Source: Spirochaetia bacterium
GTDB taxonomy: Bacteria; Spirochaetota; Leptospiria; Turneriellales; JAOUOS01
Direction of reading: 5' to 3'
Assembly (NCBI GenBank): GCA_029880285.1
Contig: JAOUOS010000002.1
Location: forward strand, 1-64,000
Length of the DNA stretch: 64,000 nucleotides
Shown: piece by piece, positions 1-64,000 of the stretch
How positions within the stretch are numbered: the stretch's first letter is position 1
Layout of the letters: each line of letters begins with the position of its first letter
Notes under the pieces: model-generated
Databases searched by the model: none
Seen by the model: only the letters and a program-made list of their open reading frames with translations
Told to the model about the DNA's origin: nothing
Made by a program: the position numbers and the translations under genes

Positions 1-144
1 ATTATTCAAGATAGAGAACCAACAATATCAAGAAATATATTAAATTTTTTGCCTTTTCGTATAGACCATTATTTTGAAAATATTCCAATCGCTTCAGGGG
101 GGTACCATCCTATTAACTCTCCCTATATTATCAGTTCTTTTTAA
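1..144 (+). CDS. 3' end of an unidentified protein (partial at left edge)
   Basis: Frame 1 is open from the window edge to a TAA at 142-144 and encodes about 47 residues ending in PYIISSF. The composition ([20 protein letters not shown]) looks like real protein rather than low-complexity noise, but I recognise no family. It ends convergently with the hybrid kinase on the other strand, with a 14-base overlap of the two 3' ends. Similar tight tail-to-tail junctions occur elsewhere in this window. The start and most of the protein lie outside the window, so the call rests only on the open frame. Confidence 0.45.
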
Positions 145-2794
145 ACCATTTTATTATAATTGACCTTAAAGCTTCTTTAGAAATAGGTTTTGTCATAAAA
201 TCATCCATACCCACATTAATACATTTCTTTTTATCTTCTTCTAATGCTTGTCCTGTAAGAGCAATTATAGGAATATGTTTTTGGCTTATTTTTTCTTTTT
301 CTCTTATTTCAATTGTTGTTTCATATCCGTCTTTTTCGGGCATTTGGCAATCCATAAGAATTAAATCGAAGTCTTTACTTTCAAGCGCTTTTAAGACTTC
401 CTGCCCATTGCTGGCGACATCTACGTGGTATCCCATTTTTTGTATCATTAAAGCGGCAATTTTTTGGTTGGTAAGATCATCTTCTGCAAGCAATATTCTC
501 TTTTTGTTAAAATAATCATCTTCAAATATATTAAACTGAGAAACTAAAATATTTTCTCGTTCTGGTTCTAGTTCTAAAACTTTTAATAATGATGAATAAA
601 GCCTGCTGGCTATTATGGGCCGTGAAATATAACCATGAAAACCCGCTTTTTTTATCTCTTCAGTTTCTATTCTTATTACAAAATCTGAAAGCCAAATTAA
701 TTTTAAATTTTGCAGATCTATCTCGTTTTTCACTCTTTGAGCAAAGCTGAACGCATGTCCATCTGTACCATCAATAACAACAACTGAAAAAGGTTTATTT
801 TCTGCATGAGCTTTCTTCAAGAGCTCTATGGCTTCGTGATTATCACTGGCCCTAGATACAATAAGTTCCTTTGTTGTTAAAGGTGTACAAAGGGCGTTAA
901 ATATTTTTTCTTTTTTACAAACTATTAAAACCCTTATATCTTTAAAACTATATTTCAAATCTGGATTTCTTGCAATCGTTGGTTCATAGGGAAGCGAAAA
1001 TCTAAATATACTGCCTTTGCCTTTTACGCTAGAAACTGTTAACTCGCCATCCATTAATTCAACTAATTTTTTAGAAATTGCCAGCCCTAATCCTGTACCG
1101 CCAAATTTTCTTGTTGTAGAATCATCTTCCTGAACAAAAGAATTAAATATATCATCTACTTTTTTCTCATCAATACCAATACCGGTATCCATAATTTCAA
1201 ATAAAAGTCTGAGATTATTTTGATTTTTTTTCTGAAGGGAAAGCCGAAGACACACTTCGCCTTTTTCGGTAAACTTTATCGCGTTGCCGGTTAAATTATA
1301 TAAAACCTGCCTTATTCGAACAGGATCGCCCTTTACGCGTATAGATACCTCTGAGCTTATAAGACAAATTATTTCTACTTTTTTCTCATAGGCAGATTTA
1401 GCGTACATATCGGCCGTATCTTCAATCATTTTATGAATATTAAAATCAATTTTTTCAATATTCATCTGCTGAGAAATTATTTTTGAAAAATCTAAAATAT
1501 CATTTATAACACGCATTAAAATATCGCCAGACTGGTTAGCCATAGATAAATAATTTTTTTGTTCGGCTGTTAAAGGCGTATCTTCAAGAAGTTGTATCAT
1601 GCCTAAAATTCCGTTCATAGGGGTTCTTATTTCATGACTCATATTGGCTAAAAAACGGGTTTTTGCCTGATCTGCGTTTTCTGCCGCTTCTTTGGCCTTA
1701 AGAAGGGCTTCTTCTCTTTTTCTGGTTTCTTTTTCTGCTTTTTCTCTGGAGTTTTTAATAAGATTTTCTATTTTACCTAAATAAATAAAAAATATTACAA
1801 AAAGAAAAATAAATCCCGCGAAAGTAAATAATAGAGAATTTGTAATTCGGGTTTTCAGCACATTAATTTGACCGGTCATGTTATTAAAAATCATCATCTC
1901 ACCGACAACTTTGCCCGAGACTTCTTTTAAAAGAATATCAGCTGAATAATATATTGTAGAATTAATTGACCAGTTTTCATGTATTTGAATATCATTTTCT
2001 TCGTGAATAGACTTATCATGAAAATTAGAAAGATAGTCGGCTAATCCTAACGGTATTTCATCGAGGGTAGAATCTATAATTACAATATCTTTAAATTCAT
2101 CCCAATTGCCTTTTTTGCCGGTTATACCCAGGCCTTCTTCCCATTTATTACGTTCTAAATTTTTTTTTTCAATTATAAAAATAAAATCAGAACCAACCAA
2201 TGATTGCAACTTAGGCGTAATATGATCAATTTCTTCACCAAGTTCAATATACCCTATGAGCTTATTATTAACAACCCATGGTTTTACCACTCTTAAAGTA
2301 AATGTTCCATACGGACCAAGTTCAATACCATAGCTTACTAAACCTGTAAAGGCCGCTTCTTTCATCGTATGTCTATTAATAATATCAGAATGTTTTTCTT
2401 TATTATGAACTCTTAAAAAAACACGTTTCTCTAAATCCATAAAGTAAAAATGCGTGGTTCTATATTTTTTTCTAAACTCAAGAAAAAAAGGCAGACTTTC
2501 ATAATACAGGTTATTTCTATCTTTTTGTTTAAAATAATTTATAAGATTTTTATTTTTTTCAATACTCTCTAAAAGAGCCTGCAGCAATAAAGCATCGTTT
2601 TTTATTTCAAAATCAAAATGGAACCTCGCGTTTTTTAGTTTCGATATGATACTATCTTTCATATCATCTTTTTCATGGTGATATAAATCAAACGTAAATA
2701 ACCATATTGTAAAAAGAGAAATAATAGTAATGGGCAACAGTACCCTAACTCTTAAATATTCACTTTTAAATTTATTATTTATATGATTATTCAT
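131..2794 (-). CDS. Membrane hybrid sensor histidine kinase (Cache-like sensor, HisKA, HATPase, two receivers)
   Basis: An 887-aa inner-membrane sensor kinase that should autophosphorylate on His and pass phosphate to its own receiver. TM1 is about residues 17-36 and TM2 about 319-339. They enclose a roughly 280-residue periplasmic region resembling a Cache-type ligand sensor. A coiled stretch rich in Lys/Glu/Ala (345-378) leads to HisKA with [12 protein letters not shown] (His387), then HATPase with N-box Asn504, DTGIG (536-540) and GGTGLGL (565-571). The C-terminal receiver (about 766-887) is canonical: acidic EDD at 771-773, Asp815 in LILMDCQMP, Lys in TKP. A middle receiver-like domain (about 619-740) keeps an Asp (VVVIDGTDG) but has lost the acidic pair and has ISRP for TKP, so it is probably degenerate. 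There is no adjacent Hpt gene; the phosphorelay partner is unknown. Confidence 0.9.
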
Positions 2795-2837
2795 TTATCT
2801 TGTACTTGTTTCTTGTAATAGTCTATAACAAGTCAAG

Positions 2838-3491
2838 TTAAATTATATCTTCATAAACGGCAAATTTTATAAGCTCTGCCGCTGTATTTAAGCCTAATTT
2901 TTCCATAATTCTGTATCTGTGAGTTTCTACGGTTCTTTGGCTTATATCAAGTTCACGCGCTACCTGCCTGCTTGTCATCCCCTGCGCCACAAGTTTAATA
3001 ATTTCTATTTCTCTTTTAGTTAAATTTTCTTTTGTATTTTTTGTTACATTCTCATTTTGATAATCATCTAAAATAGTCGGAACAATTTTTTGAGAAATAT
3101 GTTTTTTACCTTTTTGTATGGCTTTTATCGCCGTTAAAAGACTATCGTGAACCTCGGTTTTTAAAAGATAGCCGTCTATACCTTTCGCCATAATTTTTTT
3201 AATATATGTTTTTTGATCGTGTGTTGTTAAAACAAGAATTTTCATTAAAGGATAATTTTTTTTTATTATTTCTGCTGTTTCTATACCATCCATTTTAGGC
3301 ATTGAAATATCAAGTATAGTCATATCGCATTTATTTTTTCTTAAATAGACAAGAAGATCTTCGCCATTTGAAAACTCTTCAGTTACAACTAAACTCTCGT
3401 CTTTCTCTATAAGATTTCTCAAACCCAGCCTGAAGATAGGATGATCGTCAGCTAAGATTATTTTATATTTTTCTTTGGGGGATGATGACAC
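2838..3491 (-). CDS. NarL/FixJ-family response regulator (receiver + LuxR HTH)
   Basis: A 217-aa cytoplasmic transcription regulator. The receiver has the acidic pair in LADDHP, phospho-acceptor Asp61 in MTILDISMPKMDG and Lys in LLKTE. The C-terminal LuxR-type HTH (about 155-212) begins LTKREIEIIKLVAQGMT and contains ISQRTVETHRYRIMEKLGL. Translation most likely starts at a GTG at 3491, preceded on the minus strand by AAGGGA, a good Shine-Dalgarno. The start lies inside the 3' end of the upstream kinase gene (29-base overlap), so the two are probably translationally coupled and form a cognate NarX/NarL-type pair. Target genes cannot be read from the sequence. Confidence 0.92.
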   Translation of the reverse strand: MSSSPKEKYKIILADDHPIFRLGLRNLIEKDESLVVTEEFSNGEDLLVYLRKNKCDMTILDISMPKMDGIETAEIIKKNYPLMKILVLTTHDQKTYIKKIMAKGIDGYLLKTEVHDSLLTAIKAIQKGKKHISQKIVPTILDDYQNENVTKNTKENLTKREIEIIKLVAQGMTSRQVARELDISQRTVETHRYRIMEKLGLNTAAELIKFAVYEDII

Positions 3492-5376
3492 TTATTTTGG
3501 TCCCTTTGTTTTTATTTGAAGAAATATCAAGATTACAGCCGGCTATTTTTGCCCTCTCTTTCATTATATAAAGACCCATGCCCGAACTAATTAATTTTTT
3601 TTCACTTTGAGTTTTATGAATACCCCTGCCATTATCTTCTATATTCAATAAAAATTTATCTTCTTCGTGCTTAAGCAAAATTTTCACTTTACTGGCATTT
3701 GAATGCTTAAGTACATTTGTTAAAGATTCCTGAATTATTCTATATATGTTATTTTCCCACCTTTCGCTAAATAACAAATCTATACCTTGTATTTTAGTTT
3801 CAACAGATATACCTTTTTTAGCCGCTATCTGGCCTGTCAATTGCATTATCGCTCTTTCAAGTCCTAAATTTTTATATCCTATGGGGCTTAATTTTTTTGC
3901 TATTCCTGAAACCTTAAGGGCCAGCTTATCTATCTCTTTTAATATCTGATTAAATTGAGATATATCTATATTTTGAATATTTTTCTCTAACAAATGCTGT
4001 AAATTCATTTTCAATAAAGCCAAAGACTGGCCAAAGTCATCGTGAATTTCCATTGCTATGGCCGCCGTGTTTTTTTCTTCTATATCTATTATTTTTCGCG
4101 AAAGACTTTCAGTTTCTTTTTGATATTTAACTTTTTCTGTTACATCATGAAAAATATTTACCATAGATATTGAACCTCTTAAATTAAGCGGCACTGATAT
4201 TATATCATAAGTCATTCCGTTTAAAGCTATTGCGTCGTACCTTACCGATTTTTTCTTTTTTAATACATCATCTTTCAAGCAAAATTCACATGGTTCTTCT
4301 TTTTGCATTAGCGCCTCGTAGCATAACCTGCTTTTTGCCTTTTTCATTTTTCTATTTATTACCGCATTAGAAAATTGAATTAAATAATTTTCATCAATAA
4401 CACAAATACCTTCATTTGTTTTCGAAAGCCCTTCTATAATTGTACCAAGCCTTTCTTCAGCTTCGTGGGCAATTGTTTTTATTTCTTTTAGATTTTTTTC
4501 TGCCTCTTCTTTTTCAAAAGCTTTTGAAATAATTTGCCCTATAACATAAAGAAGCGCGTAATCTTTTTTTTGAAGAATACCGTTTACGCCTTTTTTTTCA
4601 GCAAAGCCCAAAAAGCCATGTATATTTTTATTTACTACCAGCGGCACAAAGAAAATATTATCAAATTTATTTTTTCTTAAAAAATTCTTCTCAACATCAG
4701 ATATTTTTTTATCTTTTTCTGATATTTGAAAATTTTTCATCTCACGGAGATTTTTTTTAATAAATGTATATTTATGAATATCTATTTTCTTGTATTCTTT
4801 TGAAAACAAACAAATATCCCGCCTGCAGCACTCACTGTATAAATAAAATTCATTACTCAAAGAGGTTTTTTTATATAAAAACAAACATTGAAAAGACGAA
4901 AATTCTAATATTTTTGTTAAAGATTCATGAATTTTATTTTTGATGTCTTTAACTTCTATATTAATAAAATCAGATGAAATTTTTAAAATAAGTTTTTCAA
5001 GTTCAATTTGAAAAGACAACTGGGTTTCTAATTGAATAAATTTTGTGATTTCATTGCCTAATATATAGGCTTTATCATTTTTTTCATCTTCTACCAGCGC
5101 TATTTTTATTTCATAAAACCTTCCGCCTGCGCTTTCTTGATAAGATAAACTTTGTTTTGTTTTAAAAACCTGAATTAGTTTTGTTTTTAAATAACCTATT
5201 GCGTTAGATGTAGATATTTCATCAATGGTTTTGCCTAATAAATCATTTTTATTTTTATGAATTAAGTTACAAAATTTTTTATTGGCATCTATAATGTTAA
5301 AATTCTTATCAATTAATAGAATAATTGCATCAAAATTGTTAAAAAGAACCTGATTTAAATTTTTTAAGTCACGCAT
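3463..5376 (-). CDS. Soluble NarX-type sensor histidine kinase (PAS-GAF-PAS-HisKA_3-HATPase)
   Basis: A 637-aa kinase with no membrane segment. Order: PAS (about 10-115), GAF (about 125-290), coiled linker, second PAS (about 310-412), HisKA_3 with MEIHDDFGQSL (His445), HATPase with NIYRIIQESLTNVLKHS, DNGRG and SSGMGL. The second PAS carries a Cys cluster (LCYEAL, then EPCEFC) of the kind found in some bacterial PAS domains; it could bind metal or respond to redox, which is an inference. ATG at 5376 has AAGGT upstream. The gene overlaps the LuxR-type regulator by 29 bases and should phosphorylate it. Cytoplasmic sensing of an internal signal is likely. Confidence 0.9.
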   Translation of the reverse strand: MRDLKNLNQVLFNNFDAIILLIDKNFNIIDANKKFCNLIHKNKNDLLGKTIDEISTSNAIGYLKTKLIQVFKTKQSLSYQESAGGRFYEIKIALVEDEKNDKAYILGNEITKFIQLETQLSFQIELEKLILKISSDFINIEVKDIKNKIHESLTKILEFSSFQCLFLYKKTSLSNEFYLYSECCRRDICLFSKEYKKIDIHKYTFIKKNLREMKNFQISEKDKKISDVEKNFLRKNKFDNIFFVPLVVNKNIHGFLGFAEKKGVNGILQKKDYALLYVIGQIISKAFEKEEAEKNLKEIKTIAHEAEERLGTIIEGLSKTNEGICVIDENYLIQFSNAVINRKMKKAKSRLCYEALMQKEEPCEFCLKDDVLKKKKSVRYDAIALNGMTYDIISVPLNLRGSISMVNIFHDVTEKVKYQKETESLSRKIIDIEEKNTAAIAMEIHDDFGQSLALLKMNLQHLLEKNIQNIDISQFNQILKEIDKLALKVSGIAKKLSPIGYKNLGLERAIMQLTGQIAAKKGISVETKIQGIDLLFSERWENNIYRIIQESLTNVLKHSNASKVKILLKHEEDKFLLNIEDNGRGIHKTQSEKKLISSGMGLYIMKERAKIAGCNLDISSNKNKGTKISVIIPQRKI

Positions 5377-5642
5377 TTGTACCTTAAAAATAAATTAGAG
5401 GATATAGATGTATCAATAAACCAATAAACGGTTTACATTATTTGTATTATTAATTTCGTTATTACATACTTTTCAAATGATTCATTAATTTAATAGAAAG
5501 CCTCTTCATTTTATGTAAGTATTGAACAATACATGTTCCTCTTTTTATTTTATTTGTTTATTTGTTTATATATACGTATATATAATAAAGTACACATTTT
5601 ATCAATTATTTTTATTCATTATAAACTTTTTTAATACAATAT
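5377..5642. other. AT-rich intergenic region with a 20-bp perfect palindrome
   Basis: No gene is supported here. The region separates two minus-strand kinase genes and should hold the promoter of the kinase-regulator pair that starts at 5376. It contains a perfect palindrome at 5566-5585 (TTATATATA-CG-TATATATAA pattern) and T-rich runs. In such AT-rich DNA this could be chance; the central ACGT makes it slightly more notable. I see no clear terminator hairpin for either direction. Confidence 0.4.
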
Positions 5643-8492
5643 TTATGTGTTTCTTTTTTCACCATATATTTTAAGTACTATTGACATCCCTTCATTGGGT
5701 TTTGAATAGATAGATAAAGTACCATTTATGAGTTTGGCGCGTTCTTTCATAACAGAAAGGCCCATGCCTCTTTTGGAATCTTTAGATTCAAGCTCATCTA
5801 AATTAAAGCCTATGCCGTCGTCTTTAATAGAAAAAAGCAAATTTGCGCCATCTACGTCGCATGAAACAATAACCTTACGCGCTTTAGAATGTTTTAGTAT
5901 GTTTGTAAAAGCTTCCTGCACTATTCTATAAACATGAATATTCCATCTATCTATAAAATATTTTTCTACACAGTCAATATTATAATTTATCATTATACCG
6001 CTTTTCTTTTGAATTTTTTCAAATATCTCTTCTAAGGCATTTTTTAATCCCAGTTTTTGTAAAAAGACAGGGCTTATTTTTCTTGAAAGCTGAGATACCA
6101 TTTTAGCCAATTCGTCAAATAAATTTAATACTTCGGTATATTTATCTTCTTTATAAACCGCACTGTCAATTTCAGAAATAAACGACTGAAGATATAATTT
6201 TAATAAAGCGACATGCTGTCCCAAGCTGTCATGAACCTCTCTTGACAAAACCGCTGAATATTCTTCCTGAAGATTTATTATGCGAAGAGTTAGGTTTTCA
6301 ATCTCTTTTTGTTTTTTTATATTTTCTGTAATATCTCTTGCCGTAAGAAGATAACCCATTTTGTTTTCTTTTTCATTTTTTATGGGCGAAACAATACAGT
6401 CAACTATTCTTTCTTTACCGTCTTTGGGCCTTTCTACCATAAAAGAGATTTCTTTATCAATACCCGTACCAAGAATACTTTTTGTTTTTTCTATATCTGC
6501 CGGTAAGGTACCCCCCATTTCTTGAAGCTTAAAAACTGGTACATTTAACATTTTTTCTCTGCTTACATTTGTAATTCTTTCTGCTTCTTTATTCGCGTAT
6601 TTTATTAAAAATTTGCTATCAATGGCTATAAAAGCGGTATTAGAAGCAGAAGATAAAATGCTATTTAAAAAAGCTGTTTTTTCGGCTGCTTCGGCTTCTG
6701 CTTTTTTCTTGTCGTTAATATCTACTAATACAACCAGATGCCCTATAGGCTTACCGGCTTTATTTTTAATTAAAGAAACGCTGGTATTGCCCCATACAAT
6801 TTTTTTTTTCTTTGTTATATATTTTTTATCGCGGCTATAAGCTGTTATTTCGCCTTTCTTCATTTTGTTTAATAAATCAATATCGTTCTTAATTTCATCG
6901 GGATGTGTAACATCTTTAATTCCTTTTTTCATCATTTCTTTAACTGTGTATTCTAAAAAATAAGCAAAACGCGTGTTCACTTTTAAAGCCCTGCCTTCAG
7001 AATTGGCAAACAACATTCCTACCGAAGCCTGAGCAAACGCGGCCTGAAGGCGAATTTCTGTTTCATCAAGAATTTCTTGAGTTTTTTTTCTTATGGCTTC
7101 GTTTCGTATTGTCTTAACGGCAAAACTTAAATTTTTTGATATTTCTCTTAAAAAATCAATTTCTGTTTTATCATACGCGTCTTCTTCTGAAGAATATATA
7201 TTTAACGAGCCAATTGTTTTCCCTTCATAATTTATGGGCAAAGCAATATTAGAGCGATAACCTCTTTTTTCAGCTTCTTTTCTCCACAAATTAAAATTTT
7301 TATTATTTTCATACGATCTAACAACCACCGTACTGCCTGTTCTAATAGCGGTACCTGTAGGTCCCTGGCCCCGTTCAGAATTATCCCAATAAATATTAAC
7401 AAGTTTTAAATATCCTTCTTCATGCCCCGCGAAGGCAATAGGTTTAACTGTTTTCTTTTTATTATTTTGGGCGATACCTACCCATGCCATTCTATATCCG
7501 CCGGTATTTATTATTATTTCACAGATTTTTTTATATAAAGAAATTTCATTTTTTTCATATATTATCGCTTCATTAATTTTACTAATGGTTTCACGAACTC
7601 TATATTCTCTTTCTAATTTTATTTTATTTTGTTTTCTTTCAAAAGCGGCGGCAAATATTTTTGCCAATAAAGCTAACAAAGTAAAATCATCTGAATCTAT
7701 GCTTATATTTGGTTTTTTACTTTTAAATAATATGAATCCGCATAATTTTTCATCTAAATACATAGGCACTAAAAAAATATCTTTTCTAATTAAAGATTTT
7801 TTTTTGCCGGTATATTCTTTTTGATTATTAGCGTTTATGGTATGTACTTCTTTAAAATTTGCTGCCTTGCTTTGCAAATCTATAAATTCGTCTTTTGTGA
7901 TAATTTCTGGCGTTATACTAAAGTTCCATGTGTATATTTTTGAAAAAGCTTCTTTTTTTTCTTGATAATAATAAACAACGGCGTTAGAAAACCCCGCGAA
8001 ATCGGCGCCAAGCTCTAAAGCGTATTTTGCTTCTTTGTCAATTTTATCTACAGGTGAAAAAATTAATTGAGATGAAATTTCAAGAAGTATTCTTTCAAAC
8101 TCACCTCTAAACTGGTTTTTTATGTCAAGCTCTACTCTACTGGTAATGTCGCGGGATAAAATAATATAGTTTATTATTTTTTTTCGGCTGTTAAGTACAG
8201 GAGTAATTATAACATCGCTCCATCTGCGTTCATAAAAAGACTCGTACCTTATTGATTTTTTTTCTTTTTTAACTTTATTTAGCTGATTTAATCTTTGCTC
8301 TAAAGTTTTTCCTGTAAATATTTCATTAACATTTTTGCCTATTATCTCTTTTTCTTTTTTATTTAATATTTTTAAAAGAGAACGGCTAACCTGTACATGA
8401 TTAAAATTTTCATCCAATACTACAAAAATTTGATCAGGTATATTTGAAAAAATATTTAATAGATTTTCATTGAGTATTTCAAGTTTTTTCAT
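5643..8492 (-). CDS. Large soluble NarX-type sensor kinase (PAS-GAF-GAF-PAS-PAS-HisKA_3-HATPase)
   Basis: A 949-aa cytoplasmic multi-sensor kinase. Order by eye: PAS (about 8-120), GAF-like (128-285), GAF (300-465, with GGYRMAWVGIA and the GPTGTAIRTG stretch typical of kinase-linked GAFs), PAS (475-598), PAS (600-725), HisKA_3 with REVHDSLGQHVALLK (His754), HATPase with HVYRIVQEAFTNILKHS, DDGIGF and RGMGLSVMKERA. It has no adjacent LuxR-type regulator. Instead it diverges from the receiver-EAL gene at 8752, whose receiver is of the NarL type this kinase class uses, so that protein is a plausible partner. A candidate promoter lies at 8548-8574. Confidence 0.9.
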   Translation of the reverse strand: MKKLEILNENLLNIFSNIPDQIFVVLDENFNHVQVSRSLLKILNKKEKEIIGKNVNEIFTGKTLEQRLNQLNKVKKEKKSIRYESFYERRWSDVIITPVLNSRKKIINYIILSRDITSRVELDIKNQFRGEFERILLEISSQLIFSPVDKIDKEAKYALELGADFAGFSNAVVYYYQEKKEAFSKIYTWNFSITPEIITKDEFIDLQSKAANFKEVHTINANNQKEYTGKKKSLIRKDIFLVPMYLDEKLCGFILFKSKKPNISIDSDDFTLLALLAKIFAAAFERKQNKIKLEREYRVRETISKINEAIIYEKNEISLYKKICEIIINTGGYRMAWVGIAQNNKKKTVKPIAFAGHEEGYLKLVNIYWDNSERGQGPTGTAIRTGSTVVVRSYENNKNFNLWRKEAEKRGYRSNIALPINYEGKTIGSLNIYSSEEDAYDKTEIDFLREISKNLSFAVKTIRNEAIRKKTQEILDETEIRLQAAFAQASVGMLFANSEGRALKVNTRFAYFLEYTVKEMMKKGIKDVTHPDEIKNDIDLLNKMKKGEITAYSRDKKYITKKKKIVWGNTSVSLIKNKAGKPIGHLVVLVDINDKKKAEAEAAEKTAFLNSILSSASNTAFIAIDSKFLIKYANKEAERITNVSREKMLNVPVFKLQEMGGTLPADIEKTKSILGTGIDKEISFMVERPKDGKERIVDCIVSPIKNEKENKMGYLLTARDITENIKKQKEIENLTLRIINLQEEYSAVLSREVHDSLGQHVALLKLYLQSFISEIDSAVYKEDKYTEVLNLFDELAKMVSQLSRKISPVFLQKLGLKNALEEIFEKIQKKSGIMINYNIDCVEKYFIDRWNIHVYRIVQEAFTNILKHSKARKVIVSCDVDGANLLFSIKDDGIGFNLDELESKDSKRGMGLSVMKERAKLINGTLSIYSKPNEGMSIVLKIYGEKRNT

Positions 8493-8547
8493 TTCAGCTA
8501 TATATCTATCAATAAAAATGATGTCTTATTAATATTATAAAATTACA

Positions 8548-8574
8548 ATTATATATTTATGTATCTTCAGTCAA
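8548..8574 (-). promoter_or_regulatory. Candidate promoter for the multi-sensor kinase gene
   Basis: On the minus strand TTGACT (8569-8574) and a perfect TATAAT (8548-8553) are separated by 15 bases, slightly shorter than the usual 16-18. The position, about 55 bases before the start at 8492, is suitable. Confidence 0.4.
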
Positions 8575-8660
8575 TATATTTTTAACCTTTTTTATGACGA
8601 AAATTGGGCTCATTAAAAAACCTTAAAAAGCATATAAATTATTTTATATCAACTAAAACT

Positions 8661-8704
8661 ACGAAGTTTTACTTACAAAATTGTCGTAAAATTCACGTAT
8701 TGAC
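8661..8704 (+). promoter_or_regulatory. Duplicated upstream element, copy 1 (probable operator)
   Basis: These 44 bases match 10020-10063 at 42 positions, and both copies end in the TTGAC of a -35 box. The element contains an imperfect inverted repeat: ACGAAGTTTTAC at 8661-8672 and GTAAAATTCACGT at 8686-8698, with core TTTTAC/GTAAAA. Conservation stops near the -35 box, which suggests an activator or repressor site common to the EAL gene and the chemotaxis operon. I noticed no third copy in the window. Confidence 0.7.
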
Positions 8705-8727
8705 TTTTTATTTTTTCTGTGTATTAT
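8700..8727 (+). promoter_or_regulatory. Promoter of the receiver-EAL gene
   Basis: TTGACT (8700-8705) and TATTAT (8722-8727) are 16 bases apart. This places transcription start near 8734, so a possible GTG start at 8719 would fall inside the promoter; the ATG at 8752 is the more likely start codon. Confidence 0.6.
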
Positions 8728-8751
8728 TTAGCACATAACATTAAAGAATTT

Positions 8752-9987
8752 ATGCAAAAAACTGAAAATAAAATTTATAAAATAATTATTGCCGATGACC
8801 ATCAATTGTTCCGCGAGGGCATCAAAAAATTAATTTATAACAAACCAAATTTAGAAGTCTCTGGCGAAGCCTCTGACGGCAAAGAACTCATTGACCTCTT
8901 AAGAAATACCGCCTGTGATCTTATACTGCTTGATTTATCTATGCCAAACATAAACGGCCTAGCGGCTTTAGATATTATTAAAAAAAAGTATCCAAGCTTA
9001 AAAATAATTATAGTTACCATGTACCATGAAAATGGATTTTTTGATCAAACAATAGAAAAAGGCGCCGACGGCTTTATGCTTAAAACCCAAATGTTTTCTA
9101 AACTTACAGAAGCCGTAGAAATAATCATGAACGGCGGCCATTATTATGACGCTTTGTCTATTAACCATGATTTAGATGATGAAAAAATGGATAATAAAAT
9201 TTTACAAAACAATATTAATTATTTTAATAACACTTTTGAAAGAGACGTTACCAGCGCTATAAAAGATAACGAATTTAATGTTTATTACCAGCCAATTCTC
9301 TCTACATCAACTAATAAAATTACAGGCGTAGAGGCTTTAATGCGCTGGTACAAAAATGGTCAAATACTTTCACCGCAAGATTTTATAGAAAGAATAGAAA
9401 AAACAAAACAAATAATTGAAATAGGTAAAGTAATTTTAGAAAAATCTCTTACACAGGTTAAAAAATGGCACGATATGGGTTATTCTAATTTATCTGTCTC
9501 GGTAAATTTTTCGTCAGTTCAATTTCAAAGTCCCCATATTGTTAAAAACATAAAAGATGCTCTAGAAAGAACAAACCTTTGTCCCAAAAAATTAAGAATT
9601 GAAATTACCGAAACCTTGGCAATGCAAAACCTAAACTTTACCAAAAAGATATTAGGCGAATTAAGAAATCTGGGTGTTACTATTTTGTTAGACGATTTTG
9701 GATGCGGTCATTCTTCTTTAAGATATTTACAGCATTTTCCCGTGCATGGTCTTAAAATAGACAGGTCTTTTATTGAAAGCATAGACACCAACGAAGTAAA
9801 CCGTTCTTTAACCGAAGGCATAATTACTATAGCTAAACAATTAAAATTAAAAACCGTTGCCGAAGGCGTAGAAAACGAAAAACAACTTAAAGTAATAAAA
9901 GATAAAAAATGCGAAGAATACCAGGGGTTTTATTTTTCAAAACCTCTTTCGGCAGAAGAATTTGAAACCATGCTAACAGAGGCATGA
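8752..9987 (+). CDS. Receiver-EAL cyclic di-GMP phosphodiesterase
   Basis: A 411-aa cytoplasmic protein. The N-terminal receiver is of NarL type (IIADDHQLFREG, Asp in LILLDLSMPNING, Lys in MLKTQ), but the usual LuxR HTH is replaced by an EAL domain. The EAL residues look complete: VEALMRW, EITET, DDFGCGHSS, LKIDRSFI and AEGVEN, so active hydrolysis of c-di-GMP is expected. I chose ATG 8752 over an upstream GTG at 8719 because the latter overlaps the -10 box. The gene diverges from the multi-sensor kinase and shares its upstream element with the following chemotaxis operon, which suggests joint control of c-di-GMP level and taxis. Confidence 0.9.
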   Translation: MQKTENKIYKIIIADDHQLFREGIKKLIYNKPNLEVSGEASDGKELIDLLRNTACDLILLDLSMPNINGLAALDIIKKKYPSLKIIIVTMYHENGFFDQTIEKGADGFMLKTQMFSKLTEAVEIIMNGGHYYDALSINHDLDDEKMDNKILQNNINYFNNTFERDVTSAIKDNEFNVYYQPILSTSTNKITGVEALMRWYKNGQILSPQDFIERIEKTKQIIEIGKVILEKSLTQVKKWHDMGYSNLSVSVNFSSVQFQSPHIVKNIKDALERTNLCPKKLRIEITETLAMQNLNFTKKILGELRNLGVTILLDDFGCGHSSLRYLQHFPVHGLKIDRSFIESIDTNEVNRSLTEGIITIAKQLKLKTVAEGVENEKQLKVIKDKKCEEYQGFYFSKPLSAEEFETMLTEA

Positions 9988-10019
9988 TGAGACATAATGA
10001 CTTTATTTATAATAAAAAT

Positions 10020-10063
10020 ACGAAGTTTTACTTACAAAAATATCGTAAAATTCACGTATTGAC
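10020..10063 (+). promoter_or_regulatory. Duplicated upstream element, copy 2 (probable operator)
   Basis: This is the second copy of the 44-base element at 8661-8704, with two mismatches in the centre (ATA for TTG). The inverted-repeat arms are unchanged. It lies between the EAL gene and the parA-like gene that opens the chemotaxis operon. Confidence 0.7.
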
Positions 10064-10087
10064 GGTTTATTTTTTTTATGATATAAA
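10059..10087 (+). promoter_or_regulatory. Promoter of the chemotaxis operon
   Basis: TTGACG (10059-10064) and TATAAA (10082-10087) are 17 bases apart, a sigma-70 type arrangement. The first gene follows with AAAGGGA at 10105-10111 and ATG at 10120. No other comparably good promoter was noticed before the terminator at 20279, although internal ones cannot be excluded. Confidence 0.65.
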
Positions 10088-10119
10088 TAAGTAAATAATA
10101 TAAAAAAGGGAATAAAAAA

Positions 10120-10914
10120 ATGGGTAAAATAATAACTATAGCCAATCAAAAAGGCGGCGTTGGTAAAACAACAACAGCTTTAACACTTGGTTTATGCTTG
10201 AGCCAAAACCAAAAAAAAGTATTACTGCTAGATTTAGACCCCAGCGCGTCTTTAAGCATGCAGTTTGTTTTTAATAAAAACGAAACCCGAAAAACAATTT
10301 CAGACTTTATTAAAACAGAAAACACTAACTTTGAAACTATATTTAATGAATATATTATTAAAACAAATTATGATAATTTATGGCTCATGCAGTCTCATGA
10401 GAGACTTTATAAAATTGAAAAAAACCTGAGCAAAGGCAATAAAATACGCGGATTTTTATTAAAAAATAAATTATCAGAAATTAAAAATAAATTTGACTAT
10501 ATTATTATTGATACTTCGCCTACTTTTGGATCATTGCTAATAAACGCCCTTGTTTCAAGCTCTTTGGCAATAATTCCCATACAAAATGAATTTTCTGTTT
10601 TTCATGGATTAAATTTATTTATATCTACAATTGAAAAAATAAAAAATAGCCTTGAAAAAGATTTTGAATACAAACTTCTTCTTACCATGTATGATAAAAA
10701 TATAGACGACGGTGAATTATACCGCCGCAAAATACAAGGCGCTTTTGAAGATATCATGTTTAAAACAGTCATTGACTATGACTCTACCATTAAAGCGGCC
10801 AGCAACTCGGGAGAATGTCTTTTAACTTTTGCCGCCGATTCTGCCGGCGCGAAACAATATAAAAGTTTTTCAGAAGAAATAGAAGAAGCAGAAATGGTAA
10901 CCATAGGCGGTTAA
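10120..10914 (+). CDS. ParA/MinD-family ATPase, probably positions chemosensory arrays (ParC-like)
   Basis: A 264-aa cytoplasmic ATPase. The deviant Walker [10 protein letters not shown] spans 11-19 (Lys11 and Lys16), the A' box is [10 protein letters not shown] and the Walker B box is [11 protein letters not shown]. There is no N-terminal DNA-binding extension and no parB gene, so chromosome segregation is unlikely. It is the first gene of a chemotaxis operon and is followed after 22 bases by an extended CheW-like protein. In Vibrio-type systems ParC (ParA family) and ParP (CheW-like) localise arrays to the pole; the same role here is an inference from context. Confidence 0.85.
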
Positions 10915-10936
10915 AATAAAAAAAGGAGATCGAAAA

Positions 10937-11881
10937 ATGCAAACAACACTAGAAAAAGAAACAGTAAAAGATGAAAGCAGACTTGATAAAATGATAGGAT
11001 TCGTTGCCGATAAGATCGGTAAAAAAGTTCCCGAGGTAAGTAAAGTAAACATAAAAAAAGAAATACATTTACCAAAAGAAGCAGCTTTCTTTGAAGCTAA
11101 AAATGAGAATGAAAACAATAAAAAATTAAAAGATCAAAATGAAAATATATTAAAAGAAGCAATAACATCTGAACCTTTAAATGCGCCCTCTGAAGATTAC
11201 AGCGATATTGAAGATGACGACTTCAAAGTATCTTCTTCATACAGCAGTGAAACAAATGATGCCGAAGGCTTTTTCTTAAGCGACCTTGGCGGCATGCACA
11301 ATATGACAGATGAAGAAGAAACTGACGATTTTGTTTTTATAGGTTTTAAAATGAAAAACGAAGAATACGCTCTTAATGTTCTTCAAGTAAAAGAAATCAC
11401 AAACATGCCCCAAATTGCCAAAATGCCCAATACGCCTGATTTTATTGAAGGCGTTATAGAATTAAGAGATAACTTTTTACCCGTTTTAGATTTAAGAAAA
11501 AGATTTCAAATGGGTAAAGCCGAGTTAAACAGCGAATCAAAAATAATAATTATCGATTCGGGTAAAAAAGAAATAGGACTTATAGTAGAATCTGTCACAG
11601 AGGTTGTAAGAGCAGATAATCAATTTGTTGAAAAAGCGCCGGGAATGGTTTCAGGCATAGAAAAGAAATATATTTCGGGCCTATTAAACCAAAACGGTAA
11701 AACCACCGTACTCTTAGACCTCGAGAAAATTTTATCGGCCCAAGAGCTTGCCAAGCTAATAGAACTAGAAAATGCCGAAAAAGAAAAGATTGAGATAAGT
11801 CAAAACAAGCAAGAAAAAAATCTTACAGAAACTCAAAACCAAAAGCCCGCCCCAAAGGGCGGGCTTCTTATTGAGGCATAA
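10937..11881 (+). CDS. CheW-domain protein with long acidic N-terminal extension (CheW or ParP-like adaptor)
   Basis: 314 aa. The first 130 or so residues are charged and probably disordered (many Glu, Asp, Ser). A CheW domain then follows (about 132-280) with DFVFIGFKMKNEEYALNV, VEGV-type motif FIEGVIELRDNFLPVLDLRKRF and GLIVESVTEVV. The tail is Glu/Lys/Gln-rich. CheW couples receptors to CheA; the extension and the preceding ParA-like gene make a ParP-like localisation role possible. The start is well set by AAAAGGAG before ATG 10937. The last codons form a strong hairpin at 11843-11866. Confidence 0.85.
   Translation: MQTTLEKETVKDESRLDKMIGFVADKIGKKVPEVSKVNIKKEIHLPKEAAFFEAKNENENNKKLKDQNENILKEAITSEPLNAPSEDYSDIEDDDFKVSSSYSSETNDAEGFFLSDLGGMHNMTDEEETDDFVFIGFKMKNEEYALNVLQVKEITNMPQIAKMPNTPDFIEGVIELRDNFLPVLDLRKRFQMGKAELNSESKIIIIDSGKKEIGLIVESVTEVVRADNQFVEKAPGMVSGIEKKYISGLLNQNGKTTVLLDLEKILSAQELAKLIELENAEKEKIEISQNKQEKNLTETQNQKPAPKGGLLIEA
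11843..11866 (+). promoter_or_regulatory. RNA hairpin inside the 3' end of the cheW-like gene
   Basis: A perfect 10-bp stem, AAGCCCGCCC paired with GGGCGGGCTT, has a 4-base CAAA loop. It ends 15 bases before the end of the gene and lies about 48 bases upstream of the MCP start. No U-tract follows, so it is not a standard terminator. It may protect or process the mRNA, or partly attenuate transcription within the operon. Confidence 0.6.
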
Positions 11882-11914
11882 ATTAAAATAAACAAAACAA
11901 AAGGAGATAAAAAT

Positions 11915-14098
11915 ATGTTTAGTTTCAAAAATATAAAAATAAGACCAAAATTATTAGCGCTATTTTTAATAGTAGGGCTTTTACCTTTGGCAGGTATAGG
12001 AATTTACAGCGTAAAGTTGGCCAATGACGCTATTTTTAAAAACGCGTTTAACCAGTTAGAGGCCATAAAGCAGATTAAGAAAAACCAAATTACGTCTTTT
12101 TTTAACGAAAGAAAAGGCGATATTGTGGTTCTTTCTTCAAACGAAGAAGTGATAAATGCTCTTAATAATATGAGTGCAGCGTTTTCGAAAGAAAATAATA
12201 AAATAAACGGCCCAAAATATAAAGAAGCAGAAAAAGAACACGGCCCGTGGCTTCAAAAATACCAGAAAGAATACGGTTACTATGATGTTTTCTTAATGGA
12301 CCTAAAAGGTAATGTTATTTATACAAATTCGAAAGAAAGCGATTTAGGCGAAAATTTAATTCACGGCAAATTAAAATCAAGCGGCCTCGCGAAAGTATTT
12401 AATATGGCCATAAAAGAAGGCTTTGGCTTTGACGATTTTGAACCTTACGCGCCTTCTAACGGCGAACCGGCATCCTTTATAGCGCATCTTGCCGAAAGAA
12501 ACGGCAAAGCCGAGGGTGTTGTGGGACTTCAAGTTTCTCTAAAGGCCATAAACAATATTATGCAAGAAAGAACCGGTATGGGTAATACAGGCGAAACATA
12601 TCTTGTAGGACCCAATAAACGCATGAGATCAGATTCTTACCTTGACCCTAAGGGTCACAGTGTAAATGCCTCATTTGCCGGTACAATAGAAAAAAACGGC
12701 GTAGATACCGAGGCCAGCAGCGAAGCTTTAGCGGGTAAAGCCGACAAAAAAATTGTCATAGATTATAACGGCAACCCTGTTTTATCGGCATACGCGCCCT
12801 TAAATATATTTGAAAAAGTAACATGGGCCATCATGGCAGAAATTGACGAAGCCGAAGTAAAACTGCCCATTGACGCATTGAATCTTTCAATTATTATTTT
12901 CGCGGTAATCATAGCAGGTATCGTAGCATTCATTGCTTTTGTTACAGCAGGCGGCATTGCCAAGCCAATTCAAAAAGGTGTAAAATCGCTTGAAAAAATA
13001 GCTGACGGTGATCTTTCAGAAAATATTGAAGCTAAAACGCAGGACGAAATTGGCGATTTATACCGCGCCATGCAAAGACTTCATAAAGCAACCAACGAAA
13101 TGGCCTATTCCGCTTCGCAAATTGCAAACGGCGATCTTACGGTAAAAATAAATCCGCGGTCTGAGAAAGATGTTCTTGGTATATCCCTTTCTGATATGTC
13201 AAATAAGCTTTCTATGACAATGGAAGAAATAATAGGCAGCATTGAAAACATGAACAACGTGGCCCAGCAGTTAAGCGCCACATCAGAAACTATGAATTCT
13301 TCATCGGCCGAACAAAGCGCAAACGCCGAAGAAATATCTGCCTCTCTTGAAGAAATGGTGGCCAATATCGACTTAAGCAATAAAAACACCGGCGAAACCA
13401 GTAAAATAGCATCCAGCTCATCTGGTGAGGCAATACAAGGCGGCGACGCGGTTGCCAAAACGGTAGAAGCCATGAAAAAAATTGCCAAAGAAATTGTTAT
13501 TGTTCAAGAAATTGCCGAGCAGACAAACTTATTGGCCCTAAACGCGGCTATTGAAGCAGCGCGAGCAGGCAAGCACGGCAAAGGTTTCGCGGTTGTGGCC
13601 TCTGAAATTCGTGAATTAGCAGAAAAAAGCCAGGTATCGGCAAAAGAGATTAGCGGCTTAACCGACAGTTCAATGACCGTATCAGAACAAGCCGGCAAAC
13701 TGCTTGAAGCCATGGTACCAAACATTCAAAGAACAGCCGACTTAATTAAAGAAGTAAGCAGTGCGGCTCAGGAACTTAAAAATTCTGCAGATTCAATTAA
13801 TGAATCTATGGAAACTTTTAACCAAACAAGCCAGACTAACGCGGCTGCTTCTGAAGAGTTAGCGGCAACAGCCGAAGAAATGAGTTCACAGGCGCAGAAT
13901 CTATATGACACTATTTCATTCTTTAAAGTAAACGGCAGCTCAACAAAACAAAAAACACAGGCGTCTTTTAAAAACAAAGGCAACGGTGGTTCTTCTGTTC
14001 ATAAAGAAGGCAATGGCGGTTCTTCTTCTCATAGTGAGGGCAACGGCGGTTCAAAAGTAAAAGACACTGTAAAAGAAAAAGAATTTGTAAAGTTTTAA
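11915..14098 (+). CDS. Methyl-accepting chemotaxis protein with dCache sensor and C-terminal tether
   Basis: A 727-aa transmembrane receptor. TM1 is about residues 13-33, the dCache-type periplasmic domain about 38-315 (with [13 protein letters not shown] and MRSDS), TM2 about 323-347, then HAMP (about 348-400), a second HAMP-like segment and the signalling domain with the hairpin tip [21 protein letters not shown] and [16 protein letters not shown]. After the coiled coil the tail has three 10-residue GNGGSS-type repeats (688-717) and ends EFVKF. That ending fits the aromatic-x-x-aromatic pattern of CheR-binding pentapeptides. AAAAGGAGA precedes ATG 11915. The ligand is unknown; many dCache receptors bind amino acids or other small solutes. 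Confidence 0.95.
13976..14065 (+). repeat. Three 30-bp tandem repeats encoding a flexible receptor tail
   Basis: Three exact 30-base units (13976-14005, 14006-14035, 14036-14065) encode [20 protein letters not shown] and [10 protein letters not shown]. Gly/Asn/Ser-rich sequence of this sort is a flexible linker between the coiled coil and the C-terminal EFVKF. Copy number could vary between strains. Confidence 0.8.
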
Positions 14099-14130
14099 GA
14101 CGGTAAATAATATAAAAAGGAAACCAGAAT

Positions 14131-15756
14131 ATGAATGTAAACGCTATAAGACAGAAAGGTTATAAAATTTACCAGGTAAAGGTATCTGTCAATGAAGAGA
14201 ATAAATTCCCTTCATTGACGGGTATTGACGCCTTTCGACTGCTGAATAAAAAAGAAATTTTTGGCGAACCTTATGAATATTTAACATGCCGCCCTAATCT
14301 TTTTAACCCGGCAGAAAGAGAAGTTGTAGATACAGTTTATGAGTTTAATCACTTTTTTGCCTCTACCTTGAAACTGGATGTCATAAATAAAAACATTCAG
14401 AAAATTAATTTAACGGGACACTTAAAATCATTATCTGTTGAAGAATTTTCAGGTGAAATAATCGATCAAAGAAGTCATAGCACCGACAGAAGAGAATCGG
14501 CCGCTTTAAAAGAGTTTCAATTTGATGAATCTGAGCAAAAAGAAACCAAAAGCATTAGAATTGATCTTGAAAGAATTGAAGAATTCGGTGACCTTGTGGG
14601 TGAGCTTATTATAAATAAAATTCAAATTGAATCGCATATACATGAGCTTTTAAAAGAAATAAAACATCAAAGTAAAGCTTCTATCAATTTGACAACCGCC
14701 AGTAAACACCTTCAGCTTATTTCTGGCAAGTTAAGGGATCTTTCTTTAAGCATAAGAATGGTGCCTATCTCTACTTTATTTAGAAAGTATCCGCGTATAT
14801 TAAGAGAAATTGCTAAAAAACAAAATAAAAAAGTAAAACTTATTATTCAGGGCGAAGATACCGAACTTGACAAAGCTATAATTGAAAAAATAAACGATCC
14901 GCTATTGCACATGATAAGAAATTCAATTGACCATGGTATTGAAAATGAAACTGATAGAAGAAAAAGAAAAAAAGATACCATGGCCAGACTTCTAATAAAA
15001 GCTTATTATGAAGGCGATAGAATTATAGTAGCGGTAGAAGATGACGGACGCGGATTAAATCTTGAAAAAATTAAGAAAAAAGCCCTTGAGAAAAATTTAA
15101 TAAACAAAGACAGAGCTTCTCAACTTACAGACAAAGAACTAATGAATTTAATTTTTAGTCCCGGTTTTTCTACTGCTGATAATGTTACCGATATATCAGG
15201 CCGCGGAGTGGGTCTTGATGTCGCGTTAAATAATATAACCAAACTAAACGGAACCATTGAAGTAGAATCAAGAGAAGGCGTAGGCACAAGATTTTTAATG
15301 AAACTGCCTCTTACGCTTTCTATTATACAAGCTCTTCTTGTAAGAGAAGGCGGCGAAACCTACGCGATACCGTTATTTACTGTTCACCGAACCATGACGC
15401 TTGATAAAGAAAAAATAAGAACAATGGGAAGATACGAGGTTTTAGAGCAGGAAGGAGAAGTTCTGCCTGTTTTTGATTTGCAAAAACTTCTTGAAATAAA
15501 AAGAGAAAGCGAAAGGCAAAACCCGTTTTTAATAGAACTTTCAGGTTCAGACGGTAAATTTGGCCTTATAGCCGAAGAAATTTTGGGCCAGCAGGAAATT
15601 GTAATAAAACCGTTAAGCGAATACATAGGCATTGTAGACGGCATAAGCGGAGCCACAATACTTGGCAACGGCAGGGTCAGCCTTATTCTTGATGTAAAGG
15701 CCATAGGTAATAAGGCAAGAAAAAATATTGAAAAAATGGTAGAATTAAAAGCCTGA
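14131..15756 (+). CDS. cheA: CheA kinase core lacking the Hpt (P1) domain
   Basis: A 541-aa histidine kinase of the chemotaxis array. Residues 1-95 form a small domain that is not an Hpt (no HxxKG motif) and could be a P2-like or novel domain. Dimerisation P3 is about 145-225. The P4 ATPase is about 226-395 with N-box HMIRNSIDHGIE (260-271), DDGRGLN (304-310), FSPGFST and GRGVGLDVA (358-366). The P5 CheW-like domain is about 396-535 with GGETYAIPL. Without P1 it cannot autophosphorylate in cis. The next gene supplies an Hpt domain, so trans-phosphorylation is the natural reading, as in the Rhodobacter sphaeroides CheA4/CheA3 pair. AAAAGGAAA precedes ATG 14131. Confidence 0.92.
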   Translation: MNVNAIRQKGYKIYQVKVSVNEENKFPSLTGIDAFRLLNKKEIFGEPYEYLTCRPNLFNPAEREVVDTVYEFNHFFASTLKLDVINKNIQKINLTGHLKSLSVEEFSGEIIDQRSHSTDRRESAALKEFQFDESEQKETKSIRIDLERIEEFGDLVGELIINKIQIESHIHELLKEIKHQSKASINLTTASKHLQLISGKLRDLSLSIRMVPISTLFRKYPRILREIAKKQNKKVKLIIQGEDTELDKAIIEKINDPLLHMIRNSIDHGIENETDRRKRKKDTMARLLIKAYYEGDRIIVAVEDDGRGLNLEKIKKKALEKNLINKDRASQLTDKELMNLIFSPGFSTADNVTDISGRGVGLDVALNNITKLNGTIEVESREGVGTRFLMKLPLTLSIIQALLVREGGETYAIPLFTVHRTMTLDKEKIRTMGRYEVLEQEGEVLPVFDLQKLLEIKRESERQNPFLIELSGSDGKFGLIAEEILGQQEIVIKPLSEYIGIVDGISGATILGNGRVSLILDVKAIGNKARKNIEKMVELKA

Positions 15757-15780
15757 TAATATTGAATAAAGGATAAATTT

Positions 15781-16758
15781 ATGTCAAAAGAAACTTCAAA
15801 TCAAAAAAAAGGCTCATCTCTTTTAGATAAGATAGACTATTCTTACTTAAAAGATTTTACAGACGCGGCAGAAGAACACCTTCAAGAAATTGAAGAAGAA
15901 CTTCTTGAAATTGAAAAAAATCCCGAAAACTTAAAACCTGTTGAAAACATTTTCAGATGTTTTCACTCAATAAAAGGTGATTCAGCATCGGTAGGACTTT
16001 CGCCCATTAGTGAGGTTACACATGAAACCGAAGAAATTTTCGATCTAATTCGCGAGAATAAAATGAAAATTTCAAAAGTTCTTATAGACGCGGTCTTTGA
16101 GACTATAAATGTCATAAGATATTTTATGACAACGGTATCTCAAAAAAAAGAACCACAGCAGAATATTAGCTGGCTTCTTGAAAAGTTTAATTATATTAAA
16201 ACTACCCCTTTTGAAGAATTAGACGAAAACAAAGACGATTTTGGTTTCGAATTAGCGCAAAAAGAAAATGAAACTACTGACATAGACGATGACAACGAAT
16301 TAGATGAATCGAGCATTAATACCTATGTTATGTTTCGTGTGGGAAAAATTAACTGCGCCTTACCTCTTTATAAAACAGAAGAAGTCGTTGAAAACCTTGC
16401 TTTAACAAGAATTCCATTTATAGAAGATTTCATAGACGGAGCCGTTAATTTAAGGGGTAGCATTGTACCAGTTGTTAATTTAAGAAAAAAATTTAATATG
16501 CCCGCTTCAATAGATGTATATAATAAAATTTTAATAACAAGTTTTAATAATAATAAAATTGGTTTAAATGTTGATGAAGTTTTCGCCATAGAAGAAATTC
16601 TTCCCGAAAAAATTTCTGAACCCGGCGGCGATTTAATCGCTCTTGATAATTCTTTAGTTTCAGGAGTATTTAAGTCTCACGGTGTTTTGGTTTTTTTACT
16701 AAGTTATGAAATGGTTTTAGATAAAAGTAAAAAAGCAAATTTAAACTTAAACAACTAA
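15781..16758 (+). CDS. Hpt-CheW fusion protein (detached P1 domain of CheA)
   Basis: 325 aa. The N-terminal Hpt/P1 domain (about 18-135) has the phospho-acceptor motif CFHSIKGDSASVGL with His62. An acidic linker (about 145-182) is followed by a CheW domain (about 183-318) with TYVMFRVGKINCALPL, FIDGAVNLRGSIVPVVNLRKKF and IGLNVDEV. The P3 and P4 domains are absent. The protein is therefore likely to be phosphorylated in trans by the preceding CheA core and to dock in the array through its CheW part. It is the probable phosphodonor for the CheY at 16831. AAAGGA precedes ATG 15781; the gap after cheA is 24 bases. Confidence 0.92.
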   Translation: MSKETSNQKKGSSLLDKIDYSYLKDFTDAAEEHLQEIEEELLEIEKNPENLKPVENIFRCFHSIKGDSASVGLSPISEVTHETEEIFDLIRENKMKISKVLIDAVFETINVIRYFMTTVSQKKEPQQNISWLLEKFNYIKTTPFEELDENKDDFGFELAQKENETTDIDDDNELDESSINTYVMFRVGKINCALPLYKTEEVVENLALTRIPFIEDFIDGAVNLRGSIVPVVNLRKKFNMPASIDVYNKILITSFNNNKIGLNVDEVFAIEEILPEKISEPGGDLIALDNSLVSGVFKSHGVLVFLLSYEMVLDKSKKANLNLNN

Positions 16759-16795
16759 TATATACGCGGCAGCTTTTTGAATTGCCGTGTGTATA
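16759..16795 (+). promoter_or_regulatory. Intergenic RNA hairpin between hpt-cheW and cheY
   Basis: Directly after the stop codon a 13-bp stem (two G-U pairs, core CGGCA/TGCCG) encloses an 11-base loop. A-rich sequence follows instead of a U-tract, so it is not an intrinsic terminator for the plus strand. Its place suggests an mRNA processing or stability element. Confidence 0.5.
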
Positions 16796-16830
16796 AAAAA
16801 TATTAAAAAACAAAACAAAAGGAGAAAACA

Positions 16831-17205
16831 ATGAGTATAAGAAACGTGCTTTTGGTAGACGATTCTATTTTAACCCAAAAACAGCTTTCAAAAATTTTAG
16901 AAGAAGGCGGCTACAGGGTAAAAGCAATCGCGCAAAACGGTGTTGAAGCCGTAAACAAATTTAAAGAGTTAAAAGACGAAGTTGATCTTGTAACACTTGA
17001 TATCACAATGCCCGAAATGGACGGCATTGAGGTTTTAGAGAAAATTTTTACCATTAATCCTCATGCAAAGGTTATAATGGTAAGCGCCATGGGCAAAGAA
17101 AACACTGTTCAACGGTGCCTTTCAATGGGGGCAAAAAGTTTTATAATAAAACCTTTTTATAAATCAAAAATATTGGAGACAATTGAACATGTCGGCGCCC
17201 AGTAA
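16831..17205 (+). CDS. cheY: CheY single-domain response regulator
   Basis: A 124-aa receiver with no output domain. Acidic pair in LLVDDSILTQKQL, phospho-acceptor Asp in LVTLDITMPEMDG, Thr/Ser in VSAMG, Lys in IIKPF. The VDD-S-x-x-x-x-K pattern and position after the Hpt-CheW gene fit CheY, which carries the signal from the array to the flagellar switch or another motor. AAAAGGAG precedes ATG 16831. Its end overlaps the first cheX by 17 bases, so the two are probably translationally coupled. Confidence 0.93.
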   Translation: MSIRNVLLVDDSILTQKQLSKILEEGGYRVKAIAQNGVEAVNKFKELKDEVDLVTLDITMPEMDGIEVLEKIFTINPHAKVIMVSAMGKENTVQRCLSMGAKSFIIKPFYKSKILETIEHVGAQ

Positions 17206-17686
17206 TGCTACAAGCGAAGCAGTAATTGAAGATCTAATTTCAAAGATAAACGAAAATACGCTGCCTTTATCTACCATGAAAGAAAGAGGCAGGGTGGTAT
17301 TAGGTGACTTTATTAGATCTGAAATTGTAAGCTATGAAAACAAAGAGCACACTCTAGAAAAGTATAAACATACTTATGAGCTTGATATTCACGGCAGTCT
17401 TAACGGTAAAATCTATTTAAATTTAAATTCAGATATAGCCGATTACCTTTCAACTGTTCTTTTCGGAGAATCAGAAGAAGAATTAAGAGACGAAGCCATG
17501 AAAGAAACGCTGAATATTTTCAGCGGTCATATGTCGGCTTTTCTGCATGAACATGATTACGATATTGACATAGGCGTGCCATCTGCCAGTGCACACGACA
17601 TTGTCACATCAAAACCTAAACTAAAACTGCTTTTTAGGTATATGACAAACCAGCAGATGATGCAGTTTTTTATGGAAATAGACTAA
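17189..17686 (+). CDS. cheX: CheX-like CheY phosphatase, paralog 1
   Basis: 165 aa. CheX family proteins dephosphorylate CheY-P and act as dimers. The catalytic ExxN motif is present as KETLN within DEAMKETLNIFSGH, the usual setting. I take ATG 17189 as start, because GGAG at 17174-17177 is well placed for it; a TTG at 17183 in the same frame is less likely. The start lies within the last codons of cheY. A second, clearly related copy follows 29 bases downstream. Confidence 0.85.
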   Translation: MSAPSNATSEAVIEDLISKINENTLPLSTMKERGRVVLGDFIRSEIVSYENKEHTLEKYKHTYELDIHGSLNGKIYLNLNSDIADYLSTVLFGESEEELRDEAMKETLNIFSGHMSAFLHEHDYDIDIGVPSASAHDIVTSKPKLKLLFRYMTNQQMMQFFMEID

Positions 17687-17715
17687 GAGCAGCTTAAAAA
17701 GGAAAATTAACTAAA

Positions 17716-18228
17716 ATGACTGTAACAAATAAAACAGTTCCTCAAGAGTACCAGAACATAGAAGATCTGATTGACAAAATAAATCATGAAATGCCCCCCT
17801 TATTTCGCCTGAAAGAAAGGGGGCGACTGGTTCTTGGCGAATTTGTTAATTCAAATATATTCAGTTATAATAAAAAAGACCAGCAATTTAAAGAATATCA
17901 GCTTACCTACTCGCTTGATTTTTTTGGATCGCTGCAAGGTAAAATATTTTTAAATATTGAACCCGATATAGCGGTACATATCACCAAATTATTATTTGGG
18001 GATGATTTAGATGACCCTATATCTCTTGTAAATGAAGCTATGAAAGAAACTTTGAATATTTTCAGCGGACATCTTGTAGCTTTTTTACATGAATTTAATC
18101 ATGATCTTGATATAGGCGTACCCTCGCCCGTAAAACATAACTTTTTAGAATCTAAGTGTAGAAAAAAAATTCTTTTTAGATTTTTATCAAATGATCATGT
18201 ATTGCAATTTTTAATGGAAATTCATTAA
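17716..18228 (+). CDS. CheX-like CheY phosphatase, paralog 2
   Basis: 170 aa and plainly homologous to the preceding protein along its whole length (shared LKERGR-VLG-F, YSLDFFGSLQGKIFLN, EAMKETLNIFSGH, DLDIGVPSP, ILFRFLSND). The ExxN motif is intact, so both copies could be active. AAAAAGGAAAA lies upstream of ATG 17716. A tandem pair in one operon implies either separate CheY targets, a heterodimer, or a recent duplication under selection. Confidence 0.85.
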   Translation: MTVTNKTVPQEYQNIEDLIDKINHEMPPLFRLKERGRLVLGEFVNSNIFSYNKKDQQFKEYQLTYSLDFFGSLQGKIFLNIEPDIAVHITKLLFGDDLDDPISLVNEAMKETLNIFSGHLVAFLHEFNHDLDIGVPSPVKHNFLESKCRKKILFRFLSNDHVLQFLMEIH

Positions 18229-18269
18229 AAAAATTTTGAAGAAAACTAAATGTGAAAGGAGATTTAAAA

Positions 18270-20249
18270 ATGAAATGGATTAGAAATATAAACATGAGAA
18301 AGAAATTCTTAATAATGATTTTTTTTCCTACTGTGAGCCTTTTATATTTTTCACTGGTAACTATCAATGAAAAATACAAAATCTATACCGAGATGCAAAC
18401 GCTTGAAGCATTAGCTGATTTTGGAGTAAAAATCAGCGAGATGGTGCATGAAACGCAAAAAGAAAGAGGAGCCTCAGCCGGATACCTTGGCGCGAAAGGA
18501 ACACAGTTTCAAGATGAGCTTGCCTCCCAAAGAAAAGCAACCGACTTAAAAAGAGAAATTGTTTTAGATATGTATAAAAATTTTAATGCATTAGCTTATC
18601 CAGAAGAATTTAATACAAATTTAAAAGAAACATTTGAAACTGTCGCAAAACTAGACGAATGGAGAAAAAATGTTTCGTCTTTAAAAATTTCAGGAGCCGA
18701 AGCTGTAAAACTTTATACACATCTGAACGAACATCTGCTTGAAATAGTCGGCTTTGTTTCAAAGTTAAGCACCAATGCCGAAATTTCGACATTAGCTTCG
18801 GCTTATGTTAACTTTATTCAAGGCAAAGAAAGAACAGGCATTGAAAGAGCCGTGCTAAGCAATGCATTTGCCGCTAATAAGTTTATAGGCGATAATTTTT
18901 TAAAGTTTAATTCACTTGTAACCCAGCAGAAAACATACACCAGTGTATTTTTAACTTTTGCGAATAAAAATCAAAAAGATTTTTATACCGAGAAGATGAA
19001 TAATGACGCAGTAAAAAAAGTAACCGAAATGGAAAATATTGCTAATGAAAAATCTACCACAGGTAATTTTGGCATTGATGCCGTTTACTGGTTTGAAACT
19101 ATCACAAAAAAAATAAATATACTAAAAGAAATTGAAGACAAATTAAGCGACGACCTTCTTAAAAAGGCACATGATGTAGAAATGAAAGCGCTAACTGTTT
19201 TTTCATCATTTGGCATAATAGGGTCGTTAGCATTGATACTATCTCTGTTTTTTGTTTACTTGATTTCAAATGTTATTGTTAACAGAATAAATGAAACAAA
19301 AAATTCTTTTGATAAACTAGCCGATGGCGATATTAATCTTGAAATTAAAAACGAAGGCACCGATGAGCTAGGCAAAATGCTTTCTGCCATGAAAAGAATG
19401 ATTGTATCAACGCAGGAATTTTCACACATTATGGAAGAAATAGCCAATGGTAAACTTTCGGTAAAGGTAACGCCAAGATCAGATAAAGACGTAATGGGTA
19501 TAGCCCTTAAAACAATGACCGAAAAAATGGCGCAGATTATTAAAAGTATTGCGCAAAGCTCGCAGTCTTTATATGCAGCTTCTGAAGAAGTTAGCCGCTC
19601 GGCAGATATGATGAGTTCATCGGCCGGTGAGCAAAGCGCCAATGTTGAAGAAATAAGCGCCACAATTGAAGAACTTAGCGCCATAGCTTCAAATAATTTT
19701 GAAAACTCTAAACAAACAAATAGCATGGCCCTAAATTCTGTAAAAGAATCAGAAGAAAGTGAAACAGCAGTAAAAGGAACTGTAGACGCAATGACGAATA
19801 TTTCTAAAAAAATAAATGTTGTTCAGGATATTGCTTCTCAAACAAATTTATTAGCGCTAAACGCGGCCATTGAAGCGGCCAGAGCGGGAAAATTTGGCAA
19901 AGGCTTCGCTGTTGTCGCGGCAGAAATTCAAGAACTAGCTGAAAAAAGTCAGGTAGCCGCGAAAGAAATAAACAGCCTTGCTGCGTCAAGCCACGAAATA
20001 TCAAATAGAGCCGGTAATTTAATTAACCGTGTTATACCAAATATAAGAAAAACTTCTGAACTGGTAACTGAAATAAGTGATTCTTCTGAACAGCAAAACG
20101 GAAGTTTATCTGAAATGAGCAAATCATTGGAACAACTTAACGATATAAGCCAGCAAAACGCGGCTTCATCTGAAGAACTTCTTGCTACTGCCACAGAAAT
20201 GAAATCGCAGGCAGAAAACTTAAAGGAGCTAGTTTCATACTTCTCCTAA
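18270..20249 (+). CDS. Methyl-accepting chemotaxis protein with NIT (nitrate/nitrite-sensing) domain
   Basis: A 659-aa receptor. TM1 is about residues 9-30. The periplasmic region matches the NIT family by its two hallmarks, [12 protein letters not shown] near the start and [17 protein letters not shown] further on. TM2 is about 305-332, then HAMP and the signalling domain with tip [21 protein letters not shown] and [16 protein letters not shown]. It has no C-terminal pentapeptide tail like the other MCP. The start is ATG 18270 because AAAGGAG at 18255-18261 fits it; the in-frame GTG at 18252 lies before that site. NIT domains are known for nitrate or nitrite sensing, but the ligand here is untested. 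It is the last gene of the operon. Confidence 0.93.
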
Positions 20250-20278
20250 AAAATAAATAAATTAGATATAATACTTTA

Positions 20279-20307
20279 GGGCGGGTATTCTCGCACAATA
20301 CCCGCCC
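20279..20307 (+). terminator. Intrinsic terminator of the chemotaxis operon
   Basis: A perfect 11-bp stem GGGCGGGTATT/AATACCCGCCC has a 7-base loop, followed by a pyrimidine tract ending CCCTTTTA. It lies 29 bases after the NIT-MCP stop codon. Confidence 0.85.
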
Positions 20308-20338
20308 ACTCTCCCTTTTAATAATATATTAGTTCAAA

Positions 20339-20785
20339 ATGTCAAAAATTCAAATTATAAATGCATCAAACTCTTTAAAATATCTCGATGCATTATATGA
20401 ACTTGATAAAGATATATTTAATACCTTTTGGGCAAATAATCAATGGGAAAATGAATTAAAAAATGAATCTGTGATTACTTTTCTTGCTGTTAAAGAAAAC
20501 AAAAATATAGGCTTTGCTTCTGCCGGTATTTGCGCGAATGAAATAGAAATTAGAAAAATTGGAATACTTGAAAATTACCGGCGCCAAAAGGTAGCATCAT
20601 TTATTTTAAGAAAAATTCTTGACATGGCAAAGGCACACGGTATTTTAAAAGTCTTTTTAGAGGTAAATGAAAACAATAAATCTGCGATTTTATTTTACAA
20701 AAACAAAGGATTTATAACATACAACATAAGAAGGGGCTACTATGAAAAAAATGAAAACGCTGTATGTATGCAAAAAATCATATAA
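20339..20785 (+). CDS. rimI: GNAT acetyltransferase, RimI-like
   Basis: 148 aa. The acetyl-CoA site is visible as IGILENYRRQKVASFIL (R-x-x-[RQ]-x-[GV] type), followed by LEVNENNKSAILFYKNKGF, the NxxAxxxYxKxGF stretch of RimI, and IRRGYYEKNENAVCMQK at the end. RimI acetylates the N-terminus of ribosomal protein S18 in E. coli; the substrate here is inferred only from resemblance. The gene overlaps the next by 44 bases. No tsaB or tsaD gene, a frequent neighbour, is present. Confidence 0.8.
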   Translation: MSKIQIINASNSLKYLDALYELDKDIFNTFWANNQWENELKNESVITFLAVKENKNIGFASAGICANEIEIRKIGILENYRRQKVASFILRKILDMAKAHGILKVFLEVNENNKSAILFYKNKGFITYNIRRGYYEKNENAVCMQKII

Positions 20786-21239
20786 ATTATTTTTTATATT
20801 CTTTCTGTTTTTCTTAATTAATAATATTTATCCCCAAAAAAATAATGATGTAATTGCTGAATTTACATGCTCAGATTTAGGAACCATTCTTAATAAAAAG
20901 AATAATGAAATAAAATTATTGAAAAATAAAATATTTTTATGCAAAGGAGTTATAACAGAAATTTTTGAAAATTTCTCTGAACTGCCTGATGAATTAATAT
21001 CTAAATCAAGATGGATTTCTAAATTAGACAAGCCCTATTTGTTAAAATTAAGACCAGTTGAAGAAAAACTAAAAAACAGCGAATTGTATCTTTTTAGTTC
21101 AAAAGAAGAAATTGTAGAAGTACTAAAACCAAATTTAGAAATTGAATTTAGCGGACAGCTTATATTTTTGCCGTTTGTAAATAAAAATATGTGGCGTATT
21201 GTATTTTTAAATCAAGAAGCGGCTTTAAAGGTAGAATGA
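20742..21239 (+). CDS. Exported protein of unknown function
   Basis: 165 aa. The start at 20742 is supported by AAGGGG at 20731-20736. A signal peptide or N-terminal anchor covers about residues 15-32 (LFFIFFLFFLINNIYPQ). The remainder contains KNKIFLCKGVITEI, KPYLLKLRPVEE and a β-rich end, which might be an OB-like fold; this is a weak guess and I recognise no family. It overlaps rimI by 44 bases and the next gene by 4 (ATGA), so all three are probably co-translated. Confidence 0.65.
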   Translation: MKKMKTLYVCKKSYKLFFIFFLFFLINNIYPQKNNDVIAEFTCSDLGTILNKKNNEIKLLKNKIFLCKGVITEIFENFSELPDELISKSRWISKLDKPYLLKLRPVEEKLKNSELYLFSSKEEIVEVLKPNLEIEFSGQLIFLPFVNKNMWRIVFLNQEAALKVE

Positions 21240-21520
21240 TAAGAAAAACATCGGCAATCGTCTTAATTTATTTTTTTTATACTTCAAATGTCTTTTCTCA
21301 AGAAATTAAAAATTTTTCGGGCAAACTAGACAATAAAGGCCAGGCAAAAATTGAATACAAACTATCGAATGATAAAGTCTTTTTTCTTCAGGCGTTCATT
21401 TTTTACAAAAAAAACTGGAGACCAGTTTCTGTTTTTTTTAACGATTCTCAATTATGGATAGATATAGGTCCTTCATTTAAAGACGCTGATTATAAAATTA
21501 ATCTTTTAATAAAAAATTAA
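21236..21520 (+). CDS. Small exported protein of unknown function
   Basis: 94 aa from ATG 21236, which overlaps the preceding stop codon (ATGA) and has AAAGG a few bases upstream. A GTG at 21191 in frame would add residues before an obvious signal peptide (IRKTSAIVLIYFFYTSNVFSQ), so I reject it. The mature part is about 72 residues, β-rich (GKLDNKGQAKIEYKLSN, WRPVSVFFNDSQLWIDIG). It ends 4 bases from the convergent manC gene, with no terminator between. Periplasmic or outer-membrane location is likely. Confidence 0.65.
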   Translation: MIRKTSAIVLIYFFYTSNVFSQEIKNFSGKLDNKGQAKIEYKLSNDKVFFLQAFIFYKKNWRPVSVFFNDSQLWIDIGPSFKDADYKINLLIKN

Positions 21521-21524
21521 TACA

Positions 21525-22589
21525 TTATAAATCGGGGCTATTAAATTTTTCTCTTAAATCTTTTAATTTATTTAACTCTGATTCATTGGCAATAAGTAAA
21601 ATTCCATTATGATTTATTATTACAAGATCATTTACTCCCAAAAGCGCGATTTTTTGATTTTTATCATTTGAATAAATAATATTGTTTTTTGAGTTTACAC
21701 TCTTATAATTAATTTTTTGAAGCAAATAATTAGTATCGCTATCAGCAGCTAGAATTCTTTTTAGGGAATAAAATCCGCCCACGTCGTCCCATAAAAAATC
21801 ACAAGATGCCGCTCTTAATTTTTCTGATTTTTCTAAAACCGCGTAATCAATTGAAATTGACGGCATCAAAGCGAAATATTTTTTTAAAGATTTTGTGTCG
21901 AAGGTCGCCTTTTGCGCTAAATTAGCTATTTCAGGAGCCGTTTTTAATAGTTCCCGCCAAAAGATTTCAAGATTAAACACGAACATACCGCTGTTCCATA
22001 AATATTGACCGCTTTTAAAGTATTTATCAGCTGTTTTTTTATCAGGTTTTTCTTTAAATGATTTTATATTAAAAAAATTATTTTTTTGAATAGGTTCACC
22101 CAGTTCAATATATCCATATTGGGTTTCTGCTCTTGTTGGTTTTATTCCCATACACCAGATATTATCATCAGCAAAAGAAAGTATATTTTTTATGGTTTTT
22201 TCCCATTTCACAACAGGAAAAATATAGTGATCAGCCGAAAGAACAATAACACTGCTTTTTTCATTAACTTTTTTTTTTAGAAGCTGAGCGCAAAATAAAG
22301 CAATAACAGGAGCTGTATTTTTCGCTTCAGGTTCAATTACAAAATTTTTATCATGAAGCCCCAATTTTTTTTTTTGTATTTCTTTTTTTAATTCTTTGTT
22401 TGTGCCTATAAATATATTTTCTTTTTTTGTAAGCTTTAACGATCTGTTTAATGTTTCTTCTATAAGAGTTTTTTTACCATAAAGAGATAAAAGCTGCTTA
22501 GGCTCTTTTATTCTGCTTAAAGGCCACAGTCTTGTTCCCGATCCGCCGGCTAATATAAGAACATAAATATCGTTTTTTAATTTCGTCAT
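21525..22589 (-). CDS. manC: Mannose-1-phosphate guanylyltransferase
   Basis: A 354-aa cytoplasmic nucleotidyltransferase that makes GDP-mannose from mannose-1-phosphate and GTP, a precursor for polysaccharides. Motifs in order: ILAGGSGTRLWPLSRIKEPKQ (pyrophosphorylase signature with the catalytic Arg/Lys), EPEAKNTAPVIAL, SADHYIFP, FKEKPD, YLWNSGMFVFN, SIDYAVLEKS and WDDVGGF. The length fits the single-domain enzyme; the phosphomannose-isomerase domain of bifunctional forms is absent. It lies 18 bases downstream of the SPFH gene, probably in an operon that starts at hfq. Confidence 0.92.
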   Translation of the reverse strand: MTKLKNDIYVLILAGGSGTRLWPLSRIKEPKQLLSLYGKKTLIEETLNRSLKLTKKENIFIGTNKELKKEIQKKKLGLHDKNFVIEPEAKNTAPVIALFCAQLLKKKVNEKSSVIVLSADHYIFPVVKWEKTIKNILSFADDNIWCMGIKPTRAETQYGYIELGEPIQKNNFFNIKSFKEKPDKKTADKYFKSGQYLWNSGMFVFNLEIFWRELLKTAPEIANLAQKATFDTKSLKKYFALMPSISIDYAVLEKSEKLRAASCDFLWDDVGGFYSLKRILAADSDTNYLLQKINYKSVNSKNNIIYSNDKNQKIALLGVNDLVIINHNGILLIANESELNKLKDLREKFNSPDL

Positions 22590-22607
22590 TTTTTTTATTT
22601 GTCAATT

Positions 22608-23558
22608 TTATTTACCAAGGGGAGAAATCATACCTTCTTCATCTTTCGCGCTTTCTGACGATTTTTTATTTTCAACTGTAGATTCATTTTCATTCATATA
22701 AGGAATATTTTTAGAATTGCCTTCAAGCATAATAATTTTAGCGTGAGGATTAAGTTTTTCAATTTTTAAGTAATCTAATAATTTTGGGTTTTCTTTTATA
22801 AGTGATGAAATTTTTCTTGCTTTTTCAATTTCAGCCTCATTTTGAAGCCTAATCTTCTGTACTTCACTTTCATTTATAATTCTTTGAACTGAAGCCTCAC
22901 GTCTTGCCGAAAACAAATTTTCAATATTTTTAATCTGCTCTAAATAAATTGTTTCTTCTGGCATATACATTTCAAGTACTTCCCATTTTTTAAGTTCTAT
23001 TTTTTCATAAGAAAATATCTTTTGCCAGTCATTATAAAACGAGTTTTCACTTCTATTGGTTCCTAAATAGTCATAAAGCTTGGCCTTTAGCGATGATATA
23101 TCTGACTGCTTTTGATAAAATTCATAAAATTTTAATTCAAGCAATATATTTACTCTTTCTTTTATTAAATCGGGAATTTGCGTAAGATTGCCTTCGAAGT
23201 TTTCTAATAAAGAAATCACAGAATTTTCATCATATGAGTATTTTATTCGAATTTTTGCATTCATCCTGAAAGCATCTGAAAGCTCTAAATAATCGGCATA
23301 TTGAAGACCTTTTTTAAAATCAACTATCACATTCGGAGGATTTAAATCTATGGTGTAAAGCTTCCATTTGCCGGGAACAAAACCGGTATAAATCCAGTGA
23401 TATCCTTCTTTAATAGGGGGTTTTTGCCAGCCTAGAACATGCTCATAAAATACCCCAAGGTATCCATATGGCACAATATATATATTTAAATAGAGTAAAT
23501 TTAATACCGCAGATAATGCGGCCAATCTAAAAAATACTTTTACTAAACGGGACCCCAT
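22608..23558 (-). CDS. SPFH/prohibitin-like membrane protein
   Basis: 316 aa. One TM near residues 10-30 is followed by a band-7-like domain (VPYGYLGVF, KEGYHWI, IDLNPPNVIVDFKKGLQYADYLEL) and a long helical part with REASVQRIINESEVQKIRLQNEAEIEKARK, typical of SPFH coiled coils. These proteins assemble into membrane scaffolds. The gene follows hfq by 11 bases. In E. coli the hfq operon also holds SPFH genes (hflK, hflC), so the linkage is suggestive, but this protein is not clearly HflK or HflC. The acidic C-terminal tail is probably disordered. Confidence 0.75.
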   Translation of the reverse strand: MGSRLVKVFFRLAALSAVLNLLYLNIYIVPYGYLGVFYEHVLGWQKPPIKEGYHWIYTGFVPGKWKLYTIDLNPPNVIVDFKKGLQYADYLELSDAFRMNAKIRIKYSYDENSVISLLENFEGNLTQIPDLIKERVNILLELKFYEFYQKQSDISSLKAKLYDYLGTNRSENSFYNDWQKIFSYEKIELKKWEVLEMYMPEETIYLEQIKNIENLFSARREASVQRIINESEVQKIRLQNEAEIEKARKISSLIKENPKLLDYLKIEKLNPHAKIIMLEGNSKNIPYMNENESTVENKKSSESAKDEEGMISPLGK

Positions 23559-23569
23559 TCAATAGATTT

Positions 23570-23827
23570 TTATTCATTGGTCTCTTCGCCAGATTCATCT
23601 TCTTCAGGTATATGAAAGCGTATTGGTTTTGAAGGCGTTACTGTAGTTATCGCGTGCTTGTAAATAAGACTCTGTTTACCATCATGGCCAATCATAACAA
23701 TAGTAAAGTTATCAAAGCTTATTACTTTACCTTTAAGCGGAACACCATTACTTAAGTAAATAGTAATTTCCATTTTTTCTTTTCGGGCATGGTTTAAGAC
23801 AAAGTCTTGTATATTATTTTTTATCAT
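23570..23827 (-). CDS. hfq: RNA chaperone Hfq
   Basis: 85 aa, a normal length for Hfq. Sm1 includes [37 protein letters not shown]; Sm2 has [12 protein letters not shown], the counterpart of the YKHA(I/V)ST motif. Hfq forms hexamers and helps small RNAs pair with mRNAs. A strong Shine-Dalgarno (TAGGAGGCG) precedes ATG 23827, and a good promoter lies at 23868-23896. The presence of Hfq predicts trans-acting small RNAs, none of which I could identify. Confidence 0.95.
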
Positions 23828-23867
23828 AAACGCCTCCTATAAACGCTAATTTTTTTATTTTTTATAT

Positions 23868-23896
23868 ACTATACTTATTTTATTTAACTTTATCAA
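23868..23896 (-). promoter_or_regulatory. Promoter of the hfq operon
   Basis: On the minus strand TTGATA (23891-23896) and TATAGT (23868-23873) are exactly 17 bases apart. Transcription should begin about 35 bases before the hfq start codon. Confidence 0.65.
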
Positions 23897-24007
23897 GTAA
23901 ATTTAAATATCTCTTATACATTTTTTTTATGGGCATTCGCCCTTTGTTAACTATAATGTCAAGTCCATTAGGTTTGACAAGCTGTTTTTTATATTAAGTC
24001 TGGAAAA

Positions 24008-26770
24008 ATGAACAAATCTGAATCTACAAAAAAAGAACTGCCCAAACTTTATAATCCTCATGGCCTTGAAAATAAATGGTACCCAATATGGGAAAAAAAC
24101 AAATTTTTTTCCTGGCGGGTAAATTTAAAAAAACACGGGCTCACGCACAATTTATCTGATAACGAAATTGAAAAATTAAAAAAAGAAAATAAATATTTTT
24201 CAATTGTTATTCCGCCTCCTAATGTTACGGGTAGCCTGCACTTGGGGCACGCTTTAAATCATACTCTTCAAGATATTGTAACCCGTTTTTACCGCATGAA
24301 AGAAAAATTAACCTTATGGGTGCCGGGTACCGATCATGCCGGCATTGCCACCCAAAACGTTGTTGAAAAACTGCTCGCGAAAGAAGGCGTAAAAAAATGG
24401 GAACTGGGCCGTGAAAAATTTGAAGAGCGTGTATGGCAGTGGAAAGAAGAATCGGGAAATATGATCACTCACCAGCAAAGACAGCTTGGCGAAAGCGTAG
24501 ACTGGGAAAAAGAACGTTTTACTTTTGACAAAGGGCTCTCGGCCATTGTAAAAAAAGTATTTGTAAAACTCTACAGTGAAAAACTTATCTATCAAAGCGA
24601 GAGAATTATAAACTGGTGCGTTAGGTGCGTTACAGCGCTTTCAAATATTGAAGTTGAATATAAAGAACAAAACGGAAAACTATATTATATTAAGTATCCT
24701 CTTTCTGAAAATAATGAAAATTACTGCATAGTCGCCACGACACGACCAGAAACGATGCTGGGTGATGAAGCTCTCGCGGTGCATCCTGAAGATAGAAAAT
24801 TTTTAAATTTACATAATAAAAAAGTTAAACTCCCTCTAACCGAAAGAGAAATTCCCATTATCACCGATTCATTTGTAGATAAAGAATTTGGTACGGGCAT
24901 AGTAAAGATTACCCCATCACATGATCTTAATGACTTTGAAGTATCAAAACGCCATAATCTTCCCCTTAGAAGGGTTATTGATGACAACGGTAAAATGAAT
25001 GAAAACGCCGGAAGCTACAAAGATCTTTCACGTGAAGCAGCCAGAAAAAAAGTTTTAGAGGACCTTGAAAAATTAAATTTAATAGAAAAAGTTGAAGATA
25101 TAAAACATGCCGTGGGACAATGCTACCGATGTCAAAACACGGTAGAACCGGTTACAAGCAAACAATGGTTTGTTGATGTTAAACCACTTGCCCAAAAAGG
25201 CATTGAAGCCGTTAAGAACGGATCTATTCAATTTATTCCCAAAAAATGGGAGAACACATATTTTGAATGGATGTATAATATTCAAGACTGGTGCATATCA
25301 AGACAGCTTTGGTGGGGACATCGTATACCGGCCTTTTACTGCAAAGAATGCTCGCATGCAATGGTTAGTGAAGAAACTCCGTCTTCATGTGAAAAATGCG
25401 GATGCGACAATATAACCCAGGATGAAGATGTTTTAGATACATGGTTTTCTTCTGCCTTGTGGCCCTTTTCTACGCTAATTCCTGAAGAAGAAGCTTTATC
25501 GGCAAAAGATTGGCCCCAAAAATCAACCGAATTAAAACTTTTTTACCCCACTTCGGTACTTATTACCGGTTTTGATATTATCTTTTTTTGGGTGGCCCGT
25601 ATGATTATGATGGGAATTCATTTTATGAATGATATACCCTTTCAAAAAGTATACATTCACGGTCTAATTCGTGACGCTGACCGCCAAAAAATGAGTAAAT
25701 CAAAAGGTAACGTAATCAATCCGCTTGAAAAAATGGATGAATATGGCACCGATGCCTTTCGTTTTTGTCTTACCAGCATATTACCAGAAGGTAAAGATGT
25801 TATTTACGATGAAAGCAGATTGAAAGGGTACAGCGCTTTTTGCAATAAAATATGGAACACTGCGCGTTATATTTGGATAAACCAAAACGCCAATTATGTA
25901 CTGCCCCAGAAACCTCCGGCTGGGTTTTCTGAAACCGATGAGTGGATAATTGAAAAATTTAATATCTCTTTAAAAAAAATCACAGAAGCACTTGAAAACT
26001 ACCGTTTTTCAGATTACACGCAGGAAATTTATAACTTTATATGGAATTCTTTTTGTGATAATTATATTGAACTTTCAAAAATAACAATAAAAAATGAAGA
26101 TGAAAACAAAGCGCTTACCACGGTATACACGCTTAATTTAATTTTTATTAACGCTTTAAAAATGCTTCATCCTGTAATGCCGTTTATTACTGAAGAGCTT
26201 TTTTCTTTTTGGAATGAAAAATTAGATAATAATGAAGACAATTTATTAATAACATCAACATGGCCAAAACCCATAGAACTTTCAGATAATAAAGGTTTTC
26301 AGTTAACCGAAAAACTTATTCATATTATTTATAAAATACGATATTTAAGAGCCGAACTAGGATTGCCTGTTTCTGAAAAATATGACGCCTTGATTACTGT
26401 TGATAACGAACAAATAAAGTCAGAAATTCAAGCGCATGAAACATATATTAAAACATTATCGAAACTAAATAGCATAAAAGTAGAAAAAACAACAGAAAAA
26501 AAGAAAGGAGCCAAAGTAATTACGAATTTTGGCAGTGTATATCTTGACATAGCCGGTAAAATAGATATTTCTCTTGAAATTAAAAGATTAAGTAAAGAAA
26601 AAGAGCATTTAATGAAAGGATTAGAAGCCATAACAAAAAAGCTGTCAAATGCCGATTTTGTTAAAAGAGCCCCTGCTGAATTAGTTGATATTGAAAAAAA
26701 GAAACAAGAAGAAATGGAAAAAAAATTAACTGAACTTAATGAATTATTAGCAGGTATTGAAGCAAATTAA
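24008..26770 (+). CDS. valS: Valyl-tRNA synthetase
   Basis: A 920-aa class I aminoacyl-tRNA synthetase that charges tRNA-Val. The HIGH motif is in PPNVTGSLHLGHAL, the editing-domain sequence in ATTRPETMLGDEALAVHPED, the KMSKS motif in RQKMSKSKGNVINP. There is a Cys-rich insert (YCKECSHAM, CEKCGCD) that probably binds zinc, an anticodon-binding domain with PVMPFITEELF, and a C-terminal coiled coil (about 855-915) typical of ValRS. It is transcribed divergently from hfq. ATG 24008 has only a weak GGA upstream. Confidence 0.97.
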   Translation: MNKSESTKKELPKLYNPHGLENKWYPIWEKNKFFSWRVNLKKHGLTHNLSDNEIEKLKKENKYFSIVIPPPNVTGSLHLGHALNHTLQDIVTRFYRMKEKLTLWVPGTDHAGIATQNVVEKLLAKEGVKKWELGREKFEERVWQWKEESGNMITHQQRQLGESVDWEKERFTFDKGLSAIVKKVFVKLYSEKLIYQSERIINWCVRCVTALSNIEVEYKEQNGKLYYIKYPLSENNENYCIVATTRPETMLGDEALAVHPEDRKFLNLHNKKVKLPLTEREIPIITDSFVDKEFGTGIVKITPSHDLNDFEVSKRHNLPLRRVIDDNGKMNENAGSYKDLSREAARKKVLEDLEKLNLIEKVEDIKHAVGQCYRCQNTVEPVTSKQWFVDVKPLAQKGIEAVKNGSIQFIPKKWENTYFEWMYNIQDWCISRQLWWGHRIPAFYCKECSHAMVSEETPSSCEKCGCDNITQDEDVLDTWFSSALWPFSTLIPEEEALSAKDWPQKSTELKLFYPTSVLITGFDIIFFWVARMIMMGIHFMNDIPFQKVYIHGLIRDADRQKMSKSKGNVINPLEKMDEYGTDAFRFCLTSILPEGKDVIYDESRLKGYSAFCNKIWNTARYIWINQNANYVLPQKPPAGFSETDEWIIEKFNISLKKITEALENYRFSDYTQEIYNFIWNSFCDNYIELSKITIKNEDENKALTTVYTLNLIFINALKMLHPVMPFITEELFSFWNEKLDNNEDNLLITSTWPKPIELSDNKGFQLTEKLIHIIYKIRYLRAELGLPVSEKYDALITVDNEQIKSEIQAHETYIKTLSKLNSIKVEKTTEKKKGAKVITNFGSVYLDIAGKIDISLEIKRLSKEKEHLMKGLEAITKKLSNADFVKRAPAELVDIEKKKQEEMEKKLTELNELLAGIEAN

Positions 26771-26914
26771 AAATCTAAAAAAAACATGACAAAATATCCG
26801 TATTTTTATTACTGCCTTAATCATTAGTATAAAAATAGTTGGTATAAAATTATTTTTATACGTATATTGAATAATTATAGAATACTTATAGAAGAAGAAA
26901 CTTAGGAAAATAAT

Positions 26915-27355
26915 ATGAATCAAATAGTAATGGATATAAAAAAAATTATGGACTATCTACCGCATAGATATCCGTTTCTTCTTGTAGATAGAATTATTGA
27001 ATTAAGTGAAAAAAGAATAGTTGGCATTAAAAATGTTACCCGAAACGAAGATTTTTTTAACGGTCATTTTCCCGGTTTACCGGTTATGCCGGGTGTATTA
27101 CAAATAGAAGCAATGGCCCAAACAGCCGGATTATACGCCCTAAACCAACCCGGTAATAGAGAAAAAATAGGTCTATTTGTGGGTATAGATAACGCGCGAT
27201 TTAGAAGAATGGTGGTTCCGGGAGATCAGTTAAAGATGGAAATTGATATCATAAAATCGGGCCGTGTTATGGCATGTCACGGTACGGCTACAGTTGAGGG
27301 AGATATCGCCTGCGAAGCCGATATGAAATTTATGGTCGCTCCTAAACAAGATTAG
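26915..27355 (+). CDS. fabZ: 3-hydroxyacyl-ACP dehydratase FabZ
   Basis: A 146-aa hotdog-fold enzyme that removes water from 3-hydroxyacyl-ACP in fatty-acid elongation. The active-site His is in LPHRYPFLLVDRI, and the helix with the catalytic Glu is in GHFPGLPVMPGVLQIEAMAQ. Full family length. AGGA precedes ATG 26915. It heads a fabZ-fabG-acpP cluster. It is preceded by 144 bases of AT-rich DNA after valS, which probably hold a promoter, though I could not settle one. Confidence 0.95.
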   Translation: MNQIVMDIKKIMDYLPHRYPFLLVDRIIELSEKRIVGIKNVTRNEDFFNGHFPGLPVMPGVLQIEAMAQTAGLYALNQPGNREKIGLFVGIDNARFRRMVVPGDQLKMEIDIIKSGRVMACHGTATVEGDIACEADMKFMVAPKQD

Positions 27356-27410
27356 TATATTGGGCATTATTGAAGGTAGATATAATTTAAATATAAAAAA
27401 AGGGGTTAAT

Positions 27411-28166
27411 ATGAGTTCTTCATTTCAAGATTTAAAAGATAAAGTTGTAATAATAACAGGATCCGGACAGGGTATAGGTAAATCTATAGCCGAACACTTT
27501 GCCGACAATGGATCACATGTTGTAATATCAGATATACATGAAGAAACAGCTCAAAATACAGCAGATGAAATTAAAAAAAAGGGAGTTGATACTCTTGCTG
27601 TTGTATGTGATGTTTCTAAATATGATGACGCGAAAAATCTGGTATCTAAAACAGTCGAAAAGTGGGGTAAGGTAGACATACTTATAAATAACGCGGGAAT
27701 AACTATGGATGGTCTATTTTTAAGAATGAAGCCTGAACAATGGCAAAAAGTGTTAGACGTAAATTTAACAGGTGTATATAATTGTACTCATTGTGCGGTA
27801 AACGTAATGCGAAAAGAAAGAAAAGGAAACATAATTAGCCTATCATCAATTTCGGCTCAGGGTAATCCCGCGCAGGCAAATTATTCTGCCTCAAAAGCGG
27901 GAGTAATAGGTTTTACAAAAACATTAGGTAAAGAGTTAGCCTCTTTGGGAATTAGAGTAAACGCAATAGCGCCAGGATTTATACAAACAGCAATGACAGA
28001 TAAAATTCCTGAAGAACTGCGTGAAAAAATGATAGCTCACATTCCACTGGGACGTCCCGGCCAGCCAGAAGATATCGCAAACGCAGCGTTATTCTTAGCT
28101 TCAGAAATGTCTTCATACATTACGGCCCATGTATTAGATATTAACGGAGGTATCGCGGGCTTATAA
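27411..28166 (+). CDS. fabG: 3-oxoacyl-ACP reductase FabG
   Basis: A 251-aa short-chain dehydrogenase that reduces 3-oxoacyl-ACP with NADPH. Motifs: cofactor-binding TGSGQGIG, NNAG in INNAGITMDG, catalytic Ser in ISLSSISAQG and Tyr/Lys in YSASKAG, and the C-terminal DINGGIAGL. ATG 27411 follows AAAAGGGG; a TTG at 27360 in frame would add an unrelated 17-residue leader and precedes the Shine-Dalgarno, so I reject it. The gap after fabZ is 55 bases. Confidence 0.95.
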   Translation: MSSSFQDLKDKVVIITGSGQGIGKSIAEHFADNGSHVVISDIHEETAQNTADEIKKKGVDTLAVVCDVSKYDDAKNLVSKTVEKWGKVDILINNAGITMDGLFLRMKPEQWQKVLDVNLTGVYNCTHCAVNVMRKERKGNIISLSSISAQGNPAQANYSASKAGVIGFTKTLGKELASLGIRVNAIAPGFIQTAMTDKIPEELREKMIAHIPLGRPGQPEDIANAALFLASEMSSYITAHVLDINGGIAGL

Positions 28167-28186
28167 TTTTTATATGCAAGTAATTT

Positions 28187-28211
28187 CTCTGTCTGTAAAA
28201 ATCAGATAGAG
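28187..28211 (+). promoter_or_regulatory. Stem-loop upstream of acpP
   Basis: A 9-bp stem CTCTGTCTG/CAGATAGAG (one G-U pair) has a 7-base loop. It is followed by TATAAT at 28213-28218, which may be the -10 box of a separate acpP promoter, although no matching -35 box is visible. There is no U-tract directly after the stem. Confidence 0.35.
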
Positions 28212-28250
28212 GTATAATTAATTTTTGACACAAAACAATAGGAGGCCGAT

Positions 28251-28481
28251 ATGGCTGATATGGATAAAATAAAGAAAATAATCGCTGAACAACTGGGAGT
28301 TGATGAATCAGAAATCACTCCAGAGTCACATTTTATTGATGACTTAGGCGCCGATTCATTAGATACAGTTGAATTGGTAATGGCTCTTGAAGAAGAATTT
28401 GGCATTGAAGTTCCAGATGAAGATGCTGAAAAAATACAAACTGTTGGTGATGTAGCAAAATACATCGACGAACATTCTTGA
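28251..28481 (+). CDS. acpP: Acyl carrier protein
   Basis: A 76-aa acidic protein of standard length that carries growing acyl chains on 4'-phosphopantetheine. The attachment Ser is in [31 protein letters not shown], the classic ACP sequence. A strong AGGAGG precedes ATG 28251, as expected for a highly expressed gene. It follows fabG by 84 bases and precedes rnc, an order found in many bacteria. Confidence 0.97.
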
Positions 28482-28490
28482 GATAATACA

Positions 28491-28525
28491 GGGGTCGTGT
28501 TAAAATTAATCTTTTACACGACCCC
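28491..28525 (+). terminator. Hairpin between acpP and rnc (attenuator or RNase III site)
   Basis: GGGGTCGTGT (28491-28500) pairs perfectly with ACACGACCCC (28516-28525); inner AAAA/TTTT pairing lengthens the stem past a one-base bulge. TTAATTTATT follows, a weak U-rich tract. It ends 11 bases before the rnc start codon, where a Shine-Dalgarno would be expected and none is seen. It could terminate much of the acpP transcript and limit rnc expression, or be cut by RNase III itself. Confidence 0.6.
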
Positions 28526-28536
28526 GTTAATTTATT

Positions 28537-29271
28537 ATGCGGGAAGACCGTAAAAATAAAATTCAAGAATTCATAGAAAAGTATAATTTATCACAAATAC
28601 CGCTTGAGTTAATAGATCAGGCTCTTACACATAAAAGTTACGCAAACGAACATAAAGCTGAATATATTAATTATCTACCATTAGATACACACAATCAGCG
28701 GTTAGAATTCTTAGGCGATGCCGTTTTGGGTATGGTTATCGCTAAAGCATTATTTGAAAATCTACCGGATGATAATGAGGGTATACTTACGAGAAAAAAA
28801 GCTCAGGCGGTTTGTGAAGCCACCTTAGGAGAAATAGGTAGCAGCCTTAAAATAGGAGAACTTTTACTTTTAGGTAAAGGTGAAAAAGCCGCCGAAGGTA
28901 ATAAAAGAATATCTATAATTGCCGATACTACTGAAGCTTTATTAGGGGCCATATTTTTAGGGGCAGGATATGCTAAAGCTGAAAGTTTTATATTAGAAAC
29001 ATGGAAGCCTTATATAGAAGGCAATAAAACCGCTAAAGAAAGTTTTGATTACAAATCAAGACTACAAGAATGGCTGATGGGTCAAAAAGGAATAATGCCT
29101 TATTATAAAATTCTTTCGGCTAAAGGGCCGGAACATGAAAAAACATTTCATGTAGCTTTAATAATTCAAGGAGAGCAAAAAACAGAAGCCTTTGCCTCAA
29201 ACAGAAAAAGAGCAGAGCAGGAAGCCGCTAAAAAACATCTTGAAAACGAAGGTGTGATAATTCATTCTTAA
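28537..29271 (+). CDS. rnc: Ribonuclease III
   Basis: A 244-aa endonuclease for double-stranded RNA (rRNA processing, mRNA turnover). The catalytic signature is NQRLEFLGDAVLGMVIA; the second acidic cluster is ADTTEALLGAIFLGAG. The C-terminal dsRNA-binding domain (about 168-240) has DYKSRLQEWLMGQKG and RKRAEQEAAKKHLE. Length is normal. ATG 28537 has no clear Shine-Dalgarno and is preceded by the hairpin at 28491-28525. Its TAA overlaps the stop codon of convergent proB in the palindrome TTAA. Confidence 0.96.
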   Translation: MREDRKNKIQEFIEKYNLSQIPLELIDQALTHKSYANEHKAEYINYLPLDTHNQRLEFLGDAVLGMVIAKALFENLPDDNEGILTRKKAQAVCEATLGEIGSSLKIGELLLLGKGEKAAEGNKRISIIADTTEALLGAIFLGAGYAKAESFILETWKPYIEGNKTAKESFDYKSRLQEWLMGQKGIMPYYKILSAKGPEHEKTFHVALIIQGEQKTEAFASNRKRAEQEAAKKHLENEGVIIHS

Positions 29272-30383
29272 AGAAGAATTAAATTATCACGGTGAATTAC
29301 TTCTAAACCTCTTTCTTCTTTTTTACTTATCAGAAAATCTTCTAATTCTTTATTACTATAAGATATAATACCCTTGCCTAGTTTCTTATCTTTATAAAAG
29401 ATTTCAATAATGTCACCCTTATTAAAAACACCGTCATATTTTTCAATACCCACTATTAAAAGAGAAGCATTCTTGCTTATAAGAGCTTCTTTTGCTCCTT
29501 TATCAATATAAAGACTGCCGGTTATATGCCTATTGTGAAGCAGCCATCTTTTTTTCGCGGCTACTTCATTTTTTTGCAGAGAAGTGAAAAACCATGTTCC
29601 TTTAGGCTCTCCCTTTAAGAGATCATATATTATTTTGGGAGATTTACCGCTACAAATATTCATAATATGACCAGACAAGAGAATTTTTTCGGCGCTTTTC
29701 AATTTTGTTTTCATACCCCCTATACCGCCTTCATTAGGACCCTGCGCATGTTTAAAATATTTATCGCTTATTTTATCTATGAAATCTATTTTTTTATTTT
29801 CTATAATAAACCCGTCTACAGTGGTCAGCATGATTAAAAAAGTATACGGATGCATACCTGCTATAAGCTCTGAAAGCGTGTCATTATCCCCTACTTTTAA
29901 CTCTTCTGTGGCTACCGCGTCATTTTCATTTATTACCGGCACAGACTTCCAGTTTATTAATTGTTCAATGGTATATTTTAAATTTTGATAATGTTTTCTA
30001 TTTTGAAAATCTGATTTTGAAACTAAAATTTGCGCTATAGGTATGTTTTTTCTTTCAAAAGCGTCACGATATATATCAATAAGAAGACTTTGCCCCAAAG
30101 AAGCCAATGCTTGTTTTTCAACCAGTGTTATTTTTTTTTGAACATAATCTTTTTTTTCTCGTTTTAATAATTCTTTACCTAAGCCTACCGCTCCCGAAGA
30201 GACAATAATAGGATTAATACCTGATTTTTGAAGAAACAAAACAACATCGGCAAGCTCATGAAAAAAAATGGAGTTTTGATTTTCTATATGCGGAGTTATA
30301 CTGTTTGTACCTATTTTTATAACTACATGCTTTATTTTTTTTAACGATTCCTGCAAAAGCGGCTGTATTTCTGAAAAATTCAT
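29268..30383 (-). CDS. proB: Glutamate 5-kinase with C-terminal PUA domain
   Basis: A 371-aa enzyme that phosphorylates glutamate in the first step of proline synthesis. The amino-acid-kinase domain has HVVIKIGTNSI, IIVSSGAVGLG, QALASLGQ, VPVINENDAV and DNDTLSELIAG, and GIGGMKTKLKSAEK. A PUA domain fills the C-terminus (from about residue 275). I choose ATG 30383, six bases after the dxr stop; the longer open frame to 30434 would overlap dxr and adds unrelated sequence. No proA is adjacent. It is the last gene of the rpsB-dxr group. Confidence 0.92.
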   Translation of the reverse strand: MNFSEIQPLLQESLKKIKHVVIKIGTNSITPHIENQNSIFFHELADVVLFLQKSGINPIIVSSGAVGLGKELLKREKKDYVQKKITLVEKQALASLGQSLLIDIYRDAFERKNIPIAQILVSKSDFQNRKHYQNLKYTIEQLINWKSVPVINENDAVATEELKVGDNDTLSELIAGMHPYTFLIMLTTVDGFIIENKKIDFIDKISDKYFKHAQGPNEGGIGGMKTKLKSAEKILLSGHIMNICSGKSPKIIYDLLKGEPKGTWFFTSLQKNEVAAKKRWLLHNRHITGSLYIDKGAKEALISKNASLLIVGIEKYDGVFNKGDIIEIFYKDKKLGKGIISYSNKELEDFLISKKEERGLEVIHRDNLILL

Positions 30384-30388
30384 ATTCT

Positions 30389-31546
30389 TTACATTACTGA
30401 ACGAATAATTTCTCCCGCATTTTTTCTTGCCCATAAATCGGCCTCTAATAAATAATCAATGGAGTTTTCATTTTCAGTAAATTTGTTTTTTTCAATTATT
30501 TTTTCTATAATCACGGGAATCTCGCAAAAAGAAATTTGTTCTTTCAAAAAAGCATATACTGCTTCTTCATTAGCGGCATTATAAACAGCTGGATACGAAC
30601 CTTTTCTTTTACCCGATTCAATGCCTAAATAAAACGCAGGAAATTTTTCTTTATCTATAGTATGAAAAGTAAAATCGGGAAATTGTTGAGGAACTTCTGC
30701 TTCAATAGTTTTTTTAGGCGGCTGAGGATAAAAAAAACTGTGTGCCAAAGGGTATACCATATCAGGCTTGTTCACATGAAAGAAAAAACTTCCGTCAATA
30801 TGTTGAACTATAGCGTGAATATAACTTTGCGGATGAATTACAGCGTCTAAGTAATCATAATCTAAATTAAATAAATAATGAGCTTCTATAATTTCTAAAG
30901 CTTTGTTTACCATAGCCGCAGAATCAACTGTTATTTTACTTCCCATGCTCCATGTAGGATGATTTAAGACATCTTTTTTAGAAGCTTTTTTTATTTCTTC
31001 AAAAGTTTTATTAAAAAAAGGACCTCCTGAAGCTGTTAAAATAATTTTATCAATTTGACTTTTTAATTTACCGCCATTTAAAAGGCGAAAAACACTATTA
31101 TGCTCAGAATCTACTGGTATAACAGCTGTATTATTATCTCTCGCAGCTGCCATAATAGGAATTCCCGCTGTTATTAAACTTTCTTTATTGGCCAACAGCA
31201 TTTTTTTTCCCTTACAGGCCGCTTTATACGCGGCTTTTATGCCAGATGAACCTGATACCGAAATTAAAACCATATCATAATCAATATCTAATAGATTTTC
31301 CATTGAAATATAGAAAGAACATTTTATACTGCGCCAGTATTTTATTTCATCTTCTGTTATATTTTCATTTGAACAGCTGATATTTTTAACGCTAAATTCT
31401 TTTTGAATTTTTTTTGCCAGTTCAAAGTTATTATGATATGAAAACCCTATAAGAAAAAATTCTTCTTTATTTACTCTTAACACCTTCAAGGCGCTTTCGC
31501 CTATAGAACCGGTAATTCCCAGAATTATGGTTTTATAATTCATCAT
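30389..31546 (-). CDS. dxr: 1-deoxy-D-xylulose 5-phosphate reductoisomerase
   Basis: A 385-aa NADPH enzyme of the MEP isoprenoid pathway that makes 2-C-methyl-D-erythritol 4-phosphate. Motifs: GITGSIGESALKVL (NADPH binding), LANKESLI, PVDSEHNS (metal-binding Asp and Glu), TASGGPFF, HPTWSMGSKITVDSAAMVNKALEIIEAH. Length is normal. The gene begins one base after cdsA stops. Two ATGs in tandem (31546, 31543) are both possible starts. It shows that this organism uses the MEP route to supply UppS. Confidence 0.96.
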   Translation of the reverse strand: MMNYKTIILGITGSIGESALKVLRVNKEEFFLIGFSYHNNFELAKKIQKEFSVKNISCSNENITEDEIKYWRSIKCSFYISMENLLDIDYDMVLISVSGSSGIKAAYKAACKGKKMLLANKESLITAGIPIMAAARDNNTAVIPVDSEHNSVFRLLNGGKLKSQIDKIILTASGGPFFNKTFEEIKKASKKDVLNHPTWSMGSKITVDSAAMVNKALEIIEAHYLFNLDYDYLDAVIHPQSYIHAIVQHIDGSFFFHVNKPDMVYPLAHSFFYPQPPKKTIEAEVPQQFPDFTFHTIDKEKFPAFYLGIESGKRKGSYPAVYNAANEEAVYAFLKEQISFCEIPVIIEKIIEKNKFTENENSIDYLLEADLWARKNAGEIIRSVM

Positions 31547-31547
31547 C

Positions 31548-32450
31548 TTATATATTATTAAAATAATTTATTATATTATAGGTATGATAAAAACCGGGGA
31601 TTGTAAAAAGCAAAGCGTCTATTAAGTCTAACATCCCTCCATGACCGGGAATTATATTGCCCGAATCTTTTTTTCCCGAGTTTCTTTTTAAAAGTGATTC
31701 TGAAAGATCGCCTAAAATGGAAGCCGCGTATATAATTATACCAAAGATTGTAATCTCAATAAAAGTAAAAAATGTAATATCAAAATATGATCTCACTATA
31801 TAGTAAAAAAGATGAGTTAACATAAGCTGCCCTATAAGACCGCCAATATAGCCCTCATAAGTTTTATTGGGACTTATTACAAACCCTATTTTATGTTTGC
31901 CAAAAGACTTACCGCTAAAATATGCCATTGTATCACTCATCACTGTACTCCATGAAACAAGCCATATAAAAAAAACACCATCTTTAAGTTTTAAAAGTAA
32001 AAATAAATGAGAAATAGGTATAATAATATAAACAACTGCCGAAAAAGCTGTACCTATTGAATTAAAAGCATTTTCAATTGAACCACTTTTCAATTCTCTA
32101 ATTAACACGCCAAAAAGATAAATTATAAAAAATCCAATTATTAAATTATAATTTAAAGTAAAATACTCTAAGAAAAAATTTATAAATTCTATATTTGTTT
32201 TTTCTGACTTCAAAAGATCAAAATAAAAAATAGTTAAAAGAGCTGTACCAAAAAGATATTCCAGTTTCCTTGATTTTTTATTTTTACTATAACTTTCAAA
32301 TAAATAAAAAAACTCACGTAACGATAGTAATCCGAATACAAGACAAAATAAATATAATATCAAATAATACGGCCACTTTGCATTAAACGCCAATATGTAA
32401 AAAGCGGCAATAACAAGACCGCTAAGAATTCTTTTTAAGGTTTCTCCCAT
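31548..32450 (-). CDS. cdsA: Phosphatidate cytidylyltransferase
   Basis: A 300-aa integral membrane enzyme that makes CDP-diacylglycerol from phosphatidate and CTP. It has about eight hydrophobic segments and the CdsA signature near the C-terminus, SILGDLSESLLKRNSGKKDSGNIIPGHGGMLDLIDAL in pieces: DLSES, KRNSGKKDSG, PGHGG-LD-ID. Also visible is the KTYEGYIGG stretch common to the family. It lies between uppS (3-base gap) and dxr. Confidence 0.95.
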   Translation of the reverse strand: MGETLKRILSGLVIAAFYILAFNAKWPYYLILYLFCLVFGLLSLREFFYLFESYSKNKKSRKLEYLFGTALLTIFYFDLLKSEKTNIEFINFFLEYFTLNYNLIIGFFIIYLFGVLIRELKSGSIENAFNSIGTAFSAVVYIIIPISHLFLLLKLKDGVFFIWLVSWSTVMSDTMAYFSGKSFGKHKIGFVISPNKTYEGYIGGLIGQLMLTHLFYYIVRSYFDITFFTFIEITIFGIIIYAASILGDLSESLLKRNSGKKDSGNIIPGHGGMLDLIDALLFTIPGFYHTYNIINYFNNI

Positions 32451-32453
32451 AAT

Positions 32454-33203
32454 TTAAGCTAAGCCGCCATACTTTCTGGTTCTAGATTGAAAATCAATAA
32501 TACTATTATAAAATTCTTCTTCATTAAAATCTGGCCATGTAACATCCGTAAAATAAAATTCAGCGTAAGCGCATTGATAAAGTAAGAAATTTGAAAGCCT
32601 TTTTTCACCTGCTGTTCTTATTAGCAAATCTACATCTGGTATATTTTTAGTATAAAGACAGTTTCTAAACTCTTTTTCTGAAATTTTTATTTTTTTCTTT
32701 ATGTGCAAAGTCGAAATTTTCTCAAGTTTTTGACTTAATATGGTTTCACAAGCTCTGTGAATTTCATCTCTGGCCCCATAATTTAAACAAAGATTCGCTG
32801 TTATATTCTTTTGCTTTTTTGTTTCGTCTACTGCTTCTATAATTAAATTTTTTGTTTTTTGGGGCAGCTTGCTTATATCACCCGAAACCATAATTTTTAC
32901 GCCTTTTTTTTTCATATCTGCCAGTTCGTTCGTTATAAACTCATTTAATAGATTAAAAAGACCGGTTATTTCAATTTTTGGCCGCCGCCAGTTTTCTGTA
33001 GAAAAAGCGTAAAGCGATATAAAAGGAATTTTTAATTTTAAACTTGTATCTAAAAGATTTATAACAGCTTCTGTACCTTTACGGTGGCCCTCAATGCGTG
33101 ACAACCCTTTTTTTTGCGCCCATCTTCCGTTACCATCCATTATAATGGCAATATGTTTTGGCAAAAGAGAGGGTATTATTTTTTTTTGATATGATTGGCG
33201 CAA
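32454..33203 (-). CDS. uppS: Undecaprenyl (di-trans,poly-cis) diphosphate synthase
   Basis: A 249-aa cis-prenyltransferase that builds the lipid carrier for cell-wall and O-antigen sugars. The catalytic Asp is in HIAIIMDGNGRWAQKKG; RIEGHRKG, SLYAFSTENWRRP, LCLNYGARDEI, and DLLIRTAGEKRLSNFLLYQCAYAEFYF complete the signature set. It starts 11 bases after frr. Normal length. Confidence 0.96.
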   Translation of the reverse strand: MRQSYQKKIIPSLLPKHIAIIMDGNGRWAQKKGLSRIEGHRKGTEAVINLLDTSLKLKIPFISLYAFSTENWRRPKIEITGLFNLLNEFITNELADMKKKGVKIMVSGDISKLPQKTKNLIIEAVDETKKQKNITANLCLNYGARDEIHRACETILSQKLEKISTLHIKKKIKISEKEFRNCLYTKNIPDVDLLIRTAGEKRLSNFLLYQCAYAEFYFTDVTWPDFNEEEFYNSIIDFQSRTRKYGGLA

Positions 33204-33214
33204 ATTTTAACCAA

Positions 33215-33781
33215 TTACACCGTCATAATCTCGGTTTCTTTATTTTTATACATTTCATCCATTTTATGGATACTATCGTCTGTTATTTTTTGTATTTCAT
33301 TTTGTTTTTGATGAATTTCATCTTCAGATAAACCTTCTCCCTTTAGTTTTTTTATATGTTCATTAGAATCTCTTCTTATATTTCGTACTGAAACTTTAAA
33401 TTCTTCAACTTTTTGCTTGGCAAGTTTTAATAATTCTCTTCTTCTTTCTTCATTTAAATCTGGCAGATTAATTCTTATTACATTACCGTCATCTTGAGGA
33501 TTTAGATCTCTTCCTGATTTTTGTATTGCTTTAATTACTTCTTGTCTATTGCTTTTATCCCAAACATCAATTAAAATCATACGCGGCTCGGGAATATTTA
33601 TACTGGCAGTTTGATTAAGAGGCATTTTTTGTCCATATACTTCAACCTTAATATCTTCAACTAATGCGGGGGTTGCTCTGCCTGATCTTATTTGTGTAAA
33701 AGCACCCGATAAACCTTCTATGCTTTTTTTCATTTTTAATTTAGTTTCTTCTAAAATTGAATTTACATTTTCAATCGACAT
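33215..33781 (-). CDS. frr: Ribosome recycling factor
   Basis: 188 aa, the usual length. With EF-G it splits ribosomes after termination. Family motifs: RSGRATPALVEDIKVEVYGQKMPLNQTASINIPEPR in sections (RSGRATP, VYGQKMPLNQ), DKSNRQEVIKAI, NVIRINLPDLNEERRREL and VRNIRRDSNE. It overlaps the end of pyrH by 11 bases. Confidence 0.97.
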   Translation of the reverse strand: MSIENVNSILEETKLKMKKSIEGLSGAFTQIRSGRATPALVEDIKVEVYGQKMPLNQTASINIPEPRMILIDVWDKSNRQEVIKAIQKSGRDLNPQDDGNVIRINLPDLNEERRRELLKLAKQKVEEFKVSVRNIRRDSNEHIKKLKGEGLSEDEIHQKQNEIQKITDDSIHKMDEMYKNKETEIMTV

Positions 33782-34538
33782 AGTATTCAGCTCCTTCTTT
33801 GCTGTTTATTAAAGTACCCACTGAGTCACCTTCAACAGCTTTTTTTAAGTTCCCCTGTTTTTTTATATCAAAAACTTTTATTGGCATTTTATTATCCATG
33901 CAAAGAGAAAAAGCTGTAGAGTCCATTATTTTTAATTGCCTTTGAAGCGCTTCCATATAGGAAACATTTTTATAACGTTTCGCATTTTTATTTTTTTCCG
34001 GATCATCGTCATAAACGCCGTCTACTCTGGTTGCTTTTAATATCACATCAGCAGAAAGCTCAATGGCCCTTAAAGCTGCCGTTGTATCAGTGGTAAAATA
34101 TGGATTGCCGGTACCCCCCGACAAAATTACGACTCTTTTTTTCTCAAGATGCCTTAAGGCTTTTCTTCTAATGAAAGACTCGGCAATAGACTTTATTTCA
34201 ATAGCACTTTGAAGGCGGCTTATTAAACCCTGTTTTTCTAGAAAATCCATAAGCGCCAAACCGTTTATTATGGTAGCCATCATACCCATATAATCTGCCG
34301 TAGCTCTATCCATTCCCTCACTGGCAGCTTTCATGCCTCTAAAAATATTACCGCCGCCTATTACGATGGCAATTTCTACGCCTAATTTATGAATTTCATG
34401 AATTTGAGAAGCTAACGACTCAATAGTAGCTACATTAATACCCGTTTTGTCTTCACCGGCTAAAATTTCTCCTGAAAGCTTTAAAAGAACCCGACGATAT
34501 TTTTGGCCAACTATATTTTTTTCAGCCTCATCGGACAT
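33771..34538 (-). CDS. pyrH: UMP kinase
   Basis: 255 aa, slightly longer than usual because of a charged N-terminal extension of about 15 residues. It converts UMP to UDP with ATP. Motifs: RVLLKLSGEILAG, AIVIGGGNIFRG, ADYMGMMATIINGLAL, LSGGTGNPYFTTDTTAALRA, LKATRVDGVYDDDPEKN. Between tsf (4-base gap) and frr (overlap), the common order in bacteria. Confidence 0.97.
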   Translation of the reverse strand: MSDEAEKNIVGQKYRRVLLKLSGEILAGEDKTGINVATIESLASQIHEIHKLGVEIAIVIGGGNIFRGMKAASEGMDRATADYMGMMATIINGLALMDFLEKQGLISRLQSAIEIKSIAESFIRRKALRHLEKKRVVILSGGTGNPYFTTDTTAALRAIELSADVILKATRVDGVYDDDPEKNKNAKRYKNVSYMEALQRQLKIMDSTAFSLCMDNKMPIKVFDIKKQGNLKKAVEGDSVGTLINSKEGAEYYVD

Positions 34539-34542
34539 AGAA

Positions 34543-35130
34543 CTAAATGGAATAGCGGGTAAACCTGCCTACAGAAATATTCTCGCCTAATTTCGCTATA
34601 TTATCTTTAATGAGATCGGCAATTGTTAAGCTAGGCTCTTTAACATAAGATTGCCCTAATAACGTTATATCACCAATATATTTATTTATTTTACCTTCTA
34701 ATATTTTTTCTATTACATTTGCCGGCTTGCCCTCATTTTCAAGAGCGTTTTTTTGAATTTCTTTTTCTTTTTCTATATCTTCTTTAGGAACCTGTTCTGC
34801 GTCAACATATAAAGGATTTGAAGCCGCTATGTGCATTGCTATATTTTTACCCAGTTCCTGAAAACTTTCATTTTTAGCAACAAAATCTGTTTCGCAGTTT
34901 AATTCAACCAATGTTGCCAGCTTGCCATTATGATGTACATATGAAAACAACCTGCCCTCATTGGCCTCTCTATCCATTTTTTTAACTGCTTTAATTATAC
35001 CTTTTTCACGAAGAGACGCAGCCGCTTTTTCAATATCGCCGCCGGTTTCTTCAAGAGCTTTTTTGCAATCTAACATTCCAGCGGATGTCATGATTCTTAA
35101 TTGTTTAATTTTTTCTGATTCTACAGCCAT
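34543..35130 (-). CDS. tsf: Elongation factor Ts (short form)
   Basis: 195 aa. EF-Ts recycles EF-Tu by nucleotide exchange. The N-terminal UBA-like domain has IKQLRIMTSAGMLDCKKALEETGGD, followed by EKAAASLREKGI and the core LVELNCETDFVAKNE, the TDFV motif that contacts EF-Tu. At 195 aa it is much shorter than the E. coli protein (about 280) and resembles the single-core-domain forms of some phyla. It lies 18 bases after rpsB. Confidence 0.96.
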   Translation of the reverse strand: MAVESEKIKQLRIMTSAGMLDCKKALEETGGDIEKAAASLREKGIIKAVKKMDREANEGRLFSYVHHNGKLATLVELNCETDFVAKNESFQELGKNIAMHIAASNPLYVDAEQVPKEDIEKEKEIQKNALENEGKPANVIEKILEGKINKYIGDITLLGQSYVKEPSLTIADLIKDNIAKLGENISVGRFTRYSI

Positions 35131-35148
35131 CTAAATTCCTTTATTTTA

Positions 35149-35976
35149 TTAATCGTTATCTAAGCTGGTATCGTATTTGCTTTCTATTTCTTCAAGATCT
35201 TCAATTTTTGAAAATTCACCAGAAGCTTCTAGCTCTTCGCTGGCAGTTTCATCAATTTCTTCTTCAATTTCTTCTAGAGTTTTAACACCGCCGGCTTTAC
35301 CTTCTTCTATAGCATTTGACATAATAGATAAAAATAACGAGATTGCTCTAATAGCATCATCATTTGCCGGTATAGGATAAGTTATTACATCAGGATCGCA
35401 GTTTGTGTCTACCATTGCGAATATAGGAATTCCCATTTTTCTTGCTTCTTGTATTGCAATTTCTTCTTTAACGGGATCAATTAAGAAAATAGCATCAGGA
35501 AGTTCATTCATTTCTTTTATTCCGCGAAGATACTTACTTAACTTATTTTTTTTACCTTCTAAAACTAATACTTCTTTTTTTGTTTTTACCAGTTCATGTA
35601 CGGCATTTCTTTCAAAAGCATCTTCTAACTTCTTAAGCTTTTGTATTGATTTTTTAACGGTATCAAAGTTTGTAAGAAACCCGCCCAGCCATCTGTTATT
35701 TATAAAGTACATACCGCACTTTACCGCAGCTTTTTCTATTTCTTCCTGTGCCTGTTTTTTAGTACCCACAAATAAAATTTTACCGCCCTGAGCTGCAATT
35801 TCTCTCATTGCCTCATAAGCAGTCTTTGCCATTGTTATTGTTTTTTGCAAGTTAATTATATGAATACCATTTCTTGCGGTAAAAATAAATGGTTTCATCT
35901 TAGGATTCCATCGGCGTGTCTGATGACCAAAGTGTACACCAGACTCTAGTAAATTTTTCATTGATATTGTTGCCAT
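35149..35976 (-). CDS. rpsB: Ribosomal protein S2 with acidic C-terminal extension
   Basis: 275 aa. S2 signatures: [27 protein letters not shown] in its first 35 residues, and [17 protein letters not shown]. The last 45 residues are strongly acidic ([19 protein letters not shown] and onward), an extension beyond the E. coli protein of about 240 aa. It is the first gene of the minus-strand translation/lipid operon. The leader 35977-36137 is shared with the divergent lipoprotein gene. Confidence 0.97.
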
Positions 35977-36046
35977 TTTTATTTATTCTCTTCTTTTAAG
36001 AGCCAATTTTTAATTTCTAAACTGTTTGTAAATAATTTTCATGTTA

Positions 36047-36070
36047 CTTTACCCCTACTTTTTGGTAAAG
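36047..36070 (-). promoter_or_regulatory. Inverted repeat and possible promoter in the rpsB leader
   Basis: CTTTACC (36047-36053) and GGTAAAG (36064-36070) form a 7-bp inverted repeat with a 10-base centre. On the minus strand TTTACC and TAACAT stand 17 bases apart in the same place, a weak promoter match. It could be an operator, part of the promoter, or an RNA stem in the S2 leader. Confidence 0.3.
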
Positions 36071-36103
36071 ACCTGTAGATAAATTAAAATCTCTTTATTT
36101 TCA

Positions 36104-36131
36104 TTGACTTCTTATAAAAAGTCTCTATTTT
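36104..36131 (+). promoter_or_regulatory. Promoter of the EPND lipoprotein gene
   Basis: TTGACT (36104-36109) and TATTTT (36126-36131) are 16 bases apart. The expected transcription start, about seven bases downstream, coincides with the GTG start codon at 36138, so the mRNA may be leaderless. Confidence 0.5.
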
Positions 36132-36137
36132 GCGCTT

Positions 36138-37706
36138 GTGAAAAATATAAAAAAATATCTATTTATATACGCTATTCTTGCCATAAATACATTTTACTGC
36201 TCAAAAAAAATTGAAGAAATTGAGCCTCAAAACAATGAAAGAAAAACAGCTCAAGAAATATTTCAGGGAAAAATTTTTACAGGAGACTTTTTTAGTGAAA
36301 AAGACATGGATATTGATTATGTTTTCGTAAGAACAGATAGCGAAAAGATGTTAAAAGGCAGCCTTTCTGCTGTTAAAGGCATAGATTCAAAAATCTCTTT
36401 TTACCATGAGAAAGAAGCAAAGCCATTTAAAGTAATAAACGACAATCAAAGTTCTTTAGCCGAAGAATTCGCACCTTTTTTAATTACAAAACCCGGGGTT
36501 GTAATTGCAATTGAACCCGTAAGAGCCGTATTAGATAAGTCTTATAAAAAACTTTTTTATGAATTTCAAATTGAACTGACAAATCCTCATTACCCTGTAG
36601 AAAAAGAACCCAATGATACTTTTGAAGAAGCTGAACAAATTGAAAAAAATACTATTATAGGATATTATAACTGCAGAAAATCAAGCGAAAAAAACTTAGA
36701 AAAAGATTTTTATTATTTTTATCTTGAAGAAGAAAAAAAATATCTAGTATCGGCACATCTTACGGGAATTCAAGGTATAGACCCTGTTTTGCGTTTATAC
36801 GATGAAAACCAGAATGTATTAAAGTATTCTCAAGAAAAAGGAATTGGTCAGGGAGAGAATATTATATCTTTGGGAATAGAAGGGCCTCAAAAAGTTTTTA
36901 TTTCGGTTAATGAAAGTAACGGAAATATAAACACTACAGAGTATTATGAACTAAAAATTGAAAAGCAAGAATTTAAAAATAATTTTGAATATGAACCCAA
37001 TGATATGATAGATAAAGCCTCTGTTCTTAGCGAAACAGAAACAGAGGGAAAAATAGACGGAAGGCATGATATTGATTTTTACATGTATCAAAATATAAAT
37101 GAATGGCCGGTAGAACTTTCGGTAAAAGTAGTGCCGGGAGAAAATTTAGATTTAAAAATGGAATACTTTAAAAACGATGAAACCGAAATTTTATTTAACG
37201 ACTCTGGCAAAGAAAAGAATGAAGGTATTTCAAATAGAATTATTTTTACTAATGAAAAAATTTATCTAAAACTTTCACCTGAAGACTGGCAAAAAGACTA
37301 TGCCATTTCTTATACAATTTATATTAATGAAAAACAGCCTATAGATAATGCCGAAACAGAACCCAATGACTTAAAAGAAAACGCTGACACATTGTATCCC
37401 GACTCAGAAATTATTGGATATATAAATCCGAATTCTGATATAGATTTCTATCGTTTAAAAAATGAAAATCAAAATAGATATAAAATATTGTTAGACGGCA
37501 TATCGGGATGTAAACAATCTTTATATATTACCGATAAAAAAGGCTATAAAACCGAAGAAAAATTTTCTCAGTCTTTAGGCGAAGGAATTTCTATGACCAC
37601 GGTTATTGAAAAAAATGGAATGATTGCTGTTTTATGCGAAAGCGCGTCTGAAAACTTATTTGAAAAACCCTATACACTATTAGTTAAAACTCTTGAAACA
37701 GAATAA
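36138..37706 (+). CDS. Lipoprotein with three EPND (pre-peptidase C-terminal type) domains
   Basis: 522 aa, starting with GTG at 36138. The signal peptide KKYLFIYAILAINTFYC ends in a lipobox with Cys21, so the mature protein is lipidated and lies in the envelope. Three β-sandwich units each begin with a motif of the PPC family: VEKEPNDTFEEAEQI (about 155), YEPNDMIDKASVL (about 283) and ETEPNDLKENADTL (about 413), each followed by a D-x-D-(F/Y)-(Y/F) stretch (KDFYYFYL, IDFYMYQ, IDFYRLK). No protease domain is present. It is probably a surface-binding or structural lipoprotein. The next gene starts directly after its stop. Confidence 0.8.
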   Translation: MKNIKKYLFIYAILAINTFYCSKKIEEIEPQNNERKTAQEIFQGKIFTGDFFSEKDMDIDYVFVRTDSEKMLKGSLSAVKGIDSKISFYHEKEAKPFKVINDNQSSLAEEFAPFLITKPGVVIAIEPVRAVLDKSYKKLFYEFQIELTNPHYPVEKEPNDTFEEAEQIEKNTIIGYYNCRKSSEKNLEKDFYYFYLEEEKKYLVSAHLTGIQGIDPVLRLYDENQNVLKYSQEKGIGQGENIISLGIEGPQKVFISVNESNGNINTTEYYELKIEKQEFKNNFEYEPNDMIDKASVLSETETEGKIDGRHDIDFYMYQNINEWPVELSVKVVPGENLDLKMEYFKNDETEILFNDSGKEKNEGISNRIIFTNEKIYLKLSPEDWQKDYAISYTIYINEKQPIDNAETEPNDLKENADTLYPDSEIIGYINPNSDIDFYRLKNENQNRYKILLDGISGCKQSLYITDKKGYKTEEKFSQSLGEGISMTTVIEKNGMIAVLCESASENLFEKPYTLLVKTLETE

Positions 37707-38138
37707 ATGAAAAAAGAAAATATTAAATACTTAATACTTACCATCGTTTTAATCATAAATTGCGCGGGCTTTTTTACCCGTTCGCCTGAAGATAACTTTT
37801 TCTTTATCGCTCAAGATATGGGAGAAACCAAAATATCTGAAGATAAACTCATATACTATAAAATATATATTAATAATGAATACGTCGCGAAAACACCCGC
37901 CGGATACTTTTTCGAAGAAAAAAAAATAAGTCTTTATATTAAACCGGGAAAGCATATATTTTACGTAGAAAGATGGATTTTAGACGAACCTGATGAAGTA
38001 TACAAAAGAGCCAATAATGTTTGGCAAATGCCAGAAAACGTATATCTTAATGTGGGTGAAAAAAAAGCTATTATTAAAACAGGTTTTCATCACGGGTTTC
38101 AAAGAAGCTATTTAGATATATCTGAAATAGAAAGTTAA
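37707..38138 (+). CDS. Small lipoprotein of unknown function
   Basis: 143 aa. The N-terminus IKYLILTIVLIINC has a lipobox with Cys at residue 19. The mature part is β-rich (YYKIYINNEYVAKTPAGYFFEE, LYIKPGKHIFYVERW), resembling small PEGA-like or immunoglobulin-like domains, which is a guess. The ATG follows the preceding TAA without a gap, so coupled translation is likely. Its TAA abuts the stop codon of the convergent gene (38138/38139). Confidence 0.7.
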   Translation: MKKENIKYLILTIVLIINCAGFFTRSPEDNFFFIAQDMGETKISEDKLIYYKIYINNEYVAKTPAGYFFEEKKISLYIKPGKHIFYVERWILDEPDEVYKRANNVWQMPENVYLNVGEKKAIIKTGFHHGFQRSYLDISEIES

Positions 38139-39701
38139 TTATGGCGCGGGACTAAAAGGAGCAGGACTAGACGGGGGCCAAAGGTAAATTTCTTCTCTTT
38201 TTCGTTTTTCATTTAAATATTCCTGAAGATGTTTTTGAATTGTAATAGAAATTTTATTTCTTATTTGTAGTTTTTCAAGTTTATTGTTTGTCGTCTTATA
38301 CTGATTAATTAAAGGTCTTAAATTTTTTATGGTCTCGCCATTCAGATAGTATTTATCAACTTTCGCGTTTTTGGGAATCTTATTCCATACTTTAATAGCT
38401 TCATCAAAATCTGTTTCACTGCCTAAAAAGGTTCCTTTATCCCATAGAATTCTTCCTTTTTCAAAGAGAGCGTCATTTCTTCTGTAATCTTGCGGCGCGG
38501 AATTCAGTATATGCTGCATAATTTCTAACCGTTTATTAGAATATAGCGTAACTACATCATTATAACTTTTAATATTCTTTTTTTCAAGAAGGGGAAGATA
38601 TCTTTCAACCACCCTTCGTATACTTTCAATTCTAAGCTGTTTCTTCTTTTCAGGAGGAAAATTAGCATATTTTTGTTTAAAATCATACAAATAGCGAAGA
38701 GCTCTCTGTTGAATTTCATAAATATTCTCAATGGCAAATAGCATTTCAATAGAGGTCTTACTGCCGTCTAATTTAGACGCTATTTCAAGAGAATTTTTTA
38801 AAAAATCCTCTTTATTTAAGTTTTCTTCAAAATAATCTAAATTAAAATAAGTAGAATCGCGGCTAAAAACATATGCCAGACGCTGCAAATTTTTATAATA
38901 AAGTTCTCTAAGCGCCATCGGTAAATCACCCTTATTGGGGTCGTGTTCTAAATACTTTTGTCTAAATTCAGCAAACTGTTCTTCTTTGGGCAGGGGCAAA
39001 GTTTGGTTAAAATAATCGTCTCTTTCTAAAGCGGGAAAACTTAACGGGGGATAGCCTTTCTTTTTGTCTTTTATTATCTGGGCCTTTATTTGAGCGGTTA
39101 CCAGTTCTCCCTGTGTCCATTTTCTAAAATCGTCAATTATCTTATTTCTTTCGTGATAATCTCTTAATTCCTGCGGGGCTTTTTTTAATATCTCAGAAAA
39201 AGGCTTCTCTATTGTTTCTAACGTGGGAAAAACATCTTTAACAGCAATATCTTCATAATGTCTTTTGCGGTAAATATAAGATTCGCTTACATTGTTTTCG
39301 TTTATAATCTGCTCAAATACCTGTTCATAATCTTTCAATAAATTAACAGAATCTTTAAGCCTGTCTTTTAAACCGCTCCATTTTTCTTTGTCATAGTTGT
39401 AAGACTCAAAAAAGTCATCTGGATTTTCCTGCCTTTCTTTTTGAAGTTCTTCTTTACTTTTTTGTTGTTCCATTAAAACATCAAGAGGAGTTTGACTTTT
39501 TGTTTCTATAACAACCGGTATTTCTATGCTTTTCTTTTCGGCTCTAATACCGTCACACTGTTCTTTAGCAATCTGAATTTTCCCCTGGTAAAGCAGTTCA
39601 AATATTATAGCTATATGAATAAAAATCGCAAAATGTAGCATAAAATACCACACAATTAATGCCTTTTTAGATGATTTTTCTATCTCTGTTTTCATGTGCA
39701 T
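38139..39701 (-). CDS. Single-pass membrane protein of unknown function
   Basis: 520 aa. One TM near residues 14-38 (LIVWYFMLHFAIFIHIAIIFELLY) is followed by a long, charged, largely helical domain, which should be periplasmic. Glu/Lys/Arg-rich helices and regular aromatic spacing in 280-480 suggest an α-solenoid, perhaps TPR-like, but no repeat consensus is clear. The tail is Pro-rich (PPSSPAPFSPAP). No family recognised. Start ATG 39701 or 39695. No operon partner. Confidence 0.6.
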   Translation of the reverse strand: MHMKTEIEKSSKKALIVWYFMLHFAIFIHIAIIFELLYQGKIQIAKEQCDGIRAEKKSIEIPVVIETKSQTPLDVLMEQQKSKEELQKERQENPDDFFESYNYDKEKWSGLKDRLKDSVNLLKDYEQVFEQIINENNVSESYIYRKRHYEDIAVKDVFPTLETIEKPFSEILKKAPQELRDYHERNKIIDDFRKWTQGELVTAQIKAQIIKDKKKGYPPLSFPALERDDYFNQTLPLPKEEQFAEFRQKYLEHDPNKGDLPMALRELYYKNLQRLAYVFSRDSTYFNLDYFEENLNKEDFLKNSLEIASKLDGSKTSIEMLFAIENIYEIQQRALRYLYDFKQKYANFPPEKKKQLRIESIRRVVERYLPLLEKKNIKSYNDVVTLYSNKRLEIMQHILNSAPQDYRRNDALFEKGRILWDKGTFLGSETDFDEAIKVWNKIPKNAKVDKYYLNGETIKNLRPLINQYKTTNNKLEKLQIRNKISITIQKHLQEYLNEKRKREEIYLWPPSSPAPFSPAP

Positions 39702-39866
39702 ATTAATAATTTTTTATTAATGTATAAATATTTTTGAGACACTGCGTCAATGTATTGACAGTTTGAATAGTTTTTTTCATAAACAAGTTATTCAAAAACC
39801 GCGTATTATTAAATAAAGAAAATTATTGTTCCGCTATGCGTTTAATTTATGCCGCACTATAATCTA

Positions 39867-41003
39867 TTAGGTTTTTATTCCCTCGGTTTGCATCTCAACT
39901 TGCTTTAAAGGTAAATTCAATATAATTTCAGTCCCATGATTATCAGATAATGACTTCTGTTCCCGCGAGTTTACTTTTATGCTTCCCCCGTATGCTTCTA
40001 CAAATTTTTTCACTAAAGGCATACCATATCCTGTACCCGGTTCGCCATTGGTACCTGCTCTACTTGTCACTTTTTCAACATTAAAGAGATTTTCTAATAA
40101 ATTTAACGGCATACCTATACCATGATCTATTATGGCAAATGAAACGGTGTTTTCTTCTAAAAAACTTTTCAGTTCTATTGTTGAACCATTTGAAGAAAAT
40201 TTAATCGCATTAGTTAAAAGATTATTTAATACAGAATTAATAAATGACGTTTTTTCAACAACAACGTCAATATTATCATCAATAGAAATTTCAAGAAAAA
40301 TCTTTTTTTCTTGAAAACGATTTCGCAGCATATTGTACGATTCTACAATTAAATTTTTGAGATTATAGCTGGATAAATGAAGTTTGGTTTTTCCATCTTC
40401 GAGAGCCATTATCATACGAACAAGTTTAAGCATTTCTAAGCTGTTATTCATAGAAATCTCAATTTGATCCTTCAATTCATTAAAAATATTCGGACTTTCT
40501 TTTTCTATTTGTAAAATAGTACTCACGGAACAAATAGGATTTATAAGATCGTGGCAAAGTACATGTATTAATTCTTTTCTTTCTCGTGACAATTTGGCTA
40601 CTTTATCTCTGTTTTTTTTTAGCTCAATGTGAGTTGATACCCTAGCTAAAAGCTCTGGTACTTTAAAAGGCTTGGTAATATAATCTACAGCGCCTAATTC
40701 AAACCCTTTTAAAAGGTTTTTTGTCTCATTAATGGCCGTTAAAAATATTACGGGAACATCTTTCATCTCTTTATTTTCTTTTATTTTTACGCATGTTTCA
40801 TATCCATCCATTTTCGGCATCATAATATCCAGCAAAATTAGATCTGGCTTCGATCTTTCAAGAATTTTCAAGGCTTCAAAACCATTACTTGCTGTGATTA
40901 TTTCATAATTATGGCTATTTAAAATTTCAGCTAAAATCTGAATATTTTTTTTAATATCGTCAACGATTAATACACTTCCCTTTTTATCATCTTCTTCTGT
41001 CAT
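39867..41003 (-). CDS. Receiver-histidine kinase protein
   Basis: 378 aa, cytoplasmic. The N-terminal receiver (about 8-125) has VLIVDDIKKN, Asp in LILLDIMMPKMDG, Thr in FLTAI and Lys in ITKPF. A short coil leads to HisKA with VLCHDLINPI and an HATPase with NSVLNNLLTNAIKFS, DHGIGMP and GTGYGMPLVKKFVEAYGG. This arrangement lets an upstream kinase modulate the C-terminal kinase through the receiver. No partner gene is adjacent. A fragment of an HD-GYP domain lies just upstream on the opposite strand (41132-41260). Confidence 0.9.
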   Translation of the reverse strand: MTEEDDKKGSVLIVDDIKKNIQILAEILNSHNYEIITASNGFEALKILERSKPDLILLDIMMPKMDGYETCVKIKENKEMKDVPVIFLTAINETKNLLKGFELGAVDYITKPFKVPELLARVSTHIELKKNRDKVAKLSRERKELIHVLCHDLINPICSVSTILQIEKESPNIFNELKDQIEISMNNSLEMLKLVRMIMALEDGKTKLHLSSYNLKNLIVESYNMLRNRFQEKKIFLEISIDDNIDVVVEKTSFINSVLNNLLTNAIKFSSNGSTIELKSFLEENTVSFAIIDHGIGMPLNLLENLFNVEKVTSRAGTNGEPGTGYGMPLVKKFVEAYGGSIKVNSREQKSLSDNHGTEIILNLPLKQVEMQTEGIKT

Positions 41004-41131
41004 ATTACTTTACTCGTTTCAATTAATATCTTATCTTTATCACGCACTTTATTATTAATAGATAATATATTTTTATATATTACAAGCAATACTTATATTT
41101 GTCCAAAATTTATTCTAATAAGACTACGCTA

Positions 41132-41260
41132 TTTCATCATGAAAAATGGAGCGGTGAAGGCTACCCTAAAGGTCTAAAGGGAGAGGCTATACCCGAATCG
41201 GCGCGCATTACGGCCATTGCCGATGTCTTTGACGCTTTAACTCTTAATCAATCGTTCTAA
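41132..41260 (+). pseudogene. HD-GYP domain fragment
   Basis: Reading from 41132 the plus strand encodes [15 protein letters not shown], then [22 protein letters not shown], and stops at TAA 41258-41260. This is the conserved GYP half of an HD-GYP c-di-GMP phosphodiesterase: HHE, GxGYP, IP[16 protein letters not shown]. Nothing before or after it belongs to that family, and there is no start codon, so it is a relic of about 37 codons. It is also more G+C-rich than its left flank. Its end overlaps the stop of the large lipoprotein gene by 17 bases, which marks a recombination breakpoint near 41242. Confidence 0.85.
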
Positions 41261-44200
41261 AAATTTTTGTGATGCCGGTGCCGTTGCCGGCGCTTACGAA
41301 AAGGTAATTTAATCCGCCGCTTTCATACGTTGTATATGAAAAAATTCTGGTATTGTTAGCCGTATCGCCTAGGCCAAAACTCGATACCAGAGAAAACTGA
41401 GACTCTAAAGGCGAAACGCCGCTTGGCACAGAACTCATATCGGCTCGCCAGATATTGAGCCCGTAAGCTGAATTTTCTAAACCTATATAAAGATAATTGC
41501 CGTTTACTTCAAGAAGCGAAATGTGCGTGTTTTCTGTGTCGCACATATTTGTTGTTCCGCAGGCGGTATTGCCGCTCATATCAACTCTGCCGTTTGCCGA
41601 GGGGTTTTCTGCCACAAGAACCCAGTCGGGCGAACCCTTGGGAGAGGCAGTACTTCCCTTGGGCAGCATCCAAAGCTGGGGAACTTCGCTTCCTGATGGA
41701 CATGTTTGCTTAACAGTACTTGTAATTCTCTGTATGGTTTCGCTCGCGCATGCGTTTCTTATTAAATACAAATCGCCATTTGGCGCTGTTTTCATATTTG
41801 GTATGGCTTTTAAGGCGTATGTATAGGTATTGGCCGGTTCAAGACAATCCCAGTCGTCGCCGTTACCGTCGCAAATACCGTCATTGCCGTAATTTTCGGG
41901 CATGGCAATAGACATATAGCGAAGCCACTTTATACTTGAAGGCGTAATATCTTCAAAGTGATTGCCGTCGCTGGGCGGGTTTGCCGCCGTAGAATAAGTT
42001 AATTGGGTGCGAAGAACGCCGCCGTCATTAACCTGGCTCAGTAAAGTTCTGGTATCGATATCGGTATCTGAACCGCCTGACGCTATATATAGCTGTGAGT
42101 CGTTACCGCCCGGCCCGTCGTTATCATAATCATGCATAGTATCTATACCCATGAGGTTACCGTTTTGTAAATTGCTGGGATTACCGTTTGTGCCAATATG
42201 ATCAAGAATCCGGCCATTTAAGTATACAGGCGCCGCGTGATAAACGTCGCCATTGGCGCACCCGCTGGGGTTTACGCACATACGACTGAAAAGAACAGAC
42301 TGCCCTCCCGCGTCAATATTGCATACGTAAAGCTGATCTTTATAAACCAAAGCCGATGCCATCATGGGACTGGCGCCTCCAGAAAGAAAACCGCTTAATT
42401 CTTCAAAACCCATTCTAAAACCGGTAGTGTTGCCGCCGCCGTCATTGGTCTGCCAAATTGACTCGTAATTTGCCTTTGAGGGCTCAATATAGCCCGATAC
42501 AAAAAGCGCCTGCGTGCCTCCCGCCGTTGAGCAGGCTGCGCCGGTAAGATTATGGGGCTGTGCCCCCAGACAGGCCGGTAAAAAAAAGTCGATACCTTTT
42601 AAAAGCGAGCCGCTGGCATTGGGCAGATCGTAAAAGCTCTGGTTACCAGCAGTTACAAGATCGCCGTCAAGGTCGGTATTGGCCGTTCCCGATAAATCAT
42701 GTGCAAAACGAAACACCTGACTTTGCGCGTCATTTGGCCCCGCGTAAACTCTGTCGTCATAGGTAAAAAGCTTAAAATCAGACACACTGTCGCCAAAAGG
42801 GTCGGCATGTACGGCGCCCTCATCAAAGGTGCCCGATGTGGCGATGGTAAATAAACCGGTATTATCAATGCCGTTTTCTACAATCGCGTTTAAGTTCAAA
42901 TCTAAAACACCGGTAACCGTAAGGGTATATGACGCATCGGGCAAAAATGATGTAAAATAAAGAAGTACGCCGTTTGTACCCGAAAGTAGCGCGCTTGCAA
43001 TAAGATTGCCCGGGCCGTTTGCGTCTATTTCGAAATTGAGAGTATTTTCGACACTTGTTTGATTCATGGGTTCTGAAAAGTTTAGTCTAATTCTATCTGT
43101 GCTTTCAACGCTTATAGATAAAAGAGAAGGCGTTTTATTTTCTACAAAAAAACTTTGAACATTGTCAACGCCGTCAGCATTTATTGTCATCGCGTTTAAA
43201 TCTTTCACGTTAAAAACTGTTAGCGTATGCGTACCATCCGGAATAATATCATGAATCGTAATTATAACCTCAGAAGCTACCGCGTCACGAACAGCCAAAA
43301 GAACATGACAAGAACTGACATGGTAATTTGAAATTGTCTCGGCGCTTATTTGCTCAACATCTTCTGAAAAAGTAAGCCGAATGGTAGTGGCACTCTCTGA
43401 TACCGCGCTTATAAGAACAGGCGGATAATTCATCGTAAAAGACGCCTTATTGTTAATATCATCTTCTATGATGGCATTAGAATATAAATCGACAATATTA
43501 AAAACAGTCACAGAATGAAGAGCTTCGGTTAAAGGCGCCGTTGTCGTTAAAATTACGTCTGTGCCGCCCGCGTCTAATACCACAGACGATATTCCTGCGC
43601 CGGCAGAGTTTAAATCAATCTGGTAGTTTGCAATTGTCTGGGCAGAGGTAAGTTCAATTTGCTCTGAAAAAAAGAGCCGTATTGTTGAAGGGTTTATTAC
43701 CGATATGCTGTTAAGAGAAGGCGGGGCAGAATCAATATAAAATGACTGAACGTTTGAAATACTGTCATTTGCAATTGTATTGTTGAATAAGTCGGCGATA
43801 TTATAAACTGTCATTGTATGCGTTCCGTCGGTGATGGGCGACGTGGTAGTTATAATAACATCGGTTGGTACAGTATCGCGCATAGCCGAAGCGATATTTG
43901 CTGCGGCCCCGTTTGTATCAATTTCATAATTGTTTATATTCTCAGCCGATATTTGGTCTACATCTTCTGAAAATATAAGCCTGAGACTATTCGGGCCTAA
44001 AACAACAGCCCGGTCAAATAAAGGCGCTCGGGTATCTACCCAAAAAGAGCTTACGTTATCTGCGCCGTTATTGTTTATTATATTGGCCGATAAATCTTCA
44101 ACATTCAACACGGTAACAGAATGAGCCCCCTGGGTAAGTCTTTTACTTGTATTAAAAGTGATGATTACATCTACGTTATTTACGTCTAGTGCCACATTAT

Positions 44201-46049
44201 TTATATCTGCCCCGGGCGCTTTGGCGTCTATCTGGTAGTTTGCAGCGGTTTCTGCCGTAAATGTATCTAAACTTTCAGAAAATGTAAGTATGATGATTAA
44301 ATCGGTTTGTACCGTTACGCCCAATAAAACAGGCGGCGTAATATCTGCTACAATATAAGAAGCTAAATTATCTACCCCATTGTGTGTAATTACATTGGCA
44401 GAAGCATCTTCAACATTATAAACTGTAACATTATGAGAGCCCTCGGTTAAAGAACCCGACAGCGTAATTAAAACCTCGTTTAAGTTTACCGCGTCGCGAA
44501 CTGCCGAAGAAATAAGCGAACCAGCCGGGTTTGCATCAATTTGATAATTTGTGGTTGTCTCTGCTGTTGTTTGTTCCACATCTTCTGAAAATGTCAGGCG
44601 AATTGTCGTGGAGGTCTCTAATATCGCAGAAGATAATACCGGCGGTGTGGTATCGGGTACAATAAAAAACGCTAAATTATCTACCCCATCATTTATAATT
44701 ATATTGGCAGAAGCATCTTCAACATTATACACTGTAATATTATGGGCACCCTCGGTTAAAGAACCCGACAGCGTAATTAAAACCTCGTTTAAGTTTACCG
44801 CGTCGCGAACTGCCCATGAAATAAGCGAACCAGCCGGGTTTGCATCAATTTGATAATTTGTGGTTGTCTCTGCTGTTGTTTGTTCTACATCTTCTAAAAA
44901 AGTAAGCCGAATTGTCGTAGATGTTTCTAATACGGCTGAAGATAATACCGGTGGTGTGGTATCGGGTACAATAAAAAACGCTAAATTATCTACCCCATTG
45001 TTTGTAATTACATTGGCAGAAGCATCTTCAATATTATACACTGTAATATTATGGGCGCCCTCGGTTAAAGAGCCCGACAGCGTAATTAAAACCTCGTTTA
45101 AGTTTACCGCGTCGCGAACTACCGATGAAATAAGCGAACCAGCTGGGTTTGCATCAATCTGGTAATTAACTGCTGTCTCTGCCGTAAGCTGTTCTACAGT
45201 TTCTGAAAATGTAAGCCGAATTGTCGTAGATGCCTCTAATAAGACCGAAGATAATATCGGCGGTGTGGTATCGGGCACAACCATAAAAGAAGTTGTGTTA
45301 TCAATACCATCGTTTGTAATTACATTGGCAAAAGTATCTTCAACATTATACACTGTAATATTATGTGTACCGCCGGTTAACGGGGCGGGTAAAGTAATTA
45401 AAACCTCGTTTAAGTTTACCGCGTCACGCACAGCCGATAAAATTCCGACTCCCGCGGCATTGGCGTCTATTTGATAATTGGTTGTTGTCTCTGCTGTTGT
45501 TTGTTCTACATCTTCTGAAAAAGTAAGCCGAATTGTCGTGGATGTTTCTAATGCGGCTGAAGATAATACCGGTGCTGTTGTATCAGGTACAAAAAAAGAC
45601 GCTAAATTATCTACCCCATCATTTGTAATTACATTGGCAGAAGCATCTTCAACATTATAGACTGTAATATTATGGGTACCCTCGGTTAAAGAGCCTGTTA
45701 ATGTAATTAAAACCTCGCTTAAGTTTACCGAATCGCGAACTGCCGATAAAATTAGCGAACCGGCTGAATTAGTGTCTATCTGGTAATTAACTGCTGTCTC
45801 TGCCGTAAGCTGCTCTAAGCTTTCAGAAAATGTCAGGCGAATTGTCGTGGATGTTTCTAATACCGCTGAAGATAATACCGGTGCTGTTGTATCGTTATTT
45901 ACATCGGGCGGTGTAATGTCAGTACTATCATTTGATTTTAAAGTATTTTCAATTAAAAACGCTTCAAACTCAGAACCGCACTGAAGAGTATGTACAGCAA
46001 AACCAAATAAAATTACATATGTATATAACAATTTTTTAAGCATAGTCAT
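41244..46049 (-). CDS. Giant lipoprotein: ten Ig-like repeats plus β-propeller-like C-terminal domain
   Basis: 1601 aa. A signal peptide with lipobox HTLQC (Cys24) predicts an outer-envelope lipoprotein. Residues 56-1073 hold ten Ig-like (SbsA-type) repeats of about 100 aa. Each has [19 protein letters not shown] near its start and [17 protein letters not shown] near its end. The first five are almost identical; the others diverge. Residues 1074-1601 form a distinct domain with many W/G/D motifs ([52 protein letters not shown]) and several Cys, probably a β-propeller. The 3' part of the gene is markedly richer in G+C than the surroundings. Start ATG 46049 or 46043. Adhesion or surface display is an inference. 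Confidence 0.85.
44337..45884 (-). repeat. Five near-identical 309-312-bp coding repeats
   Basis: Five consecutive units (103, 104, 103, 103 and 103 codons) encode the first five Ig-like domains of the giant lipoprotein. Units 3, 4 and 5 are especially alike at DNA level, including third codon positions, so they arose by recent duplication or are kept alike by gene conversion. Such arrays can change copy number by recombination. Confidence 0.85.
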
Positions 46050-46117
46050 ATTGGACGAAATTTTCTTTTATTATTATACAAAATTTATACAAATATTTTA
46101 GTCACATCCATATATTT

Positions 46118-46891
46118 TTAAAAAATATATTTAAAATATAAATTATACGCCAAGGAGCTTAAAGGGATAAAACCATCATATGAATAAAAATACGTAATAG
46201 AAAATCCTGTTAAAAAATTTCTATATCCAATACCTATAGAAACATCTGGTTGAATAAGCAGTTTCGCGAATTCTTTAAACTTTTCGTTTACTTTTATTAT
46301 TGAATACATAGGAGCTATTGTCAGTGATTCTATAAAATATATCTTTAGATGACTATCCCTTAAAATCTCTTGCCGCCAAACCGGGCCAGACGCCATACCC
46401 AGCATTCTTAAAGAATTAACAGATTTTTCAAACCATATAGGCGTAATCATGAGCTTAAAATCAGGAAAAATCGCTTTTTTACTTTGCCAAATGTTATCTT
46501 TAAGATTAAAATTTAGAGAGAAAAATACTCCATAACCGTAATCAAATATCTTTGAAAACCCATACTGCGGCTTAAGGTATCTAAAACCAATATCAAAATT
46601 ATGAATAAAACTTTTCTTAGAGGGTTCAGCCTCTTGCGATTTTTTCCATTTTTCTTTTAATTTTTCATAAACTTCTAAACTTTCTTTTTTATCTTTTATA
46701 ACTTTTAATTCTTCAATTTTTTCCTGCTCAATTTCAAAGGTACCCAGATTACTTTCAAAAATTACAATATTTTTATTCTTTTTTTTTATTGTACCATTTA
46801 AAATTATACCGTCTTTTGTAGAAATAACATCTGCCATAATTTGTGCCGGCAAAAGGAATATAATCCAAAATAAGATGAATTTTTTTCTCAT
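46118..46891 (-). CDS. Exported protein, SH3-like N-terminal domain and probable outer-membrane part
   Basis: 257 aa. A signal peptide (FILFWIIFLLPAQIMA) is followed by a small β domain (about 20-65: STKDGIILNGTIKK, LGTFEIEQEKIEELKV). A charged linker follows, then a region of alternating hydrophobic β-strands (FDIGFRYLKPQYGF, YGVFFSLNFNL, IGIGYRNFLTGFSITYFYSYDG) that ends in aromatic YFKYIF, as outer-membrane β-barrels do. The small N-terminal domain resembles the C-terminal end of the neighbouring upstream gene product. Function unknown. It is the last gene of a three-gene operon with a GGDEF protein. Confidence 0.65.
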   Translation of the reverse strand: MRKKFILFWIIFLLPAQIMADVISTKDGIILNGTIKKKNKNIVIFESNLGTFEIEQEKIEELKVIKDKKESLEVYEKLKEKWKKSQEAEPSKKSFIHNFDIGFRYLKPQYGFSKIFDYGYGVFFSLNFNLKDNIWQSKKAIFPDFKLMITPIWFEKSVNSLRMLGMASGPVWRQEILRDSHLKIYFIESLTIAPMYSIIKVNEKFKEFAKLLIQPDVSIGIGYRNFLTGFSITYFYSYDGFIPLSSLAYNLYFKYIF

Positions 46892-46894
46892 TTG

Positions 46895-48226
46895 CTACCT
46901 GTTAATATTTTTAATATTTGACTTCTGTATGGCAATTTTACCCAAAGATGTATTTAATATAATTTGCTGTGAATCTTCAGAATCAATGAACCCAATTATA
47001 TAATCTTCATTTTTAGTTATAATCGTTATTTTTTCTGCGGGAACAGAGTTTATTTGTTTTGATAAAACACGGCTTTTCTTTTCTTGCTTTTTTTCTTGCT
47101 TTATTTCTTGTATATCTTGTTTTTCGATTTCTTTTATTTTTTGCATATTAAGAATTAATGGCTGCATGTCATATCCTTCTGGCTTTTTGGTAGGCGTGAT
47201 CGTATTTCCCTTAATTAGCGTATCAAGTTCTTTATCTTTTAAAGTTTTGTTTATTTTTATGGATGTTTTAATAAGCTCTTTATCGCCCAAACGCGAACCC
47301 ATTAGATACAAATTTTTATTTGAAGAACGGGCCAAAGCCGATTTAGAATCAGCAAGAATAACTTCAAGATACTTGTTTACAGCTTCTTCTTTTTTACCTT
47401 TTTTTTCAAGAAGGCGGGCCTTGTAAAAATCAATTAGATTTTTATTAACAACAGAATTTTTTTCTATTTCTTTAAGCATGTTCCAGGCATTTTCATAGGC
47501 GAAAAGTTGAATTAATTTTTCTGTTTTATCGATAGAAGACTTATTATCATTTAATATGCTTTCTTTCTCTTTCTTAAAGCCGAATAAAAATTTTTTTAAA
47601 ATAGACGCGGTTGTCGCGATATCTGTATCTGGATATTTCTCGATTATCTCATTATATTTATCCACCGCTTTATCATAAAATGAAAGCATGGCATAAGAAT
47701 ATCCCTGGTGTAGTAAAATACCCGCTTTTAATGATAAATCTTTAATTTCTGCTAACGCTAAAGCATAAGTGTGTATGGCTAATTTGTATTCATGATTTTG
47801 TTCATAATAATAAGCAGAATATAAATATTTATGATACTGGGTCTGAGTAATGTTTTCAACCAAAGTTTTATTCATGATTATTCGAACAAGATTAATAAAA
47901 AGAAGACTAAAGTTATCAGTATAACTATCAGATGGATTAAAATTATAATGAGAATCTGAGAAATTCTTACTATTTTCCATAAGTTTTATCATATTTTCTT
48001 CATACTCAAGAGATGTAATCTTTTTAAAATACAGTTTTTTATTATTTTCATAGGCCGTTATCAGACCAAAATGATTTAATGTAGATTTACTATAATTACT
48101 TTTCATCAAGTGGTACTTAAGTTCTAAAACTCTTAATTTCATGATAGAATTATTAAAAAAAACAATAGACAAAATAGAAATTATTGAAAATAAAACTATT
48201 ACTAAAAGACTGCCGCGATTTTTCAT
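46895..48226 (-). CDS. Membrane-anchored TPR protein with C-terminal SH3-like domain
   Basis: 443 aa. One N-terminal TM (LLVIVLFSIISILSIVFF, about 7-25), then tetratricopeptide-like helices (about 145-325: HQGYSYAMLSFYDKAVDKYNEIIEKYP, ARLLEKKGKKEEAVNKYLEVI). A Lys/Glu-rich linker leads to a small β domain (about 398-443: ITKNEDYIIGFIDSE, NTSLGKIAIQKSNIKNI) like the one that begins the next protein. TPRs mediate protein contacts, so it may be a scaffold of an envelope complex. It starts 3 bases after the GGDEF gene and ends 3 bases before the next. Confidence 0.7.
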   Translation of the reverse strand: MKNRGSLLVIVLFSIISILSIVFFNNSIMKLRVLELKYHLMKSNYSKSTLNHFGLITAYENNKKLYFKKITSLEYEENMIKLMENSKNFSDSHYNFNPSDSYTDNFSLLFINLVRIIMNKTLVENITQTQYHKYLYSAYYYEQNHEYKLAIHTYALALAEIKDLSLKAGILLHQGYSYAMLSFYDKAVDKYNEIIEKYPDTDIATTASILKKFLFGFKKEKESILNDNKSSIDKTEKLIQLFAYENAWNMLKEIEKNSVVNKNLIDFYKARLLEKKGKKEEAVNKYLEVILADSKSALARSSNKNLYLMGSRLGDKELIKTSIKINKTLKDKELDTLIKGNTITPTKKPEGYDMQPLILNMQKIKEIEKQDIQEIKQEKKQEKKSRVLSKQINSVPAEKITIITKNEDYIIGFIDSEDSQQIILNTSLGKIAIQKSNIKNINR

Positions 48227-48229
48227 AAA

Positions 48230-49579
48230 TTAACCCATTTCAAATCGATTTCTGCCGTTGTCTTTAGCCGTATAAAGAGCGGTATCGGCAAAATAAATCA
48301 TTAAGTTCATCAGCTTAGAAACAGATTTATTGGCAGATAAGGCCGTATTAATTACTTCTCTATCAACTATTGTACCCCCAATACTTATGGTTACATTCAT
48401 CACCCCTTTTTTAGACTCTACTTTCGCGTTTTCAACGCTACTTCTAATTCTTTCTGCCGCGATTTTTAAACCTCTTTCATCAGTATGGGGCAGCAATACC
48501 GAAAATTCTTCGCCGCCGTACCTTGCCACTACATCTTTATCGCGGCTTTGTTTTTCTATCTGTTTAGCCACAGATTTTAATACCTCATCGCCTATCTGAT
48601 GACCGTATGTATCATTAAAATTTTTAAAATAATCTATATCAAGCATTAAAAAGCCGATACTGCTATTTTCATTTACAGATTTTGATAACTCTGATTCCAT
48701 TTTTGAAAATAAATATCTTCTGTTGTAAAGACCGGTTAATTCATCTTTATTGGCCATTATTTCTATATTTTCTTTTTGCTTTAATACGGTATCTCTTTCA
48801 TTTAAAACATTTTCAAAGCGTTCTTTTAATGTTCTTGCCATAAAATTAAAGGAACGTGACAGTTCGGCCAATTCGTCACTGCCGTTTACTTTGGCGCGCG
48901 CGTCAAAGTTCCCTGATGCTATTTGGCGGCTAATATTATAAATTTCTTTTACCGGTGATACAACCATACGATAATGAATAAGCCCAAAAATTAAATTAAT
49001 TAACATAAATATAAAAACTGTAATAAATGACTGTTTGTACAACACAGTGCTGGCAGATTTTATCTCTTGCAGTTCATACGCTAAAATTAAAATATATTTT
49101 TCAAGAAGAGGAATTCCTAACGGTATAAGAAAGTATGTTTTCATATTTTTTGAATCAATTTCAAGAAAGAAACTTTCTCCTGAAAACTGATAATTTGCCA
49201 TAGCCTTTATTTTATGAGATTCAAAATCTGCGGGCAATGAAATTTTGTTTGAAGATCTCGCCTCAATTTCATTTAATTCATTTACAAGTATGAAATTTTC
49301 TTCAGTAGCAGAAATAATTTCTATAAGTTCTCGAATAAGTTCTGTCTTGTTTCGCGTGCTAAACATAGAATCTTCAAGCATACTTTTTGAAAATTGTTCC
49401 ATAGAATTTATTAAATTTTCTACCTTTAATTCAAGTTTAATTTTTGAGTTTTCTGATATTAAATCTGTTTGATTTTCAAAAATCATGACAACAGCAGATA
49501 ATGTTGACACGGTCATTAAAAACAAGTAAATTAAAACAACTTTAGAGCCTATTTTGTTCATTAATTTTATATTCTTCAT
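48230..49579 (-). CDS. Membrane diguanylate cyclase (sensor-HAMP-GGDEF)
   Basis: 449 aa from ATG 49579, chosen because AAAAAGG lies about ten bases upstream; an upstream in-frame start at 49624 would precede that site. TM1 is about residues 13-35, a periplasmic sensor region about 36-180, TM2 about 185-208 and HAMP about 209-262. The GGDEF domain is about 280-449 with [36 protein letters not shown] and active-site RYGGEEF, so c-di-GMP synthesis is expected. No RxxD inhibitory site is evident five residues before GGEEF. First gene of an operon with the TPR protein and the exported protein. Confidence 0.9.
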   Translation of the reverse strand: MKNIKLMNKIGSKVVLIYLFLMTVSTLSAVVMIFENQTDLISENSKIKLELKVENLINSMEQFSKSMLEDSMFSTRNKTELIRELIEIISATEENFILVNELNEIEARSSNKISLPADFESHKIKAMANYQFSGESFFLEIDSKNMKTYFLIPLGIPLLEKYILILAYELQEIKSASTVLYKQSFITVFIFMLINLIFGLIHYRMVVSPVKEIYNISRQIASGNFDARAKVNGSDELAELSRSFNFMARTLKERFENVLNERDTVLKQKENIEIMANKDELTGLYNRRYLFSKMESELSKSVNENSSIGFLMLDIDYFKNFNDTYGHQIGDEVLKSVAKQIEKQSRDKDVVARYGGEEFSVLLPHTDERGLKIAAERIRSSVENAKVESKKGVMNVTISIGGTIVDREVINTALSANKSVSKLMNLMIYFADTALYTAKDNGRNRFEMG

Positions 49580-49711
49580 TTTGGTTATGCCTTTTTGAAA
49601 ACAATATAATATTAACATATACATTTGTCTTTTTTTTATTCGCTTATTTATTGTTTTCTTTTTCGTATATTGTTTTTATTTAAACCCATTAATATATTTT
49701 AGATATTTTAT

Positions 49712-49740
49712 TTGTCTTTTTATTTTCGTAATAATATATT
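49712..49740 (+). promoter_or_regulatory. Promoter of the receiver-GGDEF operon
   Basis: TTGTCT (49712-49717) and TATATT (49735-49740) are 17 bases apart. The surrounding sequence resembles the promoter of the deletion remnant at 52618-52646. A TTG that could begin a longer reading frame at 49712 lies in this -35 box, so the coding region should begin at ATG 49763. Confidence 0.6.
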
Positions 49741-49762
49741 ACAATTGCTTAAAGAAAAGAAA

Positions 49763-50746
49763 ATGAAAACTGAACAAATACTTATAGTTGAAGACGAAGG
49801 CATTATTGCTAAAGAAATTCAAAATAGAGTTGAACGTCTTGGTTATTTAGTAACAGATATCTTAGACAGCGGCGAAGCCGCTATTGAAACCGTGCATAAT
49901 AATCAGCCTAATTTAATTTTAATGGATATTAAATTAAAAGGTGAAATGGATGGTATTGAAACAGCAAGAAAAATACGCATGCTATATAATATTCCTATTA
50001 TTTATCTTACGGCACATACAGATGAAAAAACTCTTGAAAGAGCCAAACTTACAGAACCATATGGATATATTGTAAAGCCTTTTGATGAAACTGATTTTAA
50101 AATTAGAATTGAGATGGCTTTATATAAACATAAAATGGAGTGTGAAAATAAAGAACTTTTAGAAGAAGCAAATAAAATTCTGCTAAAAAACCTTCAAATT
50201 GACAGCTTAACCGGTATCGCGAACCGCAGAAAATTTGATTTACGCATAAAAACAGAATGGAAAAGAACAGGAACATGCAGAAATTTTCTATCATTAATTT
50301 TAATTGACATTGATTATTTTAAAAATTTTAATGATACATACGGTCACCAAAAAGGCGATGATTGCCTTATTCTAACCGCTAGAACCATAGAAGCCTGCTT
50401 AACACGAAAAGGCGATTTAGCCGCGCGTTACGGAGGTGAAGAATTTGCCGTTATTATGCCGGCCACCCCTCTTGAAGGAGCCATACAGGTAGGTGAAAGA
50501 ATACGAAAAGAAGTCGAAAACCTTGCATTGCCTCACGAGAGATCACGGGTATCAGATGTTGTAACTATAAGCCTCGGCATATGCACTGTTTTTCCGAATA
50601 ATCATTTAGAATATTATGATTTAATAAAAAAAGCTGACGAGGCTTTGTATGAAGCAAAAGAAAAAGGAAGAAATCAAATTTCGTATAAAAATCTTGGAAA
50701 TTTTACGGCAAAAGAAAAAAAACAAAATGAAATTATTTTTGAATAA
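49763..50746 (+). CDS. Receiver-GGDEF response regulator (diguanylate cyclase)
   Basis: 327 aa. The receiver (1-120) has [15 protein letters not shown], Asp55 in [14 protein letters not shown], Thr in YLTAH and Lys in IVKPF. A coiled linker joins the GGDEF domain (about 150-315), with [36 protein letters not shown] and active-site [12 protein letters not shown]. The protein should make c-di-GMP when phosphorylated. It is the first gene of an operon with a STAS-like protein and a HisKA_2 kinase, its likely phosphodonor. A shortened paralog remains at 52668-52805. The start at ATG 49763 agrees with that relic, which begins MKTEKILIVED. Confidence 0.93.
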
Positions 50747-50774
50747 TAATTAATAAATTTATTGGTAAAATTCA

Positions 50775-51176
50775 ATGAAAACTAATATTGAAAACAATAC
50801 AATTATTACAAGAACAGAAAAAATATCACTTGAAAATAATTATATACAAATTCAAATTTTACCCGATGTCGAAATTACTCTTGAAGATATAAAAGAAAAT
50901 GAAAAAGCAATTTTAAAAATTTCTCATGAAAAAAAATATCCTATTCTCGTTGACGCCACCATGCTAAGAAATATTACAAAAGAAGCCAGATTTTATTCTT
51001 CAGATGAAAACAATTTTACCATGATTAAAGCTCTGGCTGTTGTGGCAAAATCTATTTTTATACAAACGCTGGGAAATTTTTTTATAGGTATAAACAAACC
51101 CAATTATCCCATAAAAATATTTAACTCAAAAGAAGAAGCATTAATATGGATAAAAGACTACAATGAACTCAGTTAA
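50775..51176 (+). CDS. STAS-like protein of unknown function
   Basis: 133 aa, cytoplasmic. The sequence (LPDVEITLEDIKENEKAILKISHEKKYPILVDATMLRNITKEAR in parts) resembles the small SpoIIAA/STAS-like proteins that often lie beside signalling genes; the family assignment is tentative. No Ser/Thr regulatory site can be named with confidence, although S-S-D-E-N near residue 79 is possible. It lies between a receiver-GGDEF gene and a kinase gene and overlaps the latter by 14 bases, so it probably modulates that pathway. Confidence 0.6.
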   Translation: MKTNIENNTIITRTEKISLENNYIQIQILPDVEITLEDIKENEKAILKISHEKKYPILVDATMLRNITKEARFYSSDENNFTMIKALAVVAKSIFIQTLGNFFIGINKPNYPIKIFNSKEEALIWIKDYNELS

Positions 51177-52509
51177 ACCTGTATATACAGATGAAAGACT
51201 AAAAAATATTCTAGATTTTCTAAACGATCTTGAAATCGGCATATTTAATAATAAATTAATTCCATCTGAAAAAAATGATGATATAGATCTTATTATAAAA
51301 AAGATAAACAAAATCTCAAATAAAAAAGCGGGATTAATATGGGAAAAACCTTATGTTGAAAACAGACTTTCTGAGCTGGTAAATGTTATTATCAATATAT
51401 CTTCTTTAAATTTTTCAAAGAAAGCGAACATAAGTGACGATTTAAATATTTTTGACACCATCGCGCAGGGTTTAAATATACTGGGCGAAGAGCTCTTAGC
51501 ATCAACCGTGTCACGCGAATATTTAAATAACATTGTTCAGTCAATGACAGATATTCTGTTTGTGTTAAATGAAAAAAAAGAGATACAAACCATAAACGAT
51601 ATAGCCCTTGAAATCTTGGGGTACAAAGACGAAGAACTTCACGGTCAAAATATAAATATTTTGTTTTTCGGAGAACTCCCATCGGTATTAGACTTTCAAA
51701 ATAAGAAAGAAAACTCCTTCACCCAAAAAATAGAAACCTCTTTAAAAAGCAAATACGGTAAAGAGGTGCCGGTTATATTTTCTTCATCTATTATGAGCGA
51801 AAAAGACGGCTCATTTAAAGGAATTGTATGTATTGCCAGCGACATTACAGAAAGAAAAAAAACAGAACAGGCTCTTTTTGAAAGAGAAGAAAAAATTAAG
51901 AAATCACTTAAAGAAAAAGAAATACTTTTAAAAGAAATTCATCATAGGGTTAAAAACAATCTTCAGGTAATAATGAGTCTTTTATATCTTCAAAGCATCA
52001 ACATTAAAGATAAAAATACTCTCGCTTTATTTCAAGACAGTCAAAATAGAATTAAATCGATGGCTCTTGTTCACGAACAACTGTATAGAAGCAAAAATCT
52101 TGCCGATATCGATATGTCCATTTATTATAAAGAATTAATAAAACAGATTTATAAAACCTATGCTGTTACTTCTAATGATATTACAGTTGAAACAGATATT
52201 AAAAATGTTTTCTTAGGCATTAATATAGCGGTACCATGCGGCCTTATCGCTAATGAGCTAATTTCAAATGCTTTTAAACATGCCTTTGAAAAAGAAAACA
52301 AAGAAAATAAAATAATGATAAAAATGAGAAAAGAAGCAAAAAACTTTGAACTCATTGTAAAAGATAACGGCAAAGGTATTCCTGAAAATATAGACATTTA
52401 TAAATCTGACACTCTTGGCATGACTCTGGTAAATACTCTGGTAACTCAAATTGAAGGTTCATTACAAATATCTGTAGAGAATGGTTCTTTATTTAAAATA
52501 ATCTTTTAA
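51163..52509 (+). CDS. Soluble PAS-HisKA_2 sensor histidine kinase
   Basis: 448 aa. An N-terminal region without known domain (1-115) precedes a PAS domain (about 122-235, with DILFVLNEKKEIQTIND and CIASDITERKK). HisKA_2 contains LLKEIHHRVKNNLQVIMSLLYLQS (phospho-acceptor in the HHR block). The HATPase has VPCGLIANELISNAFKHAF, DNGKGIP and LGMTLVNTLVTQIEGSL. This kinase class often acts on single-domain or enzymatic response regulators, which fits the receiver-GGDEF gene in the same operon. A small hairpin (GCCTTC/GAAGGC, 52528-52549) follows the stop codon. Confidence 0.92.
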   Translation: MNSVKPVYTDERLKNILDFLNDLEIGIFNNKLIPSEKNDDIDLIIKKINKISNKKAGLIWEKPYVENRLSELVNVIINISSLNFSKKANISDDLNIFDTIAQGLNILGEELLASTVSREYLNNIVQSMTDILFVLNEKKEIQTINDIALEILGYKDEELHGQNINILFFGELPSVLDFQNKKENSFTQKIETSLKSKYGKEVPVIFSSSIMSEKDGSFKGIVCIASDITERKKTEQALFEREEKIKKSLKEKEILLKEIHHRVKNNLQVIMSLLYLQSINIKDKNTLALFQDSQNRIKSMALVHEQLYRSKNLADIDMSIYYKELIKQIYKTYAVTSNDITVETDIKNVFLGINIAVPCGLIANELISNAFKHAFEKENKENKIMIKMRKEAKNFELIVKDNGKGIPENIDIYKSDTLGMTLVNTLVTQIEGSLQISVENGSLFKIIF

Positions 52510-52617
52510 TAAGAAAAGACATTAGCAGCCTTCTCATTATAAAGAAGGCATTACCGCAAGCCCTTCAGAATTTATTTGTCTCTTTTTCGGTATATGTAAA
52601 TTCTTTCACATATTTAT

Positions 52618-52646
52618 TTGACTTTTGCTTGCCTTGATAATATATT
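52618..52646 (+). promoter_or_regulatory. Promoter retained by the receiver-GGDEF remnant
   Basis: TTGACT (52618-52623) and TATATT (52641-52646) are 17 bases apart. The sequence aligns with the promoter of the intact paralog (49712-49740), including ATAATATATTA around the -10 box. It could now also drive murC and murD. Confidence 0.6.
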
Positions 52647-52667
52647 ATAAATGCATATATCTTTATA

Positions 52668-52805
52668 ATGAAAACTGAAAAAATACTTATAGTTGAAGAT
52701 GACAACATTCTCGCGAAAGCAAACGGCAGAAATCAAATTTCATATAAAAGTCTGGGAAACCTGCCGGCTCAAGACACAAAAACAGAAAAAATTCTTTTTG
52801 AATAA
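52668..52805 (+). pseudogene. In-frame deletion remnant of a receiver-GGDEF gene
   Basis: A 45-codon frame from ATG 52668 to TAA 52803-52805. The first 17 or so residues (MKTEKILIVEDDNILAK) match the start of the intact receiver-GGDEF protein at 49763. The remaining ones ([17 protein letters not shown] and the end KILFE) match its C-terminus ([21 protein letters not shown]). Everything between, including the phospho-acceptor and the GGEEF site, is missing with the frame kept. The promoter is retained. It may still make a peptide, but neither catalytic nor receiver function can remain. Confidence 0.9.
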
Positions 52806-52868
52806 AAATAAAAAATAATTTCTAGTCTGAATATAACTTAAAAGTTGGAACTTACACTATATAAAGCC

Positions 52869-54272
52869 ATGAATGAAAACCATAACGCTATTTCATTATT
52901 AGAAACAAAAGTTAACCCTATTCATATTATAGGCGCTGGCGGCGTAGGAATGAGCGCTCTGGGTATGATATTACTTAAAGAGGGCTTTTTAGTTACAGCT
53001 TCAGATAAAAAGAAAAATACTTATCTTGAAAAACTAAACAAGGCGGGTGCAAAAACATGGGAGGGTTCTGTACCTGAAAATATTCCCAAAAACGCTATTG
53101 TCTTTTTCAGCAGCGCCATTTCAAAAAATAATCCCGAAAGAAAATTTGCCGAAGAAAATAACATGCCCGTCTTTAACAGAAATCCTCTTTTGGCGTATAT
53201 ATCAAAAAACCATTTTTCTATAGCTATTGCCGGATGCCACGGCAAAACAACCACATCAGCATGGATTGCGTATCTTCTTGAACAGGCCGGTTTAGATCCC
53301 AACGCGATTATAGGCGGCACCGTAAAAGAATGGAACTCAAATGTACGTTTCGGCTCTGGCGCATGGCAAGATAAAAAAATACTCGTTACCGAAGCCGATG
53401 AATCTGACGGCAGCTTTCTTTTTTTAAGCACGAATATTTCTATTGTAACCAATATTGATATTGATCATGTCGATTTTTATAAGAACATAAACGAACTGCA
53501 TGAAAAATTCAATCAGTTTATACAAAATACATCTGCAAACAACGGAGCTTATTTTATATCGCCTCAAATACCTAATGAACTTCAAAAAAAAGTCTTTGCC
53601 AATAATATAACCAACAAATTAATGAATGAAATTTCACAAAAAATTAATATAAACTCAAATAAACTATTTTATGAAAACAATGAATATAAAGTAAATCTGC
53701 CGGGAGAACATAATTTATTTAACGCCGCTTGTGTGTTGGCCGTGGGCCAGTACTTAAATATACAAAACCAAGTTATAAAATATACTTTAGAAAACTTTAC
53801 CGGCGTATCAAGACGGATGGAAATATTGCATGAATTTACACCAAAAGAAAATAAAACAATTACAATTATAGACGATTACGCCCATCATCCGGTTGAAGTA
53901 AAAGCTGTATTAGAAACACTGCTTTCTCAAAAGAAAAATATAATCGCGGTGTGGGAGCCTCACCGCATTTCAAGATTTATTCATTTTTTTGAAGATTTTA
54001 AAAAAGTTTTCGAAGAAAGCATTGGCCTTAAAAATTTATATGTTCTGCCTGTTTTTTATTCTGGAGATTTACCTGAAAATTTTCCCGAATATAAAAACTT
54101 ATTTGAAAATTTAATAAAAACAACCGGCGGATTTATAAATCAAAAACAAAACTTCAATTTATTATTCGACAAGATATTAAACGTCAATAATAATGTTACC
54201 ATTATTTTTATGGGGGCCGGAGAAAGTTCAAATTACGCTCATGAGTTTGTTTCATCTATAAAAAAAACATGA
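52869..54272 (+). CDS. murC: UDP-N-acetylmuramate-L-alanine ligase
   Basis: A 467-aa cytoplasmic ATP-dependent ligase that adds L-Ala to UDP-MurNAc. Motifs: IHIIGAGGVGMSALGMILL (N-terminal Rossmann), P-loop AIAGCHGKTTTSAW (Cys in place of the usual Thr), TEADESDGSFL, NIDIDHVDFY, LPGEHNLFNAACVLAVG, FTGVSRRMEIL and DDYAHHPVEVKAVLE. The DYAHHP block identifies MurC. ATG 52869 is taken over an in-frame TTG at 52845. It overlaps murD by four bases. Confidence 0.94.
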   Translation: MNENHNAISLLETKVNPIHIIGAGGVGMSALGMILLKEGFLVTASDKKKNTYLEKLNKAGAKTWEGSVPENIPKNAIVFFSSAISKNNPERKFAEENNMPVFNRNPLLAYISKNHFSIAIAGCHGKTTTSAWIAYLLEQAGLDPNAIIGGTVKEWNSNVRFGSGAWQDKKILVTEADESDGSFLFLSTNISIVTNIDIDHVDFYKNINELHEKFNQFIQNTSANNGAYFISPQIPNELQKKVFANNITNKLMNEISQKININSNKLFYENNEYKVNLPGEHNLFNAACVLAVGQYLNIQNQVIKYTLENFTGVSRRMEILHEFTPKENKTITIIDDYAHHPVEVKAVLETLLSQKKNIIAVWEPHRISRFIHFFEDFKKVFEESIGLKNLYVLPVFYSGDLPENFPEYKNLFENLIKTTGGFINQKQNFNLLFDKILNVNNNVTIIFMGAGESSNYAHEFVSSIKKT

Positions 54273-55684
54273 TAATACCCGAAGGCAAAAATATTTTAAT
54301 CTGCGGAGCCGCGGGCAATACCGGCCGGTGGTTTTCGCTTCTTCTTTTAAAAAAAGGATACACTGTATTTGCCTATGATAAAAATAAAAATTTTCAGCCA
54401 GACAACATTTTATCAATACAAAAAGATTATCATGTAGTTGATGAAACCGAATTTAATAATTTTACTATTTTAAAAAAAGTAAACGGGATAACTTTATCGC
54501 CGGGAGTTCCTTTAAGTCAGCCTATATTTAAAAGGGCCGTTGAAAATAATATTCCTGTTTTTACAGAGCCGGAATTTTGCGCGCCTTATCTAAATGAAAA
54601 AAAATGGATAGCCATAACCGGCACCGACGGCAAAAGCACAACCACGGCATTAATTACTCATCTTTTAAAATCGATAAAAAAAGAAGCTGTATCATGCGGC
54701 AATTACGGTATTCCGTTATCACAAATTCTTGTTGAAGAAGAAAAATACGCCGATCTAGAATTTCTTGTCATGGAGCTAAGCAGTTACCAGCTTGAACTTT
54801 TTAGAAACCTTAAAAGCAATGCCGCTTTATTTTTAAACCTTGCTGATGATCACATTAACCGGTACGAAAACTTAAAAGAATACAGAGACGCCAAGTGGAA
54901 CATTATTAAAAACAGCCGAAAAGAAGATTTTTTTATTATTAATACAAAACTTTTACAAGAAGTTTTAAAAGAAAAAAACCATCCGTGGAACTTAAAAAAT
55001 AAAAATAACACCCCTAATGTTATTGAAATAAACTGCGAAAATATAAAATCAGAAAATTTTAACTGGCAAAATAATACATTGTTTTATAAAAACAAAGAAA
55101 AACTTCTAACAACCAACAATCTTCAAATATCGGGAAATCATAATTTAACTAATATTTTATTCGCTTTAGAAACTATAAAAGCAATATTGCCAAATACTGG
55201 TGTAACAGAATATATCCATCCGCTTAAAAACTTTCGTCCTCTGCCTCATCGTTTCGAAATAATTCATAAAGAAGCCACAGATGACAAAAACAGGTACATT
55301 AACGACTCAAAAGCAACAACGGGGCAAGCTGTTTTAAAAGCGCTGGAAAGTATTGACCCGCCTTTTTTTATTTTTATGGGCGGGCAAAGCAAGGGCGAAG
55401 ACTATACTGTTTTAGCAAAAAATCTGAGAAAAAAATACGCGATTGTATTTTTGTTCGGCAAAGATAAACATATTTTAGAAAAAATCTTTATAAACGAAAA
55501 AGTAATTGTTCAAGGCAGTTACGAAATACTTACCGATGCTTTTTTAGCGGCAAAAGAATACCAGAAAAAAGAATCTATTGAAAAAGCAACCTATCTGTTA
55601 TCGCCCGCGATGACTTCATGGGATCAGTATAAAAACTTTGAAGAAAGAGGCAATCATTTTAGAAATCTGGTTTTAGAAGAATAA
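54269..55684 (+). CDS. murD: UDP-N-acetylmuramoylalanine-D-glutamate ligase
   Basis: A 471-aa ligase that adds D-Glu to UDP-MurNAc-L-Ala. Motifs: ICGAAGNTGRWFSLLLLKKGY, LSPGVPLSQP, P-loop WIAITGTDGKSTTTALI, ELSSYQLE, NLADDHINRYENLKEY, SGNHNLTNILFA, PLPHRFEII, INDSKATTGQAVLKAL and LSPAMTSWDQYKNFEERGNHF. These last two blocks are diagnostic for MurD. Translationally coupled to murC (ATGA overlap). No other mur, fts or division genes are adjacent. Confidence 0.94.
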   Translation: MIIPEGKNILICGAAGNTGRWFSLLLLKKGYTVFAYDKNKNFQPDNILSIQKDYHVVDETEFNNFTILKKVNGITLSPGVPLSQPIFKRAVENNIPVFTEPEFCAPYLNEKKWIAITGTDGKSTTTALITHLLKSIKKEAVSCGNYGIPLSQILVEEEKYADLEFLVMELSSYQLELFRNLKSNAALFLNLADDHINRYENLKEYRDAKWNIIKNSRKEDFFIINTKLLQEVLKEKNHPWNLKNKNNTPNVIEINCENIKSENFNWQNNTLFYKNKEKLLTTNNLQISGNHNLTNILFALETIKAILPNTGVTEYIHPLKNFRPLPHRFEIIHKEATDDKNRYINDSKATTGQAVLKALESIDPPFFIFMGGQSKGEDYTVLAKNLRKKYAIVFLFGKDKHILEKIFINEKVIVQGSYEILTDAFLAAKEYQKKESIEKATYLLSPAMTSWDQYKNFEERGNHFRNLVLEE

Positions 55685-55704
55685 GGTTTTTCTTTCAATA
55701 TAAT

Positions 55705-56574
55705 TTATTTAACAAAACTGCCGTTATTATATTCTTCAAACGCTGTACGAATTTCGTCTTCAGTATTCATAACAATGGGGCCTTTCCAGACGATGGGCTC
55801 TCTTAAAGGTTTGCCCGATAAATACAAAAGTCTTGCTCCTTTTTTGCCCGCGTGCATAATAATATTTTCACCCTTGTCAAACAATACCAGAGTTTCGTTT
55901 TTTAATAAAGAATCTTTATAAAGATAATCTGAGTTACCATTTTCAGAAAAATGAACTTCTCCTTTAATTACATAAATGAAAACCGTATCTTCTATTTTAG
56001 CCGCATGTGCGTATTTTATATTAGAATCTATGGTAATGTCAAAAAAACTTGGATTAATAATTATGTTTTCAACAGGGCCCTTAACTTGATTTATAGATCC
56101 GCAAATTATTTTTATTTTTACGCCATCATTAATTTTTATTTCAGGTATATCTTTCGCCTTAATGTCTTGATAGCGGGGCGCCATCATTTTATGGGAAGAC
56201 GGCAAATTTACCCATATTTGAAATCCTTCGAGTTTTTTACTTTTATTAACTTGTGGCATTTCTTGATGAACAATTCCGCTGCCGGCAGTCATCCATTGAA
56301 CATCGCCTGTAGAAATAATACCCTTGTTACCCATGCTGTCTTGATGTTCCACGCTGCCTTTTAGTATATAAGTAATGGTCTCAATACCTCTATGCGGATG
56401 AAAGGGAAAACCATTCTTATATTTTTCAGGATCAGATGATCTAAAATCATCCATTAATAAGAAAGGATCAAAAAGAGGTTTTTCATAATAACCGAAAGCT
56501 CTTTTTAATTGAACTCCCGCCCCGTCTATAACAGGTTTGCTTTTATAAATATTTTTTATTTTTCGTATATTCAT
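55705..56574 (-). CDS. Pirin-family protein
   Basis: A 289-aa bicupin. The N-terminal cupin has FPFHPHRGIETITYIL (metal-binding His pair), QDSMGNKGII and the GDVQWMTAGSGIVHQEMP stretch, the family signature with a further metal His. The C-terminal cupin ends with LYLSGKPLREPIVWKGPIVMNTEDEIRTAFEEY in parts, also typical. Some pirins have quercetinase activity; others act as redox-dependent regulators. The substrate here is unknown. It ends 20 bases from convergent murD and diverges from the tetR gene. Confidence 0.92.
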   Translation of the reverse strand: MNIRKIKNIYKSKPVIDGAGVQLKRAFGYYEKPLFDPFLLMDDFRSSDPEKYKNGFPFHPHRGIETITYILKGSVEHQDSMGNKGIISTGDVQWMTAGSGIVHQEMPQVNKSKKLEGFQIWVNLPSSHKMMAPRYQDIKAKDIPEIKINDGVKIKIICGSINQVKGPVENIIINPSFFDITIDSNIKYAHAAKIEDTVFIYVIKGEVHFSENGNSDYLYKDSLLKNETLVLFDKGENIIMHAGKKGARLLYLSGKPLREPIVWKGPIVMNTEDEIRTAFEEYNNGSFVK

Positions 56575-56760
56575 TTTTATATATAAATTTACATAATATT
56601 AAGAAAAACTTCTTTTTTTTATGAATGATTGTCTTCCAAGCAATGGCGGTTTTATTAATTTAAAGTCTTACACGTGAGGTCTTTTGGCTATCTTTCTAAA
56701 GTAAGTATGGTTTTTTTAAAGAAAATATAAAAAAAACTTGCCGGTTGGTTTAAAATAAAT

Positions 56761-56800
56761 TATTTTGTAGGTTAGTTAGCGTTCACTAACCTGCAAAATA
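56761..56800 (+). promoter_or_regulatory. Long palindromic operator overlapping the tetR promoter
   Basis: TATTTTGTAGGTTAGT (56761-56776) and ACTAACCTGCAAAATA (56785-56800) are inverted repeats with 15 of 16 matches around an 8-base centre. TTAGT-N8-ACTAA is the typical size of a TetR-family site. It covers the -10 box (TATTTT at 56761, 17 bases after TTGCCG at 56738) and reaches the start codon, so binding would block transcription: autorepression is expected. Confidence 0.8.
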
Positions 56801-57372
56801 TGACAACATTAAACAGAAAAGAAGAAATAATTCATGCCGCGTTAAACATTACGGCAGAAAAAGGAACACCAAACTTAACCATAGCCGAAATCGCCTCTAA
56901 AATAGGTATCTCTGACGCTGCCATTTACAAACATTTTAAATCTAAAAATGATATTTTAATGGCTTTAATTGATTTAATAGGCGATGGATTAACAGGTATT
57001 TTATCTGATAATACTGAAAAAAAACCCGAAGAACGACTGGTAAATATTTTAAAAAAACAGCTTCAATTAATAGAAAAAAATCCGGGTCTGCCCCGCCTCT
57101 TATTTTCAGATTATGTTCAGGTTCATGATAAGGCTCTTAAAGAAAAAATGCTGAAAATTATAATGAGCTACATTAACGGCATAAAAGCAATTTTAAAAGA
57201 CGGAATATCACAAAAATATTTTCGTGATGATTTAAACCCTAATGCGGCGGCCTATGCTTTTTTAGGGCTTATACAATCAAATATTATTGTATGGTCCTTA
57301 TCAGATTTTTCTTTTTCATTAACAAAAACACATTCAGATATTTGGCAGGTTTTATTAAAAGGATTAAAATAA
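56800..57372 (+). CDS. TetR/AcrR-family transcriptional regulator
   Basis: 190 aa. N-terminal HTH: KEEIIHAALNITAEKGTPNLTIAEIASKIGISDAAIYKHFKSKNDIL in its first 55 residues, the standard TetR pattern ending IYKHFKSK. The C-terminal helical part binds an unknown ligand. The operator at 56761-56800 touches its start codon, and no Shine-Dalgarno is visible just upstream, so other starts are hard to judge. It lies 22 bases before a His-rich exported protein, probably in the same transcript, which hints at a metal or envelope stress signal. Confidence 0.93.
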   Translation: MTTLNRKEEIIHAALNITAEKGTPNLTIAEIASKIGISDAAIYKHFKSKNDILMALIDLIGDGLTGILSDNTEKKPEERLVNILKKQLQLIEKNPGLPRLLFSDYVQVHDKALKEKMLKIIMSYINGIKAILKDGISQKYFRDDLNPNAAAYAFLGLIQSNIIVWSLSDFSFSLTKTHSDIWQVLLKGLK

Positions 57373-57394
57373 TAAGATTAAACAGGAGAAAACT

Positions 57395-57856
57395 ATGAAA
57401 AACTTGAAAAATAAAACAAAAATAATCGCGGCCTCTATTGTTTCAGCAGGAATGATATTGGCGGTTATACATCACCTGCATTCAGGACATGACCATTCTC
57501 ATGATCATAGCGCCCCAGCGGGAGAAATGACACTAAACGACGGTAAAAAATGGAAAGCCGATAACACAACAAAAAAACATATTTCGTCTATGCGCGAAAC
57601 AGTTGAAGGAGCAATAAAAAAAGAAAATTTATCTGCTGAAACGTATAAAAAAACCGGTGCGGCATTAAGTGATATTTTCAATCAAATACTTCAAGACTGT
57701 ACCATGACAGGAAGAGACCATGAAGAACTGCATAAGTTTTTAATGACATTGAATATAGAAATTGAAAACTTAAAAAAAGATGACCTTACAAAAGCAGAAG
57801 CTTCACTAAAAGAAGCAGACAATAAACTTTTGCTTTTTGATAAATATTTTGAGTAA
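57395..57856 (+). CDS. His-rich exported helical protein
   Basis: 153 aa. One TM or uncleaved signal (IIAASIVSAGMILAVI, about 9-25) is followed by HHLHSGHDHSHDHS (26-39), a strong candidate for Zn, Cu or Ni binding. The rest is helical (about 55-150), possibly a four-helix bundle, with one Cys (LQDCTMTGRDHEELHKF) near further His residues. I recognise no named family. AGGAG precedes ATG 57395. Its location next to a TetR regulator suggests metal-related periplasmic function; this is inference. Confidence 0.7.
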   Translation: MKNLKNKTKIIAASIVSAGMILAVIHHLHSGHDHSHDHSAPAGEMTLNDGKKWKADNTTKKHISSMRETVEGAIKKENLSAETYKKTGAALSDIFNQILQDCTMTGRDHEELHKFLMTLNIEIENLKKDDLTKAEASLKEADNKLLLFDKYFE

Positions 57857-57889
57857 AAATTAAATTCATTAAAACTTACTCCTTTCCTA

Positions 57890-57957
57890 TTTGCCTTGGC
57901 CGGGCAGTTTAAATAAATTGCCTAACTATAACAAAAAGACTGCCTGGCCATGGCAAA
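57890..57957. terminator. Bidirectional terminator-like hairpin
   Basis: Left arm 57890-57908 and right arm 57939-57957 are inverted repeats with 17 of 19 matches (TTTGCC...GGCAGT with ACTGCC...GGCAAA), enclosing 30 bases. It lies between the convergent His-rich and GGDEF genes, with TTTATTATT after the right arm. Shared termination is likely. Confidence 0.65.
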
Positions 57958-57961
57958 TTTA

Positions 57962-59551
57962 TTATTCATCACAGCAAACTTTGTTTTTACCCTGCGCTTT
58001 GGCCTTGTATAGATACTCATCTGCCTTTTTAATTAAAGATAACATATTTTTACTATCTTTCGGGTAAAGACTAAGACCGCAGCTAACAGTAACTTTTCGA
58101 TTATCAAACTTATGTGAAGCAATCATTGTAATTATACGATTTGCGTAATGTACAGCTTCTTTTTTATCAACCTCAGGAGCAATTATTAAAAATTCTTCGC
58201 CGCCAAACCTTCCTACGGTATCAGTTGAGCGCGCTGATTTTAAAAGTAAATCTGCTATTTCTTTTAATATTTTATTACCTTCAAGATGGCCAAATTCGTC
58301 ATTGTATGATTTAAAATTATCTACATCAATCATTAGAATTGAAAAAGTGAGCTTATATCGTTCTGACCGCAACATTTCTTTATTTAGTTCTTCCATTAAA
58401 TAACGGTGATTATATAATCCGGTAAGGCCGTCTACTATACTTAAACGGCGCATCTCTTCTATAGCCTTTACCCTTTCTATGGTAAGCGCGGCATATACGG
58501 TAAGAAGAGAGAAAAGAGAAATATCTTCAATTCTTGTCTTTTTAATTTTAAAATCACACGCAAAAATAACACCAACAATACGTCCATCTACGGTCAAAGA
58601 AGAAACTAATACTGATTTAACGCCTTCTTCTAAAAGTTTCGGAGCCGGCTTATCATAATTGTTTAAATCATTTATATACAAGGGATATGATTGATTAAAA
58701 ACTGAATTTATAAGCCCGCCCTTAGATATTGACCATCTATCTTTTTTTCTAAATTTATCAGTGAATCCTTTTGATGCAATTAGTTTTAAATCTTCTGTTT
58801 TTTCATCAAAAATAGCTAGACACCCAGCAGGCATGTTTGTTAATTTTGTCGCGTAGTCAACTATAGCGAAACCCGCGTCTTTCATGCTGTCTATATTCTC
58901 AATAATTAAACCCAGATGATAAAGATTTTCATGTTCTTTCAACATCTTTTCTTTTTCTTCATACCGCTTTCTTCTTTCTTCAGCCAGCTTCCACATTAAA
59001 TTAGCCGCGAGACCGCCCATAATTTCGGTCTTTTCAGATTTAATTTGTTTAAGCTCTTCAAAAACCATCCTATTACCGGTTACATCAATCACCAACTCTA
59101 TGTCATCTGTTAATAAATCGCGGTATTTGGTATAAATAGGAACTTTAAGCCGTTTGGCCAAGAAAATACCATTGGCCATCGGGTTTAGATCAGCAACACC
59201 AACAATGTTTATAATACTATTATCTTTAAGCATTTCAAGAATCGCGCTACCGCCCCTGCCGCAACCAACAATAGCTACATTATGTTTTTCTTCTGTTTCG
59301 CTAAGTGTCTTTTTATTGTTTTCTTTTATTTTACCTGATTTTTGGGCCCATTCAATAGCGTCATCAATTGATTCGACTTTTAATTTTTTTACGATATTTT
59401 CAAAATGATAATTTACGGCAGTATTAGATTTGTGTATTAATATACTTATTTCGTTTTCAGTTCTACCTTCATAAAGCCATCTTAAAATATCAATTTCTGT
59501 ACTATCAAGAATTTTTGCGGTTTTTTTAGATTTTTTTGAATTACTGTTCAT
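57962..59551 (-). CDS. LuxR HTH-Rossmann-GAF-GGDEF protein (unusual diguanylate cyclase)
   Basis: 529 aa, cytoplasmic. A LuxR-type HTH comes first (about 14-72: LDSTEIDILRWLYEGRTENEISILIHKS, VNYHFENIVKKL). A Rossmann NAD(P)-binding domain follows (about 90-195: VAIVGCGRGGSAILEML, VVGVADLNPMANGI-like, IDVTGNRMVFEEL). Next is a GAF domain (about 210-360) and a GGDEF domain (about 365-529) with DGLTGLYNHRYLM, MIDVDNFKSYNDEFGHLEGNKIL and active-site RFGGEEF. It could link redox cofactor state to c-di-GMP and DNA binding. The Rossmann GxGxxG is intact as GCGRGG. The HTH may serve a role other than DNA binding. No operon partner. Confidence 0.88.
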   Translation of the reverse strand: MNSNSKKSKKTAKILDSTEIDILRWLYEGRTENEISILIHKSNTAVNYHFENIVKKLKVESIDDAIEWAQKSGKIKENNKKTLSETEEKHNVAIVGCGRGGSAILEMLKDNSIINIVGVADLNPMANGIFLAKRLKVPIYTKYRDLLTDDIELVIDVTGNRMVFEELKQIKSEKTEIMGGLAANLMWKLAEERRKRYEEKEKMLKEHENLYHLGLIIENIDSMKDAGFAIVDYATKLTNMPAGCLAIFDEKTEDLKLIASKGFTDKFRKKDRWSISKGGLINSVFNQSYPLYINDLNNYDKPAPKLLEEGVKSVLVSSLTVDGRIVGVIFACDFKIKKTRIEDISLFSLLTVYAALTIERVKAIEEMRRLSIVDGLTGLYNHRYLMEELNKEMLRSERYKLTFSILMIDVDNFKSYNDEFGHLEGNKILKEIADLLLKSARSTDTVGRFGGEEFLIIAPEVDKKEAVHYANRIITMIASHKFDNRKVTVSCGLSLYPKDSKNMLSLIKKADEYLYKAKAQGKNKVCCDE

Positions 59552-59875
59552 TTATCAAGAAAAAATACATCGTACATAACCCAGACTATATTATTTCTTC
59601 AAAATGTAAATTATTTTGAAACATTATTGAAGTAGCCTATAAAAAAACATTTATAAAATTGACAAATATCAATAAATTTGTAACGCAATATTAATTTTAG
59701 ATAGATACCCATTTATAAGTTAGATGTCTATATCAACCGCACTATTATTTTGGGTGTGAGTTCAAAAAAAATAGGGAAAATAAATAACTTTTCAAACGGC
59801 GACCCTATTATTTTTATAATAAAAATACTTTATTTTAATTGACACAGAAGCTGATTTTTTTATTTATTTATCTTT
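59552..59875. other. Divergent intergenic region with inverted repeats
   Basis: No gene is supported. It separates the LuxR-GGDEF gene (minus) from the membrane protein gene (plus). A perfect inverted repeat TTCAAAAT (59598-59605)/ATTTTGAA (59613-59620) with a 7-base spacer lies about 50 bases before the minus-strand gene and may be an operator. A weaker one, ACAAAT (59662-59667)/ATTTGT (59676-59681), follows TTGACA at 59659. The plus-strand promoter is at 59839. Confidence 0.4.
59839..59866 (+). promoter_or_regulatory. Promoter of the membrane protein/AraC operon
   Basis: A consensus TTGACA (59839-59844) is followed after 16 bases by TATTTA (59861-59866). Transcription should begin near 59873, only a few bases before ATG 59876, so the mRNA may be leaderless or nearly so. 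Confidence 0.5.
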
Positions 59876-60892
59876 ATGAATATAATGAATAATCAGACTT
59901 TAAGTTTTCGTCAATTAGTATTAATTATCTTTTTACCTCTTGCTGTTATTTTTTTTATAATCGCTCTGTTAAAAACACAAGCTGAAAAACAATATATTGA
60001 TACTTTATCAACCGCGGCAACTTATGATTTACTTTTCACTATCCCCTTTGTTTACTTTCTTTTAATTCGAAAAACAACAATTTCAAATTTTACTGTAATA
60101 CCAGTTTTTATTTTAATGATGTCAATAGCGTCTTTCATTGTACCACCAGAACATTCTATACATTTAATTATTATTAAAAATTATTTTTTTCCTATTATTG
60201 AAACAGTTTTTATTGTTTTTATTATTACAAAAACAGTAAAACAAATACGCATCTTTAAACAAAAAAAACTTGTTTCACAAGATACATTTTCGATTTTAAA
60301 AGAAACATTAAACTATTTGCTACCAAAAACTGTAGCGAATATTTTTCAACTGGAACTTGGCGTTATTTATTTCGCTCTTTTCAAATGGCGAACTAAAAAA
60401 TCGTTATTAACTTTTACATACCATAAAAATGGAATACTATCTATTCTTGGTGTACTAATATTTATGATATTTATTGAAACCTTTGTTATGCACATCTTAC
60501 TAATAAGATGGAACATTTATGCCGCGTGGATTTTTACATCTATAAGTATCTACAGCGCTTTTCAAATTTTCGGTCTTATAAAATCTTTAATAACTTATCC
60601 CGTTAAAATTCAAAAAGACAGCCTTATATTACGCTATGGCTTTTTAAGAGAAAGTATAATTTTATTAGATCAAATTCAAAAAGTAGAATTCACGTCATCT
60701 GAAATATCAAAAAATAAAGAGATAAAAATATTTTCGCCTTTTGATACGTTTGAATCGCCTAATATTATCATTCATTTGAAAAACGAAAACACTATAAATA
60801 CCTTATGGAACAAACCCATTAAATATAAATCTTTAGCAATATATATTGATGATAAAAATAATTTTATAAATACTTTAAATAAATATGTTTAA
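59876..60892 (+). CDS. Polytopic membrane protein with cytoplasmic β-rich C-terminal domain
   Basis: 338 aa. About six or seven TM helices fill residues 15-245 (for example LVLIIFLPLAVIFFIIALL, LLFTIPFVYFLLI, LSILGVLIFMIFIETFVMHILLI). The C-terminal 90 residues (ILRYGFLRESIILLDQIQKVEF, NIIIHLKNENTINTLW) resemble a bacterial PH-like domain, tentatively. No named family is recognised. A second Met at 59885 is an alternative start. It overlaps the AraC-type gene by 8 bases, so the two are surely coupled and may act as a sensor pair. Confidence 0.7.
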   Translation: MNIMNNQTLSFRQLVLIIFLPLAVIFFIIALLKTQAEKQYIDTLSTAATYDLLFTIPFVYFLLIRKTTISNFTVIPVFILMMSIASFIVPPEHSIHLIIIKNYFFPIIETVFIVFIITKTVKQIRIFKQKKLVSQDTFSILKETLNYLLPKTVANIFQLELGVIYFALFKWRTKKSLLTFTYHKNGILSILGVLIFMIFIETFVMHILLIRWNIYAAWIFTSISIYSAFQIFGLIKSLITYPVKIQKDSLILRYGFLRESIILLDQIQKVEFTSSEISKNKEIKIFSPFDTFESPNIIIHLKNENTINTLWNKPIKYKSLAIYIDDKNNFINTLNKYV

Positions 60893-61970
60893 TATTTCAA
60901 CTAGTTTCATCTTTTTTTCGGCGGGATTCGCACTTATTTTATCCATGGGACAGCTTATTAAGCCATTAAATATAAAAAATTATATTTTATCGGGTTTTTT
61001 ATTCTCATTAAGCATGGGAATGTTTTACATGGGAATTATTGATTCGGGATTAATACAGGTACATCCGCACTTTCTTTTTTCTTTTTTTCCATTTCCTTTT
61101 CTTTTAGGCCCTCTTGGATATATGTATGTAAGCCTTTTGTCTAATGAAAATTTCACATTACAAAAAAACAATTATATTCACTTTCTGCCTTTCTTTGCTT
61201 CTATTTTCATTGGATACCAATACTGGAGCATGCCCTTAAGCACAAAAATAGAAGTAATTCAAATTTTATTATATTCAGGAGTATTTACCCAGCATCATTT
61301 CATAATTTTAATTCCCATGCTTTCAGTTTCAATATATCTTATCTATGTTATTTTTGACCTAAACCCTTTGATTAAAATGAAAAATAAAAGAGTTCAATTT
61401 TTACTGGGATTGGTTATTTTATGGGTAATTGCTGTGTCTTCATCTATTTATTCAATAGCAATGGGTAATTCAAAAAATTTTAAAATTGTAGGTATCGCGT
61501 GCGGTTTATCGGTAATTTATTTATATTTCATATCGCAAAGAGAACCCGATTTTTTACTAACCTTCGGTAGTGAAGTTAATAGAAAAAGGTATGAACGTTC
61601 ACTGCTCACGAAAATTAACATTAAAGAATTTGAAAAAAGGCTTAATATTCTTATCAATAACCAAACCTGCCTTGATCCTGAACTTACGCTCTCAAAAATG
61701 GCAAAGTTGCTGAACATTAGCTCCCACCAGTTGTCGGAATATTTAAATGAACATAAAAATATGAATTTTCATACTTTTATTAACCAAAATAGAATAGCGT
61801 ACGCGCAAAACGAGCTTTTAAAAAACAAAGATAAAACTATTTTATCCATTGCTTTTGACTGTGGATTTAACAGTCTTTCATCTTTTAACGCCGCTTTTCA
61901 AAAAGAAACAGGCTTAAGTCCGTCTTTATATAGAAAAAACTCTATTGGCCCGCTATTACATATTACTTAA
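60885..61970 (+). CDS. Membrane-bound AraC-family transcriptional regulator
   Basis: 361 aa. Residues 1-215 contain about seven TM helices (FIFFSAGFALILSMGQLI, FLLGLVILWVIAVSSSIYSI and others). The C-terminal AraC HTH pair is about 255-352: LTLSKMAKLLNISSHQLSEYLNEHKNMNFHTFINQNRI in sections, then TILSIAFDCGFNSLSSFNAAFQKETGLSPSLYRK, the signature second HTH. DNA binding directly from the membrane is implied. It probably senses a membrane or periplasmic cue, perhaps with the preceding protein. Its end overlaps the convergent lipoprotein gene by 15 bases. Confidence 0.9.
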   Translation: MFNISTSFIFFSAGFALILSMGQLIKPLNIKNYILSGFLFSLSMGMFYMGIIDSGLIQVHPHFLFSFFPFPFLLGPLGYMYVSLLSNENFTLQKNNYIHFLPFFASIFIGYQYWSMPLSTKIEVIQILLYSGVFTQHHFIILIPMLSVSIYLIYVIFDLNPLIKMKNKRVQFLLGLVILWVIAVSSSIYSIAMGNSKNFKIVGIACGLSVIYLYFISQREPDFLLTFGSEVNRKRYERSLLTKINIKEFEKRLNILINNQTCLDPELTLSKMAKLLNISSHQLSEYLNEHKNMNFHTFINQNRIAYAQNELLKNKDKTILSIAFDCGFNSLSSFNAAFQKETGLSPSLYRKNSIGPLLHIT

Positions 61971-62324
61971 GATTTCTTCTAATCTTTTCTCAAGAAATTC
62001 CCTGTCATATTTTTCATCAGGAAAATCAGATTCAAATAATAATAGAATATTTTTACCTACTGCTTCTTCTCTTGCTAAAGCAGGCAAATAAGCATATACT
62101 TTCACTGAGCTTGAATCTGAGATAAAATAAAGCTTAACCTGCGTTCCCGCTTTCATTGTTTTATTGTTGCCTATATCTATCTCTTTTTTTAACACATAGG
62201 TAGCGGCATATTTTTCAGAAAAATAATTTAGCTCTTCTCTCTTAACAAATCTTCCCGAACAAAAAGAAAAAATTGTAAAGACAATGAAAACTCCGGCAAA
62301 AATTGTAATTTTTTTATCATTCAT
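61956..62324 (-). CDS. Small lipoprotein of unknown function
   Basis: 122 aa. The signal peptide ITIFAGVFIVFTIFSFC has a lipobox with Cys22. The mature part has β-strands (AATYVLKKEIDIGNNKTMKAGTQVKLYFISDSSSVKVYAYL in parts) then acidic helices ending EFLEKRLEEILSNM. It could be an SH3-like domain plus helix. No family recognised. It stands alone, divergent from comM, its 3' end overlapping the AraC gene. Confidence 0.7.
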   Translation of the reverse strand: MNDKKITIFAGVFIVFTIFSFCSGRFVKREELNYFSEKYAATYVLKKEIDIGNNKTMKAGTQVKLYFISDSSSVKVYAYLPALAREEAVGKNILLLFESDFPDEKYDREFLEKRLEEILSNM

Positions 62325-62402
62325 TCATCCATATTTAATTTTTTTTTGAATTAGACAACCTTTTTGCGGTATAAAATAAAAAAAAGGGGGTATTACATTA
62401 AT

Positions 62403-63932
62403 ATGAAAGTAGGTAAAGCATACACGGCAAGCGTTATGGGTTTTAACACTATCGCGGTTCAGGCAGAAGCTGATATTCTACCGGGCAGTATGTATATGCA
62501 GATTGTAGGCTTAGCTGACAGTTCGGTAAAAGAATCAAAAGAAAGAATACGATCTGCCATTGTCAACAGCGGATATCACTATCCGGTAAAACAAATTGTT
62601 ATTAATTTAGCTCCTAATGAAATTCAAAAAGAAGGCGGATTAATAGAATTTGCCGCTGCGGTTGCCATTTTATCAGCATCAGGGCAGATAAATAATGAAA
62701 TATTAAATGATAAGATGTTTTTAGGGGCACTGTCTCTTGACGGAGTTCTTCAATCTTCAACAGGAATAATGGCGGCCGCCATTTTAGCAAGAAAACTGCC
62801 CTTTATAAATTCAGTTGTTGCGCCCGCTGATTCTTTAAGAGAAATCGGATGTATTCCCGATTTAACAGTTTATCCTCTAAGAAATCTTGAAGAACTAAAA
62901 AACCTTGAAACAAATTTAATACAACCCCATAAAGACGGCATATTCATCCCTAAAAGCCAGACTTTTTCTATTGATATGAGACAAATTAGGGGCCAGCAAA
63001 AAGCTAAAAAAGGTATTTGTTATTCATTATTAGGCAAACACCATTCATTGATCATGGGCTCACCGGGAACAGGAAAAACAATGCTTGCGAGAGCTTCTGA
63101 AGGTCTTCTTCCCAATTTAACTCTCGACGAAGCTCTTGAAATAACCAAAATATATTCCATATCTGGTTTAAGCACAGGCAGCCTCGTGCAATCGCGTCCT
63201 TTTAGATCACCGCATCATACCACTTCTGATGTAGCCCTTGTTGGCGGGGGCAGTTATCCCATGCCCGGCGAAATATCGCTCTCTCATCGGGGAGTTTTAT
63301 TTTTAGACGAGTTGTTAGAATTTGATACCTCAAGCCTTCAGGCCTTAAGGGAACCTCTTGAAGAAAAAAAAATAACAATCAGCAGGGCAAAAGGAGCGTT
63401 TACTTTTCCCGCTGATTTTATTTTTCTTGGAGCCGCAAACCCCTGCCGCTGCGGGTATATTTTTTCATTAAAAAGAAAATGTTCCTGCCGTTTAACCCAA
63501 GTTCGTCATCTTTACAGAAAAATAATTGGTCCTTTTCTTGACAGAATTTCACTTGAAATAGAATCAATAGAAGAAACTTCTAATCTATTTTTAATAGATA
63601 CAAATGAAAAAAACACGGCGTGGTATCGTGAAAAAATTATTGAAGCCAGAAACAGAATGTTTCATAGGAACAAAGGAAGATATAATATTGAACTTACAGC
63701 TGAAGAAATATTTAAAATCATTAAGAATTTGAATAATTGGGAAAAAATTGCCAGAGAATTCAGCGAAAAATTAGAACTAAGCCACAGAGGTTTAATTCAT
63801 TCTTTAAGATTAGCCTTGACAATTCAAGATTTTTATGAAAAAGATAAACTTACTGAAGATATTTTATTAGAGGCTTTTAGTTACCGTGTTTTTGGCCGAT
63901 TAAGAGCAATGGCTGAAGAATTAATCGCATAA
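62403..63932 (+). CDS. comM: YifB/ComM-family Mg-chelatase-like ATPase
   Basis: 509 aa. The N-terminal Lon-S5-like domain is about 1-175 (GKAYTASVMGFNTIAVQAEADI, VGLADSSVKESKERIRSAIVNSG). The AAA+ core has Walker A LIMGSPGTGKTMLAR and Walker B GVLFLDELLEF, with RSPHHTTSDVALVGGG and ANPCRCGY. The C-terminal part has SHRGLIHSLRLALTIQDF. ComM is a helicase that promotes branch migration in natural transformation. ATG 62403 follows AAAGGGGG at 62383-62390; a TTG at 62364 in frame is upstream of that site and is rejected. Confidence 0.94.
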   Translation: MKVGKAYTASVMGFNTIAVQAEADILPGSMYMQIVGLADSSVKESKERIRSAIVNSGYHYPVKQIVINLAPNEIQKEGGLIEFAAAVAILSASGQINNEILNDKMFLGALSLDGVLQSSTGIMAAAILARKLPFINSVVAPADSLREIGCIPDLTVYPLRNLEELKNLETNLIQPHKDGIFIPKSQTFSIDMRQIRGQQKAKKGICYSLLGKHHSLIMGSPGTGKTMLARASEGLLPNLTLDEALEITKIYSISGLSTGSLVQSRPFRSPHHTTSDVALVGGGSYPMPGEISLSHRGVLFLDELLEFDTSSLQALREPLEEKKITISRAKGAFTFPADFIFLGAANPCRCGYIFSLKRKCSCRLTQVRHLYRKIIGPFLDRISLEIESIEETSNLFLIDTNEKNTAWYREKIIEARNRMFHRNKGRYNIELTAEEIFKIIKNLNNWEKIAREFSEKLELSHRGLIHSLRLALTIQDFYEKDKLTEDILLEAFSYRVFGRLRAMAEELIA

Positions 63933-63952
63933 AATTTATTAAAAGCCTCTTT

Positions 63953-64000
63953 ATGAAAAAAATGCTTATTTTAATAAAAAATGAGTTAATTCTGAAGCTA
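63953..64000 (+). CDS. Possible start of the next gene (partial at right edge)
   Basis: From ATG 63953 a frame is open to the window edge and encodes 16 residues (MKKMLILIKNELILKL), 20 bases after comM. There is a weak AAAAG upstream. Too short to identify; a dprA-type gene often neighbours comM, but nothing here shows that. Confidence 0.35.
   Translation, partial: MKKMLILIKNELILKL

Follow-up and report, generated by a model that had tools for sequence, protein, structure and literature searches.

Gene content of the locus

The window, by which we mean the whole stretch of 64,000 nucleotides of spirochaete DNA analysed here, comes from contig C13 of a genome of 3.3 Mb that is 92% complete (G000). 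The genes that concern us are arranged divergently, with two-component signalling genes on the reverse strand and, on the forward strand, a gene for a receiver-EAL protein (REC-EAL) followed by a chemosensory operon:

131–2794, reverse strand: hybrid histidine kinase, a conserved member of the cluster
2838–3491, reverse strand: NarL/LuxR-type response regulator (REC and GerE helix-turn-helix), leading candidate for the element-binding protein (see below); its orthologue in G001 is 63% identical and lies at the same position
3463–5376, reverse strand: PAS histidine kinase (HisKA_3)
5643–8492, reverse strand: PAS/GAF histidine kinase, divergent from REC-EAL, with an orthologue in G001
8752–9987, forward strand: REC-EAL, 411 aa, predicted c-di-GMP phosphodiesterase with a NarL-type receiver (Pfam Response_reg 6e-26, EAL 1e-67)
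10120–10914, forward strand: ParA-like ATPase, first gene of the operon (Pfam AAA_31 2e-47, CbiA)
10937–11881, forward strand: CheW
11915–14098, forward strand: methyl-accepting chemotaxis protein (MCP)
14131–15756, forward strand: CheA without Hpt (P1) domain, 541 aa (H-kinase_dim, HATPase_c and CheW found, no Hpt)
15781–16758, forward strand: Hpt-CheW protein, 325 aa, predicted to supply the missing phosphotransfer domain (Hpt 1e-13, CheW 7e-26)
16831–17205, forward strand: CheY-like single receiver
17183–17686, forward strand: CheX-like protein 1 (match at the cut-off)
17716–18228, forward strand: CheX-like protein 2
18252–20249, forward strand: chemoreceptor with a NIT (nitrate/nitrite sensing) domain, last gene of the operon (NIT 1e-60)

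The operon thus encodes a split CheA, with the Hpt-less core and the separate Hpt protein side by side (14131–16758), and homologous CheA/Hpt-CheW pairs occur in G001 as well as in the other spirochaetes G008, G012, G059, and G178. A ParA-type protein is also encoded in the CheA3/CheA4 operon of Cereibacter sphaeroides. This cytoplasmic chemosensory operon of Cereibacter (Rhodobacter) sphaeroides, the one example treated in detail in a paper that mentions the existence of separate Hpt genes, likewise combines a CheA devoid of Hpt with a distinct Hpt-CheW protein (PMC10782961). The two systems differ in that the short Hpt-CheW protein of the window lacks the long middle region of CheA3 and in that the window belongs to a spirochaete with a REC-EAL gene under the same putative control element. 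In VieA-type and other receiver-EAL phosphodiesterases, a phosphorylatable receiver is joined to an EAL domain within a two-component locus, as here; unlike VieA, the EAL protein of the window carries no helix-turn-helix, which sits instead on the neighbouring regulator. Elsewhere, the genome encodes two further CheA proteins, so that the cluster represents one of three chemosensory systems, and it also contains five flagellin-type genes. The NIT domain of the last chemoreceptor hints at the signal of this particular pathway.

A duplicated element adjoining two putative promoters

Two near-identical elements precede REC-EAL and the operon, each running into a sigma-70-like promoter:

8660–8704, forward strand: element copy 1, including TTGAC of the -35 box, upstream of REC-EAL; conserved in G001 (C28:10049-10093)
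8700–8727, forward strand: putative promoter P1, sigma-70-like, TTGACT (8700–8705), 16 nt, TATTAT (8722–8727); a consensus match only (10/12 positions)
10019–10063, forward strand: element copy 2, including TTGAC of the -35 box, upstream of ParA and the chemosensory operon; conserved in G001 (C28:11402-11446)
10059–10087, forward strand: putative promoter P2, sigma-70-like, TTGACG (10059–10064), 17 nt, TATAAA (10082–10087); a consensus match only

A sequence-only reading of this DNA had described a duplicated 44-bp element, and we recovered the same identity: 8661–8704 and 10020–10063 match in register (offset 1359) at 42 of 44 positions, differing at two, and inclusion of the identical bases 8660 and 10019 brings the element to 43 of 45. 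The accompanying statement that both copies reach TTGAC of a -35 box at the same offset also holds, since the hexamers can be read at 8700–8705 and 10059–10064. Between the intergenic regions preceding EAL and ParA, the best 45-base match scores 43, whereas the maximum over 300 dinucleotide shuffles is 32. Promoter-like sites number 11 versus 9.8 expected in shuffles, and the element adjoins a usable sigma-70 match at both loci. For REC-EAL we prefer the start ATG 8752, since the GTG at 8719 given in a mechanical list of open reading frames overlaps the -10 box of P1. As the gap between EAL and ParA spans 132 bp and contains no predicted terminator, P2 may be internal to a longer transcript.

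Conservation in a second genus and anatomy of the element

The only other genome of the family available for comparison, G001, belongs to a different genus and is 91% complete; its proteins are 55–66% identical to those of the window where measured (EAL 55%, ParA 59%). Its gene order follows that of the window. One strand holds the hybrid kinase, the NarL-type regulator, and the PAS/GAF kinase, among which the window has an additional kinase; the divergent side holds REC-EAL, ParA, CheW, MCP, CheA, Hpt-CheW, CheY, and two CheX. G001 possesses exactly two copies of the element, one before the orthologue of REC-EAL and one before that of ParA, each with an unchanged offset from the -35 box. The four copies agree at 32 of 45 columns (TACG.A.TT.TAC.TACA....T.TCGTAAAAT...C.TATTGAC), many of them G or C in a region of only 18–28% GC, and the best 45-base intergenic matches between the two genomes score 36–39, compared with at most 32 in shuffles. 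Recurrence of the same pair at orthologous promoters of another genus, with this degree of invariance, marks the element as a selected control site and places the original observation on firmer ground than the sequence-only reading could. With the same sequence and offset retained while the flanks have diverged, the element is, by comparative sequence criteria, a conserved cis-regulatory promoter site, some 40 bp long and continuous with the -35 boxes of P1 and P2. Certain letters are lineage-specific and common to both copies of one genome (TACGAAG in G000, TACGTAT in G001), a pattern that would arise if the two sites kept pace with a single evolving protein or if one converted the other.

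The claim that sequence outside the element is not conserved holds only approximately: between the genomes the 45 bases alone stand out from the intergenic DNA, but within G000 ungapped likeness of the two loci stretches over 85 nt at 85%, T-rich spacer included. This longer likeness, together with the direct contact with the -35 box, is what might be expected of an extended promoter read by RNA polymerase itself, such as an UP element or the target of an alternative sigma factor, without any regulator of its own. We consider this improbable: the numerous invariant G and C columns in such AT-rich DNA and the presence of only two copies per genome speak against it, and an alternative sigma factor would in addition require a conserved -10 box, whereas the -10 regions vary among the four copies.

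An imperfect inverted repeat had also been reported for the element; this repeat is weak. The 40-bp dyad centred at position 20.5 has 51% complementary pairs in the four known copies, which is significant if the centre is chosen in advance (p = 0.009) and loses significance over all possible centres (p = 0.47); a perfect inverted repeat is not supported. All four copies contain TAC at positions 1, 11, and 15 and GTA at position 27, with a further GTA at position 38 in three of them, and these motifs can be read as putative inward-facing half-sites one helical turn apart. By inspection, the TAC motifs are TACGAAG/TACGTAT, TACTTAC/TACGTAC, and TACAAAA. Direct repeats that flank a single gene and contain a feeble dyad could alternatively derive from local duplication, or serve as recombinase targets for deletion of EAL, and have no promoter function. 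Such an origin appears very improbable, given that both copies persist in another genus in register with the -35 box while their intergenic surroundings have diverged, and that the cluster genes examined include no recombinase.

Copy number in the genome and in other bacteria

The genome-wide motif search proposed by the sequence-only reading retrieves just the two known copies from the 3.3 Mb of G000 at up to three mismatches, whether the query is the 45-mer, the inner 25-mer, or the 21-mer next to the -35 box. A sequence profile built from the four copies of both genomes gives the two in G000 54.6 and 52.1 bits, the next match in that genome being at the level of noise (14.9 bits, E 0.11). 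The missing 8% of the genome aside, these results exclude both a large regulon and a dispersed repeat; for the two copies to be repeats that lie at these promoters by chance, many others would have to be concentrated in that 8%, which we regard as next to impossible. A wider regulon based on the next-best profile matches was likewise rejected, as these are noise. Both genomes being incomplete, a few further targets may nevertheless be missing. No copy in the proper orientation was found at the operon of the NarL/LuxR-type regulator itself, a point that counts against the model proposed below.

Elsewhere in the class, 46 further genomes lack the element, and a scan covering 84,980 species matched nothing but the contig of G001 itself (JAOUOT010000024.1, a Spirochaetia metagenome bin). 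The best profile match elsewhere, in G014 (18.5 bits, E 0.01), overlaps the end of a coding sequence. Literature searches retrieved no description of the locus or the motif.

The promoters of split-CheA operons in other families, those of G008 (L122 8480-8511) and G012 (L123 7601-7642), carry TACGTA and TAAATCC motifs before the -35 box. The one in G008 (about 8480–8511, TACGTATTTaggcaaGTAAATCCGCCAATTGAC) beats all 300 shuffles when compared with the copies of G001, yet gives p = 0.06–0.15 with those of the window; p-values range from 0.01 to 0.17 for G012 and from 0.03 to 0.40 for a candidate in G007. The motifs of G008 and G012 may be diverged forms of the element, a suggestive reading given these inconsistent p-values, and we treat all three candidates only as a lead because none rises above noise in profile scores.

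The candidate regulator

Synteny between the two genomes extends to the divergent genes for the kinase and the NarL-type regulator, and among the syntenic genes examined we recognised no DNA-binding protein other than this adjacent regulator. Its recognition helix is nearly identical in G000 and G001 (SQRTVETHRYR[IL]MEKL). In both genomes, the receiver of REC-EAL is closest, among full-length regulators, to that of the cluster regulator (in G000, 40% identity and 104 bits, versus 31% and 78 bits for the next one), and this kinship suggests a shared kinase. G001 also contains a lone receiver-sized frame (C42:74008-74379), 50% identical to the REC-EAL receiver (8752–9165) and closer to it than the regulator's, which is perhaps a remnant or a phosphate sink.

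Homologous regulators accompany chemosensory operons in other genomes of the order, G012 belonging to another family. In G012, one with 40% identity lies directly upstream of a CheX-CheW-CheA-HptCheW operon and, in G007, one with 47% identity is found inside a CheA operon with HisKA_3-like kinases. This association is independent of the element and constitutes no proof of binding. At its end, the CheA operon of G007 (L124 9439-14193) groups a HisKA_3-like kinase with the regulator and three CheY-like receivers, an uncommon meeting of classical two-component and chemosensory genes.

The arrangement recalls the operators of NarL/FixJ (LuxR-type) regulators upstream of -35 boxes, which are also promoter-proximal with short TAC/GTA repeats about one helical turn apart, and in such systems the genes for a HisKA_3-type kinase and a REC-GerE regulator adjoin, as the regulator and histidine kinase genes do in the window. 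By contrast, none of the TAC motifs fits, by inspection, the E. coli NarL heptamer TACYYMT, and the sequence of the element is unique to two genera. The GacA/UvrY (SirA) box, TGTAAG-N6-CTTACA, offers another comparison, since its CTTACA half occurs in three of the four copies; unlike that box, the element has no full palindrome and its ACA ends point inward. The recognition helix of the candidate (TVETHRYRIMEKL) presumably resembles that of UvrY/GacA, a resemblance that we take as a lead.

A proposed local two-promoter regulon

We propose that a dedicated transcription factor occupies the stretch that leads up to the -35 box (about -76 to -36), where an activator could contact RNA polymerase, and that it would switch on P1 (REC-EAL) and P2 (ParA-CheW-MCP-CheA-HptCheW-CheY-CheX operon) together. 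The factor would most likely be the NarL/LuxR-type regulator, phosphorylated by a neighbouring kinase that may also phosphorylate the related receiver of REC-EAL. In that case, a single signal would simultaneously yield more chemosensory array and less c-di-GMP.

The components of this proposal differ in strength. Shared control of P1 and P2 by one factor is very likely, judging from the conserved pair of sites, and to this extent the earlier suggestion of a single regulator for c-di-GMP breakdown and the taxis operon gains support from the restriction of the element to two copies and the occurrence of the same pair in G001. Its reach is narrower than first thought: both promoters serve one contiguous, co-oriented cluster with no predicted terminator between them, which indicates one local regulon and not a genome-wide link. 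That the factor is this particular NarL/LuxR-type regulator is an evenly balanced matter, and for the statement as a whole, comprising the shared site, a dedicated activator, and this regulator as the factor, we lean slightly in favour.

The same site and the same co-control would be seen if the bound protein were another transcription factor encoded elsewhere, either a response regulator or a one-component protein. This is a real possibility, though we hold it less probable than not: the misfit with the NarL heptamer noted above and the existence of further NarL-type regulators in the genome (G000:C13:212717, C56:118916) are in its favour, and promoter-proximal synteny is itself no proof of binding, whereas confinement of the site to the cluster suits a cluster regulator, and the adjacent protein stands alone as a recognised DNA-binding candidate there. 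A broader version of our proposal with the neighbouring regulator, in which the HisKA_3-type kinase drives both the NarL-type regulator (through the duplicated sites) and REC-EAL, the third, split-CheA array and the lowering of c-di-GMP form one switch, and an older form of the site may precede split-CheA operons in other spirochaete families, is speculative and rather unlikely to hold in full.

Local regulons of two promoters under a neighbouring regulator are of a common kind in bacteria, and this instance is new. The proper claim should be that of a local two-promoter regulon joining one chemosensory system and its predicted phosphodiesterase, with functions deduced from sequence. In uncultured spirochaetes, it would tie the breakdown of c-di-GMP to chemosensory gene expression by a conserved and testable link, for which both the site and a candidate regulator can now be named.

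Follow-up and report, generated by a model that had tools for sequence, protein, structure and literature searches.

A spirochaete CheA predicted to be split between P1 and P2, with its phosphodonor domain on a CheW-type adaptor

We propose that two adjacent spirochaete genes, here called KIN and HPTW, very probably encode the halves of one CheA that is cut between P1 and P2, with His62 of HPTW phosphorylated in trans and CheY accepting the phosphate. Whereas the phosphorylatable histidine of an ordinary CheA forms part of the kinase chain, here it sits on an adaptor, and the domain predicted to dock CheY stays with the kinase. The evidence comprises domain content, motifs, the identity of the P2 domain, the CheW class of HPTW, co-occurrence and linkage. 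The genes lie in a 64,000-nucleotide window, by which we mean the whole stretch of DNA analysed, and all features located in it below are on its forward (+) strand. The host is a 3.3 Mb draft genome in 102 contigs, 92% complete, in which the spirochaete flagellar sheath family FlaA (PF04620) scores above cut-off (0/14 control genomes). An initial sequence-only reading had placed the two halves side by side in a spirochaete-like genome, and the ORF coordinates and FlaA bear this out.

KIN and HPTW are separated by 24 bp, each start has a purine-rich stretch upstream, and both belong to an operon-like run that extends from 10120 to 20249. A ParA-type ATPase (10120..10914; domain scan) heads the cluster and is followed by CheW1, a plain adaptor with a long N-terminal extension (10937..11881; domain scan, tree), and by the chemoreceptor MCP1 (11915..14098; domain scan) directly upstream of KIN. 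Beyond HPTW come a CheY-like response regulator (16831..17205; Response_reg E 3e-28), which is the likely phosphate acceptor, then CheX1 (17183..17686, start codon uncertain) and CheX2 (17716..18228), both CheX phosphatases, and the NIT-domain chemoreceptor MCP2 (18252..20249), the last three assigned by domain scan. The CheY-like gene is retained beside HPTW in three relatives (G001, G059 and G178). Both of the tandem CheX-type genes that follow cheY (window 17183-18228) are present in the closest relative, G001. The ParA-type gene (10120-10914) is also retained in G001 and none was seen in the other relatives' loci; its place at the head of the cluster recalls PpfA in the split-CheA operon of Rhodobacter sphaeroides, and the MCPs here look membrane-bound. 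Genes for EAL-domain proteins of the c-di-GMP phosphodiesterase type lie near the split CheA both here (window 8719-9987) and in a Bacillota locus (L194 11672-13516).

KIN (14131..15756; ORF, Pfam) is a CheA kinase half of 541 aa with the order P2-P3-P4-P5. Its Pfam matches are H-kinase_dim, the P3 dimerisation domain (residues 140-204; 14548..14742), HATPase_c, the P4 ATP-binding kinase domain (residues 256-395; 14896..15315), and CheW, here the P5 regulatory domain (residues 400-526; 15328..15708), which groups with CheA P5 domains in the tree. All four nucleotide-binding boxes of P4, namely N, G1, F and G2, are preserved (HMIRNSIDHGIE, VEDDGRGL, PGFST and SGRGVGLD, at residues 260, 302, 340 and 354). 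The Hpt profile of Pfam finds no match anywhere along the protein, and a search of residues 1-130 for a conventional Hpt domain found none, so that the earlier description of a kinase with P3, P4 and P5 and no Hpt holds.

What, then, is the N-terminal domain of KIN? An AF2 model of residues 1-135, built from 11 homologues, has a mean pLDDT of 79 (80-93 across residues 1-110) and the fold order beta-alpha-beta-beta-alpha-beta, matching known P2. When it was searched with Foldseek against 350,542 PDB chains, the top match was 1u0s_A (E 5.4e-5, probability 1.00), in which P2 of Thermotoga maritima CheA was solved bound to CheY; the matches that follow are ribosomal protein S6. The Pfam P2 profile gives a weak match in 5/11 homologues (best E 0.0036) and no match to KIN itself, the curated cut-off not being reached. 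The NCBIfam profile CheA_Halo is shared out between the two proteins, HPTW covering positions 4-152 and KIN positions 167-665, with KIN aligned from residue 11 at position 167. In a pairwise alignment, KIN from residue 3 onward spans P2-P5 of the complete CheA of Tissierella pigra. Since the fold match and the alignment with full CheAs outweigh the sub-cut-off Pfam result, model and alignments identify residues 11-105 (approximate limits; 14161..14445) as a divergent P2, predicted to dock CheY, and the cut thus falls between P1 and P2. The suggestion that the kinase carries a new short N-terminal domain is rejected on the same evidence of model, Foldseek, weak Pfam matches and alignments.

HPTW (15781..16758; ORF, Pfam, profile, model) is a predicted Hpt-CheW phosphodonor adaptor of 325 aa. 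As had been read from the sequence, it combines an Hpt domain with a CheW domain: Pfam places Hpt (P1) at residues 22-105 (E 1e-13; 15844..16095) and CheW at residues 182-315 (E 7e-26; 16324..16725), with the fold search in agreement for both, and finds neither P3 nor P4. His62, the predicted phosphorylation site (HSIKGD; codon 15964..15966), is invariant in 13 homologues together with Lys65, Gly66, His81 and Glu84, a spacing that we take to be the same as that of His48, Lys51, Gly52, His67 and Glu70 in E. coli P1. The structural model consists of a five-helix P1 (23-141), a low-confidence and probably disordered linker (149-177, pLDDT <50; 16225..16311) and a CheW fold (180-315). Among solved chains, the closest to HPTW in sequence are CheW and the P1 domains of CheA, and the fold search lists P1 of R. 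sphaeroides CheA3 (3kyj, 3kyi) among the matches to its P1; the Hpt domain is of CheA type. An Asp follows the HxxKG motif (window 15964-15981, HSIKGD) in 7/7 HPTW proteins of the phylum and in 0/85 complete CheA P1 domains that have the motif, in which the position holds G, S, T, A, N, M, L or V. A tree of P1 domains (118 rows, 103 columns) has too poor a resolution to trace the P1 of HPTW.

The class of the C-terminal domain of HPTW decides how the pair relates to the split CheA of R. sphaeroides, which the sequence-only reading had named as precedent. One could regard HPTW as a direct counterpart of CheA3, that is, a full CheA minus P2-P4 that has kept its P5; the division of labour is alike, and CheA3 itself has been interpreted as a full CheA in decay (PMC10782961). 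In a tree built from 99 CheW-type domains (41 P5, 13 Hpt-CheW and 45 scaffold CheWs, R. sphaeroides CheA3 and CheA4 being absent from this and the following tree), however, a branch with support 100 sets all 41 P5 domains apart from the other domains, and all 13 Hpt-CheW domains fall on the side of the 45 scaffold CheWs. A careful 42-row tree gives the same separation (100/100), and the fold search lists nine CheW chains ahead of its first CheA P5 chain. The topology test does not reject an unrooted tree in which HPTW is kept with P5, Hpt-CheW then branching between CheW and P5 (p-AU 0.151); P5 itself forms a closed group. In addition, no P3/P4 remnant is seen in the model between P1 and CheW of HPTW, where the linker has only ~30 residues, and P2 lies on the kinase half, whereas CheA4 is without P2. 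We consider a direct counterpart of CheA3/CheA4 unlikely. The C-terminal domain of HPTW does not lie within P5 and is of the scaffold-CheW class, and because the trees place it among the scaffold CheWs (100/100) the most suitable reading of the protein is a CheW adaptor to which an arm, predicted to be phosphorylated at His62, has been joined. It looks like a CheW with an added P1, rather than a CheA minus its middle, and the halves are therefore not simply a second CheA3/CheA4. The precedent stands as far as trans-phosphorylation is concerned, which is the most likely course by analogy, but not as to subtype.

HPTW might instead be an additional carrier or sink for phosphate that comes mainly from the complete CheAs of the cell, with KIN using a different donor. 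Counting KIN, the genome encodes three CheA kinases, and its Hpt domains number four: besides the pair there are complete CheAs on contigs C69 (735 aa) and C6 (1028 aa) and a lone 115-aa Hpt protein (contig C11), which could be such a donor. Full-length CheAs, whose pairing with this operon would have spoken against a split kinase, do therefore exist, but each has an Hpt itself and belongs to a separate locus. A Bacillota genome in which Hpt-CheW lies near a complete CheA (G515, below) likewise lends itself to the carrier reading. Against it stands the distribution of the genes in the phylum, sampled from a larger group as 393 genomes for the KIN profile and 387 for the HPTW profile. The KIN profile retrieves seven full-length members (612-876 bits; next score 436) and the HPTW profile the identical seven genomes (352-449 bits; next 119), so that a search for the gene pair in related genomes, as had been suggested, found both genes together. 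These genomes, six besides the source, span six genera and five families. HPTW without KIN occurs in 0 of the 387 genomes, though complete CheAs are nearly universal in the phylum. The two genes are adjacent in 6/7 genomes, and three of these six show an overlap of 4 bp, as is usual where translation is coupled; G178, the seventh, has both in one operon but with three genes between them, namely one for a HEAT-repeat protein, cheR and one for a receiver. We regard the carrier or sink as quite improbable. The perfect co-occurrence and the 4-bp overlaps in three relatives support KIN and HPTW as a functional pair, and all seven KIN cores group in a single clade (100/100). An artefact, a single gene split by frameshift or misassembly, found no support and is rejected as practically excluded: each half has its own start and its own C-terminal CheW-type domain, the order P2-P3-P4-P5 / P1-CheW is impossible from one broken CheA, and the pair recurs in seven independent genomes, one of them with three genes between the halves.

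The other Hpt domains of the genome being those of the two complete CheAs and the lone 115-aa protein, HPTW holds its only free Hpt that is also predicted to enter the array. The CheA of contig C6 (L047 8426-11509) continues beyond P5 in a long C-terminal extension to which Pfam assigns no domain; judged by eye, the extension looks like CheC/CheX, and this would agree with the CheA-CheC/CheX fusions reported in Leptospirae (PMC10782961).

Hpt-CheW proteins are also found outside the phylum, in 6/398 genomes of a Bacillota-centred sample. Four of these six loci (L194-L197) have the order MCP-CheW-CheB-KIN-HEAT-CheR-(REC)-HPTW-...-CheY, as in G178, and their KIN likewise has a P2-type N-terminus. 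The HEAT proteins of spirochaete and Bacillota loci are homologous (phmmer E 4.6e-14). A HEAT-repeat gene between the CheA halves (L086 1588-2226 in the spirochaete, L194 6444-7928 in Bacillota) may encode an array component. A test of common origin for the kinases of the spirochaetes and those of Bacillota gives no rejection (p-AU 0.36), but the tree does not show such an origin; the shared order KIN-HEAT-CheR-REC-HPTW favours it. In a fifth genome (G551), KIN has been lost beside a transposase-like gene and HPTW is retained; the operon has decayed (L198 5879-9763), with a truncated MCP, KIN and its neighbours gone, and HPTW and the downstream genes kept. The sixth (G515) has Hpt-CheW near a complete CheA (L199 9374-14963), which has a similar Hpt of its own as well as a receiver domain. 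Hpt-CheW can thus exist without a P1-less kinase. Elsewhere, a wide contig scan on common CheA motifs returned, among the matches listed, CheAs of the ordinary kind and no others; six of these have no P1, and all six lie at contig ends. The KIN/HPTW pair was not found in searches of plasmids; four alphaproteobacterial plasmid loci checked for a CheA3/CheA4 pair hold one CheA each, and a Desulfobacterota-centred search found no Hpt-CheW.

How might the two halves work together? In the split CheA that we favour, KIN would dimerise via P3, bind ATP via P4 and enter the receptor array via P5, while CheY would be docked on P2 and held where phosphorylated P1 meets P4. HPTW would join the same array as an adaptor, its CheW domain holding P1 in the ring. 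Under receptor control, His62 would be phosphorylated in trans by KIN and the phosphate passed to the CheY held nearby, presumably the product of the gene at 16831, from which CheX would then remove it. We infer this transfer, and the docking in the array, by analogy; the known biochemistry of CheA, together with R. sphaeroides as precedent, makes trans-phosphorylation most likely. More tentatively, HPTW may be a mobile phosphodonor that occupies CheW positions of the ring and offers P1 to neighbouring KIN subunits, with a variable number of histidines per kinase. If so, the number of phosphorylatable histidines would depend on the number of CheW positions taken by HPTW, instead of being fixed at one per CheA, and the output gain could be tuned with the kinase unchanged. 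The sequence-only reading had suggested that the donor could vary in stoichiometry or be shared between arrays. If confirmed, the split CheA would be a natural two-protein system in which donor number, array position and CheY docking are separately variable, and it would be informative about the way in which signal gain and ultrasensitivity depend on the stoichiometry of the array.

Split CheA as such is already known, from R. sphaeroides and from separate Hpt genes. Neither CheA3 nor CheA4 of Cereibacter (Rhodobacter) sphaeroides autophosphorylates alone, and together they phosphorylate CheY6 (PMC3591291). As here, a P4 protein without P1 is combined with a P1 protein without a working P4, both halves end in a CheW/P5-type domain and are encoded in the same operon, and the system includes a ParA homologue, PpfA (PMC3591291, PMC6829392). 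CheA3, however, has a 794-residue middle of decayed domains with CheY6 phosphatase activity, against a linker of ~30 residues in HPTW, and CheA4 is devoid of the P2 that KIN possesses (PMC10782961, PMC2829493). The end domain of HPTW is of CheW type, and dephosphorylation would be left to CheX rather than to the phosphodonor. The pair thus has the marks of a split CheA (an Hpt-less kinase, a separate P1 protein, linked and co-inherited genes) and none of the three tested features of the R. sphaeroides subtype (a P2-less kinase, a long decayed middle, a P5 end).

Split CheAs made up 11/481 CheAs in an earlier count, and theory allows a split kinase to produce bistability (PMC3591291). CheAs without Hpt amount to 1.7%, some with a separate Hpt gene in the same operon; in this bipartite CheA the second gene encodes an Hpt domain, whereas the Hpt of HPTW is fused to a CheW domain of its own (PMC10782961). 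Closest in architecture, Hpt-CheW with a short linker and P3-P4-P5 are both listed among the CheA variants of Caldicellulosiruptor saccharolyticus (Hamer et al. 2010, PMC2829493). From architecture among other things, we infer that the Bacillota loci L194-L197, which hold both architectures in one operon, match these variants; the survey does not call them a pair and gives neither a kinase P2 nor a CheW class. In the open-access literature we found no description of a spirochaete case, of the P1/P2 cut or of the CheW class of the donor protein. As the pair stays together in distant bacteria, dividing CheA in this manner is a genuine, though rare, design for a chemotaxis switch, and the split CheA is conserved as a module across two phyla or more. 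Among spirochaetes, CheWS of Treponema denticola (CheW-CheRlike) is likewise a CheW adaptor with an extra domain, modelled in the ring near P4 of CheA and thus a precedent for the position proposed here for P1, but that domain is a SAM sensor and not a phosphodonor (PMC10653840). The same survey of CheW dropped every CheW+Hpt architecture, counting it as CheA (PMC10653840); judging from HPTW, the proteins so classed include CheW-type adaptors.

Follow-up and report, generated by a model that had tools for sequence, protein, structure and literature searches.

A 2022 review of sensing by the c-di-GMP network lists haem, flavin, haemerythrin and disulfide redox sensors (PMC8846402). The word "Rossmann" is absent from the available text of this review, and its passages on NADH, among the matches listed, concern an NADH/NAD+ ratio that acts indirectly (PMC8846402). 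According to a paper from 2025, no earlier work had revealed any connection of c-di-GMP signalling to NAD metabolism; in the case described there, it is c-di-GMP that acts on NAD synthesis (PMC12421817). The guanine base is read in PleD by N335 and D344 (PMC12943098, PMC7288161), and the latter residue is reported to be essential for GGDEF activity (PMC7288161). Enzymes that strictly make c-di-GMP conserve an Asp at this specificity position, where the Hypr enzymes have Ser or Thr (PMC9140294). Under the published Hypr rule, Ser/Thr at the specificity position has to be paired with a GGDE[F/Y] motif, an accompanying distance rule excludes Ser in combination with GGEEF, and the cross-dimer residue is an Arg in 94% of the predicted diguanylate cyclases (PMC6456294).

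The gene reported here is a complete open reading frame, from ATG to stop codon, in a window of 64,000 nucleotides, by which we mean the whole stretch of DNA that was analysed. Its features are as follows:

57962-59551, minus strand: whole gene for the HTH-Rossmann-GAF-GGDEF protein, 529 amino acids (open reading frame, Pfam, homologues)
59345-59509, minus strand: LuxR/GerE-type HTH, residues 15-69 (Pfam GerE, E 4.7e-10; order kept in homologues), with the recognition helix KSNTAVNYHFENIVKKL
59012-59287, minus strand: Rossmann sensory module, residues 89-180 approximately (model pLDDT 93, PDB matches, conservation in 100 modules)
Residues 156-159 of the protein, minus strand: DVTG of the Rossmann module (sequence)
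58898-59011, minus strand: signal helix leading from the Rossmann module to the GAF domain, residues 181-218 (one helix in the model; best-conserved segment)
58475-58867, minus strand: GAF domain, residues 229-359 (Pfam GAF_2, E 6.8e-11; model)
57980-58438, minus strand: GGDEF cyclase domain, residues 372-524 (Pfam, E 5.5e-45; same place in the GGDEF search of its own genome)
58274-58276, minus strand: Asn 426 at the guanine-specificity position, corresponding to PleD D344 and GacA S347/348 (ungapped alignment to solved GGDEF domains; survey)
58220-58231, minus strand: RxxD product-inhibition site, RSTD, residues 441-444 (sequence, GGDEF survey)
58190-58204, minus strand: active-site GGEEF, residues 450-454 (sequence, alignment)

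The first-pass annotation of this DNA had read the protein as an HTH, a Rossmann domain, a GAF domain and a GGDEF domain in one chain, and both the list and the order of these domains are borne out by Pfam, by an AlphaFold2 model and by homologues. In a Pfam scan of the whole protein, the GAF_2, GerE and GGDEF matches all lie above their cut-offs (GerE/LuxR 39.4 bits against 23.5; GGDEF, PF00990, 153.5 bits against 23.8), and the motifs GCGRGG (residues 96-101), IDVTGNR (155-161) and GGEEF are present as had been quoted. An oxidoreductase catalytic half, whose absence had also been proposed, is indeed lacking: the last Rossmann strand leads via a helix directly into the GAF domain, and neither Pfam nor the model reveals a C-terminal catalytic domain of the Gfo/Idh/MocA, DapB or homoserine dehydrogenase type. 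An oxidoreductase with a frameshift and a gene-fusion artefact were both considered and rejected, as the same junctions are found in the copy of a second genome of the same family (G001) and in those of a second phylum. Homologues sharing as little as about 50% identity still show this domain order, which is therefore the product neither of chance nor of misassembly. The AlphaFold2 model of the full chain, computed with nine family sequences, has a mean pLDDT of 83.8 and a pTM of 0.41, so that the inter-domain arrangement is unreliable; a VIA-align search with this full-length model was dominated by GGDEF and GAF chains and was uninformative with respect to the HTH and the Rossmann unit.

On the basis of these data, we favour a reading of the protein as a soluble sensor-cyclase in which a Rossmann input of the NAD(H) type would switch a GGDEF output; taken as a whole, this reading has in our judgement about an even chance of being correct. 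In this scheme, the Rossmann unit would report the redox or NAD state of the cell by binding a nucleotide that bears a ribose, NAD+ or NADH being the most likely ones. The order of the domains, their predicted folds, the conservation of motifs and helix and the recurrence in two phyla are shown by the data; ligand, direction of regulation, product and DNA binding are inferred.

The Rossmann segment (residues 91-176) yields, in the whole-protein Pfam scan, matches to DapB_N (2.6e-5), NAD_binding_3 (3.3e-4) and GFO_IDH_MocA (4.4e-4) that each lie just below the cut-off, and it exceeds the cut-offs of these same three families by 0.8 to 2.1 bits when scanned alone. Structure prediction of this segment, which had been suggested as a check, returned a confident Rossmann fold: AlphaFold2, run on the segment alone with 100 module sequences, gave a pLDDT of 93.2, with strands at residues 90-95, 114-120, 153-156 and 176-178 and the helix 181-218 directly after them. 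Both Foldseek and VIA-align match this model to the Rossmann domains of NAD-linked dehydrogenases. Its best solved matches are Rossmann domains that bind cofactors, such as 1nvm_H (Z 12.6, 92 residues, 1.6 A) and GenD2 with NAD (6nor_B; Z 12.3, 96 residues, 1.9 A). Lower matches are to Rex repressors, namely 3wg9_D (Z 10.1, 86 residues, 2.2 A) and a second chain (Z 9.7, 88 residues, 2.4 A). The nucleotide-binding loop, described earlier as preserved, has kept all three of its glycines (G96, G98, G101) in the window protein, and the acid at the tip of the second strand (D121) completes the GxGxxG-type signature. In Rossmann folds, this acidic tip binds the ribose (PMC4777477). Across the 100 modules, G96 is conserved in 99, G98 in 97, T158 in 93 and G159 in 86, and position 121 is occupied by Asp in 83 and by Glu in 16. 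An acidic tip of the second strand disfavours NADP. Fold, loop and this nearly invariant acid favour an NAD(H)-type molecule as the candidate ligand, and the acid favours NAD(H) over NADP(H). The third loop glycine is a Cys in 58 and a Gly in 37 of the 100 modules, and the candidate ligand may for this reason differ between members.

Two other interpretations of the module have to be weighed against this assignment. The Rossmann unit might sense a different nucleotide, for instance CoA or acyl-CoA, a nucleotide sugar or SAM; an acylating acetaldehyde dehydrogenase is found among its best sequence and fold matches, and 6 of the 100 modules give a weak match to CoA_binding. We consider this unlikely, as an acid retained at the second strand in 99 of 100 modules suits an NAD-type ribose and most of the matches are NAD-linked dehydrogenases. 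Alternatively, the unit might bind nothing and serve as a protein-protein or structural relay, in which case sensing would fall to the GAF domain and the protein would otherwise be a GAF-GGDEF cyclase of the usual kind. The non-glycine residues found at the third loop position in 63 of the 100 modules would fit such a relay, but 97 to 99 of them have retained G96, G98 and the acid of the second strand, with drift at other positions.

The distribution of the module speaks to its function as well. In the phylum of the window's own genome (G000), 36 of 392 genomes were matched at E 1e-5 by a query comprising the Rossmann and GAF segments, and only the own genome and G001 among them match the whole query; the remaining matches are partial, mostly to the GAF or to the Rossmann segment only. 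The protein of G001 is 72% identical over the window protein. A scan of named genomes yielded a single locus, a histidine kinase of a Desulfobacterales bacterium (L058), which provided the entry into the second phylum, that of the Desulfobacterales genome G392. At E 1e-15, the Rossmann module is found in 59 of 198 genomes of the second phylum and, as strong a match, in 10 of 383 genomes of the own phylum, where weaker matches include ordinary dehydrogenases. That these are two different phyla is based on the separate genome sets obtained around G000 and G392.

After flanks had been fetched and duplicates removed, the second phylum contributed 89 distinct open reading frames with the module, sorted mostly by motif: 39 carry a kinase ATPase motif, 11 a GGDEF domain and 3 a sigma-54 AAA+ domain, 7 are stand-alone, 18 are others of at least 190 amino acids, and 11 run off the fetched stretch. 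Pfam analysis of 10 of the 18 others recovered HisKA, HisKA_3 and/or HATPase_c in eight (weakly in L119), a PAS domain only in one and an MCP domain in one. Fused as it is to four kinds of output (kinase, sigma-54 AAA+, GGDEF and MCP), the Rossmann unit behaves, as judged from these sequences, like a sensory module that can be combined with many outputs; it has no Pfam family of its own. Two of the GGDEF proteins carry the module without any GAF domain (L098, L130), and it also occurs alone in small proteins; both facts speak against a relay that would serve a GAF sensor.

The protein with the MCP signalling domain (L177:2505-3236) is a possible soluble chemoreceptor, and five proteins with a kinase ATPase motif (L115, L133, L137, L144, L152) carry the Rossmann module twice, one copy after the other. 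Proteins of only about 120-160 amino acids that consist of a Rossmann unit related to the module are present both in the own order (e.g. G000:C60:32299-32631, which is L088) and in the second phylum; the loci are L088, L068, L087, L045, L147, L153, L155, L167, L171, L178 and L179. A comparison of their flanks brought to light no shared neighbours that would indicate a ligand.

The first-pass annotation knew of no characterised protein with this order of domains, and the literature searched for links of NAD/Rossmann or HTH units to GGDEF or kinase sensors yielded none. Likewise, no description of the HTH-Rossmann-GAF-GGDEF architecture or of the Rossmann module was found in the literature searched, outside of which most subscription papers lie. 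The architecture is not a one-off, however. Beyond G001, it recurs in 6 of 395 genomes of the second phylum, with five intact copies (L097 in G435, L109 in G446, L111 in G539, L183 in G715, L184 in G613) and one truncated by the end of its contig (L185 in G676); the HTH of L184 gives a weak Pfam score of 19.9 bits, short of the cut-off of 23.5. Uniqueness of the window protein is accordingly rejected. Three further proteins have the Rossmann-GAF-GGDEF order without the HTH (L117, L132, L158). G539 and G715 each possess a second, tandem copy in which the GGEEF motif has been destroyed: it reads HDGEF in L169, which has kept its HTH, and GDNRF in L192, in which an HTH was not found. These two proteins could be regulatory partners of the adjoining intact copies.

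In a phylogenetic tree, the HTH-type proteins and the tandem copies are split from the three HTH-less proteins with a support of 100/100, and the window protein and that of G001 are placed beside L097 with a support of 82/89. Gene transfer between the two phyla is suggested by this placement, but an AU test does not reject a topology in which the eight sequences of the second phylum, HTH-type and tandem, form one group (p 0.076). There are no conserved neighbours shared between the gene in the window, that of G001 and those of the second phylum, nor does an operon partner give a hint of the ligand, and a plasmid search returned no match. In G446, G539 and G715, the gene lies in a chromosomal stretch conserved among the three genomes (L196, L197, L198), flanked by what, by eye, we take to be gyrB and the NAD+-dependent DNA ligase gene ligA; we read these flanks as background synteny.

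The helix that connects the Rossmann module to the GAF domain is the best-conserved segment of the protein. It is identical in 35 of 38 positions to that of G001 and in 28, 26 and 25 of 38 to those of L097, L109 and L111, respectively, and only 5 of 38 positions are retained in L169, which has lost its GGDEF site. This joint decay of helix and catalytic site fits a relay of the signal from the Rossmann unit to the cyclase. In the favoured reading, the bound and free states of the module would be passed through the helix into the GAF domain, which would act as a second input or as a relay, and from there into the helix in front of the GGDEF dimer, so that cyclic-dinucleotide synthesis would be switched. 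Relative to L097, L109 and L111, the GAF domain (58-62% identity) and the GGDEF domain (54-59%) are more conserved than the Rossmann segment (38-43%), as would be expected if the latter were a non-binding element; in view of the nearly invariant loop positions and of the modules without a GAF domain, we regard that explanation as possible but rather unlikely, and retain the sensor-cyclase reading.

The role of the N-terminal LuxR-type HTH is probably that of a DNA tether of the cyclase or of a dimerisation element. The recognition helix, KSRYTVKYHLKNIMKKL in L109, has diverged to KSNTAVNYHFENIVKKL in the window protein; the residues TVKYH of L109 correspond to AVNYH in the window protein and to AVNYE in G001. 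Given this drift, the DNA-binding role that had been entertained for the window protein is doubtful, and DNA binding, as predicted from sequence, is least certain in the lineage formed by the window protein and G001. An inspection of the upstream region (59540-59880) for an operator returned inverted repeats that look like low-complexity AT matches only.

A further departure from the expected concerns the cyclase itself. A gap-free alignment to solved GGDEF domains places Asn 426 where the canonical guanine-reading Asp would stand. The best phmmer match of the GGDEF domain is 6d9m, in which a GGDEF domain from Geobacter is fused to T4 lysozyme; this domain, which we take to be that of GacA, has a Ser at the aligned position. 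We surveyed 83 distinct GGDEF segments, 74 with an intact signature and nine degenerate, drawn from the 20 matches to GGDEF in the own genome, from 30 of the 91 matches of six second-phylum genomes, and from loci collected as neighbours of the window protein. All ten intact Rossmann-GAF-GGDEF proteins have Asn, as opposed to none of the 61 scorable other intact GGDEF domains, in a non-random sample whose ten Asn proteins are at least partly related by descent. Both intact Rossmann-GGDEF proteins without a GAF domain have Asp, and the 62 other intact domains comprise 59 with Asp, two with Ser and one that is cut short. Six of the nine degenerate segments belong to Rossmann proteins, five of these with Asn, and some of them represent one gene twice. 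A tree of the GGDEF domains only, computed from 72 rows after masking of the two key columns, does not bring the ten Asn rows together and implies four state changes when the Ser rows are included; as it is weakly resolved, we make no claim for a single or a repeated origin of the Asn. The two Ser-type proteins of the second phylum, L255 (G446) and L249 (G539), combine this residue with a GGDEF motif and are candidate Hypr cGAMP synthases.

The proposal that the protein is a c-di-GMP synthase stands on less firm ground than its intact GGEEF site implies. The product probably is c-di-GMP, but with an Asn at the position that reads guanine, it should not be taken for granted that c-di-GMP is the sole product; this residue may allow a relaxed or altered choice of purine. 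Asp-to-Asn changes in GTP-binding proteins alter base preference, and a changed preference resulting from Asn 426 is, by analogy, a fair hypothesis. Since Asn is as long as Asp, its combination with GGEEF should be geometrically possible. The cross-dimer residue of the ten proteins is His in six (including the window protein), Gln in three and Tyr in one; 18 of the 59 Asp-type domains likewise have a residue other than Arg there, so that it is weak evidence. The enzyme could be weak or inactive because Asn 426 departs from the canonical Asp, whose PleD counterpart D344 is reported to be essential (PMC7288161). Taken further, the GGDEF domain would be no working GTP cyclase at all, its guanine recognition having been lost through the uniformly present Asn, and the protein would be a product-less regulator bound to DNA or a nucleotide; the existence of tandem paralogues with a destroyed GGEEF in G539 and G715 would be in line with this. 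GGEEF and RxxD are, however, both intact in all ten proteins, and the coexistence of intact with clearly degenerate copies argues for selection on the site in the intact ones, for which reason we view loss of activity as improbable and keep to a functional cyclase.

The own genome, with 20 GGDEF and 5 PilZ matches, provides c-di-GMP-type signalling into which this cyclase could feed. Two more GGDEF domains are encoded in the same window, at 48245-48754 on the minus strand and at 50198-50677 on the plus strand. A c-di-GMP-I riboswitch was detected in 4 of the 10 genomes searched (G435, G539, G715, G516) and in neither the own genome nor G001; the window copy thus has no riboswitch target of this class in its own genome.

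As judged from these comparisons, the window protein is a member of a small, uncharacterised family of sensor-cyclases that is present in two phyla, is built on a widespread Rossmann module and has an unusual specificity residue. A far-reaching extension of the sensor-cyclase reading would be that NAD(H) gates a whole family of GGDEF enzymes, which transfer has probably carried across phyla and in which the fixed Asn together with GGEEF leads to a choice of substrate not confined to GTP, so that, upon a redox cue, a different cyclic dinucleotide would be made in place of c-di-GMP or in addition to it, in some lineages by an enzyme tethered to DNA through its HTH; in this complete form, we consider it a long shot. 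The protein may link cell metabolism to second-messenger signalling, and a Rossmann-gated cyclase, if real, would constitute the reverse arrow to the action of c-di-GMP on NAD synthesis. The identity of the module's ligand would explain many orphan sensors, including kinases, sigma-54 activators and an MCP-domain protein, in 59 of 198 genomes, and the Asn signature represents a specificity class that is covered neither by the published Asp rule nor by the Ser/Thr rule and offers a sharp biochemical test.

When viewed against known systems, the module shares fold and loop with the cofactor domains of acylating acetaldehyde and homoserine dehydrogenases, DapB and Gfo/Idh/MocA proteins but lacks their catalytic half. 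The Rossmann-PAS-histidine kinases and related signalling proteins of the G392 phylum resemble the window protein in having the module at or near the N-terminus; they differ from it in their kinase, AAA+ or MCP output and in a loop that often reads GGGxxC. The Rex redox repressors likewise couple a Rossmann unit to a DNA-binding domain. The DNA-binding fold of Rex is a winged HTH, and a scan of the window protein for the Rex DNA-binding Pfam family gave no match at E up to 1; its LuxR-type HTH and its cyclase output are both foreign to Rex. PleD, WspR and IsPadC (GGDEF, PF00990) agree with the window protein in fold, GGEEF and I-site residues, and GGDEF cyclases are its top solved matches, but it has Asn for Asp at the specificity position and a Rossmann input and an HTH in front. 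The Hypr enzymes GacA and Bd0367 share with it a residue other than Asp at this position and other than Arg at the cross-dimer site; whereas they combine Ser/Thr with GGDEF, the window protein combines Asn with GGEEF, which does not match the Hypr signature and places it outside the published Ser/Thr rule.
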